Below, piece after piece: positions 1-40,204 of a stretch of DNA of 40,204 nt; position 1 is the first letter of the stretch, and each line of letters opens with the position of its first letter. The stretch spans positions 1-40,204 of the forward strand of contig CAJXRW010000002.1 of the NCBI GenBank assembly GCA_913060525.1, in the 5' to 3' direction. A program made the translations under genes and the position numbers. The notes beneath the pieces are model-generated. The model did no database searches and was not told where the DNA came from. It was given only the letters and a program-made list of their open reading frames with translations. This DNA is from an uncultured Gammaproteobacteria bacterium (GTDB taxonomy: Bacteria > Pseudomonadota > Gammaproteobacteria > Francisellales > Francisellaceae).

Positions 1-46
1 AGATTTCTGCCTGTCTCGTGGGCTCGGAGATGTGTATAAGAGACAG
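1..46 (+). other. Illumina Nextera i7-side adapter (artefact)
   Basis: This is library-preparation sequence, not genomic DNA. Bases 13-46 match the Nextera read-2 transposon adapter, ending in the 19-bp mosaic end TGTATAAGAGACAG. Bases 1-4 (AGAT) match the end of the P7 oligo. Bases 5-12 (TTCTGCCT) match, from memory, the N703 i7 index. Genomic sequence starts at 47. Bases 47-123 hold no gene that I can recognise. Confidence 0.97.
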
Positions 47-123
47 ACCTAGTATAATATATTAATTAGAATTTAACCATGTTTATTGATCACACAGCTA
101 GTTGAACATGATCCATTCTTTTA

Positions 124-444
124 CTAACAATCGCACCACCAATTTTCAATATTTAAAAACTGATTAATAAGTGACTTGAATTTTAAAAGATGTTCTCGGT
201 TACCACAATAACAGGTTTTTGCCCCATGTTTTTCACCATAAATTAACCCAGCATCTTTTAGTTTTTTTATGTGCTGAGAGACAGAAGATTGCACGATTGG
301 TAAGCGCTTGGTAATGTCTTTACACAAGCAGACTTCTTGGCTTAAAATATAATCTAATATGGCAATTCTAGTTGGATGTGCCAGCGCTTCGGATACCTTG
401 GCTAATTCTTTATGCTGTTGAGTAACTTCTATTTGATCTGCCAT
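124..444 (-). CDS. ArsR/SmtB-family metal-responsive repressor
   Basis: A 106-residue winged-helix repressor of the ArsR/SmtB family, expected to leave DNA when a soft metal binds. The family core is visible as ALAHPTRIAIL (residues 20-30) and SSVSQHIKKLKDAGLI (53-68). It carries three CxC pairs: C39/C41 in the helix-3 region where ArsR and CadC bind metal, C78/C80 in the wing, and C104/C106 at the extreme C-terminus. The ATG overlaps the stop of the P-type ATPase gene (TAATG), so it is the second gene of that operon and probably represses it through the dyad at 2679-2696. Cd/Pb/Zn is the likely inducer given the partner. As(III) cannot be excluded from sequence. Confidence 0.9.
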   Translation of the reverse strand: MADQIEVTQQHKELAKVSEALAHPTRIAILDYILSQEVCLCKDITKRLPIVQSSVSQHIKKLKDAGLIYGEKHGAKTCYCGNREHLLKFKSLINQFLNIENWWCDC

Positions 445-2666
445 TATGCATTACCCATACTAAGCGGAGCATTATTAAGAGTGGCCGGAGCGTGTCTAGT
501 TTCTTCATCAGTACCTTGTCGAATTAGGCGTAATCCATTTGCAATCACCAATAATGATGCCCCCATATCGGCTGCAATCGCCATCCATAAGGTTGCTAAA
601 CCTAATAATGCCAACACAATGAATAATGCCTTTAAGCCCAAGGCAAAATAAATATTTTGCTTAATGATTCTCAAAGTACGTTTTGAGTGACGAATCATCC
701 ACGGTAGTTTTGTTAAGTCATCTGCCATCAGTGCAATATCGGCTGTTTCAATCGCCGCATCTGAACCCGCAACGCCCATGGCAATGCCTAACTCAGATGA
801 AGCCATTGCAGGAGTGTCATTAATACCATCACCCACCATGGCGACTTTTTCATATTTCGCCATTAGTTCTTTAACATAAGTTACTTTATCTTCAGGCAAC
901 AGTTCAGCTTTATAATCAATACCTAATTGCTCGGCAACAGACTTAGCTGTTCCCTTGTTATCACCTGTTAACATAATAAGCTTTTCAATACCCAAAGCTT
1001 TTAATTGCTGGATCGTTTCATAAGCTTCATCACGAATTTCATCTGCGATACTAATGAGCCCACAAATATGATTATCACACCCTACAACAATCACAGAATG
1101 TCCTTTATTTTCAAAAGACATTGCTTGTTCGTGAACCATACAAGCATCTTCCTTAGATAATCTTTCGTGTAAATATTTATGGCTCCCTAACCAATACTGC
1201 TTTCCGTTAATTAGCCCTTGTGCACCTTTACCTTGAATAATTTCAAACTCATCCGCTTTTTGATAAGAAATTTTATGCTTAGATGCATAATTAATCACCG
1301 CTCTAGCTAACGGATGATCACTGTTCGTTTCTAAGGCTGCAGCATTAGCAATTAATTGTTCTTCTGAATGATCATCTAACGGAATCACAGATTGTATGAC
1401 AGGCTGACCTTTGGTTAACGTACCTGTTTTATCAAAGGCAATAACCTTTATTTTTGAAGGACGTTCAAGGAAATTTCCACCTTTTATTAAAATACCATTT
1501 CTAGCTGCTCGGCTTAATGCCGCAACAATGCTAACTGGTGTCGAGATAACCAATGCACATGGACAAGCAATAACCAATATGACGAGTGCTTCATAAAACC
1601 ATGCTGACCAACTGCCACCAAATAATAGCGGTGTAATAATCGCAACGAACACCGCAAATAAAATCATGGTTGGCGTATATTTTGCTGCAAAACGTTCAAC
1701 CCATTGCTCTGTATTTGCCCTACGTGATTGCGCATCTTCAACCATTGAGATAATACGAGCTAATGTTGAGTTTTCTGAAGACTTTGTAACTTTAATTTCA
1801 ATGACCTGGTTACCATTTATCGTACCCGAAAATACGTCTGCACCCACTTTTTTATTGACGGGTAATGACTCTCCTGTAATCGGTGCTTCATTGATATAAG
1901 TCTCACCTTTGGTAATTTCACCATCAAAAGGAATCCTTTCACCTGGGTTAACAATACATATCGCCCCAACAGAAACTTCTGAAAGTTTTTTCTGTACAAT
2001 ACTGCCACAACAAGTCGATATTCGTGCCACTTCTGGAGCCAAAGACATTAAAGACTTAATTGCTTTACGCGCTTTTCCCACACTCCAAGATTCAAGCAAC
2101 AACGCAACCGAAAATAAACAGGCGACTGCAGCCGCTTCAAACCATTGTTGAATAAAAATCGCACCTATAACCGCAATCGTCATGAGCAAATTCATATCAG
2201 CTCGCATTCGAATCAATGATTGATATGCTTTAGGGAAAATAAACCATCCACCAGAAACAATAGATAAACAATATAAAATAATAGAACTTAGTGGGTAGCC
2301 ACCACCTTGCTCAGCAAGTGCACCAAACCAACCATTTGTTTGTGCGTGAATAATATAGGCAACAATGATAAATATTGCACTTAAACTTGCCAACAAACTA
2401 CGCGAATGTTCACTAAACCAATTTTGTTTTTCATCTTTACTCTGAATATATGTCTGCCAAGGAATTGCTTTGAATCCAGCTGCTTTGACAATTGCAATAA
2501 TATCATTCTCAGTTAAATTATTTTCAGCTAAATTAGCAGTTAATTTACCGTTAATGACATCAAACTGTAGGGCATTTTCTGACATCTTATTTTTAGCCGC
2601 GGCTTTGATTGCCCTGACCTCTTCTGCACAATCCATTCCTTCAATTTTAAATGTTGCAATACTCAC
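444..2666 (-). CDS. cadA: Zn/Cd/Pb-translocating P1B-type ATPase
   Basis: A 740-residue inner-membrane ATPase that exports Zn(II), Cd(II) or Pb(II). It has an N-terminal HMA domain (GMDCAEE, C13), a TGES actuator motif (264-267), the transmembrane CPC motif at 368-370, the phosphorylated Asp in FDKTGT (D412), SDHPLAR, a GDGIND hinge, and a last helix with ADMGAS, whose Asp matches the Zn/Cd-type (ZntA) metal-binding Asp. The second HMA cysteine is replaced by Glu (C-x-x-E), and a CC pair lies at 219-220. The start is GTG with AAGGG five bases upstream; an overlapping ATG is out of frame. Its product and the downstream ArsR form one regulated export unit. Confidence 0.95.
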   Translation of the reverse strand: MSIATFKIEGMDCAEEVRAIKAAAKNKMSENALQFDVINGKLTANLAENNLTENDIIAIVKAAGFKAIPWQTYIQSKDEKQNWFSEHSRSLLASLSAIFIIVAYIIHAQTNGWFGALAEQGGGYPLSSIILYCLSIVSGGWFIFPKAYQSLIRMRADMNLLMTIAVIGAIFIQQWFEAAAVACLFSVALLLESWSVGKARKAIKSLMSLAPEVARISTCCGSIVQKKLSEVSVGAICIVNPGERIPFDGEITKGETYINEAPITGESLPVNKKVGADVFSGTINGNQVIEIKVTKSSENSTLARIISMVEDAQSRRANTEQWVERFAAKYTPTMILFAVFVAIITPLLFGGSWSAWFYEALVILVIACPCALVISTPVSIVAALSRAARNGILIKGGNFLERPSKIKVIAFDKTGTLTKGQPVIQSVIPLDDHSEEQLIANAAALETNSDHPLARAVINYASKHKISYQKADEFEIIQGKGAQGLINGKQYWLGSHKYLHERLSKEDACMVHEQAMSFENKGHSVIVVGCDNHICGLISIADEIRDEAYETIQQLKALGIEKLIMLTGDNKGTAKSVAEQLGIDYKAELLPEDKVTYVKELMAKYEKVAMVGDGINDTPAMASSELGIAMGVAGSDAAIETADIALMADDLTKLPWMIRHSKRTLRIIKQNIYFALGLKALFIVLALLGLATLWMAIAADMGASLLVIANGLRLIRQGTDEETRHAPATLNNAPLSMGNA

Positions 2667-2678
2667 ATTAACCCTTAT

Positions 2679-2730
2679 TATCGTGAATCGACGATATATA
2701 ATTATAGGGTGCGCTCATGCTAATTGTCAA
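2679..2730 (-). promoter_or_regulatory. cadA promoter with ArsR-type dyad operator
   Basis: Read on the minus strand, TTGACA (2725-2730) and TATAAT (2701-2706) are separated by 18 bp. Just downstream lies the perfect dyad TATCGT-N6-ACGATA (2679-2696), between the -10 box and the GTG start. That placement suits an ArsR repressor blocking initiation or elongation. The binding assignment is inferred from position. Confidence 0.7.
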
Positions 2731-2794
2731 TAATCTAATCTGGAAGATATATTTATCAGATAAAAGAGCAACTTTATTGCCATTCCCCTTCTAA

Positions 2795-2923
2795 AAACGA
2801 GGTGTTAATTTTGCTGGTTATGCCTGGTAACCATATGTTAATAGCTCCGCTGTTAAAGAGGTTAATAACAATACAGATAATAAAGCCTTATGGTTCCAAG
2901 ATGCAGAGAATCAAGCAGAATAA
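2795..2923 (+). pseudogene. Short coding remnant of unknown origin
   Basis: This stretch of the cadA-NRAMP intergenic region reads like protein in one plus-strand frame: VNFAGYAW, an in-frame TAA, then PYVNSSAVKEVNN and ALWFQDAENQAE before a terminal TAA at 2921-2923. The composition looks like a real C-terminus, interrupted by one stop. There is no start codon or ribosome site. I cannot name the parent protein. It may be debris from an earlier gene next to the resistance cassette. Confidence 0.35.
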
Positions 2924-2947
2924 GATTAGATCTAATGATTTATAAAT

Positions 2948-2966
2948 GATAATGATAATCATTTGT
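2948..2966 (+). promoter_or_regulatory. Fur-box-like operator upstream of the NRAMP gene
   Basis: GATAATGATAATCATTTGT matches the classical 19-bp Fur consensus (GATAATGATAATCATTATC) at 16 of 19 positions. It sits immediately upstream of a -35-like TTGACT. This suggests iron- or manganese-dependent repression of the transporter gene at 3106. A MUR/MntR-type regulator could use a similar site. Confidence 0.7.
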
Positions 2967-2971
2967 GTGTA

Positions 2972-3000
2972 TTGACTTTTGACTAGCTTGACGCTATGTA
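2972..3000 (+). promoter_or_regulatory. Candidate promoter of the NRAMP gene
   Basis: TTGACT (2972-2977) is followed after 17 bp by TATGTA (2995-3000), a weak -10. It lies directly downstream of the Fur-like box. The long AT-rich leader to the ATG at 3106 could hide a second start. No terminator-like or riboswitch-like fold is obvious in it. Confidence 0.45.
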
Positions 3001-3105
3001 TTATAAAATAAATCAAATAATAAATTATGTTTTGTATGCTTTACTTAAAACCTCATGGTGATATATAGCGCAAATTATAATGTATAACGATAAAAAGAGG
3101 TGTAA

Positions 3106-4335
3106 ATGTCAAAGCTCATACTACAAAGGATTGCTCTATATTTAACAGTTTTTGGGCCAGGCATGGTGGTGATGTTAGCAGATACCGATGCTGGGAGTGT
3201 CATTACGGCTGCTCAGAGTGGTGCTAGCTGGGGTTATAAGCTCTTACTAGCACAATTTATTTTAATACCAATATTATTCATTGCCCAGGAATTAACCGTT
3301 AGGTTAGGTATTTTTACAGGCAAGGGTCATGGGGAGCTAATCAAACAACATTACGGTACATTTTGGGCATGGGTATCAGTTATGACAATGGTTATAACCT
3401 GTATCGGCGCAATTATCACAGAATTCAGTGGAATTGCAGGAGTGGGTTTAATATTTGGGATACCCAAATGGATTAGTTTGACTGCTATTGTCGTATTTTT
3501 AATAGCCATCGCAGTTACAGGTAGTTACAACTCAGTTGAGAGAATTGCATTGCTATTCGGTGCATTCGAACTAGTGTTCTTCATTGTTGCTTGGCAAGCT
3601 AAACCAGATTGGTCACATATGGCGAGTGAAATGCTAGATATGCCACTAGGAAATGGGGACTATTTGTATTTGTTGGCTGCAAATATTGGCGCAGTCATTA
3701 TGCCCTGGATGATATTTTATCAACAATCTGCAGTAGTAGATAAAGGTTTAAAACCAGAACATATAAAAGCAAGCAGATGGGACACTGCTATTGGATCGGT
3801 GGTAACACAATTAATTATGGCAGCAGTATTAGTCGCTACAGCTGCAACATTGTATACACATGGTGAAAATACAGAGTTAAACACAGTAGGGCAAATTACA
3901 CATGCTATTACCCCATTTTTAGGGGAGAAAGTAGGAACTATACTATTTTCTATGGGGATGATAGGTGCTGCGCTTATTGCAGCAATAGTGGTTACCTTAA
4001 CTGCTGCCTGGGGAATTGGTGAAGTAACAGGTTATAAGCACACTTTACAAAGTTCAGCAAAAGAAGCCCCATGGTTTTATCTATTGTATAGTATTGTACT
4101 AATCGGTGGTGCATTACTTGTTGGTTCAAATATTAATTTGGTAAAAATCAGTGTCGCCGTTGAAGTGATGAATGCAGTATCATTACCGATTGTACTAGGG
4201 TTCTTATTCTTATTAGCACGCAAGGCTTTACCTGATGAGTATAAATTAAAAGGGCAATATGCTCTTTGGTCATTTATTATCTTAAGTATAACCGCATTAT
4301 TTGGTTTTGTTGGTGGGCTGTGGGGTAGCTTTTAA
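3106..4335 (+). CDS. NRAMP-related divalent metal transporter
   Basis: A 409-residue integral membrane protein with about 11 hydrophobic segments, of the NRAMP/SLC11 superfamily. These proteins drive proton-coupled uptake of Mn(II), Fe(II) or, in a diverged clade, Mg(II). The TM1 metal motif DPGN is changed to DAGS (in LADTDAGSVITAAQSGA). The TM6 motif MPHN is changed to MPWM (IMPWMIFYQQSAVVDKG). The metal-coordinating Asp and Met positions are kept, while Asn and His are lost. This combination is typical of the NRAMP-related branch, not of MntH. AAAGAGG lies just upstream of the ATG. The Fur-like box upstream points to Fe/Mn homeostasis. It is an uptake-type protein within an otherwise export-oriented island. 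Confidence 0.85.
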   Translation: MSKLILQRIALYLTVFGPGMVVMLADTDAGSVITAAQSGASWGYKLLLAQFILIPILFIAQELTVRLGIFTGKGHGELIKQHYGTFWAWVSVMTMVITCIGAIITEFSGIAGVGLIFGIPKWISLTAIVVFLIAIAVTGSYNSVERIALLFGAFELVFFIVAWQAKPDWSHMASEMLDMPLGNGDYLYLLAANIGAVIMPWMIFYQQSAVVDKGLKPEHIKASRWDTAIGSVVTQLIMAAVLVATAATLYTHGENTELNTVGQITHAITPFLGEKVGTILFSMGMIGAALIAAIVVTLTAAWGIGEVTGYKHTLQSSAKEAPWFYLLYSIVLIGGALLVGSNINLVKISVAVEVMNAVSLPIVLGFLFLLARKALPDEYKLKGQYALWSFIILSITALFGFVGGLWGSF

Positions 4336-4461
4336 TCCATACTATTACCCAAGTTTTATGTGGAATTTTAATTTTGGTTAAGTTGGATAGCTTCAGTAAG
4401 AATTCACTATTTTAATAAAGGCTCACAATCACAGAAAACGTAGGTGTTCAAGTGGTTGGTA

Positions 4462-4493
4462 TTGACCCTTGACTATGGTCAATAGTTTATACT
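4462..4493 (+). promoter_or_regulatory. MerR-type promoter/operator of the mer operon
   Basis: TTGACC (4462-4467) and TATACT (4488-4493) are separated by 20 bp, the over-long spacing that MerR-family activators correct by untwisting DNA. Inside the spacer is a dyad, TTGAC-TATG-GTCAA (4469-4482). The promoter reads into merR itself, so the regulator is autoregulated within the operon. Confidence 0.75.
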
Positions 4494-4522
4494 TATTAAT
4501 ATATGGTATAGGCAGGGTCAAT

Positions 4523-4954
4523 ATGAATTATTTTAAAATAGGGTATCTTTCAAAGACATTAAATATATCAAATGATACGATTCGCCTTTATGAGAAATAC
4601 AATCTCTTAAACGAACCATTACGTGCTGAAAATGGTTATCGCCAATACTCAGAAGATGATTTATCACGCCTTAAATTCATTATCAAAGCAAAAACAATGG
4701 GATTTACATTAGGTGAAATCTCAGAGTTATTGCATATCAAAAACACCTCATCTAACGCTTGCAGTATTATTAGAAACCAAGCCCAAGAAAAACTAGACTC
4801 AGCCGTAGAAAAAATTAAACAACTACAAAAACTTAAAAATGCTTTACAGTTACTGATAGATAACTGTGATGGACCTCACCCTGATGGCACTTGCCCAATC
4901 GTATCTTACTTTGAGTCTTCTAATAATATTAAAACGGGAGAAAGTCATGAGTAA
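4523..4954 (+). CDS. merR: Mercury-responsive regulator MerR
   Basis: A 143-residue MerR-family regulator that activates the mer operon when Hg(II) binds. The N-terminal winged HTH reads FKIGYLSKTLNISNDTIRLYE, followed by a long dimerisation helix. The three Hg(II) ligands are all present: C80, C115 and C124, with the C-x8-C spacing of MerR C117/C126. I place the start at ATG 4523, not at an in-frame ATG 54 bases upstream, because the family N-terminus begins here and the upstream codons overlap the promoter. It is the first gene of a single-direction merR-T-P-A operon, not divergent from merT as in Tn21/Tn501. Confidence 0.93.
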   Translation: MNYFKIGYLSKTLNISNDTIRLYEKYNLLNEPLRAENGYRQYSEDDLSRLKFIIKAKTMGFTLGEISELLHIKNTSSNACSIIRNQAQEKLDSAVEKIKQLQKLKNALQLLIDNCDGPHPDGTCPIVSYFESSNNIKTGESHE

Positions 4955-5291
4955 ATCACCAAAAGGCTCACTAATCACCGCAATTATTGGCACATTATTA
5001 GCATCACTTTGTTGTGTTGCGCCACTTCTTTTATTAATGCTAGGTATTGGTGGTGCTTGGGTTAGTACGTTAACGCACTTAGAATTCTTAAGACCAATTG
5101 GAATCATTATCACAATTGTATTTTTAGGACTTGCTTATTACAAATTATACATAACACCTAAGAAATGTTCGCTTGATAAACCTTGTTCCAAGCCTAAAAA
5201 CTTAAGAAGGTATCGCATGCTGTTTTGGGTTATCACTTTCATACTAATGATATTAATGGCTTTTCCTTGGTATGCCTTTCTATTTTACTAA
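4947..5291 (+). CDS. merT: Mercuric ion transporter MerT
   Basis: A 114-residue inner-membrane protein with three hydrophobic segments that takes Hg(II) from MerP and passes it to cytoplasmic MerA. The vicinal cysteines in TM1 are C22-C23 (ASLCCVAP). The cytoplasmic-loop pair is C74/C80 (KKCSLDKPC). The start is ATG 4947, preceded by GGGAG at normal spacing, and overlaps the end of merR by 8 bases, which suggests translational coupling. Length and topology match classical MerT. Confidence 0.95.
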   Translation: MSKSPKGSLITAIIGTLLASLCCVAPLLLLMLGIGGAWVSTLTHLEFLRPIGIIITIVFLGLAYYKLYITPKKCSLDKPCSKPKNLRRYRMLFWVITFILMILMAFPWYAFLFY

Positions 5292-5312
5292 AACCAACGT
5301 AAGGAAAATAAA

Positions 5313-5624
5313 ATGAAAATATTTGCAATTATATTTGGAGTGGTGGTTATTGCTTTATCACTTTGCTGCTCATTAGGTTATGCCGCGGAAAAAACGGTGA
5401 CATTATCTGTACCAGGAATGACATGCGCTGTATGCCCAATTACCGTTAAAAAGTCACTAACAAATGTAAATGGAGTAGACAAGGTCGACGTTAATTTTGA
5501 GCATAAAACAGCAACGGTTATTTTTGATGATCAAATAACAAATGTTAAGGCGTTAACAAATGCCACTAAAGATGTTGGATACCCATCATCATTACAGAAT
5601 AAACAAAATATCATTAAGGATTAA
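5313..5624 (+). CDS. merP: Periplasmic mercury-binding protein MerP
   Basis: A 103-residue exported HMA-domain protein. Residues 1-25 form a signal peptide (cleavage likely after GYA). The mature protein carries GMTCAVCP with C38 and C41, the Hg(II)-binding CxxC. It scavenges Hg(II) in the periplasm and hands it to MerT. AAGGAAAA precedes the ATG. Two extra cysteines (CC, 18-19) lie in the signal peptide and are probably removed. Confidence 0.95.
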   Translation: MKIFAIIFGVVVIALSLCCSLGYAAEKTVTLSVPGMTCAVCPITVKKSLTNVNGVDKVDVNFEHKTATVIFDDQITNVKALTNATKDVGYPSSLQNKQNIIKD

Positions 5625-5626
5625 AT

Positions 5627-7045
5627 ATGTCAGATTGTTGTAAACATAACTCTGAAATTAATACATCGCCTGATATATTAATTATTGGGGGTGGTTCTGG
5701 TGGATTTTCAGCAGCCATTACTGCAGCAGAGCAAGGGGTAAGTGTCGTTGTTATTGGTGATGGTACAATTGGAGGAACTTGCGTTAATGTCGGCTGTGTT
5801 CCGTCCAAAACTATGATTAGAGCCGTTGAAGCTCTTTATCAGACAAAACATGCAAGTCGATTTAATGGCATCCAAGCCCAAGCCAATATTACAGATTGGA
5901 AGCTATTGGTTGCACAAAAACAAGCCTTAGTTGATGATCTACGTCATGCAAAATATATAGATGTGCTCCCATCATATCCAAATGTTAAATACATAGAAGG
6001 TATAGCCAAATTCACGAATAATAGTATCGAGCATGATGGTAATCTCTATACACCCAAAAAAACCATTATTGCCACAGGGTCATCAAATTCTTTGCCATCA
6101 ATAGATGGTATTGATAGCGTACCTTATTTGACAAGTACCACCGCATTAGAACTTGAAGTCTTACCTAAATCTTTATTAATTATTGGTGGGGGTGTTATCG
6201 GCATAGAGTTAGGCCAACTATTTGCTCGTGCAGGTGTCGAAGTGACGGTTTGTTGCCGTTCACGAATTGTGCCTACAAGTGAACCTGAGATAAGTGAAGC
6301 CTTAGAGCAATACTTAAAAAATGAAGGAATTAATATCTGCCAAGGATTGTCATATCAAACAATTAACCAAACAAAGCAAGGCATACAGTTGACTTGTGGC
6401 GATAGAATTTTACAAGCAGAGCAATTACTTGTTGCCTCTGGTAGAAAGCCAAATATAAGTAAACTGACACTAAATGAAGCCAATATAAAAACCAATGAAA
6501 ATGACGGTATTGAAGTGAATGAATATATGCAAACTAGTCATCCTGATGTGTATGCAGTTGGTGATGTAACTGGATTAGACATGTTTGTTTATATGGCTGC
6601 TTATGGAGGTAAACTTGCCGCTCTAAACTGTGTAAATGGAAATTCTTTGGTTTATGATAATCAAGCCATGCCAGAGGTTATTTTTTCTGATCCTCAAGTA
6701 TCTGGTGTGGGACTAACTGAACAACAAGCAAGATCACAAGGATATCAAGTTAAAACTAGTACGATTACATTGGATCATGTACCGAGATTTATTGTCGCTC
6801 GTGACACAAGAGGATTGATAAAATTAATAGCTGATAAGGAAACGGATTTATTGCTAGGGGCGCATATACTGGCACCTGAAGCAGGCGATCTTATACAAAC
6901 TATTGTAATAGCAATGAAATCAAAGATTACAACTAAAGGTTTAGCAGATACGATATTTCCATATCTAACAGCCGTTGAGGGAATCAAGTTGGCAGCACAA
7001 ACTTTTGATAAAGATGTTAGCAAACTTTCTTGCTGTGCTGGGTAA
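5627..7045 (+). CDS. merA: Mercuric reductase MerA (no HMA domain)
   Basis: A 472-residue flavoprotein disulfide reductase that reduces Hg(II) to volatile Hg(0) with NADPH. It has an FAD-binding GGGSGGFSAA, the redox pair C52/C57 in GTCVNVGCVPSK, a second Rossmann motif (IIGGGVIGIELG) and the C-terminal vicinal cysteines C469-C470 that deliver Hg(II) in trans across the dimer. The N-terminal HMA domain of Tn501 MerA is absent; only a short tail with a CC pair (residues 4-5) precedes the FAD domain. The gene starts 2 bases after merP and ends the operon. Confidence 0.96.
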   Translation: MSDCCKHNSEINTSPDILIIGGGSGGFSAAITAAEQGVSVVVIGDGTIGGTCVNVGCVPSKTMIRAVEALYQTKHASRFNGIQAQANITDWKLLVAQKQALVDDLRHAKYIDVLPSYPNVKYIEGIAKFTNNSIEHDGNLYTPKKTIIATGSSNSLPSIDGIDSVPYLTSTTALELEVLPKSLLIIGGGVIGIELGQLFARAGVEVTVCCRSRIVPTSEPEISEALEQYLKNEGINICQGLSYQTINQTKQGIQLTCGDRILQAEQLLVASGRKPNISKLTLNEANIKTNENDGIEVNEYMQTSHPDVYAVGDVTGLDMFVYMAAYGGKLAALNCVNGNSLVYDNQAMPEVIFSDPQVSGVGLTEQQARSQGYQVKTSTITLDHVPRFIVARDTRGLIKLIADKETDLLLGAHILAPEAGDLIQTIVIAMKSKITTKGLADTIFPYLTAVEGIKLAAQTFDKDVSKLSCCAG

Positions 7046-7058
7046 ATAGCAATATAGT

Positions 7059-7112
7059 CCTATGGGTGAGAGTAGCGCGAAATGATTTGGTTATCCGGCT
7101 CACCCCATAGGG
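7059..7112. repeat. Inverted repeat between convergent operons
   Basis: CCTATGGGTGAG (7059-7070) pairs with CTCACCCCATAGG (7099-7112, one bulged C) across a loop of about 28 bases. It lies between the ends of the convergent merA and czcA genes and may help end transcription from both sides. No clear T-run follows on either strand, so it is not a textbook intrinsic terminator. Confidence 0.5.
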
Positions 7113-7120
7113 CTGTGGAT

Positions 7121-10100
7121 TTATTTCCTTGAACCAGTTCTTTTATGCATTAACTCATATAAACAAGGTAATATAAATAGCGTAAGTAATGTCGACGATA
7201 TAATGCCACCAATTACAACCGTTGCTAAGGGTTTCTGAACTTCCGCACCTATGCCCGTATTGAGTGCCATGGGAATAAACCCAAGTCCAGCAACTAAGGC
7301 GGTCATGAGAACTGGTCTCAATCTAGTAAGGGCACCATTAATAATAGACTGTTGTAATTCACCTGTTTGATACCATAAGTCACGGATAAAGGTTATCATA
7401 ACCAAGCCATTCAAAACAGATATTCCCGATAGCGCAATAAATCCCACGCCTGCAGAAATAGAAAATGGCATATCACGCATCCAAAGTGATACCACACCAC
7501 CGATTAGTGCTAAAGGGACACCAGTAAAAATAATCAGTGGGTCTTTAAGTGAGCTAAACGCCATTATCAATAAAATTAATATAATGAATAGAGTAATTGG
7601 CACAATGAGCATCAGTCGCTGACTGGCTGATTCCAGTTGTTCAAATGTTCCGCCATATTTTATCCAGTATCCAGATGGCAAAGCTACTTCTGCGTCAATT
7701 TTCTGTTTTACTTCAGCCACGAAAGAACCTAAATCTCTGTTCCTTATGTTTGAAGTAACCACGACTCTCCGCTTACCATTTACCCGACTAACTTGGCCTG
7801 GTGTAGGTGCAAATTTAAGTGTTGCAATTTCTGATAACGGCACATATTGTCCACCTGGTAATGAGACAGGTAAATTATTCAATTCATCAATATTAGTCCT
7901 GGTCTCATTAGGTAAGCGCACAACCAGTTTAAATCGACGATCACCCTCATAAATAAGACCGGTTGTTTCACCGCCTATCGCTGTCGTAATGAAATCTTGA
8001 AGCGCGTTTACATCTTCTAAGCCATAACGAGCAATAGCAATTCTTTTTGGTTCAACTGATAAAACAGGGATATCCGTCACCTGTTCGACTCGAGTATCTT
8101 CCGCACCATTAACCTTAGTTACTATGCGATTTATTTTAGTTGCTAACGTTAGTAATTCTTGCAAGTCATCCCCAAAAATTTCAATTCCCAAGTCAGCCCT
8201 AACACCAGAAATTAATTCATTGAACCGCATTTGAATAGGTTGGGTAAATTCATAGTTATTACCTGGTATGTGTTCAATTTTCTTTTCAATCTCTTCAACC
8301 ACTTGGGCCTGAGTTTGATCTGGATTTGGCCACAATTTACGTGGTTTCAAGATAATATAGATATCTGAAATATTTGGTGGCATCAGGTCAGTTGCAACTT
8401 CTGCGGTGCCCGTTCTTGCAAACACTTTTTCAACCTGTGGAACAGTCTGGATAATACGTTCTAACGTTTCCTGCATTTTTATTGCCTGGGTAAGGCTTGT
8501 TCCTGGCGCGCGTATTGCTTGCAAAGCAATATCACCTTCGTTTAACTGTGGTACAAATTCTGAACCCAATGTTGTGGCTAAGTAGATACAACAAGAAAGC
8601 ACGAATAACATTAAACTTAAAATAACAACTTTAAACTGTAATGCTATTTTTAATAATGGTTCATAGGCCGTTTTAATTAATAGAATAAATTTGCTTTCTT
8701 TTTCATGTATTTTTCCTGTCATGAATATTGCCACTGCAGCTGGCACAATGGTCAGTGATAACAATAATGCAATTAATAGGGCGATAACCACCGTCATTGC
8801 CATCGGATAAAACATTTTTCCTTCAACACCAGTTAAGGTAAATAAAGGGATATATACTACGGTAATAATAAGCATTCCAAAGAGGCTTGGGCGAATAACC
8901 TCGCTCGTTGCCTTTAAAACAACCTGTAAGCGATCATTTTTAGAAAGTTGACCTGCATGGCTATGTTGCGCCTCGGCAAGACGGCGAATCGAATTTTCCA
9001 TAATAATGACAGTACCATCTACAAGCAAGCCAAAATCTAGCGCACCCAAGCTCATCAAGTTGGCTGAAACACCCATTTGAACCATACCCGTTATGGTGGC
9101 GAGCATAATAATGGGGATGACAGCAGCTGTTATAATGGCTGCTCTAATATTCCCCAAAAGGAGAAATAGAATCACAATGACCAATATCGCGCCTTCCAAT
9201 AAATTATTCTGGACGGTAGATACAGCTTTATTGACTAATGACATACGATTGTAAGCGATGCCTATTTTAACCCCGTCTGGCAACGATTTTTGAATATCTG
9301 CTAATGTTGAAGAAACATTTTTAGCAACCACGAGAGAGTTTTCACCAACTAACATCATGGCAGTACCCAAAACTGTTTCTATACCATTCTGCGTTGCTGC
9401 CCCAGAGCGCAACTCTTTGCCAATTGCCACCTCTGCAATATCTTTAATTTGTATGGGAATACCATTATTTGTATTAACCACAACATTTTCAATTTGCTTA
9501 ATTGACTTTAATTGTCCAGGTGAGCGTATTAATATTTGCTGTCCATTTTCTTCAATATAACCTGCACCTTGATTGCGATTATTAGACTTTAACGCGTTAG
9601 AAACATCTGATAGAGTTATATTAAATGCTAACATCTTCTGTAGATCAGGCGTGACATGGTATTGTTTATCAAATCCACCAATGGTATTCACTTCAGCCAC
9701 ACCTGGAACCAGTGCTAATCTAGGTCTAATCATCCAGTCTTGTATTTCCCTTAAATCAGTTGCATTATAAGCTTCACCATTAGCTTTAACTGCACCAGGC
9801 ATAGCTTCTATGGTATACATAAAAATTTCACCCAACCCTGTCGATATTGGTCCCATCTTAGGCTCAATTCCGACAGGTAAGTTGCTTTTTATTGGATTAA
9901 TACGCTCATTGATTAAGTTTCTGGCAAAATATAAATCCGTGCCTTCTTCAAATACAACCGTAACTTGTGATAATCCATATCGGGATATTGACCGTGTATA
10001 TGAAAGTTTAGGCAACCCAGCCATGGCAATCTCGATGGGATAGGTAATTAATTGCTCTACTTCTAATGGCGAATAACCAGGGGCAGAAGTATTAATCTGT

Positions 10101-10240
10101 ACTTGAACGTTTGTAATATCTGGAATTGCATCAATTGGTAGTTTTTGATAACTCCATAAACCAAAACCAGTGATGGCTAATACAAGTAACATCATTAACC
10201 AGCGTTTATGAATAGATAAACTAAGAATATTATGAATCAT
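7121..10240 (-). CDS. czcA: CzcA-type heavy-metal RND efflux pump
   Basis: A 1,039-residue inner-membrane RND transporter (HME family) and proton-driven core of a CBA complex that exports divalent cations from the periplasm or cytoplasm to the outside. The proton-relay residues in TM4 fall at the same numbers as in Cupriavidus CzcA: D402, D408 and E415, within LDFGLLVDGTVIIMEN. This DFGxxVDG pattern marks the Zn/Co/Cd/Ni group, not the Cu/Ag group (CusA). Two large periplasmic loops and 12 hydrophobic segments are present. It is the last gene of the operon, 14 bases after czcB. Confidence 0.95.
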   Translation of the reverse strand: MIHNILSLSIHKRWLMMLLVLAITGFGLWSYQKLPIDAIPDITNVQVQINTSAPGYSPLEVEQLITYPIEIAMAGLPKLSYTRSISRYGLSQVTVVFEEGTDLYFARNLINERINPIKSNLPVGIEPKMGPISTGLGEIFMYTIEAMPGAVKANGEAYNATDLREIQDWMIRPRLALVPGVAEVNTIGGFDKQYHVTPDLQKMLAFNITLSDVSNALKSNNRNQGAGYIEENGQQILIRSPGQLKSIKQIENVVVNTNNGIPIQIKDIAEVAIGKELRSGAATQNGIETVLGTAMMLVGENSLVVAKNVSSTLADIQKSLPDGVKIGIAYNRMSLVNKAVSTVQNNLLEGAILVIVILFLLLGNIRAAIITAAVIPIIMLATITGMVQMGVSANLMSLGALDFGLLVDGTVIIMENSIRRLAEAQHSHAGQLSKNDRLQVVLKATSEVIRPSLFGMLIITVVYIPLFTLTGVEGKMFYPMAMTVVIALLIALLLSLTIVPAAVAIFMTGKIHEKESKFILLIKTAYEPLLKIALQFKVVILSLMLFVLSCCIYLATTLGSEFVPQLNEGDIALQAIRAPGTSLTQAIKMQETLERIIQTVPQVEKVFARTGTAEVATDLMPPNISDIYIILKPRKLWPNPDQTQAQVVEEIEKKIEHIPGNNYEFTQPIQMRFNELISGVRADLGIEIFGDDLQELLTLATKINRIVTKVNGAEDTRVEQVTDIPVLSVEPKRIAIARYGLEDVNALQDFITTAIGGETTGLIYEGDRRFKLVVRLPNETRTNIDELNNLPVSLPGGQYVPLSEIATLKFAPTPGQVSRVNGKRRVVVTSNIRNRDLGSFVAEVKQKIDAEVALPSGYWIKYGGTFEQLESASQRLMLIVPITLFIILILLIMAFSSLKDPLIIFTGVPLALIGGVVSLWMRDMPFSISAGVGFIALSGISVLNGLVMITFIRDLWYQTGELQQSIINGALTRLRPVLMTALVAGLGFIPMALNTGIGAEVQKPLATVVIGGIISSTLLTLFILPCLYELMHKRTGSRK

Positions 10241-10254
10241 GCTTAGCTCTCCAA

Positions 10255-11184
10255 TTAGTGTTCATGTGATGCATTGGATTTTTCTAGATCAGCCTTAATT
10301 AAATAGCTATTCTCAGCAACGTATAGATCCCCCTGTTTTAATCCAGAAAGAATTTCAGTATACGTTTCATCTCGTTTGCCTAATTTTACTGGTTTGGCTT
10401 CATAAGAATTTTTTTCCTGAATAAAAACAACTGTTTGCCCTTCAAATCGATGCAAAGCACTATTAGCAACCACTAAGTCAGCATTTATCCTCTGTGTAAT
10501 CACCTTTCCCTTAACAAATAACCCTGGTACCCATTCTTGGGTCTGATTATTTATCTTTGCGCGCGCAAAGATAAAAGGCTTGTTTTGCTCGTTTGGAATA
10601 AGGTGCGATAAAGTGCTTTTAATCATCTGACCATTAGCAGTAATGACTACTTTATCGCCAGGTTTTACTAATGAAATTTGATTTGGAAATATCTCTAATT
10701 CTGTCCAAAGCTCTCGAAAATTTTCAATAGTTAATAATACCTTGCTTTGACTAAACTCACCCATTTCTGCATTTCTAGCAGTAATACGACCTGATATGGG
10801 TGCTTTAATGATATAGTTCGTTAAGCTAGCATTAGATTCAATTTCTATTAGCTTTTCACCTGCTTTAACCTCGTCACCAATATCGACATAAACATTAGAT
10901 ATAATGCCGGGGAATCTAGCGCTTAGATGGCTAACTTGGTCTGGATCGTTAATTATCTTGCCATATACAGTAACACTTGTTTGTATGGTTCCTGGTCCAA
11001 CTTGTCTCGTTTCAATCCCAACTTTCTTTGCCATATCTGGTTGAATAATGACAGAGTCTTCATCATTATGCTCATGATCTCCTGGCTCTGCATAAGTAAA
11101 ATTAAACATAAACAAAAATGGGAATATCACTAATATTCTTAAATAAAAAAATGATAAGCGGTTAATTCGATTTATCTGAAACAT
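10255..11184 (-). CDS. czcB: CzcB-type periplasmic adaptor (membrane fusion protein)
   Basis: A 309-residue adaptor linking CzcA to the outer-membrane channel. An N-terminal hydrophobic export segment ends near FTYAEP, followed by a His/Asp/Glu-rich stretch (DHEHNDED) likely to touch metal. The lipoyl half-motifs GDEVKAGEKLIEIES and IIKAPISGRITARNAEMGEF are clear, with beta-barrel and membrane-proximal domains after them. It is shorter than Cupriavidus CzcB (over 500 residues) because the helical hairpin is very short. Confidence 0.92.
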   Translation of the reverse strand: MFQINRINRLSFFYLRILVIFPFLFMFNFTYAEPGDHEHNDEDSVIIQPDMAKKVGIETRQVGPGTIQTSVTVYGKIINDPDQVSHLSARFPGIISNVYVDIGDEVKAGEKLIEIESNASLTNYIIKAPISGRITARNAEMGEFSQSKVLLTIENFRELWTELEIFPNQISLVKPGDKVVITANGQMIKSTLSHLIPNEQNKPFIFARAKINNQTQEWVPGLFVKGKVITQRINADLVVANSALHRFEGQTVVFIQEKNSYEAKPVKLGKRDETYTEILSGLKQGDLYVAENSYLIKADLEKSNASHEH

Positions 11185-11217
11185 AATAATTTCCTGTGAC
11201 TTAAATATAAGCTAAAT

Positions 11218-12507
11218 TTAATTAATGAATATTGACTGACCCGTTAATCTCTCAATTTCTGTATTGTAGAGAAGTAAATCAGTCGCAGTTTTGATTAGTG
11301 ACTGGTATGCTGTAATCAATTCTTTACTAACGGTTATTAGTTCTAAATAACTGTATCGACCTAGTTGATAATATGACCTGGTTTGTTTAAGTGATTCTTT
11401 TAACAGTGGAATGATTTCATCTTGCAGCGCTCGAATTGTCAAAATAGCCTGTTTACGATTTTGATAGGCGTGATACAGTTGTGTGTGCAAATTGAGTAAG
11501 GCTGATTCCTTGGTGACTGTCGTGATTTCTCCTGCAGCAGTCGCCGATTCAATCGCACCTTTATTTCGCTGGGTGGTAAATAAAGGAACACTGACCCCAG
11601 CAACCAAAACAGGGTAATCTAAAGCAGTATATTGACTAAGCCCTACTGTCCAATCAACATCTGGAGTAGATTGAGTTTCAATTAATTGTAATTCAGCTTC
11701 ACGTAAACGTCTATCGGCAGCAAATAAAGCAATATCTGGACTATTAATGGCTTGGTCATATAGATCTTGGAAGGTGAATTCTGGACCTATTTGATATAGG
11801 TTTCCTGCAACATAAGTAAAGTTAGGCGTTTTATCTCCCCATAACATCGATAATGCAGATCTAAGGTATTTAAGTTGTTGTCTTTCTTTTATGACGGATA
11901 ATTTTTCTTGAGAGAGCCTAGCCATTGCACGCTTCATATCTGCCATAGGAGATATTCCAGATGTAACTCGTTTTTTAACAGTATCCAACGTATCTTGAGC
12001 AATTCCTTGAGCTTGAATTGCTACTTTAATCCGCTCTTGAGCAGCCAATATCGCAATATATCGTCTCATTACTTCAGCCATTAAATCTAACGCGGTCGTT
12101 TCTCTGGCTACTTGAAGTTTTGAGCGTTTGGCATTAACCATTTGTACTCTAGCATCTCTTTTTCCCCCTAGTTCAATAACAGAAGATAAGGTGATTCCAA
12201 AATTAGGATTTGCTGGATTATTTTCAGCATTACTACCACCTAAACTGTCAATGTTTGCCCCTAATACATACCCAGGAGTTAATCCTGCGGTTTGAATTTC
12301 ACCATTTAACGATTTATCCCGAAACTGATAAACCTTTAATTCAGGATTTTTATTTAACGTTAACTTAATTGCCCGTGAAAGCGTTATATTTTCAGCGTAA
12401 ATATGGTTTGGCAAAATGAGTATTACTACAAGCATCACTTGAAAAACAAGAAATGCTAATGAGATTCTCTTGTTCTGAAACAGGTATAAAATATTTAACA
12501 TGAGCAT
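11218..12507 (-). CDS. czcC: CzcC-type outer-membrane efflux protein
   Basis: A 429-residue TolC-like outer-membrane channel of the CzcCBA system. After an N-terminal export signal (to about residue 39, HIYAEN) it shows the duplicated outer-membrane efflux protein architecture, with alpha-helical segments rich in Gln, Glu and Ala and the family opener LSRAIKLTLNKNPEL. It is the first large gene of the CBA operon, 33 bases before czcB. Confidence 0.92.
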   Translation of the reverse strand: MLMLNILYLFQNKRISLAFLVFQVMLVVILILPNHIYAENITLSRAIKLTLNKNPELKVYQFRDKSLNGEIQTAGLTPGYVLGANIDSLGGSNAENNPANPNFGITLSSVIELGGKRDARVQMVNAKRSKLQVARETTALDLMAEVMRRYIAILAAQERIKVAIQAQGIAQDTLDTVKKRVTSGISPMADMKRAMARLSQEKLSVIKERQQLKYLRSALSMLWGDKTPNFTYVAGNLYQIGPEFTFQDLYDQAINSPDIALFAADRRLREAELQLIETQSTPDVDWTVGLSQYTALDYPVLVAGVSVPLFTTQRNKGAIESATAAGEITTVTKESALLNLHTQLYHAYQNRKQAILTIRALQDEIIPLLKESLKQTRSYYQLGRYSYLELITVSKELITAYQSLIKTATDLLLYNTEIERLTGQSIFIN

Positions 12508-12584
12508 TTATCCTAAACAATCATTCAGGTTGATTTTTAAAAAGCTGGTAAGCACTTTTTATAATATTGATGGAGTATTTAGAA

Positions 12585-12962
12585 TTAACTTCTCGGCGGT
12601 TTATATGGTGTCAAATATAATTGGTTATACAGCGTATCATCAAAAGGTAACCGTAAAGAGATGCTTGAACCTGTTGAACTTATAGCCGTATTGTATGAAA
12701 AATAATAAAGTGATAGGTTATGGCAGTGACAACAATGTTCACAGTCTGCAGCATCTTGATCAAAAATAATATTATTCCCAGCCAATGACTCCCCATGAGC
12801 TTCACTTAAGCTGATTTCAGTATTAAAGATAGATTGATGTGATTGATGCTGGTCAACCAATCCAATGACTGATTGCTGAATAACCATGAACATAATGAAT
12901 ACGCTTATTATTTTATAAAAACGTAACAAAGCAATAATCAACAACCTTAATCTATATAGCAT
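12585..12962 (-). CDS. Small exported Cys/His-rich protein (CzcI-like)
   Basis: Up to 125 residues, with a hydrophobic N-terminal export segment and a soluble part carrying HQSHQS and the cluster C74-x2-C77-C78-x-C80-H (DCEHCCHCH). It lies directly upstream of czcC on the same strand, where CzcI-type periplasmic proteins are found in other Czc systems. It probably binds metal in the periplasm and tunes the pump. The outermost ATG (12962) is only 3 bases from the predicted -10 box, so the true start is likely some codons inside; no strong ribosome site decides it. I see no close named family. Confidence 0.55.
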   Translation of the reverse strand: MLYRLRLLIIALLRFYKIISVFIMFMVIQQSVIGLVDQHQSHQSIFNTEISLSEAHGESLAGNNIIFDQDAADCEHCCHCHNLSLYYFSYNTAISSTGSSISLRLPFDDTLYNQLYLTPYKPPRS

Positions 12963-12964
12963 TC

Positions 12965-12994
12965 AGTTTAGGCGGTTGGTAAATATTTTGTCAA
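12965..12994 (-). promoter_or_regulatory. Candidate promoter of the czc operon
   Basis: On the minus strand TTGACA (12989-12994) is followed after 18 bp by TAAACT (12965-12970). It would drive the small Cys/His protein and then czcCBA. Its closeness to the ATG at 12962 argues for a downstream translation start. No obvious dyad operator is present. Confidence 0.5.
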
Positions 12995-13080
12995 GCAGAG
13001 TTCAGAAATAAAGCAAACAACATCCTGATAACTTTAAGCTGTGTGTTTGGCGCGATTAAAGCCAGTTAATAAAGCTTAAA

Positions 13081-13818
13081 TTATATCAATTTGATTAACA
13101 TCCATATCCCCATCACAATCATCATGACATTTTCAGTCATGGAAATAAAACCTAGTGGTACATTACTATTACCGCCTACGCAAGCACATTTAAGTTCGCG
13201 TTTGTCGATATAAACTGCCTTAAAGACAGAAACTGCGCCAATTGTTCCAATAAAGATTGCCACAGGTGATGCAATCCAAATTAAAACACTCCCAATCATT
13301 GCAATACCTGCGCCTGCTTCTGCAAATGGATAAAAATATGCATAAGGCACATACTTTTGAGACAGCAAGTCATAAGCCAAAAATTGGTTTGAAAATGCAT
13401 TCAAATCACGTAATTTTAAAATGGCTAACACACACATGCTTATGGCAATAAATAATTCGAGTATTGTGATCCAACATAGACTCTGTGTTAAAAGATAATT
13501 TGTAGATATTGCCATTAAAAATGTTGTCACAAAAATAGCGATGATTGGTTTATAAGTGGTACCAGATTGATTAAGTGGATCTTTATTAAAAAACGCTCTT
13601 AGATCATCATAACCACCGATGCGTTTATCATCAATAAAAGTTTGGGGTGTTGTTTTAACATCATGTTTTGCTTTAAATTTATCTGTTTCTTCACGTGTGG
13701 TTAATAAGTTATCTTCAACTTTATAACCTTGTTGTTTTAGTAAGTGCTTGGACTTAAGCCCAAAAGGGCATATATGAGCATCCGTTTCCATCCGATATAA
13801 AACTGCAGTTTTAGACAT
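13081..13818 (-). CDS. Glutaredoxin-MauE-like membrane fusion protein
   Basis: A 245-residue fusion. Residues 1-80 are a glutaredoxin-like domain with the active-site stretch HICPFG (C17) and TTPQTFIDDKRIGGYDDL, the cis-Pro and glutathione-binding part. Residues 90-245 form about four membrane helices resembling the MauE/DoxX redox-membrane family, with a cytoplasmic or periplasmic KCACVGG near 210. CPFG lacks the second cysteine, so the domain is monothiol-type. Such fusions sit beside metal-resistance genes, and a role in thiol repair or metal-thiol handling is plausible but inferred. AAAGGA stands 6 bases before the ATG. Confidence 0.8.
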   Translation of the reverse strand: MSKTAVLYRMETDAHICPFGLKSKHLLKQQGYKVEDNLLTTREETDKFKAKHDVKTTPQTFIDDKRIGGYDDLRAFFNKDPLNQSGTTYKPIIAIFVTTFLMAISTNYLLTQSLCWITILELFIAISMCVLAILKLRDLNAFSNQFLAYDLLSQKYVPYAYFYPFAEAGAGIAMIGSVLIWIASPVAIFIGTIGAVSVFKAVYIDKRELKCACVGGNSNVPLGFISMTENVMMIVMGIWMLIKLI

Positions 13819-13864
13819 GACATATCCTTTAATTTATTTGCTGTCTTAATATAAGGATGGTGGA

Positions 13865-13880
13865 AAATATTTAAATATTT
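13865..13880. promoter_or_regulatory. 16-bp AT palindrome upstream of the glutaredoxin gene
   Basis: AAATATTTAAATATTT is a perfect palindrome in the divergent region between the glutaredoxin fusion and the RcnR-like repressor. It could be an operator or simply AT-rich promoter DNA. No partner protein can be named. Confidence 0.35.
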
Positions 13881-13917
13881 AAGCTATCAGGCTAATTAAT
13901 CTAGAAAAAATCAGCTA

Positions 13918-13945
13918 ATATACTCCATACCAGTATGGAGTATAT
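13918..13945. promoter_or_regulatory. 28-bp perfect palindrome, operator of the RcnR-like repressor
   Basis: Two perfect 13-bp arms, ATATACTCCATAC and GTATGGAGTATAT, flank a CA centre and end 8 bases before the repressor's ATG at 13954. CsoR/RcnR-family proteins bind GC-centred inverted repeats with TACT/AGTA edges, as here. It probably overlaps the -10 region and gives autorepression. Confidence 0.75.
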
Positions 13946-13953
13946 ATCTAAAC

Positions 13954-14229
13954 ATGTCACATATAGCAGAAAACAAGAATATCATCTCACGCATTAGACG
14001 GATTAAAGGTCAACTTGATGCGGTTGAAAAAGGCATTACAGAGAAGAAAGACTGTTTTGCAGTATTACAAACACTCGCAGCCTGTAAAGGTGCAATGAAT
14101 GGCTTATTTGGAGAATTGGTAGAGGGGCATATTCAGGAACATATAATTAATATACCAGATGAAATTGATCCCAATCAGAGACAAGCAGCATTGGAATTAA
14201 TCAAGTTATTAAAAATGTATTGGAAGTAA
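13954..14229 (+). CDS. dmeR: RcnR/CsoR-family Ni/Co-responsive repressor
   Basis: A 91-residue all-helical metal-sensing repressor (DUF156 family). Likely ligands are H3, C34, H59 and H63, which correspond to the RcnR set H3, C35, H60 and H64 for Ni(II)/Co(II), and not to the Cu(I) CsoR set (Cys-His-Cys). It lies 22 bases upstream of a DmeF-type exporter in the same direction, the known dmeRF arrangement. No Shine-Dalgarno is visible before ATG 13954 and the leader must be very short, so leaderless translation is possible. Confidence 0.88.
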   Translation: MSHIAENKNIISRIRRIKGQLDAVEKGITEKKDCFAVLQTLAACKGAMNGLFGELVEGHIQEHIINIPDEIDPNQRQAALELIKLLKMYWK

Positions 14230-14251
14230 ATTAAGCGTTTAAGGACATCAA

Positions 14252-15190
14252 ATGCATACAAGTAATCATTTGGATACGTTAAAACATGATCATGATTTTT
14301 CCCTACAGAACAATAAAGGTGAAAAAAGAACACGCTATGTTTTAATATTAACCGCAGTCACTATGATCATAGAAATTATAGCTGGTACAGCTTATGGCTC
14401 TATGGCATTACTTGCAGATGGTTGGCATATGGGAACCCATGTGGCTGCATTTTTGTTGGCTATTTTTGCGTACTGGTATGCTAGAAAGCACGCCAATAAC
14501 CCAAGATTTTCTTTTGGAACAGGGAAAGTTAACGTATTAGGTGGGTTTGCCAGTGCGGTTGCTTTAGCTGTGGTTGCGCTAATGATGTTAATTGAATCCT
14601 TGGGACGCTTTATAAATCCCCACGAAATTGAGTTTAACCAAGCTATTTTTGTTGCGTGTTTTGGTCTGTTTATTAATGTGATCAGTGCGTTTTTATTAAA
14701 AGATGATCATCACCATCATCATGCACATACTGAAGATCATGATCACCACCATCACCACGACCATAATCTCAGAGCAGCTTACATACATGTATTGGCTGAT
14801 GCGTTAACTTCTGTATTAGCTATAATAGCCCTTATCTTTGGGAAGTATTTAGGCTGGAATTGGCTGGACTCACTCATGGGGATCGTTGGAGGAGTTATTA
14901 TTATCCGTTGGTCTTATGGCTTATTAAAACAAACTTGGCCAATTCTGCTAGATGAAAGTATTAATGAATCGTATAAACAAAAAATTAAAGATAGTATTGA
15001 AAGTGATGCGGATAATAAAATTACAGACTTGCATATTTGGAAAGTCAGCGCTAACCACTATGCTGCAATTATCTCTCTGGTGACACATCACCCGAATTCT
15101 ATAAGCCACTATAAAAAAATATTAGAACAATTTCATAAAATATCGCATCTAACAATAGAAGTTAATCAGTGTAAATTAAATGATGTGTAG
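14252..15190 (+). CDS. dmeF: DmeF-type cation diffusion facilitator (Ni/Co/Zn exporter)
   Basis: A 312-residue CDF transporter with six membrane helices that exports Co(II)/Ni(II) (or Zn) from the cytoplasm in exchange for protons. LLADGWHMGTH (TM2) and HVLADALTSV (TM5) supply the metal-site His and Asp residues; the DGWHMxxH form is typical of DmeF, where ZitB/CzcD have DAxHM. A loop at about residues 150-172 is very rich in His and Asp (DHHHHHAHTEDHDHHHHHDH). A C-terminal cytoplasmic domain follows. AAGGA precedes the ATG by 6 bases. Confidence 0.93.
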   Translation: MHTSNHLDTLKHDHDFSLQNNKGEKRTRYVLILTAVTMIIEIIAGTAYGSMALLADGWHMGTHVAAFLLAIFAYWYARKHANNPRFSFGTGKVNVLGGFASAVALAVVALMMLIESLGRFINPHEIEFNQAIFVACFGLFINVISAFLLKDDHHHHHAHTEDHDHHHHHDHNLRAAYIHVLADALTSVLAIIALIFGKYLGWNWLDSLMGIVGGVIIIRWSYGLLKQTWPILLDESINESYKQKIKDSIESDADNKITDLHIWKVSANHYAAIISLVTHHPNSISHYKKILEQFHKISHLTIEVNQCKLNDV

Positions 15191-15333
15191 ACTAATGTGT
15201 TAAATTTAAACAATAAACCTTGGAAGTTAGAATGTAAAAGGGATAGAGCGGTATTTTAAAGTCCTTATTGTCTATTTACTGACGTATTCCGACTAGATAC
15301 CTAATTGGGTCTAACTGCATAATTGATATAAAT

Positions 15334-15348
15334 AATATGCTACCATAA
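15334..15348 (+). promoter_or_regulatory. Candidate promoter element for the Hcp-like gene
   Basis: AATATGCTACCATAA resembles an extended -10 (TGC then TACCAT or CATAAG). The near-identical AATATGCTACTATAA occurs at 17919-17933 upstream of another accessory gene. It lies about 30 bases before the ATG at 15379. TTGATA at 15323 gives 17-bp spacing to TAAGAA. Confidence 0.4.
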
Positions 15349-15378
15349 GAAAATAATTAACTAATTAATAAAACAACT

Positions 15379-15888
15379 ATGCCAGTATATAGTCAAGCAA
15401 AATCTGAGAACCAAGGTGAACTCTTTAATACCTGTTCAACTGAAACAGTTGCAGAAAGAAACTCTTCTGCAAACACTTTCAATAACGACCATTATTCCCT
15501 TGTAAAATCATACTCTTTTTATTTGGCGGCCCAAGGTTCAAACCATACTGAAAACTTTACATTTGCATTAGATATGACTGTACCAGCATATCCACCTGCA
15601 GTTGCTGCAGCAATGAACATCGCAAATAATAAAGATAAAATTGAAACGCTTGTGATTAAAGAGATTAAACGAGCAGGCACAACAGCTAAAGGAAAACTTG
15701 TATCTGAAATAACGGCTACAAATGGAGCATTAACCTACGTTTCAGTCATCAGGCCAAACCTTGATGGTTCAGAAAAACCCATAAAAGATACCTATGGATC
15801 ATTAAAATTAACTTTCAAATTCGAAAAAATGACTTTTGATGATAAGGTATCAAACTCGCTAGGACTAATTAAAACTAGCGAGGTTTAA
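15379..15888 (+). CDS. Hcp-like (type VI tube-like) protein, tentative
   Basis: A 169-residue soluble protein with no signal peptide. It shows alternating beta-strand segments and an order reminiscent of Hcp, the type VI secretion tube protein: a Ser/Tyr-rich first strand, then FALDMTVPAYPPAVAAAM where Hcp has a strand and short helix, then KIETLVIKEIKRAG, ALTYVSVI, and a last strand LKLTFKFEKMTFDD. This is resemblance by eye, not a motif match, so the family is uncertain. No other type VI component lies in the window. There is no clear ribosome site before the ATG. It converges on, and overlaps by 14 bases, the lipoprotein gene that follows. Confidence 0.4.
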   Translation: MPVYSQAKSENQGELFNTCSTETVAERNSSANTFNNDHYSLVKSYSFYLAAQGSNHTENFTFALDMTVPAYPPAVAAAMNIANNKDKIETLVIKEIKRAGTTAKGKLVSEITATNGALTYVSVIRPNLDGSEKPIKDTYGSLKLTFKFEKMTFDDKVSNSLGLIKTSEV

Positions 15889-16597
15889 AGCTGGTTATTT
15901 TAGTATAAGGCTCAATAACTGCTTCAAGGATTTTCCCTGACATTTCAGTATCAATATAAGGGAAAGAAATAGCATAATTCACACCACCATGCGTTAATAA
16001 ATAAGCTGGTGCAGAATTGTTATTATAATGAATGTCTGGCTGGCCAAGTTTTTTCTTGATATCCGAATCCGACATTTTATAGATATCATTTTTAGTTAAA
16101 AAGCTAAACATCATTGATGCTCTCTGATTGCTATTAGCTTCTTTCCATTTAGTCATACTAAAATTATTCTTGCCAAATTCCCCGACAAACATAATTGTGC
16201 CTTGCGTATGTATTCGTTTTGGGGCTGGCTCTATAACAACACTAGTTATTACTTTTGTTTTAGGATCATAGGGAAAAGCAACAATATAGTTATTTTGATT
16301 GCTAGCCACATTGTACGCAGGGGTAATATCATTGTAACCATATAGACCATCACCATGACCTAGAACACTTCTAATCTGTTTAAGTGTCATATTATCTATG
16401 TCATGGTTTTCTAAAAAACTATAAACCATCTTCGCTCTCTCAGACTCATTAGCCTTAATCCATTTTTCTGATGAAAACTCATCAGACCCCCATTGTTTTG
16501 CAACCTGTAATACAGAATTATCGCTATTTGCACACCCCATTAAACATATGGATATTATAAATATAAATGCACAGGGGATCTTTTTGATATTTATCAT
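15875..16597 (-). CDS. Two-repeat lipoprotein, possible immunity protein
   Basis: A 240-residue lipoprotein. The lipobox LMGC puts the acylated cysteine at C22. The mature part is two copies of an approximately 85-residue unit (about 39-124 and 144-230). Each has a W-K-A/E-A-N segment, then R(A)xMxxSFL, a KxxLG turn and a closing SFPY/AFPY plus VIEP strand. The layout recalls BamE/SmpA-like modules, often used in periplasmic inhibitors. Its ATG overlaps the stop of the upstream DUF6973-like gene (ATGA), so the two are translationally coupled. An immunity role is inferred from this pairing. Confidence 0.6.
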   Translation of the reverse strand: MINIKKIPCAFIFIISICLMGCANSDNSVLQVAKQWGSDEFSSEKWIKANESERAKMVYSFLENHDIDNMTLKQIRSVLGHGDGLYGYNDITPAYNVASNQNNYIVAFPYDPKTKVITSVVIEPAPKRIHTQGTIMFVGEFGKNNFSMTKWKEANSNQRASMMFSFLTKNDIYKMSDSDIKKKLGQPDIHYNNNSAPAYLLTHGGVNYAISFPYIDTEMSGKILEAVIEPYTKITSFKPR

Positions 16598-17007
16598 GGT
16601 TTGATGACCTTAAGCTGGTGAGAATGTAGTGCTAACAAACATTTATGGCTGGTTTCTTCATCTGAAAGATTCATCCTGCCAATCTCTAATCCAATCCGAT
16701 TATTATGCAGATCCATTTCTTTCTCAGCAGGATCATTTTCAGGCTTTGATTCATGAATATTTGTAAAAGTTAATGCATCGTTATAACCCACTTCTTTCAC
16801 CATTAACGCTGCCCAGTAACAGTGTCGAAAAGCATCCGAAGCATCATTAACATCGTTACGATAAAAAATACGCTTGGTTTCTGAAAAGGCTTTGTCTTTT
16901 GTTGTTTTAATACCATTTATTTGTAGCAAATGCGTCTTTATGTAAATTTTTTCTCGTTCGTTTAGAGAGCCATAGGATGATTTGTTATCATCTTTATTTT
17001 TTGTCAT
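16594..17007 (-). CDS. DUF6973-like protein, possible toxin
   Basis: A 137-residue protein without a signal peptide. A His/Asn-rich core looks catalytic: NDASDAFRHCYWAALM (H62, W65), an IHE at 84-86, and EMDLHNNRIGLEIG (D99, H101, N102, N103). This DAxRHxxW...HE...DxHNNxxG pattern matches, from memory, the uncharacterised DUF6973 domain found in secreted and polymorphic-toxin-like proteins. AAAAGGA lies 7 bases before the ATG. It is followed, with a 4-base overlap, by a repeat-containing lipoprotein. A toxin/immunity pair is my inference; a plain cell-envelope enzyme is the alternative. Confidence 0.55.
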   Translation of the reverse strand: MTKNKDDNKSSYGSLNEREKIYIKTHLLQINGIKTTKDKAFSETKRIFYRNDVNDASDAFRHCYWAALMVKEVGYNDALTFTNIHESKPENDPAEKEMDLHNNRIGLEIGRMNLSDEETSHKCLLALHSHQLKVIKP

Positions 17008-17045
17008 TACTTGATCCTTTTACCTATCTTTAGAGTTATTTATCA

Positions 17046-17816
17046 TCAGCACTCATCTAAGGATAGGTCACACTCACCACAAATAACGGATAACCCACCC
17101 TTGCCCCACACATTCAAACCACACTCAAAGCATGTGTATTTTCGTTTGCGCTTATTGTCTTTTATAGTTGCAATACTACTATTCATTAACTTATCAGAAT
17201 TGAGGTTAAATAAGTTGTTTAGGCTGGATGTAAGCTGACTAACAACCTCAGAATCCATACCACCAAACGCTTGCTGCAGCACTTCCATTTTTTCTTCGTC
17301 ACTATCGCAAACAATACCAGATGCTTGTACATCAAGCCAAGGCATTTTAAACTTCTTGTCTCGCATGAGCCTTTCACAATCGGCAATAAATTTACCGTTA
17401 GGTAAAGGATAGTCAGCAATACACTGTCCTGTCATCGCCCCACCTGGTTTGCCAGTAGAAGATGGCATCAAGCCTAATAATTTCATTTTATTTGACCATT
17501 CTTTATTGTGATAAGTTTTGATGCTAGGCTTGCCATAGCAATACTGCCAACAATGGCACATTTCATGAACTAGTGTCTGCATTAGTTCTATTAATGTTGA
17601 TTTGGCTACATACAATGGGTTAATGGCAATCTCATGGCATTTACCACCCTCTGTATTAGTCCATCTGTCTGCAGAAAAATAACCAAACATTCCATTCTGT
17701 CGCTGCGTAGTGAATAAAACATTAGGTAGCTCATTATGAAATAGTGATTGATTAAAATAATCGTAGAGAATTTCAATTGATTGGTATAACTCTGATGTAG
17801 GATTTTTATTATACAT
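17046..17816 (-). CDS. SprT-like zinc metalloprotease
   Basis: A 256-residue SprT-like protein. The zinc-protease motif HEMCH (H84, E85, H88) follows the usual SprT preamble (EIAINP at 62-67, then a helix). The C-terminal 30 residues form a zinc ribbon with CFEC and CGEC. Bacterial SprT-like proteins of this size are common on plasmids and conjugative elements; by analogy with eukaryotic Spartan they may cleave proteins stuck on DNA, but that is untested here. The ATG at 17816 has no clear ribosome site; a palindrome lies upstream. It is followed 38 bases later by the DUF6973-like gene on the same strand. Confidence 0.8.
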   Translation of the reverse strand: MYNKNPTSELYQSIEILYDYFNQSLFHNELPNVLFTTQRQNGMFGYFSADRWTNTEGGKCHEIAINPLYVAKSTLIELMQTLVHEMCHCWQYCYGKPSIKTYHNKEWSNKMKLLGLMPSSTGKPGGAMTGQCIADYPLPNGKFIADCERLMRDKKFKMPWLDVQASGIVCDSDEEKMEVLQQAFGGMDSEVVSQLTSSLNNLFNLNSDKLMNSSIATIKDNKRKRKYTCFECGLNVWGKGGLSVICGECDLSLDEC

Positions 17817-17841
17817 TGCTATGTCAACATAATATATTTAT

Positions 17842-17857
17842 TATATCGTACGATATA
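17842..17857. promoter_or_regulatory. 16-bp perfect palindrome upstream of the SprT-like gene
   Basis: TATATCGTACGATATA spans the centre CGTACG, 26 bases before the SprT-like ATG, and overlaps a -10-like TATAAT on the minus strand. Its half-site resembles the cadA operator half-site (TATCGT/ACGATA). It is probably an operator for an unidentified regulator. Confidence 0.5.
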
Positions 17858-17988
17858 TATTTAATATACACAATCAATGCTCCTAACATTACAGTTTAAA
17901 TCACGAATTCATAACAAAAATATGCTACTATAAATTTGTATATTGCTGCAGATTATTATACCTATATGCTTGCTCAGGAATGCACAAA

Positions 17989-18017
17989 TTGATCGTTTTT
18001 CGTTAAATGCGTATAAT
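17989..18017 (+). promoter_or_regulatory. Promoter of the secreted-protein gene
   Basis: TTGATC (17989-17994) and TATAAT (18012-18017) are separated by exactly 17 bp. Transcription would begin near 18024, which makes any start codon upstream of that point untenable. This decides the start of the following gene. Confidence 0.65.
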
Positions 18018-18047
18018 GTGGTTAATTTCCCAAAAATAATGATCAAT

Positions 18048-18740
18048 ATGTTAAAAACAATTACAAGTGCATTTTTAATTTCTCTAGCGTCTTTAAGCGT
18101 TGCTGCAGATAATACAAAAGACAACCTGCCCATAAAATTAACAGGAGAAATCCTCGCATCCGTGACAATATGGAATGGTACAGGTAGAGATGAAGACAGT
18201 TTTCTAGGCTCAATAAGGGATAATGTAAAGGCTTACGCAAAAGCTTACATGCCTGAAATGTATAAGGATATGAATGGTAATGAAATTAAAATCAACAGGA
18301 ACTCAGACTATATAATTAGCAAGATAGCGCACCAAATACAAGACACCTATAATGATAATCAGGTTTTTTACATTGAAAAAACATTTCATGTTGGCGACTA
18401 TGATTTTAATGATGGCCAATTTGAGCTGAAATTCAATAAAAACATTTTCATGTCAACCAATACAAACCTTAACTCTTTGTTATCAAAGCTTGGGGTAAGG
18501 TTTAACCATAATTTTTATCTAATAGATAAATTCCCAAAACAAGATGATATTTATTTAACGATAAAAATGTCTCAAAATGAAGCAGATAATTTCATCACTA
18601 AATACCCAAACAGGGCTATTTGCGAAAGAGTTAATTTGAAAAATATCACTTCATATAAACCTGAAAAAGATAAAGGAGAGTATGTTTTTACAGGCGATGT
18701 AACAAATTACTCTTACAGATATGGTACTTGTAAGTCTTAA
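18048..18740 (+). CDS. Secreted protein of unknown function
   Basis: A protein of about 230 residues that I do not recognise. The reading frame is open from 17943, but a good promoter at 17989-18017 and an export signal (MLKTITSAFLISLASLSVAAD) place the start at ATG 18048, or 9 bases earlier. The mature part is rich in Asn, Lys and Asp, has Tyr-containing strands (FYIEKTFHVGDYDFNDGQFELKF) and two cysteines near the end (AICERV and GTCKS) that could form a disulfide. It is transcribed alone, opposite to the transfer cluster. A periplasmic or secreted role is likely; nothing more can be said. Confidence 0.65.
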   Translation: MLKTITSAFLISLASLSVAADNTKDNLPIKLTGEILASVTIWNGTGRDEDSFLGSIRDNVKAYAKAYMPEMYKDMNGNEIKINRNSDYIISKIAHQIQDTYNDNQVFYIEKTFHVGDYDFNDGQFELKFNKNIFMSTNTNLNSLLSKLGVRFNHNFYLIDKFPKQDDIYLTIKMSQNEADNFITKYPNRAICERVNLKNITSYKPEKDKGEYVFTGDVTNYSYRYGTCKS

Positions 18741-18758
18741 ATTAAACTAGTTTAAGTT

Positions 18759-19130
18759 CTAATAATACATTGCTTTTGCGTGCATATAACAATATAGACC
18801 TTTGTATACAGAATATGAAACTGCAACCATTGAAAGCAAACAAAAAAACAGCGCACCTAAGTACAATGGAATGGCGATCATTACTGCAGATGAATTCATC
18901 GTATAATAATAAGCTTCACCACATACCAAGTAACTCAAGAGTGCAATAGCACTTACAACTGCTGCGATATAACTCATATAATATGGAAATGTGTAATCTG
19001 CATCAATATTGCGATTAATTTCAAATTTGCTTTTAGTATGCCTGTTGTTGATTAACAAGGTAATACAAATAAAAAAGAAAAGGCTAATAATCACTGAAAA
19101 TCCAATGAATAAGTTAATAATGTAATCCAT
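18759..19130 (-). CDS. Small membrane protein, unknown
   Basis: A 123-residue protein with three to four hydrophobic helices: residues 1-27, 50-67, 78-97 and 95-112 approximately. GAGGAAA precedes the ATG, so it is very likely translated. It lies at the far end of the transfer cluster, same strand. I recognise no family. An accessory conjugation or surface-exclusion role is possible only by position. Confidence 0.6.
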   Translation of the reverse strand: MDYIINLFIGFSVIISLFFFICITLLINNRHTKSKFEINRNIDADYTFPYYMSYIAAVVSAIALLSYLVCGEAYYYTMNSSAVMIAIPLYLGALFFCLLSMVAVSYSVYKGLYCYMHAKAMYY

Positions 19131-19173
19131 ATTTTCCTCATGTTTTTTGATTAAATAGCATACTAACTGATAA

Positions 19174-19467
19174 TTAATTATTTTTGCACTGTTTTTGAAT
19201 TTCAGTTAGATGTTTTTCCAGTATTTGAAGAAATACTTTAGTGTGACATTTTTTATACTCTTCACTGTTAGAGCCAAAATCATCACATGTTTTATTTTTA
19301 TTTGATTCTAGTTCACTTTCTTCATATAGACTTAATACCATCTGCACGCAAGGAGATATCGTCACAGTGGTAAGTGGTTGGGGTATAAGCCAGAACGCAT
19401 AAACACTAGAAGCGCTACTTACTAATAATAACAATACCATTCTTTTCAATACACCTAACCAGAGCAT
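19174..19467 (-). CDS. Small exported four-Cys protein (copy 2)
   Basis: A 97-residue protein with an N-terminal export signal (VLLLLVSSASSVYA) and a charged helical mature part with four cysteines: CVQMVLSLYEE, KTCDDF, YKKCHTKVF and QKQCKNN. Cysteine order and spacing parallel the upstream gene, so the two are likely tandem paralogues. Its start overlaps the end of that gene by 13 bases. An internal ATG at 19440 is an alternative start with a shorter signal. Function unknown. Confidence 0.6.
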   Translation of the reverse strand: MLWLGVLKRMVLLLLVSSASSVYAFWLIPQPLTTVTISPCVQMVLSLYEESELESNKNKTCDDFGSNSEEYKKCHTKVFLQILEKHLTEIQKQCKNN

Positions 19468-19733
19468 TTGTTAGCTCTAAATTCATCGATATGTGACTGC
19501 ATAGCTTTGCTAAATAATTTGTTTTGCTCTCCATCAACACAAGATTGGTAAGCATCACTATCATTAGATTTGCTTTTACACACCACCTCTGCTTTCGTTA
19601 AAGAATCACCCATAAGCTTAAAGGCTAATTTTTGGCAAGACTCTGAATAATTTGGTGGTGTTGTCTCTACTTGTCCTGATGCGTATACCTGTACGGCCAG
19701 TCCAACCATGCATATACCTATCATTTTTTTCAT
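19455..19733 (-). CDS. Small exported four-Cys protein (copy 1)
   Basis: A 92-residue protein with a signal peptide (MKKMIGICMVGLAVQVYASG) and a mature helical part with four cysteines (SCQKLAF, VVCKSKS, QSCVDGE, NKCSG). AAGGAG stands 8 bases before the ATG. It is paralogous in layout to the next gene. Position downstream of the helicase/nuclease and VirD4 suggests a periplasmic accessory of the element. In other trb systems entry-exclusion proteins are small exported products, but there is no sequence link here. Confidence 0.65.
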   Translation of the reverse strand: MKKMIGICMVGLAVQVYASGQVETTPPNYSESCQKLAFKLMGDSLTKAEVVCKSKSNDSDAYQSCVDGEQNKLFSKAMQSHIDEFRANKCSG

Positions 19734-19760
19734 AATGTTTACTCCTTGTTTAACGATAAA

Positions 19761-20309
19761 TTAAGCGCATAAAAGTTTATGCAAACGTGAGCCACTGATG
19801 AGCCAGGTGTTTTTTAAATTACGATATGAACCCATTCCAGTTTTACCTGTATGAATAAATATTCCACCATCCAAGCGGTGAGTTAATACATAATCATTTA
19901 ATGCTTTAACATGCGCTGGATTTATGTGTTTTTGGTATCTCTTTGCTTGAATTGCGTATGTCTTGCCGTCTATGATCACAGAGCCATCACAACCACCATC
20001 GCCAGTGTACGCCTTGTTTCGCTTCACCTGATAACCACGAAATTCAAAGGCAAATAAAAGCAGCTCTTCAAAAACCAATGGATCAATTTTTCTGATGTAA
20101 GCAAAAAACTTGCCCGGCATGTTAAAATCATCTGATTGTAATTTTTTTAGCAACTTCTTTGCTTTGCTCGTTTTGCTAAAGTGCTTGGTTTTTCCAACAA
20201 TAAAAAATAGCCAAAGAAAACGAATTAACCCGTTCTTAGCGTTTGCCTTTGAGAATTCAAAAACCATTGGTTTACCCAACACCTGATCAATTTGGTTCGC
20301 TACTGTCAT
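19761..20309 (-). CDS. Mrr-type restriction-endonuclease-like protein
   Basis: A 182-residue protein with a PD-(D/E)xK nuclease fold of the Mrr type in its C-terminal half. FEELLLFAFEFRGYQV (80-95) supplies the leading Glu, GDGGCDG (D104, D108) the acidic residue, and AIQAKRY (Q121, K123) the QxK catalytic pair. Mrr proteins cleave (often methylated) DNA. The N-terminal 65 residues include a short hydrophobic stretch (IRFLWLFFIVG) that could be a membrane anchor. Its ATG overlaps the end of the UvrD-like helicase gene by 4 bases, so nuclease and helicase are made together. Confidence 0.85.
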   Translation of the reverse strand: MTVANQIDQVLGKPMVFEFSKANAKNGLIRFLWLFFIVGKTKHFSKTSKAKKLLKKLQSDDFNMPGKFFAYIRKIDPLVFEELLLFAFEFRGYQVKRNKAYTGDGGCDGSVIIDGKTYAIQAKRYQKHINPAHVKALNDYVLTHRLDGGIFIHTGKTGMGSYRNLKNTWLISGSRLHKLLCA

Positions 20310-22240
20310 GGTGACACCTCTGCAGATAGCTCGGGATTCTTTGAGATCAAACCATCAAGCAAAGGTGTGGTTAATATTGATGGCTCTCGCTGACAAGATT
20401 CATCACCGATTATTAAGCGTAATGATTTTCTGGCTCTGGTTATTGCAACATATAGAAGCCTACGTTCAGCCTCTAAATCAACCTCTTTATCTTCATTTTC
20501 AGTGGGGAATTTACCTTTATGCAAAGATGGGATAATAACATGATCCCATTCCAAACCTTTGCTGCGATGCATGCTGGTGATCATAACGCTATCTGCAGTT
20601 TGTTTGCTGGCACTCTTAGTTAGATTACTCCAGTAACTTTGAAATTGGCCCAAAGTGGCATATTTATCGCTACATTTTTTTGCAAGATAAATAATACTAT
20701 TTACAAGCTGTCTTTTATGTTCCGCATCTTCTTTGGATAGACTGCTAAACTCGAAATATTTCTGGTAGCCTAATTGGTAATACAAATCTTGTAGCATTAA
20801 TACCGCATCATCATGCTGAGAGATACCCAAAGCAAACTCCCAGATTTCCTGACGATTAATTAGCTGCTTAACTTGGTTTGATTTATCCAACTGAGACTCA
20901 ATTTCTAAAAATGCACTCATATCACTAGGATTTTCAGCTAAGCGACATACAAGCGTTGTTTTTGCCTGTCCATTAATAAAAAGCGCAGGGTTATTAAACA
21001 TCTTGGTTATGATGCTCTTTCTGTCCTCTAGTGATAGCTTAAGAAATGGTTCGGCATTATCAGCCAATAACGAATATCCAAATAACGACTTAATTGACGA
21101 GTGAGATAAAATACCATCACTGCCATCAATATTGTAAGGAACTCCAGCTGCAATAAATTCAACTTCAGTCGCGACTGAGTGACTGAATTCACGACACAAT
21201 ATGGCAATATCTTTCAATTCAGCCTGACTTGTTTTTAGCTCATCAACCAACAAAACTGGTAAGTAATTATTTTGAGTAATGTAGCGAATATCTGTTTTTT
21301 CTGTTGTGTCTGCAGAAACACATTCAATCTCAAAACGATTTTGATTTTGCTGGATAAGGGATGCCGCCAATTTTGACAAATCCGATCCAAACCTGAATGT
21401 TTTAGACAGCTTAAGTTGCGTAACATTTTTATATTTTTCTGAAAACTGATTCAGCATAATATCGGGATCAGATCCTCTGAACTCATAAATAGTTTGATCA
21501 ATATCCCCTACAGCCATAATGCTTGCCTTAACGATAGATTTACCTTTTTCATCTCTCCCTGAAGCTAAAATATCAACTAAAGCTTGCTGCATTGGGTTAA
21601 TATCCTGGTACTCATCTAAAGTTATATGTTTCAGGCGATTATTGAAAAGTTGATGGAGCTTAATATCTTGATTAAGTGCTTGCACCAGGTCAAAAATAAG
21701 ATCATCAAAAAACCTGATTTTATTTTGTTTGCGTAAGACTTCAAATTGATTGAATAGCTCTACTGCTTGACCTTGTTTTTCTCCTTGATAGTGGATTTCG
21801 TTTGCGCATCGAGCTTTGATCCAAGTAATAATGCCTTGCAAAGATTCAATTTCCTCGCGACCATCACTTAGCCCTTGCGCTTTAAGTGTTTCTCGGCATA
21901 AATACTGATAACGAGAGTTTGAGTCATCCAGTTTCCAATCTTCGACAATTCCCAAAGCAATTAATCGTTTTAACATATTAGAAGCCAGAGAATGAAATGT
22001 ACGGACTTGTGGTAAGGGTGTATTAGGCTTGGTGACTTTTTTTAATCGTCTATAAAAATCAAGTTGTGCAGATTTGCCGAACATGATCACCAGCATTGTA
22101 CGTGATGCAACACCATCATTTAATAGCTGCCCCACTCGACCGACAAGTGAGTGTGTTTTACCAGAACCTGGTACAGCTATTACAAGCGAATGACCTGATT
22201 TATGCTTAGTTATAGCTTGTTGCTCTTTCGTGTTTTTCAT
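20306..22240 (-). CDS. UvrD/Rep-like superfamily 1 helicase
   Basis: A 644-residue ATP-dependent DNA helicase. Motifs in order: Q-motif TKEQQAITKH, Walker A VPGSGKT (23-29), Walker B LDEYQDINPMQQ, motif III GDIDQTIYEFRGSDP, motif V SMHRSKGLEWDHVI, and motif VI ERRLLYVAITRARKSL. AGGAA precedes the ATG. It follows virD4 and is coupled to an Mrr-type nuclease (4-base overlap). Either a transfer accessory or a two-gene DNA-defence module fits. GajB of Gabija is also UvrD-like, but its partner is an OLD-type nuclease, unlike here. Confidence 0.93.
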   Translation of the reverse strand: MKNTKEQQAITKHKSGHSLVIAVPGSGKTHSLVGRVGQLLNDGVASRTMLVIMFGKSAQLDFYRRLKKVTKPNTPLPQVRTFHSLASNMLKRLIALGIVEDWKLDDSNSRYQYLCRETLKAQGLSDGREEIESLQGIITWIKARCANEIHYQGEKQGQAVELFNQFEVLRKQNKIRFFDDLIFDLVQALNQDIKLHQLFNNRLKHITLDEYQDINPMQQALVDILASGRDEKGKSIVKASIMAVGDIDQTIYEFRGSDPDIMLNQFSEKYKNVTQLKLSKTFRFGSDLSKLAASLIQQNQNRFEIECVSADTTEKTDIRYITQNNYLPVLLVDELKTSQAELKDIAILCREFSHSVATEVEFIAAGVPYNIDGSDGILSHSSIKSLFGYSLLADNAEPFLKLSLEDRKSIITKMFNNPALFINGQAKTTLVCRLAENPSDMSAFLEIESQLDKSNQVKQLINRQEIWEFALGISQHDDAVLMLQDLYYQLGYQKYFEFSSLSKEDAEHKRQLVNSIIYLAKKCSDKYATLGQFQSYWSNLTKSASKQTADSVMITSMHRSKGLEWDHVIIPSLHKGKFPTENEDKEVDLEAERRLLYVAITRARKSLRLIIGDESCQREPSILTTPLLDGLISKNPELSAEVSP

Positions 22241-22271
22241 GAAGTTTCCTAGTTAGCGTATTAACTGGATA

Positions 22272-24230
22272 TTAAGACGCAGTTATAAGAGCTTGAGTTT
22301 GTTGCCACTTAGCAAAGCCCTCTTTATCTTCATACGGATTAGGGTCAAACATATTTTTAAGATGTGGTAGTTTAAAATACTGCGCTTTCTTACATTTAAT
22401 TGGATGGATACCAGGTATAAAAATAAACTGTTCATCTTTGGATAAGGTTCTAATGTCATTTATATCAAGTAAATCTTTTGCTTGTTCATTAAGACTAATC
22501 ATCGGAGAAGATCGATCACTTTTAAAGCTGGTTGATTGTGACATTCCTTCTGCCAATACCGTGGTCTTGCCTGCAATCTTCTGAATCCATTCCATTGACT
22601 TTGGATCATCGGTGCGTAAAAACTGAATGACTGGCATTCCCTTAAAAGTTGCTTCATCTTGATATTTATCAAGCTGGCCAAGCGTTTGGAAAAATCCCCA
22701 AGTATACACCCCTCTTGCTCTCAAAGTTGCGACTGCTTGTTCAACATCAGGCAGATAACCTTGCTGACCTAGTTCATCCAGCATTAATAGATATTGACTC
22801 TTTAATTTAGAAATAGGTGTTTGAACAATGGCATCTTTAATGGTTGCCAACAACACCCTAAAAATACGTGATAAAGATCGATTCTTGACAGCATCCTCTG
22901 GTAAAACTACATAAATGTCACAATCCTCAGTAGCAAAGTCTCTGATATTCTTATCACCCTTAAATGCTTCTCTAACTGAACTTGATCGTAACCACATTAA
23001 TTGACGATAAACAGAGGTTTTCATTGATGTTGTTTCATCCGCACCATCCATTGCAAGATGCGCATAAGCAGCCTTAGCTTTTAAGGTGGATCCACCTAAT
23101 TCACTCAAGCCGTCTTTTTCGCTTACAATTCTTAGCCACCAATCATGAAATGCGACTAAATTAAGATGCGTTGGTGTATCCATGTTTACACCAATATAAT
23201 GATCCAAAACCCCTTCCATAATGATTTGAGCGAAATCACTAAAATGTTTAGATGTATCTGATTCTTTATCACCTGGTGAAGAAAGCAAAGCACTGGCCAA
23301 TGAATTAACACAACGATCCCTGATATCCTCATCACGCCAGTTAATGCCAGCTAAAGGGTTAATCGCACAGATAGGTAAATCACCACAACCGATATCTTTT
23401 AAAATCCTGAATGCATCATGGATATAAACCGTTCTCCCTGAAGCTATTCTTCTTCTTGCTGTAACGGCTGCTATCTCTCCTTTAATATCGGTAATATACA
23501 TGTTTGTATTTGGGTACTCTAATATCATCGGCATTAAGACAGCAGTTGTTTTCATCGACCCCCTGAATCCCATAACTAAACGATCTGTTAATGGGTATCT
23601 TAAATAGCCATCATCCTCACCAAGCAACGTGCCTTCTTTACTGCGCAAGCCAAAACGTTGATAATCGAGATCATCTGCCATTCGTGCAGCACCAAGATTT
23701 TGAGAGGTTTGGTCACGTTGAACATCCATCCGTGAGCTGGCCATAAAAAACTTTAAAACACGTATTCCAAATATAAAGAATGCGATAATTAGCGTTTGAA
23801 CCAAATAAGCAGATAACCACCCTTGCCAGAGTTCATCCGATGGATAGTTCAAGACTCTAACAAAGTGCATAGAGATGAATAACTGACCCATTAAGTTAAT
23901 TAACACACCAACTGCTAATCCCCAATGCACACCAAACATTAAACCAACCCGATACAAATTACCTGTCTTATTTTCTTTCTGGCGGTAATATAAAAAACAA
24001 TAAAGTGAAACTGCAATGAACAAATAGATAGCAATATATAGAAAATGATGCGAATAGCTGATCATATCGGCATAGCTGGATGATTTAATATGCCCTAAGT
24101 TAATAACATCAACCAACCCCAAAATGACAACTGCAGAAACCATAAAAATAGCTGAAACAGTCATCCCAAAAAATTTTTGGATAGGTGAATATTTATTTGA
24201 ATCCATCCCCCATTTTGCTAAAACAACCAT
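22272..24230 (-). CDS. virD4: VirD4/TraG-type conjugative coupling protein
   Basis: A 652-residue type IV coupling protein that brings the relaxase-DNA complex to the channel. The N-terminal 165 residues hold four hydrophobic helices. The ATPase part has the expected LEYPNTNMYITDIKGE context after the P-loop, Walker B LLMLDELG (481-488), and the late motifs of the TraG family. The P-loop is unusual: GFRGSMKTT (221-229) has Met where nearly all P-loops have Gly before the catalytic Lys. ATG 24230 follows the previous gene by 3 bases; an internal ATG at residue 9 is possible. Confidence 0.93.
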   Translation of the reverse strand: MVVLAKWGMDSNKYSPIQKFFGMTVSAIFMVSAVVILGLVDVINLGHIKSSSYADMISYSHHFLYIAIYLFIAVSLYCFLYYRQKENKTGNLYRVGLMFGVHWGLAVGVLINLMGQLFISMHFVRVLNYPSDELWQGWLSAYLVQTLIIAFFIFGIRVLKFFMASSRMDVQRDQTSQNLGAARMADDLDYQRFGLRSKEGTLLGEDDGYLRYPLTDRLVMGFRGSMKTTAVLMPMILEYPNTNMYITDIKGEIAAVTARRRIASGRTVYIHDAFRILKDIGCGDLPICAINPLAGINWRDEDIRDRCVNSLASALLSSPGDKESDTSKHFSDFAQIIMEGVLDHYIGVNMDTPTHLNLVAFHDWWLRIVSEKDGLSELGGSTLKAKAAYAHLAMDGADETTSMKTSVYRQLMWLRSSSVREAFKGDKNIRDFATEDCDIYVVLPEDAVKNRSLSRIFRVLLATIKDAIVQTPISKLKSQYLLMLDELGQQGYLPDVEQAVATLRARGVYTWGFFQTLGQLDKYQDEATFKGMPVIQFLRTDDPKSMEWIQKIAGKTTVLAEGMSQSTSFKSDRSSPMISLNEQAKDLLDINDIRTLSKDEQFIFIPGIHPIKCKKAQYFKLPHLKNMFDPNPYEDKEGFAKWQQTQALITAS

Positions 24231-24233
24231 ATA

Positions 24234-24611
24234 TTATTCTTCCGCTTCAAAAGACTTTTGCTGCTTATGAGTGGTGCTACTAGCACCTGTTCGAATTAGC
24301 TTTGCTGTTATTAAAAAACCTTGAGTATATGAAAATCCATATCCATAACTATATGAGGAGCTAACGGATTGCTCTCTACTCATCAGGCGACTCATAAAAC
24401 CCTTTTGTGCCGTCATGCCATATTTATATGCGCCATTGCCAGCCGTTATCGGGGTTACACTAGCAATCTCATATCCTTGGTTTTCTAGCGCATTCACTTC
24501 TCTTTCTAAGTCTCTCTCTAGCGCTTGTAAGTCAACAGCAATAGATGTGCCTGTCTCATCCCCAACCAATCGTGACTCAACAGTAATTATTTTTGTACCA
24601 GAGTAATTCAT
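24234..24611 (-). CDS. Small transfer-cluster protein, DUF4177-like
   Basis: A 125-residue soluble protein. The middle part LEREVNALENQGYEIASVTPI resembles the helix-then-strand of DUF4177-like proteins (LNxxGxxGWElVs). It is followed by a Tyr/Ser/Gly run (SSSYSYGYGFSYT) and a strand LITAKLIRTG. It has no signal peptide or membrane segment. It lies between the VirB7-like lipoprotein and VirD4 with 3- to 10-base gaps, so it is part of the transfer operon. Function not known. Confidence 0.65.
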   Translation of the reverse strand: MNYSGTKIITVESRLVGDETGTSIAVDLQALERDLEREVNALENQGYEIASVTPITAGNGAYKYGMTAQKGFMSRLMSREQSVSSSYSYGYGFSYTQGFLITAKLIRTGASSTTHKQQKSFEAEE

Positions 24612-24620
24612 TTCATAACC

Positions 24621-25046
24621 TTAATTTTGCTGACTCATTGCTTCCATTCTTTTTGCCTGCATCGCCGTATCGTCATTAATTGCTGCAGTATAAAAGTGTT
24701 GGCAGTTACTACCAACTTCAACAAAATCGTTACCTTGTGAGCAATACTGCTGTGCTTGCTTATAAAGCGGTGTATCATAGCGATGTTGCACTTCCCAATA
24801 TGTACCCCATTTGCAATCAGGAAAGCCAGACGCATTGCAAGTATCTTGCTTTAACCAATCCATAGCTTGTGTTGTTGTAACTCCAGCACAAATAGTTGGC
24901 ATCGGTGGGAGCGTACTAGCTTGCTCAACTGGTTTTTTTTGCGCTTGTGGTGGGTGCAATAATCTATTTAATTCGGAACATCCAGAAATCATTAAGATAA
25001 TTCCACTAAAAATAGAAGTGAATAATATTTTTGATTTTATATTCAT
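24621..25046 (-). CDS. VirB7-like transfer lipoprotein
   Basis: A 141-residue lipoprotein with lipobox MISGC (acylated C23). A Pro-rich linker follows, then a domain with six further cysteines (CAGV, DTCNASGFPDCKWG, QYCSQGN, SNCQHF), which suggests disulfide bonds. Its place in the cluster and lipid anchor suit the VirB7/TrbH role of fixing the VirB9-VirB10 core in the outer membrane, but it is much longer than classical VirB7 (about 50 residues). The assignment is by position and lipobox. Confidence 0.6.
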   Translation of the reverse strand: MNIKSKILFTSIFSGIILMISGCSELNRLLHPPQAQKKPVEQASTLPPMPTICAGVTTTQAMDWLKQDTCNASGFPDCKWGTYWEVQHRYDTPLYKQAQQYCSQGNDFVEVGSNCQHFYTAAINDDTAMQAKRMEAMSQQN

Positions 25047-25057
25047 TGCAAAATTCC

Positions 25058-25759
25058 TTAGAAATTATAATAAACAGCTAGGTTAAAAATATTTATGCCA
25101 TGATTGTCTGTGCCATTCTCACCAGCATCATAGGCGACTTGATAATATTGATACTCAAGCCTGGCACTAATATTACTTCTAAAGTCAACATTAACCCCAA
25201 GACCAACATTAAACGCTCCTCTGATTAGCGTTCCAGATTCACTAGCACCACCAACTGTCTGGTCGTAAGGTGTGAAATTAACACCATATCCACCTCTTAT
25301 ATACGGACTAATGGTATAACCGTATGATGAAATAACTGGGTACATTGCCAATAAATTGGCATTCAAATTATAAATGCTTGCAGAGTAATCAAAGCTATTT
25401 GTACCTAATGAACCACTACCATCAAGACTACCTAATCGGTTTCCTGCCAGCTCTAATGAAAAATAATCATTAAATTTATAACCAGCAAAAATACCAAAAT
25501 TCACTGCAGTGGAATTTAGAGATGCGCTAGCTGTCCCTGTTGTGGTTGCGACTGTGTATTGATCAGTTGTGAAAAAACCAACACCACCCAGAACACCAGC
25601 ATAAAACTTACTCTTAATATCATACGAAATATTTTGATACCCTGAATTTTGATATGGATCAGGTGTTTGACTTGGATCATTTGCAAACGCACTAACTGTT
25701 GCACCAGCAATACCTGTTAAGGCTGCGAATGCTGCAATATGTTTTCTATAATTTTTCAT
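25058..25759 (-). CDS. Outer-membrane beta-barrel protein in the transfer cluster
   Basis: A 233-residue protein with a signal peptide (to about ASAFAND). Alternating amphipathic strands end in a terminal Phe (FNLAVYYNF), the signature of an OmpA/OmpW-type eight-stranded outer-membrane barrel. Motifs YAGVLGGVGFF, GYKFNDYFSLELAGN, YTISPYIRGGYGVNF and ARLEYQYYQVAY fit. A barrel gene inside a trb operon is not standard. It could aid donor-recipient contact, exclusion or pore stability, but no role can be shown. It is 8 bases from its upstream neighbour on the same strand. Confidence 0.8.
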   Translation of the reverse strand: MKNYRKHIAAFAALTGIAGATVSAFANDPSQTPDPYQNSGYQNISYDIKSKFYAGVLGGVGFFTTDQYTVATTTGTASASLNSTAVNFGIFAGYKFNDYFSLELAGNRLGSLDGSGSLGTNSFDYSASIYNLNANLLAMYPVISSYGYTISPYIRGGYGVNFTPYDQTVGGASESGTLIRGAFNVGLGVNVDFRSNISARLEYQYYQVAYDAGENGTDNHGINIFNLAVYYNF

Positions 25760-25767
25760 TACTACCC

Positions 25768-26328
25768 TTAATTATCTTCGAATTGTTTATTTTCATACGC
25801 TTCATTTAAAAGCGATTCATTTATGCTCTCGATGTTATATTTTTGGTATAGATGGTCGCATAGCTTCCAATTTAAAGCGTTCCAGTATCTTCTAATCACA
25901 GCCAGCGCACCTGTTGCAGTCATAAGCAACATAAAATAAGGAAAGACATCAAATGAAAAAATCTTTAATGTCATAAAATTGGTAAAATAACCTATCAAAC
26001 CAATTAATGTAAAAACAAACCCATTTAAGTAGTTATTGGTATAGTCCATCATGGGTATCCAAAACGCCATCCCAAGACACAAACCTAACCCAATAACTGT
26101 TAAAAATGGAAAACCAATAAGTAATTTAGCGATACCAAAAAATGCAGCCACCATGCAGACATTAGCAAAGGTCATTCCACGTGAATAAGCGTGATCAGAA
26201 GTGTTCCTTGGTACATCTCTCCCAATACAGAAAAGAGAATAAATATAATCCAAAGTGCTAGTTTTAACCTTGCCAAACTTAACCACTTCATTCCAGCCGT
26301 TATAATTCATATTGATTGCTCCGTTCAT
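25768..26328 (-). CDS. Transfer-cluster membrane protein, unknown
   Basis: A 186-residue protein with an N-terminal soluble segment, then about four hydrophobic helices (roughly 52-70, 75-92, 100-120, 122-145), and a charged tail. AGGTGA precedes the ATG. It sits between virB10 and the beta-barrel gene. No family recognised. The hydrophobic layout suggests an inner-membrane accessory of the channel. Confidence 0.6.
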   Translation of the reverse strand: MNGAINMNYNGWNEVVKFGKVKTSTLDYIYSLFCIGRDVPRNTSDHAYSRGMTFANVCMVAAFFGIAKLLIGFPFLTVIGLGLCLGMAFWIPMMDYTNNYLNGFVFTLIGLIGYFTNFMTLKIFSFDVFPYFMLLMTATGALAVIRRYWNALNWKLCDHLYQKYNIESINESLLNEAYENKQFEDN

Positions 26329-26339
26329 ATAATCACCTA

Positions 26340-27548
26340 TTAACGGTAGCTGTATGGCCCAGGAAAGACCATATCTCTAGTTATTAAAATATTAAAATTT
26401 GCACCTGGACGGATTTCTAAAGTCGGCTGAATATTCAAATCTTTTTGCAGCATTTGTGATCCAGCTTCTGTTAAGTTTTGGCCAACAGCAGCAAACAATA
26501 TTTGCTGATTGGTTAGCGTGTTATTCAATCCACCCTGCTGTGGTTGCGACAACTGCGCTCCAGCACTAAAAATACTCAATAACACCACCGAACTAAACAT
26601 TTTCCAATAATGGTTATTGACGATATCCGACAAGCCAGAGTAGCCAGCCAAGTCTGCACCAGGCATCCCTTGTAAATCCAACGAGTTACCATTAGGGAAA
26701 ACCAATCTTTTCCAAGCAAATAAAACCCTGCTTTGGCCATAAGCCACTTTGGAGCTATAAACACCTATTGCAGTTGTACCTTGCGGTATAAGCAAATAAT
26801 TACCTGTTACCGTGTCAAATACATTACGGTTGATCTTTGCTGTTATTTGTCCAGGTAAATCAGAATTCATACCTGTTTGTAATGTTGCTGGAATTATCCC
26901 ACCAGCAAACGCAACATATGGGCTAACTGGTTTCTGGATAGATGATTTTAGCTGGAAATCATCGTTTGCTTTCTGCTGTTCTGCTAAAAACTTACCGTTC
27001 TCACCCTGCATGTTTTGTTGATTATAAGTATCGTTTCTGCCAGCCTGACTTTGATTAACCTGTCCTAATGCTTTATCCATAAGCTGAAGTGCGCCATTTA
27101 CATCTCTTGGGCGTTGAGCTGCAGATGGGTTATGTTGTACATTGGTGGCTGTTATTGCAGAAGTTGGTGCATTCAGCGCCTGCTGCAAGTCTTGGTCGAC
27201 CTGTTGCTGCTGATGGGCAACTGTTGTTTGAGCTGGCATCTCAGCTTGTTTCGTTACTGTATCTGGTTTCTTAACTACTGGCTTTTCATCCTTGATTAAA
27301 GAGCCATATACTCGATTTTCTTTCATTGAATTAATAATACTGTCTGTTGATTGCTCAGTGGGTGTAACTAAAAGATGACTATCACTAGAGACATCGTTTT
27401 TTTCTGCTTGCCTATTACTTATATTCTTACTGACAAACACACCAATCAAAACAACTACAACAGCAGCAACCAAGCCAACAATAGCTAATCGCTTACCATT
27501 AAAGCCTCGGCTTCTTGGTGCTTGTGGTAATTCTTGATTCTCACTCAT
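26340..27548 (-). CDS. virB10: VirB10/TrbI core-complex protein
   Basis: A 402-residue protein with a cytoplasmic N-terminus, one inner-membrane helix (22-43), a Gln/Pro-rich periplasmic linker and a C-terminal beta-barrel domain. Family motifs: INRNVFDTVTGNYLLIPQGT, GQSRVLFAWKRLVFPNG and LPGAD-like GMPGADLAGYSGLSD. It spans both membranes and couples ATPase energy to the outer-membrane pore. It lies next to virB9 as usual. Confidence 0.94.
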   Translation of the reverse strand: MSENQELPQAPRSRGFNGKRLAIVGLVAAVVVVLIGVFVSKNISNRQAEKNDVSSDSHLLVTPTEQSTDSIINSMKENRVYGSLIKDEKPVVKKPDTVTKQAEMPAQTTVAHQQQQVDQDLQQALNAPTSAITATNVQHNPSAAQRPRDVNGALQLMDKALGQVNQSQAGRNDTYNQQNMQGENGKFLAEQQKANDDFQLKSSIQKPVSPYVAFAGGIIPATLQTGMNSDLPGQITAKINRNVFDTVTGNYLLIPQGTTAIGVYSSKVAYGQSRVLFAWKRLVFPNGNSLDLQGMPGADLAGYSGLSDIVNNHYWKMFSSVVLLSIFSAGAQLSQPQQGGLNNTLTNQQILFAAVGQNLTEAGSQMLQKDLNIQPTLEIRPGANFNILITRDMVFPGPYSYR

Positions 27549-27559
27549 AGCTGATCCAT

Positions 27560-28561
27560 TTATTTAATGTTTTCGTTTAAAATTTCAACCCTTACCTGAT
27601 CTGATCCTTTGCCATCAACCAACCATGCTCTTGAGAACAAACCGTCAACGATAAAATAAGGTTTTTTGTAGCGATAATTTACAAGCTGTAATTCTTTTCC
27701 TTTCGCTAAATAAAGAACAGGTAATTGAAATTTATCTGTTAGATTAGGTAACTGAATAAATGTTTTTGATCCATCATCAAAAATACGCAATGGTCTCCAT
27801 ACAGGGCTATCACCCTTAATTTTATAGTTGAAATTCATGGCATTAATGCTGCCAAGATTTGTGCCTTGCGCTATAACCGTTTCACCAGCAGAAGCAGCTG
27901 AAGAATTTGAACTAACAACACCATTACGTTTATTAAATTGTTCTTGCTGGTATTTTTGAGCATTTAATACTGCATTAATGGCAGTTTCTTGTGGGTAATA
28001 ATATCGTAACACTGAGCTACCAGCACCTTTCTCTGACACTAGGCTAACAAAATAATTACGCTTATCTGTTGAGAGAATTAAATCCGTGGCAATATTTTCT
28101 TTGGTAGGTTTTGCTGTAATTGATACGGCAGTATTTGCACCAGCTCCAGTGGCAAACTGACCAATCTTCCAGCGTACCGTATCGCCAGCATTAACAGATA
28201 ATAATTGCTCCCCTGTTTGTAACTGGATAACACACATATTAAGTGGTTGGCACTGAATATATTGCTTAGTATTTGGTGAATATGGCACAGTATGCCAGCC
28301 ATCACTTTGTACGGATTCAGCCTGACCAGTCGTTAAATATTTCTCATATGCTTTAACCACGGCTGGATCATTACCTATACCGTATGTTGATTCTACATTC
28401 TGCGGTAAAGCAGGCACTTTAATTTCTTTTGTCTCAACTCGTGTCGGTTGCGAAAAATCATCAGGATTATAATTCACAACTGGTTGCTTGGCACAACCAC
28501 TCAGCACAACGGCAGAAATAGTTAAACTTGATAATAAGACACTTGATTTAATTTTTAACAT
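27560..28561 (-). CDS. virB9: VirB9/TrbG core-complex protein, lipobox-bearing
   Basis: A 333-residue periplasmic protein with the VirB9/TrbG C-terminal beta domain: YKIKGDSPVWRPLRIFDDGSK..IQLP, then LVNYRYKKPYFIVDGLFSRAWLVDG. It forms the outer ring with VirB10. The signal ends in LSGC (C23), a clear lipobox, so this VirB9 may itself be lipidated, which is unusual. Its ATG is 2 bases from the virB8 stop, suggesting coupling. Confidence 0.93.
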   Translation of the reverse strand: MLKIKSSVLLSSLTISAVVLSGCAKQPVVNYNPDDFSQPTRVETKEIKVPALPQNVESTYGIGNDPAVVKAYEKYLTTGQAESVQSDGWHTVPYSPNTKQYIQCQPLNMCVIQLQTGEQLLSVNAGDTVRWKIGQFATGAGANTAVSITAKPTKENIATDLILSTDKRNYFVSLVSEKGAGSSVLRYYYPQETAINAVLNAQKYQQEQFNKRNGVVSSNSSAASAGETVIAQGTNLGSINAMNFNYKIKGDSPVWRPLRIFDDGSKTFIQLPNLTDKFQLPVLYLAKGKELQLVNYRYKKPYFIVDGLFSRAWLVDGKGSDQVRVEILNENIK

Positions 28562-28563
28562 GA

Positions 28564-29367
28564 TTAATTTACTCCGTTAAGTGATGAAATTGCTGTCCAG
28601 CTAAAGGACGTAATGTAAAAGCCGAATGGGTTAAGTTTTAGGAAGTCCATATTTTGTGATGGTTTATCAAACTTATAAGCAAATGTGCCTTTAAAGTGCC
28701 TAACGCTGATCACTTTTCCTGTTTTTGCCTGGCGTATGGTTTCAGTCCAACCAGCTTGTAAAACATTGTCAGTGTTCGCTAATGGCGACATATATGAAAC
28801 ATCAACTTCAATCGTATTTTCCGAACCAATTTGGTTGGGGTCACTCTCTCTATAAAAATCTTCTAATTGTGTCGTAGCATTATCCCTAACCAGTGCAAAC
28901 GCCTGTCTCCTATCTGCGCTATTAATCGCACCATCTGATGAAACAGTGCGTGAAGCTTCAATATATTTTTGCAGAAAAAAGGCAATGAATTGCGCTCTGT
29001 AACGCTCAAAACTGGCAGGCTTCATTAATTCGCCATACAAGATATGATCATTTTGAACAACGGTTACATAGGGTTCAATTTTAGATTGTCCACCTAAGTA
29101 AACGACACTTATTAACAGAAATACAATGATTCCCATTAGCCATTTATTTAATCTTCTAGCGTGATGTAATGACTTTAAAACACCACCATATAGACTCTGG
29201 TATAAATTAACTGACTGTAAATAAGGATTATTTGTCGTATTCTCATCTTCCTTGAAAGTTGCTTCTTTGATACCACTAGGTTTAGGGGTGCTTGTGTTAG
29301 TATCAGCACTTTTTGGCTGACTTGGCGCACCTTTAGGTTTGAATGGATTTTTAAACTTAACTGCCAT
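28564..29367 (-). CDS. virB8: VirB8/TrbF assembly protein
   Basis: A 267-residue bitopic protein. A charged Pro/Ser-rich cytoplasmic part (1-70) precedes one membrane helix (about 74-92), then a periplasmic NTF2-like domain with ARRLNKWL before the helix and YVTVVQNDHILYG after it. It nucleates the channel and contacts VirB9 and VirB10. GGAGA lies before the ATG. Confidence 0.92.
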   Translation of the reverse strand: MAVKFKNPFKPKGAPSQPKSADTNTSTPKPSGIKEATFKEDENTTNNPYLQSVNLYQSLYGGVLKSLHHARRLNKWLMGIIVFLLISVVYLGGQSKIEPYVTVVQNDHILYGELMKPASFERYRAQFIAFFLQKYIEASRTVSSDGAINSADRRQAFALVRDNATTQLEDFYRESDPNQIGSENTIEVDVSYMSPLANTDNVLQAGWTETIRQAKTGKVISVRHFKGTFAYKFDKPSQNMDFLKLNPFGFYITSFSWTAISSLNGVN

Positions 29368-29378
29368 GCTATTCTCCG

Positions 29379-30599
29379 TTATTTCTTATTAGTCTGATTA
29401 GTGTTTTTAGGGCGTTGAATTGTGTTTGATCGAGCGGATGAATTAGGTACGCTTGATCCAGAATCTTGAGATGAAGATGATTGTTTCATTGTGTTTAAAT
29501 GGTTTTGCATTTGTTGATTCATTTTTTGACCAAATGAACGACCTTTATTCTCTTTCATGACGCTCTGCTTAATGGCTGAACCCATACTTTTTGCAGTTTT
29601 ACCAGCAATTGCAGAAGCAAGCTTGCCAGTGCTTCTAAATGCGCCACCATCAGAGTCTTTAAATGCTTGCACACCAACACCACCAGCAGTTGAACCAAAT
29701 TTGGCTAATTGCCCAGCACCTTGTGCAGCCATACCGCCAACACCTGTCGCAGTCATTGCCATACGCGCACCTTGCATGCCAGCATTAATTGCCAATCCTG
29801 CTGCTGCATCACCTTGGTTATGGAATCCACCAACGCCTGATAACTCACCTATTTTTGCAGGGATATTTTTAATAATTAAGTAATAAATAATGACGGCAGC
29901 CATCACCACGAAAAAAGGTGTTATCTCTGAATTTTCAGCGGCTTGTTTTAACATCACAGCCCAATCACCACCAATGGTTACACCTACCCCAATTAACAAG
30001 TAAAGTGTTAATAACTGCAGACCAGTACCAATGACTTTTTTGAAATAGTTTTTAGCCATTTCTCGTGTTACTTCAAGACCACCAAATGCCCAAAACATTG
30101 GCCCAAGCGCAACTAGCACATAGGCAAACACAAGCACCAATGCAAGTTCTGCAGCAATTAATGAATAGATAATAATAATGACGAACATTAAGACCACGGC
30201 AGATAAAGTTAGAAATGGATGAGAGAAAAAACCAAATGTGCCAAAACCATCAAAAATAGACATACCTATTGATAAACCTTGATCTATAACCGCGCTTGGT
30301 GACAAGCTAGTGATATGCCCTGCTTTAGAACCAACATCCATCAAACCATTAATCAAAATAGGCATCCACTCACCAGTGAACATAATCAAGGTAATAAAAA
30401 CGGATGCGATAAAGGCAGCTTGGATCAACTTAACAGTCATTTCCAATACACCACCACGCATCATTCCCCAGATGGCAGTCATAATTAATTGAATGCCAAT
30501 CATGTAATAAATTAAGGTGTACCCAAATGATTGAATGCTTGAGAAGCTACCCTGCATTGCATCCAAAAATTCTTTTAAAACGGTATTTAATATTTCCAT
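29379..30599 (-). CDS. virB6: VirB6/TrbL polytopic channel protein
   Basis: A 406-residue inner-membrane protein with six or so helices in the first 250 residues, including the TrbL/VirB6-typical central Gly/Ala-rich region. The C-terminal third is soluble, rich in Gly, Ser, Gln and Asn (SSSSQDSGSSVPNSS). It forms the inner-membrane part of the DNA path. Length and tail match TrbL better than short VirB6 proteins. Confidence 0.9.
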   Translation of the reverse strand: MEILNTVLKEFLDAMQGSFSSIQSFGYTLIYYMIGIQLIMTAIWGMMRGGVLEMTVKLIQAAFIASVFITLIMFTGEWMPILINGLMDVGSKAGHITSLSPSAVIDQGLSIGMSIFDGFGTFGFFSHPFLTLSAVVLMFVIIIIYSLIAAELALVLVFAYVLVALGPMFWAFGGLEVTREMAKNYFKKVIGTGLQLLTLYLLIGVGVTIGGDWAVMLKQAAENSEITPFFVVMAAVIIYYLIIKNIPAKIGELSGVGGFHNQGDAAAGLAINAGMQGARMAMTATGVGGMAAQGAGQLAKFGSTAGGVGVQAFKDSDGGAFRSTGKLASAIAGKTAKSMGSAIKQSVMKENKGRSFGQKMNQQMQNHLNTMKQSSSSQDSGSSVPNSSARSNTIQRPKNTNQTNKK

Positions 30600-30611
30600 T
30601 GCGCTGCAGCC

Positions 30612-31391
30612 TTATCTAAATGATGGAACATTGCCGAGAGAGCTATCGTTTTGATAGCTATGCCAAGTCGTATCAGTGTTTTGCATCATGTCACTAACCG
30701 TTTTTTCTGCTGCAGCTTCTTTTTGCGTCTGCATTGCCATGTATTTCGTTTGTGCCTGAGTTTGTGCCATCATTAGTGCTCTGAGCTTTTGAAGCTGCGC
30801 AACTTGTTCAGCTGCGATCTGATTACCAGCTTGAACGGCTTGTAAATTTCCTTGCGCACCGCCAGATAATGATTTCAATTGATTAACTAAACCACTTTCA
30901 TTTTGCATATCGTCATTGTTTTGCCTTAAAACCCCCATTGTATTGGTGAGATTTTGCATATTGTCGTCAGTCCATCCCTTATATTGCTGCTGGTATGTTT
31001 TACCTGATGTGGTGCTAAAATCTTCGTACCCTGGATACATTTGTTTCATCTTTGCTGAAACATCTTGCATTGCATACGATATGTTATTTCCCTCGGACAT
31101 TATGTTTGACATCTGACTTAATGCATCCTGAGCATTATCCCAAGCCGACATTGGCATATTGGCTAAGTTTTTTGCTTGGTTTTGAATCTGATCTAACTGG
31201 TTAGTGATTTGATTGTATGAATTAATTAATTCCTCAACATAAATGATGTAATTCATCACTTGATTTAAGGTTGTTTGCGAGTTCAAAGCAGCATCTGTTA
31301 CAGGGATAAGCGCATAAGATGGTGTCACACTTACTGCACCACCTATCAAAGAAGCAGACACTAAAAAAGGTATAATTTTTTTAACTCTCAT
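30612..31391 (-). CDS. virB5: VirB5/TrbJ pilus-associated protein
   Basis: A secreted protein of about 259 residues with a signal peptide (MRVKKIIPFLVSASL to SYA) and long Gln/Asn/Met-rich coiled-coil helices, as in TrbJ/VirB5, the minor pilus-tip component. I place the start at ATG 31391. AAGGAG lies 6 bases before it, while an in-frame ATG 66 bases upstream lies inside the virB4 coding region and would put 22 charged residues before the signal. It begins 10 bases after the virB4 stop. Confidence 0.9.
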   Translation of the reverse strand: MRVKKIIPFLVSASLIGGAVSVTPSYALIPVTDAALNSQTTLNQVMNYIIYVEELINSYNQITNQLDQIQNQAKNLANMPMSAWDNAQDALSQMSNIMSEGNNISYAMQDVSAKMKQMYPGYEDFSTTSGKTYQQQYKGWTDDNMQNLTNTMGVLRQNNDDMQNESGLVNQLKSLSGGAQGNLQAVQAGNQIAAEQVAQLQKLRALMMAQTQAQTKYMAMQTQKEAAAEKTVSDMMQNTDTTWHSYQNDSSLGNVPSFR

Positions 31392-31401
31392 GATCATCTC
31401 C

Positions 31402-33990
31402 TTATGCTTCTGTTTCAGAACTGAAATATGCTTTTTCAACGTAGTCTTTCCAGTCAAATAAACGCTTTTCTTCTAGATAATTCAGAATCCATTTAGGATC
31501 ATCTTTTTTGTATATTTTCTCGAATTCTTTGTACGCTTCACCTGAAACACCAATGAAAGCAAGTTCCAAAGGTGAAAGATCAAAATCAATCAAACGGTTG
31601 CCTTGTGAAGAAGTAATGTAATACTGCCTTTTAGGGATTGCCGTTTGTAGAATATCTAGCTGCTGCTCGTTCAATCCAAACTGAAGATAAATGTCACGAA
31701 CTTTAGGATTTCCTAAGTATTCATTCGGTAGGTAGATAATATTTGGGCAAGATTGAATTAATTCACTTGCTAGACCTGGTATGCCTGCTACATCCTCAAC
31801 ATTTTGAGTTACTGGCATCACAGAGACATTGAATTTACGCAGTGTTTTAAGCCAATTTTTAAGTTCTTTAAGAAAGATAGGGTGATACAAGTACTGCCAA
31901 AACTCTTCTAAGATTAACAATGTGAACATAGCTAATTTAAAGTCTTTCTCCATGCGATGGAAAATGAAGCGTAATGTCGAAATCATTATTTCTTCCGACA
32001 TATCAAGAATCTTATCCATGGCCATGCAGAGTTTTCTGTTTGAAGAAAAAGTATCTTCTGTACCAGACAATAGACCGTTAGTGCTATCTTTGTACTCAAT
32101 CCACGCATCACGCAACTCAGGCACTTGGAAGTCCAAATCATCGATTGATAATCCTGAATCGGTTGATTTATGGGAGCGAAACTTTGAAACTACTTCTTCA
32201 CGAATGTATTTTTTAGCTTTTGAATCAACTGAAATGCCTGATAACTCAAATATCTGATTAATCCATTGGGTAATCCAGCCTAGTTCTATATTAAAATCAT
32301 CTGAATTCTCTTCGTGCTTCATTAATTCTGAAAGCGGTGCATAAGCCGTTTGTGCTAAATCCATCACCTCACCGCCTGCAGCTTTTACCCAAGCTGCATT
32401 AGAATTATCTTTATCAAAAACCTTGATGCTGATATTTGGATATTTCATCCATGACATGCCCATCAAAGCAATTAATGTGGACTTACCAGATCCAGTTGGC
32501 CCAAGCACCATGGTATGCATGACATCTGAAACACAGTTACTAAATCTAAATACACGATTATCTCTTGTTTTTGCGTAGATTAACGCAGGCTGATTGCCTG
32601 GCATTCTTGGGTGTGGGAATGTTTTATTGCCAGACCAAACCCCTGATGTTGGTGTCGCATGTGATAGATAAACGGTGTCAACAATTGGTTTTCTAATGTT
32701 GTATCCACCATGTCCAGGAATTGAACCCAAATAAGCTTCCGTTGTATTAACACTTTCATCACGAACCTTAAATCCTTCCGATGAAATTATGTTTGAAATA
32801 TTCTCAGCCATTAACTCTAGCTGACTAATATCTTCATGCATTAACACCACAACTGAGGTGTAATATCCATATCTGACCAATCCAGAATCATTCTCAGTAA
32901 TTGCTGCTTGAGTTTGGTATTTTTTTGCTTCTGCAGCTTCATCCAACTGAACCTGTAAACCCATCGCAGCTTTTACAACTCCAACCGCACCAAGTGCTTG
33001 AGATGACCAGTTACGTTTAATTTTATTGAGTTCTTTTTTAGCTGATGATGGAGATAAAGCGATATATCTTGATGACCAACGGTACTCACATCCCATATAA
33101 TTTAGTTCATCTAGTACAGCTGGCCAAGTTTCCTCTGGTAAGTCATCTATGTGTAATGTTTTGACATATTTTTTGCCAATTCTTGGTGTTAAACCAGGTA
33201 TAAAATCTTCTGTTGATAGGTAATAATCCAACATATAACCACAAGATGGTTGGCGTAATGGTTTCTTATCACCAGTAATACAGAACTTCAAAAAACTAAC
33301 TAATTTATCACCTGATAAACGATTTACGTGAGATAAAATATTCTCTGGATCATCTGGATCACTATCCGTATTTGCTGTCGTTATTTTTGCATATTGAGAG
33401 AAGAATGTGCCAATTTTATTATTGAAAGTCGCAACCTCTTTTTCAAGCGGTGAATCCTGTTTATGTCCGCTATCATCCCTAAACCAACGACTAATGCTTT
33501 TGGCAACCATATCGGTTGGCTTGTAAGTGAATGAAAGAAAATATCTTGAACGATAAACTGTTCCACCCTTTTCAAAATTGAAACGTCTAGCATCATCAAT
33601 GACCGCTGCAACAATATTATCAAAACGAATTGGATCATAATATTTAGAATCTTCTTCTGAAACTAAATCCCATTGAACCATCCAACCATCTGATAATTCA
33701 TTTAATGCAAGTTGAATTGCTTTGGCATTTGCATCGAGCATATATCCAGTTGATGAGTCAACGTCTTTAGGTAGATATTCAAATACAGACTGCATTGAAC
33801 CATCTTTGTGAAAAATAATATCTTCACTCAACATAAACGCATAACTTAGAACGGATGCAAAATCTCGGTGAGCTTGTAGTTTAGTGATTGAGTCCATTAA
33901 CTCAGGCTTATAAGCTTTGCTGCCCCAGACTGCATCGATAAAAAATCGCCAAGTTAGTAATGCTGTTTTCTTTACTTTATCAACTTGCAT
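31402..33990 (-). CDS. virB4: VirB4/TrbE transfer ATPase
   Basis: A protein of about 862 residues, the largest ATPase of the channel, needed for pilus assembly and substrate transfer. It has an N-terminal VirB3-docking and CagE/TrbE domain, then Walker A LGPTGSGKST and Walker B TLLILEEFWQYL in the C-terminal half, then MPVTQNVEDVAGIPG and LPNEYLGNPKVRDIY. Start chosen at ATG 33990, which has AGGGGG 9 bases upstream. A TTG nine bases earlier overlaps the virB3 stop and is less likely. Confidence 0.95.
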   Translation of the reverse strand: MQVDKVKKTALLTWRFFIDAVWGSKAYKPELMDSITKLQAHRDFASVLSYAFMLSEDIIFHKDGSMQSVFEYLPKDVDSSTGYMLDANAKAIQLALNELSDGWMVQWDLVSEEDSKYYDPIRFDNIVAAVIDDARRFNFEKGGTVYRSRYFLSFTYKPTDMVAKSISRWFRDDSGHKQDSPLEKEVATFNNKIGTFFSQYAKITTANTDSDPDDPENILSHVNRLSGDKLVSFLKFCITGDKKPLRQPSCGYMLDYYLSTEDFIPGLTPRIGKKYVKTLHIDDLPEETWPAVLDELNYMGCEYRWSSRYIALSPSSAKKELNKIKRNWSSQALGAVGVVKAAMGLQVQLDEAAEAKKYQTQAAITENDSGLVRYGYYTSVVVLMHEDISQLELMAENISNIISSEGFKVRDESVNTTEAYLGSIPGHGGYNIRKPIVDTVYLSHATPTSGVWSGNKTFPHPRMPGNQPALIYAKTRDNRVFRFSNCVSDVMHTMVLGPTGSGKSTLIALMGMSWMKYPNISIKVFDKDNSNAAWVKAAGGEVMDLAQTAYAPLSELMKHEENSDDFNIELGWITQWINQIFELSGISVDSKAKKYIREEVVSKFRSHKSTDSGLSIDDLDFQVPELRDAWIEYKDSTNGLLSGTEDTFSSNRKLCMAMDKILDMSEEIMISTLRFIFHRMEKDFKLAMFTLLILEEFWQYLYHPIFLKELKNWLKTLRKFNVSVMPVTQNVEDVAGIPGLASELIQSCPNIIYLPNEYLGNPKVRDIYLQFGLNEQQLDILQTAIPKRQYYITSSQGNRLIDFDLSPLELAFIGVSGEAYKEFEKIYKKDDPKWILNYLEEKRLFDWKDYVEKAYFSSETEA

Positions 33991-33995
33991 ATTGA

Positions 33996-34358
33996 TCAAC
34001 CCCCTTTCGGTGTTTTTGAAATCTTGTTAAAGGCGATGGCAGAAACCTTGTTAAGCTTGAAATTGAAATTCACACTTCCCCTTGCAGGGTAATAAGATTT
34101 CTGAACTAGAAACCTTGAATTGGCTTTAAATGCTGGTACATATCTTGGGTCAGCTTTAGCTGCAAACCTTAATCCCATGAAGCAAATAACAAAGCCAACT
34201 ATGCATATAATTAACTCAAAACCAACTCCTATACCAAAGCCTGCATAGCACCAAAAAAAGATGTTGATAAGCATTAAAGATTTATCACCACCCAGCATTA
34301 ATTGAGTGGTGTTTAGAGCTTTATTTGTTGATCTTGGTGTTCCTCTATGTGTTGCCAT
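33996..34358 (-). CDS. virB3: VirB3/TrbD inner-membrane protein
   Basis: A 120-residue protein with one or two hydrophobic helices (about 29-46 and 47-66) and a C-terminal basic tail. Its position between virB2 and virB4 and the VirB3-style layout (short soluble N-terminus, hydrophobic hairpin, DPRYVPAF region) identify it. It works with VirB4 in pilus biogenesis. Confidence 0.88.
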   Translation of the reverse strand: MATHRGTPRSTNKALNTTQLMLGGDKSLMLINIFFWCYAGFGIGVGFELIICIVGFVICFMGLRFAAKADPRYVPAFKANSRFLVQKSYYPARGSVNFNFKLNKVSAIAFNKISKTPKGG

Positions 34359-34373
34359 GCTACTCCCCTGTTT

Positions 34374-34721
34374 TTAGAAAATGGTGGCTGATGGAATAGT
34401 AAACATTGTTGACATAATTGTTACTGCTCCAAAGGCAATAGAAATACCAAGTGCTGCTTGAACGAATTTTTTAGCACCGCCTTGTAAATCAAGAAATGCC
34501 ATCGCCAAACCAGCCAGCACAACCGCAATTCCAGCACACGCATAAGCAACTGGCCCAGATAATGAATCCATGATTTTCTTTAAAGTCACAGTCCAAGGAT
34601 ATTGATCTGTGGTACTGGCAAATGTCATTGACGACATAAATGTGAAAAATATAATTGCCGTAACCCCTTTTTTGGTTAATGCCTTGGTATTTTCCACTAT
34701 TGTTTTTAGTTTTTTGCTCAT
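34374..34721 (-). CDS. virB2: VirB2/TrbC pilin
   Basis: A 115-residue prepilin. A long signal peptide (to about FAS) is followed by a short mature pilin with two hydrophobic helices (SGPVAYACAGIAVVLAGLAMAFL and KKFVQAALGISIAFGAVTIM) split by a small polar loop (DLQGGA). This is the VirB2/TrbC two-helix pilus subunit. AAGGAG precedes the ATG. Confidence 0.93.
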   Translation of the reverse strand: MSKKLKTIVENTKALTKKGVTAIIFFTFMSSMTFASTTDQYPWTVTLKKIMDSLSGPVAYACAGIAVVLAGLAMAFLDLQGGAKKFVQAALGISIAFGAVTIMSTMFTIPSATIF

Positions 34722-34739
34722 TATTTTCTCCTTGTTAAG

Positions 34740-35738
34740 TTAAGCAATTTGTTCAATCTCGAACTTCTGTTTTTGGTTAGACCAACCTTTATTAATTGAA
34801 ACTTCGTGTACATAACGCCCAGCTTCGAACTGGCTCGATCTTCTGATATTGACCATTACATTGATTGTTTCCGAAACTAAGTCGTAGGGTGGTGTTTGAA
34901 TTGCTTCTTGCGATAAAGAAACAATCCTTAATAATGAAGATTCAGCTGTATTAGAATGGACTGTGCAGACACCGCCCGGTGTTCCTGTATTCCACGCTTT
35001 GAGCATATCTAGTGCTGCGCCATCTCTAACCTCTCCTAAAAATATTCTGTCTGGTCTCGATCTCATTGCTGACTTAACCAGCTCCTGCATCGTGACAGGT
35101 TCAGTACCAAATTCGTCAGTCAGGAGAGGAACGACATTCTGCATCTGGCACTGAATTTCCTGAACATCTTCCAAGATCAAAATTCTCTCCATCGGGTCAG
35201 AAATCCTTGGCAGTTCATTAATTATTGCATTGGTAAAAGTAGTTTTACCTGTACCTGGACCACCAGAAGTTAAAATATTGCAACGATCTGAAATCGCTTT
35301 CAAAATTGCTTCAACTTGCTTTTTTGTGATCATTTTTTTATTCAAGTAACTTTCAATTGGATAGATGTATTTGGCTGGCTTTCTAAGCGTGATATGCGGA
35401 CATGGCCCACAGACTGGTGGCAAATCAGCGTGTAAACGCTCACGCCCAAAAACAGGCTCAGGAAGCCTTGTATCAAGTATGTTTCGATATCCCATTGGTC
35501 TACCAGAAACCTCTGCAGCTTTTTTGACAAAATTAACTGCATCGTGGGGGTCAATATTACCTAACAAATACATACCATTTTTACGATCTTCGACAAATAC
35601 TTTAGAGTCAGGATTAATCATGATTTCCATCACATCTTCATTATCCAAACACTCACAGATAGCTTTCCCAAGATAGTTCTTCATATTTTGAAACTGCCTT
35701 ATTTCTCTCTCTTTATTCAAACTATTTGTGGTTTTCAT
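34740..35738 (-). CDS. virB11: VirB11/TrbB traffic ATPase
   Basis: A 332-residue hexameric ATPase of the VirB11/PulE family. Walker A GGPGTGKTTF (159-168), Asp box ILILEDVQEI, Walker B LGEVRDGAALDML and His box GGVCTVHSNTAESS are all clear. It powers pilus extension and switching of VirB4/VirD4. As first channel gene it gives the order B11-B2-B3-B4-B5-B6-B8-B9-B10, as in the Ti-plasmid trb set. Confidence 0.95.
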   Translation of the reverse strand: MKTTNSLNKEREIRQFQNMKNYLGKAICECLDNEDVMEIMINPDSKVFVEDRKNGMYLLGNIDPHDAVNFVKKAAEVSGRPMGYRNILDTRLPEPVFGRERLHADLPPVCGPCPHITLRKPAKYIYPIESYLNKKMITKKQVEAILKAISDRCNILTSGGPGTGKTTFTNAIINELPRISDPMERILILEDVQEIQCQMQNVVPLLTDEFGTEPVTMQELVKSAMRSRPDRIFLGEVRDGAALDMLKAWNTGTPGGVCTVHSNTAESSLLRIVSLSQEAIQTPPYDLVSETINVMVNIRRSSQFEAGRYVHEVSINKGWSNQKQKFEIEQIA

Positions 35739-35795
35739 ATTAGCTTCACATGTTGCATTTTTATTTTTTTAGAATAAAACCCACCCCTGAAAGCC

Positions 35796-35806
35796 GACCA
35801 ATGGTC
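35796..35806. repeat. Short dyad in the gap before virB11
   Basis: GACCA-A-TGGTC is a perfect 5-bp inverted repeat in the 119-base gap between virB11 and the RHH gene. This gap also has a T-run and C-rich patches. It could be a promoter operator or part of a transfer origin. I see no known nic consensus. Confidence 0.3.
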
Positions 35807-35857
35807 ATTTTTCCTTGTGAGATTTAACCCCTATTTACTGATTAAATTTTCTGTCTA

Positions 35858-36049
35858 TTAATTCACTTTTCCGATTTCCGTAAGAGAATCAAAACGTAAT
35901 ATATGATCAATCAATCTCATCTTGGCCTCTTCTCTCTTGGTTCGACCACTCCGTTTAGTCTGAGCAATTAATTTTTCAGAAATTGAAACTGGTATTTGAA
36001 ATGTAATCCAAATCTGATCACGATCATTTTGAGGTTTATCAGAAGACAT
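35858..36049 (-). CDS. TraY/Arc-like ribbon-helix-helix protein
   Basis: A 63-residue DNA-binding protein. WITFQIPVSISEKL forms the N-terminal strand and first helix, and KRSGRTKREEAKMRLIDHIL the turn and second helix of a ribbon-helix-helix fold. Arc-like proteins of this size are relaxosome accessories (TraY) or plasmid regulators. Standing directly upstream of the virB11 operon on the same strand, it may bind the nearby intergenic DNA or repress the transfer genes. The N-terminal 12 residues are polar. Confidence 0.65.
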   Translation of the reverse strand: MSSDKPQNDRDQIWITFQIPVSISEKLIAQTKRSGRTKREEAKMRLIDHILRFDSLTEIGKVN

Positions 36050-36110
36050 TAATATTTTCTCTTATTGATTTTATTAATTAGATTCAATTATAGTCAGATA
36101 AAATTATTAA

Positions 36111-36129
36111 TTCAATTGTTTATATTGAA
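36111..36129. promoter_or_regulatory. Dyad operator candidate between RHH and HTH genes
   Basis: TTCAAT-N7-ATTGAA lies in the 144-base AT-rich divergent region (36050-36193), with an extra half-site TTCAAT at 36083. It is a likely operator for one of the flanking regulators. Confidence 0.5.
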
Positions 36130-36193
36130 CATATTAAACATTTTATAAAAATAAATATATAATATCTTTTTATGAAGCTTGTATAACTAAACG

Positions 36194-36820
36194 ATGGTCT
36201 TAATAATGAATGAAAATGTACACTGTTCGTACTGGGTTATGCTTTCTGGAAAATTTAAAAATAATTTAAAATTATTTTTAGCGGGTGAAGATATGAGTAT
36301 GCGAGAGTTCTCGAGAGTATCTGGTATATCTCCCGCAACATTAACTCGAATATACAAGCTTAAAGAAAACGATGAAATAAAAATTCACCCCAAAACACTA
36401 AGAGCTTTCGAGACGGTGATTGGACATAGCTTGGATGAACTAACAAAATTCAATCTTGCAGACTTAAAAGAAGATAATAAACAATTAAAACAATATAAAA
36501 TTAAATTTATTGATATCAAAATGCAGCTAACTAGTGAATCTATTATGATGAATGAGCCATACAGTTATGCATTGAAAATTAATACAAACTCATATGCCCC
36601 TCTTATCCAAAAAGATACAATCTTATTTTTTTCTAAGGATCAAGGGAAGTACCAAAAAGATATATGCCTATACCAAGCATCACATAATTCATTTGATCTT
36701 GGGATAATAATAGAGATATATAGGGATATTTCTTTAGTTCAAAACTTACAAAATATGCAAATAAAAAAAACAAACACTGATAGAATTAAAGCTATTGTTC
36801 AAAAACAACTGAACCCATGA
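36194..36820 (+). CDS. HTH regulator with inactive S24-like sensor domain (1)
   Basis: A 208-residue regulator. An XRE-like HTH lies at about residues 35-60 (MSMREFSRVSGISPATLTRIYKL is the recognition part). A C-terminal LexA/S24-like fold has INTNSYAPLIQKDTILFF (129-146) where active repressors have V-x-GDSM-x-P...GD. The Ser survives but the usual Lys-dyad region is not recognisable, so self-cleavage is unlikely. The start could also be an internal ATG at residue 5 or 16; no strong ribosome site decides. Its stop overlaps the next ATG (ATGA), pairing it with a second regulator of the same design. Confidence 0.75.
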   Translation: MVLIMNENVHCSYWVMLSGKFKNNLKLFLAGEDMSMREFSRVSGISPATLTRIYKLKENDEIKIHPKTLRAFETVIGHSLDELTKFNLADLKEDNKQLKQYKIKFIDIKMQLTSESIMMNEPYSYALKINTNSYAPLIQKDTILFFSKDQGKYQKDICLYQASHNSFDLGIIIEIYRDISLVQNLQNMQIKKTNTDRIKAIVQKQLNP

Positions 36821-37392
36821 AGACCGAAGCTGATAGAATATTTGTAATAAGAAAGAAACTCCTAAATAAACCCAGAAAATACTTCAAAAAATATGGGATT
36901 GCCGAAAGCAGTCTTAGAAACTGGGAGCATGGTTACTGCTCTATTCCAGAAGAAGAAATACCAAAACTAATTCAAGCATTTCAAGAGCAAGGCATTGAAT
37001 GTGATAAGACCTGGATTAGATCAGGGGAAGGTATAAACCCATTTAATCAATCCCTAATCAAGTTAACAAAAAAACAAACTGAATTACATGATATTGAACA
37101 AATTATCAAAGCTAACCATGGTTCAAAATCATTCTCAGTAAATACCAATGAACTTGAACCATTCATGACATATGGTGATATTGTAGTTGGGAATGAAAAA
37201 AAAATAGATCAAATAGAAAATCTTTATGTAGCTATACATGAAAATTCTATTAAAATAGGATTCTGTAAGAAAATATCCCCTACATTAGTTTCAGTGAGAT
37301 ATGTAAATTCATCAAATATTGATATATTAAACATAAAAAACATATATAAATCATATATAGTTTTTCATATAAGAAGATTTACTGAGGTTTAA
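36817..37392 (+). CDS. HTH regulator with inactive S24-like sensor domain (2)
   Basis: A 191-residue protein. The N-terminal part (FKKYGIAESSLRNWEHGYCSIP) is an HTH. The C-terminal part has VNTNELEPFMTYGDIVVG (108-125), aligning with the S24 motif but with Glu in place of the catalytic Ser, so it cannot be a protease. The shared NTNxxxPxxxxxD signature shows that it and the preceding gene are relatives. Translationally coupled to it (4-base overlap) and followed after 5 bases by a thioesterase, they form one operon. Two coupled repressor-like sensors may form a heteromer. Confidence 0.72.
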   Translation: MKTEADRIFVIRKKLLNKPRKYFKKYGIAESSLRNWEHGYCSIPEEEIPKLIQAFQEQGIECDKTWIRSGEGINPFNQSLIKLTKKQTELHDIEQIIKANHGSKSFSVNTNELEPFMTYGDIVVGNEKKIDQIENLYVAIHENSIKIGFCKKISPTLVSVRYVNSSNIDILNIKNIYKSYIVFHIRRFTEV

Positions 37393-37397
37393 ACAAT

Positions 37398-37814
37398 ATG
37401 CAAGAATATGTTTTTTATAGATCAAAAGTCAGACCCGTGGAAGTTGATGGGCAACAACGAGTCCATCACACATATTATTTACAATGGATGGAATCCGCAA
37501 GGTTTGAACATTTTGACAAAATGGGTATATCAATTTACTCCCTTATGAGTGAAGGTATTGATTTAGTCGTATCAAATATTGAAGTTTCATATACAGCACC
37601 TCTGTATTCTAATGATGAGTATTATGTGACATCTGGAATTGATATTGTTAGTCCAATCAGAATTACAGTCCATTCTAAAGTATACAATAAGAAGAATGAT
37701 GAGTTATGCGCTCATGCTAAATTCTATGGTGTTCCTGTCGATAAAAATAATAAACTTATGAAACGATTCATAAAAGATAGATTGAAACCTGCTATGGATG
37801 GTATTAGTGAGTAG
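37398..37814 (+). CDS. Hotdog-fold acyl-CoA thioesterase (4HBT/YbgC-like)
   Basis: A 138-residue hotdog thioesterase. The family opener RPVEVDGQQRVHHTYYLQWMESARFEHF holds the helix-capping active-site region; classical enzymes have Asp here (AETDxMGVVHHxNYL), this one VDGQQRVHHTYYL. It would hydrolyse acyl-CoA thioesters. A regulatory or signalling lipid context is suggested by the two sensor-type regulators upstream and the LuxR-like protein downstream. GAGG lies 10 bases before the ATG. It overlaps the convergent gene's end by 11 bases. Confidence 0.85.
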   Translation: MQEYVFYRSKVRPVEVDGQQRVHHTYYLQWMESARFEHFDKMGISIYSLMSEGIDLVVSNIEVSYTAPLYSNDEYYVTSGIDIVSPIRITVHSKVYNKKNDELCAHAKFYGVPVDKNNKLMKRFIKDRLKPAMDGISE

Positions 37815-38400
37815 TTCCCATGCTACCTAATAGCTCTGTTAGTAATAATACTTCGGCATTATGTACATCAAGTGTAGTTAATCTTTTTGAGAAATCTGCA
37901 TCTTTTGGTGCGCCAGCAAAACCTGATGTCATAACGATGTTACCAAATTTATGAACATGTCCTAATCCATGCATGTAATTGCCTTTGATCGCTCTTTCAA
38001 CATTAACATCTTCATGTTCTTTGATGATTGGCTTAACATTATCGTAATGGTCACAAATTGTAATATTTGTTTTATTTGATTTCATTGCAGCATCAAGCAT
38101 TTTAAAGCCCTGTAGGTATAAAATATCATAGTTAATTAGTTTATGTTGAACATAATACTCATTCCATTTTTGGTTAGAGCAAAAATATCTCCTTTCTAAG
38201 GTATTTAAATCTATAATGTATGCAGACATAAATGTAAGCTTGTATTTTTTTTGCAACTCTAAATAACGATCTGCAATAGTGTTATTATCATCTAATCCAT
38301 AACGTATAAATGAATCCCTAGAGCTTTTTTTATGTTGGTGTTCATCAGCACGCAAAATTTTTGTTTTATTAGTAATTAAATGATACTTTTTGTTTTGCAT
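37804..38400 (-). CDS. LuxR ligand-domain-like protein lacking an HTH (tentative)
   Basis: A 198-residue soluble protein. A segment of LFMSAYII-like strands, then SNQKWNEYYVQHKLINYDILYLQG, recalls the W/Y/D face of LuxR-type autoinducer-binding domains (WxxxYxxxxxxxxDP). A Gly-rich strand pair follows (MHGLGHVHKFGNIVMTSG). The chain stops at TTLDVHNAEVLLLTELLG, where a LuxR protein would begin its HTH, so no DNA-binding part exists. It may be a ligand-binding partner or antagonist. The resemblance is by pattern only; a GAF/PAS-like protein of another family is equally possible. Confidence 0.45.
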   Translation of the reverse strand: MQNKKYHLITNKTKILRADEHQHKKSSRDSFIRYGLDDNNTIADRYLELQKKYKLTFMSAYIIDLNTLERRYFCSNQKWNEYYVQHKLINYDILYLQGFKMLDAAMKSNKTNITICDHYDNVKPIIKEHEDVNVERAIKGNYMHGLGHVHKFGNIVMTSGFAGAPKDADFSKRLTTLDVHNAEVLLLTELLGSMGTTH

Positions 38401-38411
38401 AACACTATATG

Positions 38412-38430
38412 GCCTGTAGAAATTTTAGGC
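38412..38430. promoter_or_regulatory. Weak lux-box-like dyad upstream of the LuxR-like gene
   Basis: GCCTGTAGAAATTTTAGGC has matching GCCT/AGGC ends and the half-site CTGTAG of the lux box (consensus ACCTGTAGGATCGTACAGGT). It lies 12 bases upstream of the ATG at 38400 (minus strand), next to a -10-like TATAAA. The right half is poor. Confidence 0.25.
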
Positions 38431-38559
38431 AATTTATACTTTTTGCTGTTAAATTGCAAGTATTAAGTTATTACCGTAATAATTAGATATCAGGATTGAG
38501 TTTCAATTGGCCTAATTTATATGATATATCATCAATGAGTGATTGATATCTTATTGATA

Positions 38560-38565
38560 TTTAGC
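38560..38565 (+). repeat. Target-site duplication, left copy (TTTAGC)
   Basis: TTTAGC directly abuts the left TGTAGCGG end of the element. The same six bases follow the right end at 39757-39762. Six bases is within the 4- to 8-base range known for IS21 insertions. Confidence 0.8.
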
Positions 38566-38688
38566 TGTAGCGGCTCGCTTTCATAATCGCCTCGGCTTGA
38601 ATTCATCGCTCAAAGTGGGCTCAGATTAACTGACTTTATAAATTATTCTCGACCCACATTAAGTGATTCTATAATTTTTTGGGCTCAC
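38566..38688 (+). repeat. Left 123-bp inverted terminal repeat
   Basis: Aligned with the reverse complement of 39634-39756 without gaps, about 112 of 123 positions match by eye. Most mismatches fall in the outer 26 bases. The inner side holds two units (GGCTCAGATTAACTGA, CCCACATTAAGTGATT) and begins a third (GGCTCACATTAAGTGATT at 38682). Confidence 0.85.
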
Positions 38689-38719
38689 ATTAAGTGATTT
38701 TATCTGAAAGCAAAAACCA

Positions 38720-38749
38720 TTGATAAAGTATATCACTTGGTGGTATAAT
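38720..38749 (+). promoter_or_regulatory. Promoter and operator of the toxin-antitoxin operon
   Basis: TTGATA (38720-38725), 18-bp spacer, TATAAT (38744-38749). Within it lies a dyad TATATCAC-TTG-GTGGTATA (38729-38747, one mismatch) that fits autorepression by the antitoxin. It lies wholly inside the element, so the TA genes keep their own expression wherever it moves. Confidence 0.75.
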
Positions 38750-38781
38750 TGCATTATAGTTTAATACATAAGCTTAAAGCT

Positions 38782-39156
38782 GTGAAAGTATATATGCTAA
38801 AAGAGTTTGCCAATTGGGCAAGCAAAGAAAAAATCTCAGCTCAGACAATACTTGAAGCTGCTATAGAAGTTTCAAATGGTTTATATGATGGTGACTTGGG
38901 GTCAGGGTGTTATAAAAAGCGAATTGCCGCAAAGGGTAAAGGTAAACGAGGAGGTGCTCGAACTATTTTATCCTATAAGATTAATAACTTTGCTATTTTT
39001 ATATATGCATATACTAAGAATAAAAAATCTGATCTAACACCAAAAGAGCAGAAAGCACTAAAGCTCTATTCAAAAAATGTGCTCATGAGGTTAACAGAAA
39101 ATGATCTATTAACCTTAATTAATAACAATGAAATAGTTGAGGTCAATTATGAATAA
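38782..39156 (+). CDS. RelE/ParE-superfamily toxin (PF06296 type)
   Basis: A toxin of about 124 residues. VKVYMLKEFANWASKEKIS and the GLYDGDLGSGCYKKRIAAKGKGKRGGARTI core (Gly- and Lys/Arg-rich strands) match the YkuA/PF06296-type RelE family, which cleaves mRNA on the ribosome or acts by related means. The frame is open from a TTG at 38749, but that codon overlaps the -10 box; GTG 38782 gives the family N-terminus. Its end overlaps the antitoxin gene by 8 bases. Toxin-first order is as in HigBA. Confidence 0.88.
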   Translation: MKVYMLKEFANWASKEKISAQTILEAAIEVSNGLYDGDLGSGCYKKRIAAKGKGKRGGARTILSYKINNFAIFIYAYTKNKKSDLTPKEQKALKLYSKNVLMRLTENDLLTLINNNEIVEVNYE

Positions 39157-39460
39157 CAAATCATTATTAGATGTGCTACATGGCTCTGCTAAAAGCATGC
39201 ATGATTTAGGTATAATTAATGGTCAAACTATGCGTGACTTTGATGAAGCCTGTTTGCCTGATGTAAGAGTATTATCCCCAAATGAAATAAAATCCATTCG
39301 CCTGAATTCTCAAATGAGTCAATCGGTTTTTGCAAAGCTTATCAATGCAAGCAGTTCAACCATTCAAAAATGGGAAACAGGTGAAAAGACTCCCAGAGGA
39401 ATTTCATTAAAACTGCTGAACATTGTAAAAAATAAAGGTGTCGACATTCTTTATACTTGA
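39149..39460 (+). CDS. XRE-family antitoxin
   Basis: A 103-residue antitoxin. The N-terminal part (to about residue 45) should bind the toxin. The C-terminal HTH reads LSPNEIKSIRLNSQMSQSVFAKLINASSSTIQKWETGEKTP, a standard XRE domain. Start ATG 39149 is preceded by GAGG at 6 bases and overlaps the toxin stop, so translation is coupled. It likely binds the dyad at 38729-38747 and represses its own operon. Confidence 0.9.
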   Translation: MNNKSLLDVLHGSAKSMHDLGIINGQTMRDFDEACLPDVRVLSPNEIKSIRLNSQMSQSVFAKLINASSSTIQKWETGEKTPRGISLKLLNIVKNKGVDILYT

Positions 39461-39554
39461 ACAAGAAAAAATAAAATACAATCTATAACCTTATATTGAT
39501 TTTCTCAACGTGTTTTCTTGTGATATTTTGAGGTTGGTTTCTATATTCTGGATA

Positions 39555-39584
39555 CCACAAGGAAAACGACCGTTTTCCTTGTGG
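39555..39584 (+). terminator. Strong hairpin terminator after the antitoxin gene
   Basis: CCACAAGGAAAACG (39555-39568) and its perfect complement (39571-39584) form a 14-bp stem around a two-base centre, followed by TTTATGTT. It closes the TA unit before the right inverted repeat and would isolate it from neighbours. The U-run is short. Confidence 0.75.
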
Positions 39585-39633
39585 TTTATGTTCACGGATA
39601 AAATCAGGTAATGTGGGTCCAGTTTCAAATAAA

Positions 39634-39756
39634 GTGAGCCGAGAAAATTATAGAATCACTTAATGTGGGTCGAGAATAATTTATAAAGTCATTTAATCTG
39701 AGCCCACTTTGAGCGATGAATTCAAGCCGAGGTGATTATAAGTGCAGGTCGCAACA
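39634..39756 (-). repeat. Right 123-bp inverted terminal repeat
   Basis: Reverse complement of the left end. Towards the interior the right side has one extra repeat unit (AATGTGGGTCCAG near 39609-39622) that the left lacks, giving the asymmetric ends seen in IS21-family elements. Confidence 0.85.
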
Positions 39757-39762
39757 TTTAGC
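39757..39762 (+). repeat. Target-site duplication, right copy (TTTAGC)
   Basis: Identical to 38560-38565. Removing one copy plus the element restores a continuous AT-rich intergenic sequence (TATTTAGCTTATATTT). Confidence 0.8.
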
Positions 39763-39886
39763 TTATATTTATTTTTTAAAGTATTTAACACGAGCTAAAT
39801 GCAATTACATGCACAATATTTCGAATCTCACTACAATATATTCACTATAATTATGTCATATTAGAATAATCCATAAAGGTTCAGAT

Positions 39887-40173
39887 TTGTCGAATATTAA
39901 TAGTAATTATATCTTGGAAGCAAACAAAAAAGGGGCTGCCAGGCTAGAGCTTTTAAATAAATTTTTAAACCCTAGCAGCAAAAGATTCTTAACACCATAT
40001 CTGTCTAATGGACAATCTGTATTAGAAGTTGGATCTGGCGCAGGGAATATGACTAAATGGATTTCTAATCAGATCGGTGATAATGGCAGCATAACTGCCA
40101 TTGATTCTAGTCTTGAGCAAATAGAAATAGCTGAAAAAAATTCACATCACAATCATAATATTAACTATATTAC
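39887..40173 (+). CDS. Class I SAM-dependent methyltransferase, 3' end missing
   Basis: The first 95 or so codons of a methyltransferase. Motif I is SVLEVGSGAGNMTKWI, followed by AIDSSLEQIEIAEKN, the acidic ribose-binding strand (D of AIDSS). The likely start is TTG 39887 with AAAGG 7 bases upstream; no in-frame ATG lies closer. The gene is cut by the contig end at 40173, so the substrate cannot be judged. A -10-like TATAAT lies at 39846-39851. Confidence 0.8.
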
Positions 40174-40204
40174 CTGTCTCTTATACACATCTGACGCTGC
40201 CGAC
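40174..40204 (+). other. Illumina Nextera read-1-side adapter (artefact)
   Basis: CTGTCTCTTATACACATCTG followed by ACGCTGCCGAC is the reverse complement of the Nextera read-1 adapter. Genomic sequence ends at 40173. Confidence 0.97.

Follow-up and report, generated by a model that had tools for sequence, protein, structure and literature searches.

In Gabija, a UvrD-like helicase gene adjoins the gene of a nuclease, GajA, an OLD-family ATPase/TOPRIM enzyme. Nucleases with an Mrr_cat domain include E. coli EcoKMrr, described as carrying an N-terminal winged-helix binding domain (PMC12707154), and IncN plasmid N3 has a gene annotated mrr (PMC3347995). The entry exclusion protein TraS is described as dispensable for transfer, inner-membrane and encoded in the transfer region (PMC7690428). 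In the window (the whole stretch of 40,204 nucleotides that was analysed, a whole contig of a genome of 2.65 Mb that is 84% complete), a UvrD-like helicase gene and an Mrr-type nuclease gene follow the coupling protein gene of a transfer region:

24234..35738, minus strand: Trb/VirB transfer genes (VirB11, VirB4, TrbL, TrbF, TrbG, VirB10/TrbI and small ORFs)
22272..24230, minus strand: VirD4-type coupling protein, just upstream of the pair (Pfam T4SS-DNA_transf, 2.1e-39)
20306..22240, minus strand: UvrD-like SF1 helicase, 644 aa (Pfam and a tree of 19 sequences)
20306..20309, minus strand: ATGA stop/start overlap of 4 bases, predicted translational coupling (sequence read)
19761..20309, minus strand: Mrr_cat (PD-QxK) nuclease, 182 aa, of a conjugation-linked subfamily (Pfam Mrr_cat, 4.6e-17)

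NCBIfam matches in 24234..35738 are to VirB4/TrbE, TrbL, TrbF, TrbG and TrbI, and the VirB11 label comes from a profile search seeded by eye. The original prediction of a translationally coupled helicase and Mrr-type nuclease behind virD4 is borne out by the Pfam identities, by the 4-base ATGA at 20306-20309 with both reading frames at the predicted coordinates, and by the 31 bases that separate the end of virD4 from the helicase start; the nuclease comes after the helicase, with virD4 two genes upstream of it. Its placing of the pair at the tail of the transfer operon is right in that the pair lies behind virD4 but not in the strict sense, as same-strand ORFs run on below 19733: the next one (19455-19733) begins 27 bases past the nuclease stop and two more lie behind. 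Two small ORFs in 19174-19733, after the nuclease, have signal-peptide-like starts and paired cysteines and look similar by eye; Pfam gave no match for either, and they are possible exclusion or periplasmic factors. GC content is alike in virD4, helicase and nuclease (0.37-0.38), and a horizontal origin argued from base composition was discarded for want of contrast among the three genes. A promoter scan was uninformative, with 17 sites against 26.9 in shuffles, that is, fewer than in shuffled sequence.

The Mrr_cat match spans nuclease residues 72-180 (Pfam, E=4.6e-17), and blastp relatives of the nuclease are 38-59% identical to it. In an alignment with E. coli K-12 Mrr, D108 falls on D203, presumably the catalytic residue of that enzyme, and QAK121-123 on QAK219-221. 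Because D108 has this counterpart and is identical, like Q121 and K123, in 91 of 91 family sequences, against 89 of 91 for D104, it is likely to be the catalytic Asp, in place of the D104 named by the original prediction. The nuclease can be annotated as follows:

20196..20246, minus strand: weak N-terminal hydrophobic segment, residues 22-38 (hydropathy 1.17)
19986..19988, minus strand: probable catalytic Asp D108, invariant (91/91), aligned with E. coli Mrr D203
19941..19949, minus strand: putative catalytic QAK, Q121-K123, with Q121 and K123 invariant (91/91)

Only about 70 residues, a hydrophobic segment and a short linker with no other domain match, precede the nuclease domain; they stand in place of the winged-helix DNA reader of E. 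coli Mrr, which both the alignment and Pfam show to be missing. With regard to what defines a Type IV Mrr enzyme, the PD-QxK Mrr_cat domain is thus present and an N-terminal DNA- or modification-reading domain absent. The membrane segment suspected earlier is clear in most relatives, since 74 of the 91 family members have an N-terminal hydrophobic helix scoring at least 1.6, but it is marginal in the window copy, where 17 residues average 1.17 on the Kyte-Doolittle scale; the helix is weak also in the nearest relatives of that copy. Basic residues come after the helix in family members, and the nuclease domain would, by the positive-inside rule, face the cytoplasm. An AlphaFold2 model of the nuclease (mean pLDDT 87.6, pTM 0.78) is confident in the nuclease domain and of low confidence at the N-terminus, where a short helix is placed at residues 27-37. 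Foldseek returned nothing at 1e-3 for this model; the top match, to AspBHI, is weak (E=9.6e-3), and MspJI and Hjc resolvases, also weak, are among the nearest. A PDB sequence search gave one weak 19-residue stretch with the nuclease itself and nothing with a 55-sequence profile.

The mrr genes of IncN and IncL/M plasmids (for example N3, near kikA, and pRSB205) belong to the same subfamily, with 50-52% identity over the nuclease domain and, as in the family, the hydrophobic helix at the N-terminus and the catalytic motif. They differ in having no helicase and in their site, which is beyond kikA/korB (IncN) or near parM (IncL/M) and not behind virD4.

What recurs is where this nuclease is encoded. 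A profile search of genome contigs, built on 14 aligned relatives of the nuclease, returned 221 relatives, the best 80 loci being kept. In 38 of these best 80 of 221 a coupling protein or relaxase label lies directly beside the nuclease (same strand, gap <=150), compared with a mean of 6.9 and a maximum of 16 in 2,000 draws of random genes from the same loci; such a label lies within two genes in 48 of the 80, and some labelled transfer gene is present in the stretch in 56. Adjacency is found in 18 of 43 nuclease clusters at 70% identity. The remaining 42 of the best 80 loci lack direct adjacency, and in 24 of the 80, some of them cut by contig ends, the stretch contains no gene with a transfer label. 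Two labels from iterative profiles, 'VirB1_LT' and a 162-residue 'VirB4', were not matched by any NCBIfam family in the examples examined; neither enters the counts of 38 and 48, and that of 56 is independent of VirB1_LT. NCBIfam scans of ten neighbours placed TraD (TIGR03754; L064, L059, L111) and the relaxases MobF (L088) and MobQ (L123) above cut-off, found strong matches below cut-off for F-type TraD (L088), the Bacteroidetes MobC coupling protein (L073) and VirD4 (L072), and gave no family for L064 6745-7350 and L110 8458-8946. Gene orders at related loci are:

Enterobacterial elements: DUF2859, nuclease, TraD (TIGR03754)
Photobacterium and Shewanella: nuclease, TraD
Sphingomonads: TraD, MobF, nuclease
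Legionella MAG: virB9, virB10, virB11, virD4, nuclease
Crocinitomix: coupling protein, nuclease
Micavibrio: nuclease, virD4
Desulfatitalea: MobQ relaxase, nuclease
Fangia and a MAG of the host's family: nuclease inside DotG/DotA-like operons (names by eye; no Pfam match for the DotA-like protein of Fangia)

The linkage to coupling protein or relaxase is seen across several secretion-system types. The nearest relatives of the window nuclease in the tree are from a host-family MAG, Fangia, Cysteiniphilum and a Legionella MAG. Over a tree of 83 sequences (the 91 minus 8 incomplete or duplicate), the coupling-protein label requires at least six changes, three of them forced by well supported branches, and the relaxase label two; these labels were set by hand, and the coupling-protein-linked state includes eight loci in which a single gene separates the nuclease from TraD, as well as L129 (TraD broken), the window, L057 and L013. 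As a control, 22 other Mrr_cat loci, some of which share one region of one genome, had no coupling protein or relaxase in their 1.5 kb flanks (24 Mrr_cat matches from 56 genomes, with the window and the subfamily member G061 set aside).

Could the two genes nevertheless sit behind virD4 by chance, as unrelated cargo with no joint function, the nuclease being a type IV restriction enzyme that works alone? The Mrr_cat family is one of restriction enzymes, and relatives of both the helicase and VirD4 occur elsewhere with no nuclease beside them, as this would predict. However, several lineages show adjacency to a coupling protein or relaxase, more often than chance would give, and the winged-helix reader is missing, which makes chance cargo distinctly unlikely in our view.

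The linkage does not make the nuclease a core part of transfer. Searching 369 class genomes with the TraD model TIGR03754 gave loci in 32 of them, and because none of the 30 stretches kept (flanks up to 1.5 kb) carries the nuclease, we conclude that it is an optional accessory beside the coupling protein in some lineages. Nor is it the relaxase in those related loci where MobF or MobQ is encoded directly beside it; in the 84% complete host genome, no match was found to the MOBP (PF03432) or MOBF (PF08751) relaxase profiles. A nuclease working with the relaxase and coupling protein might instead process DNA during transfer, trimming, nicking or resolving intermediates or freeing stuck strands. 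Such a function would suit the recurrence of the linkage across transfer-system types, the weak match of the modelled fold to Hjc Holliday-junction resolvases and the description of PD-(D/E)XK folds among MOBC relaxases (PMC12857230), but it sits poorly with an enzyme that is optional at TraD loci and that replaces no relaxase where MobF or MobQ is its neighbour, and we consider it unlikely.

The helicase, by comparison with the nuclease, has no recurring place in these loci. Within the fetched stretches of the best 80 of 221 nuclease loci, no ORF matches the window helicase at 1e-4 and none receives a UvrD label by iterated profile. With the same profiles, neither helicase nor nuclease was found in five stretches around relatives of the window VirD4 (L047-L051), and relatives of the helicase elsewhere have no nuclease beside them. 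The pair is not a recurring system, the helicase being found with the nuclease only in the window, and the recurring defence module entertained by the original prediction is not supported over these best 80 loci. That prediction had also reasoned that a pair found only in transfer operons would be a conjugation component; what tracks transfer genes is the nuclease, and not the pair.

These observations bear on a Gabija-style reading, in which the transfer operon carries a two-gene anti-phage or anti-plasmid module as a passenger: the helicase would sense or unwind foreign DNA, and the nuclease would cut it. The adjoining genes and their ATGA coupling are what one would expect of it, PADLOC models for GajB hit the helicase (down to 8.7e-52), and the nuclease has weak matches, at best values, to type IV restriction (5.4e-6) and candidate PDC-S02 (1.3e-5) models. 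Yet the helicase scores higher against the PcrA model (201.6 bits) than against GajB (174.4 bits), the pair is absent around all 80 of the best 80 of 221 nuclease relatives, and the sole recurring linkage is to transfer genes. The nuclease is also of another kind, Mrr_cat by Pfam and not the OLD-type TOPRIM of GajA, and no GajA model is among the matches listed for 10 proteins (the pair, six near neighbours and two distant ORFs), in agreement with the earlier remark that it is unlike Gabija's nuclease. A phage-defence pair like Gabija is thus not supported, and we hold the module reading to be improbable.

The helicase itself has its motifs intact, including PGSGKT (residues 24-29; the Walker A, identified by eye), DEYQD (at 209) and YVAITRA (at 597), and matches Pfam UvrD-helicase (E=1.5e-41) and UvrD_C (4e-29). 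In the tree of 19 it stands away from E. coli Rep/UvrD (100/99), among UvrD-like helicases of plasmids and of the host's family, and has a long branch that leaves its nearest kin unsure; host-family genes are 31-35% identical to it and plasmid genes 28-31%. Some of the host-family kin are located near an RsfS-like gene (by eye). At 1e-84 the only orthologue in the 33 genomes of the host's order is on its own contig, with none in the other 32. Two of the plasmid helicase genes likewise share an overlap with a neighbour: in Azonexus this is a DUF3799 nuclease, in IncHI1 a CoiA-like ORF of nuclease-like appearance (sole Pfam match CoiA_N, just under cut-off). In the IncHI1 stretch L038 (4003-7025), an ATGA overlap joins the CoiA-like ORF to the UvrD-like helicase, the two lying between trhN and trhI, inside the transfer region as in the window. 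Both cases differ from the window, however, in an unrelated first partner, a reversed order (partner first) and helicases only 28-31% identical. Helicases of this kind seem to acquire varied partners when on plasmids, although three cases, the window included, are too few for a rule.

We therefore favour, with moderate confidence, an optional Mrr-type accessory nuclease of conjugative elements that most likely serves exclusion at the level of DNA and that, in the window, gained a helicase. The nuclease would be the founding piece, from an Mrr-type subfamily repeatedly placed beside a coupling protein or relaxase. In most members, the N-terminal hydrophobic helix and the basic residues could anchor the nuclease domain to the cytoplasmic side of the inner membrane, close to the pore, where it would cut DNA of redundant or rival elements that reaches the pore or is loaded onto it. 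In the window, a UvrD-like helicase may have come in between virD4 and the nuclease and become coupled to the latter by the ATGA, presumably to unwind the nuclease's substrate; we infer this cooperation from the overlap in a single genome, just as the membrane side, the action at the pore and exclusion itself are inferred. Exclusion of rival plasmids, one of the roles first proposed, is still a live option, and we prefer it to a core transfer role because TraS is likewise dispensable, inner-membrane and encoded with transfer genes. The analogy has a limit: the target of TraS and Eex is the mating channel, and neither is a nuclease. Several points speak against the favoured reading: the loci that lack direct adjacency or any labelled transfer gene, the plasmid copies sited elsewhere than in the core transfer operon, and the weak hydrophobic helix of the window copy and its nearest relatives. 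Moreover, no self/non-self signal was found, and restriction enzymes are described as typically acting on double-stranded DNA, whereas conjugation brings a single strand (PMC12707154). A wider proposal, that in several phyla conjugative elements possess a dedicated nuclease, tethered at the pore next to the coupling protein and destroying redundant or competing DNA at entry, to which the window's lineage added a helicase motor, is put forward tentatively and with more doubt than belief.

If the nuclease guards the transfer pore, this could be an unrecognised way for plasmids and integrative elements to exclude one another and, if pore exclusion is the true reading, an exclusion layer acting on DNA and not on the mating channel. 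The family is widespread and little studied; a literature search of titles and abstracts found no paper linking it to coupling proteins, and on common plasmids it is labelled only 'restriction endonuclease' or mrr. The pore-guard idea is testable in laboratory strains, since the nuclease is already on such plasmids (IncN, IncL/M). The locus also carries a caution, as a helicase-nuclease overlap need not mean a new phage-defence pair: here it is transfer genes to which the nuclease is recurrently linked.

At 1e-5, the nuclease matches 2,571 plasmid records, of which 2,003 are typed as conjugative, 314 as non-mobilizable and 254 as mobilizable, numbers that stand without a whole-collection baseline. 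In 13 of the 2,571 a single place covers 80% of the query, a small number because the N-terminus diverges. On IncN, IncL/M, Xanthomonas, Agrobacterium and Pseudomonas plasmids, the gene is not part of the core transfer operon. No match was found in 50,697 phage records, and three viral-contig scans (nuclease as query in two, helicase in one) gave no confirmed match; a phage-borne nuclease family was rejected on these results. A Treponema nuclease clade (L086, L097, L106, L132, L061, L103, L126) has neighbourhoods without labelled transfer genes, the nuclease of L061 coming after a topoisomerase gene. In the window's own genome, a second Mrr_cat protein (C303, 2702-3058, in a longer open frame of 305 aa) has no transfer genes in its 1.5 kb flanks.

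One further gene may belong with the nuclease:

17046..17816, minus strand: SprT-like metalloprotease (Mpr-like; Pfam SprT-like, 5.4e-12)

It is 39-40% identical to SprT/Mpr genes that lie beside or close to the nuclease in two related loci (L022 8530-9735 and L080 8643-9656), and is possibly part of the same accessory set. SprT-like proteases elsewhere cut DNA-bound proteins, and the enzyme might suit covalent relaxase-DNA adducts. Metal-handling genes, among them a heavy-metal P-type ATPase (NCBIfam; the others by eye), adjoin the transfer region at 1-15190 of the window, which together suggests a metal-resistance mobile element. At 38749-39156 the window also has a RelE-family toxin gene (Pfam, 4.3e-33).
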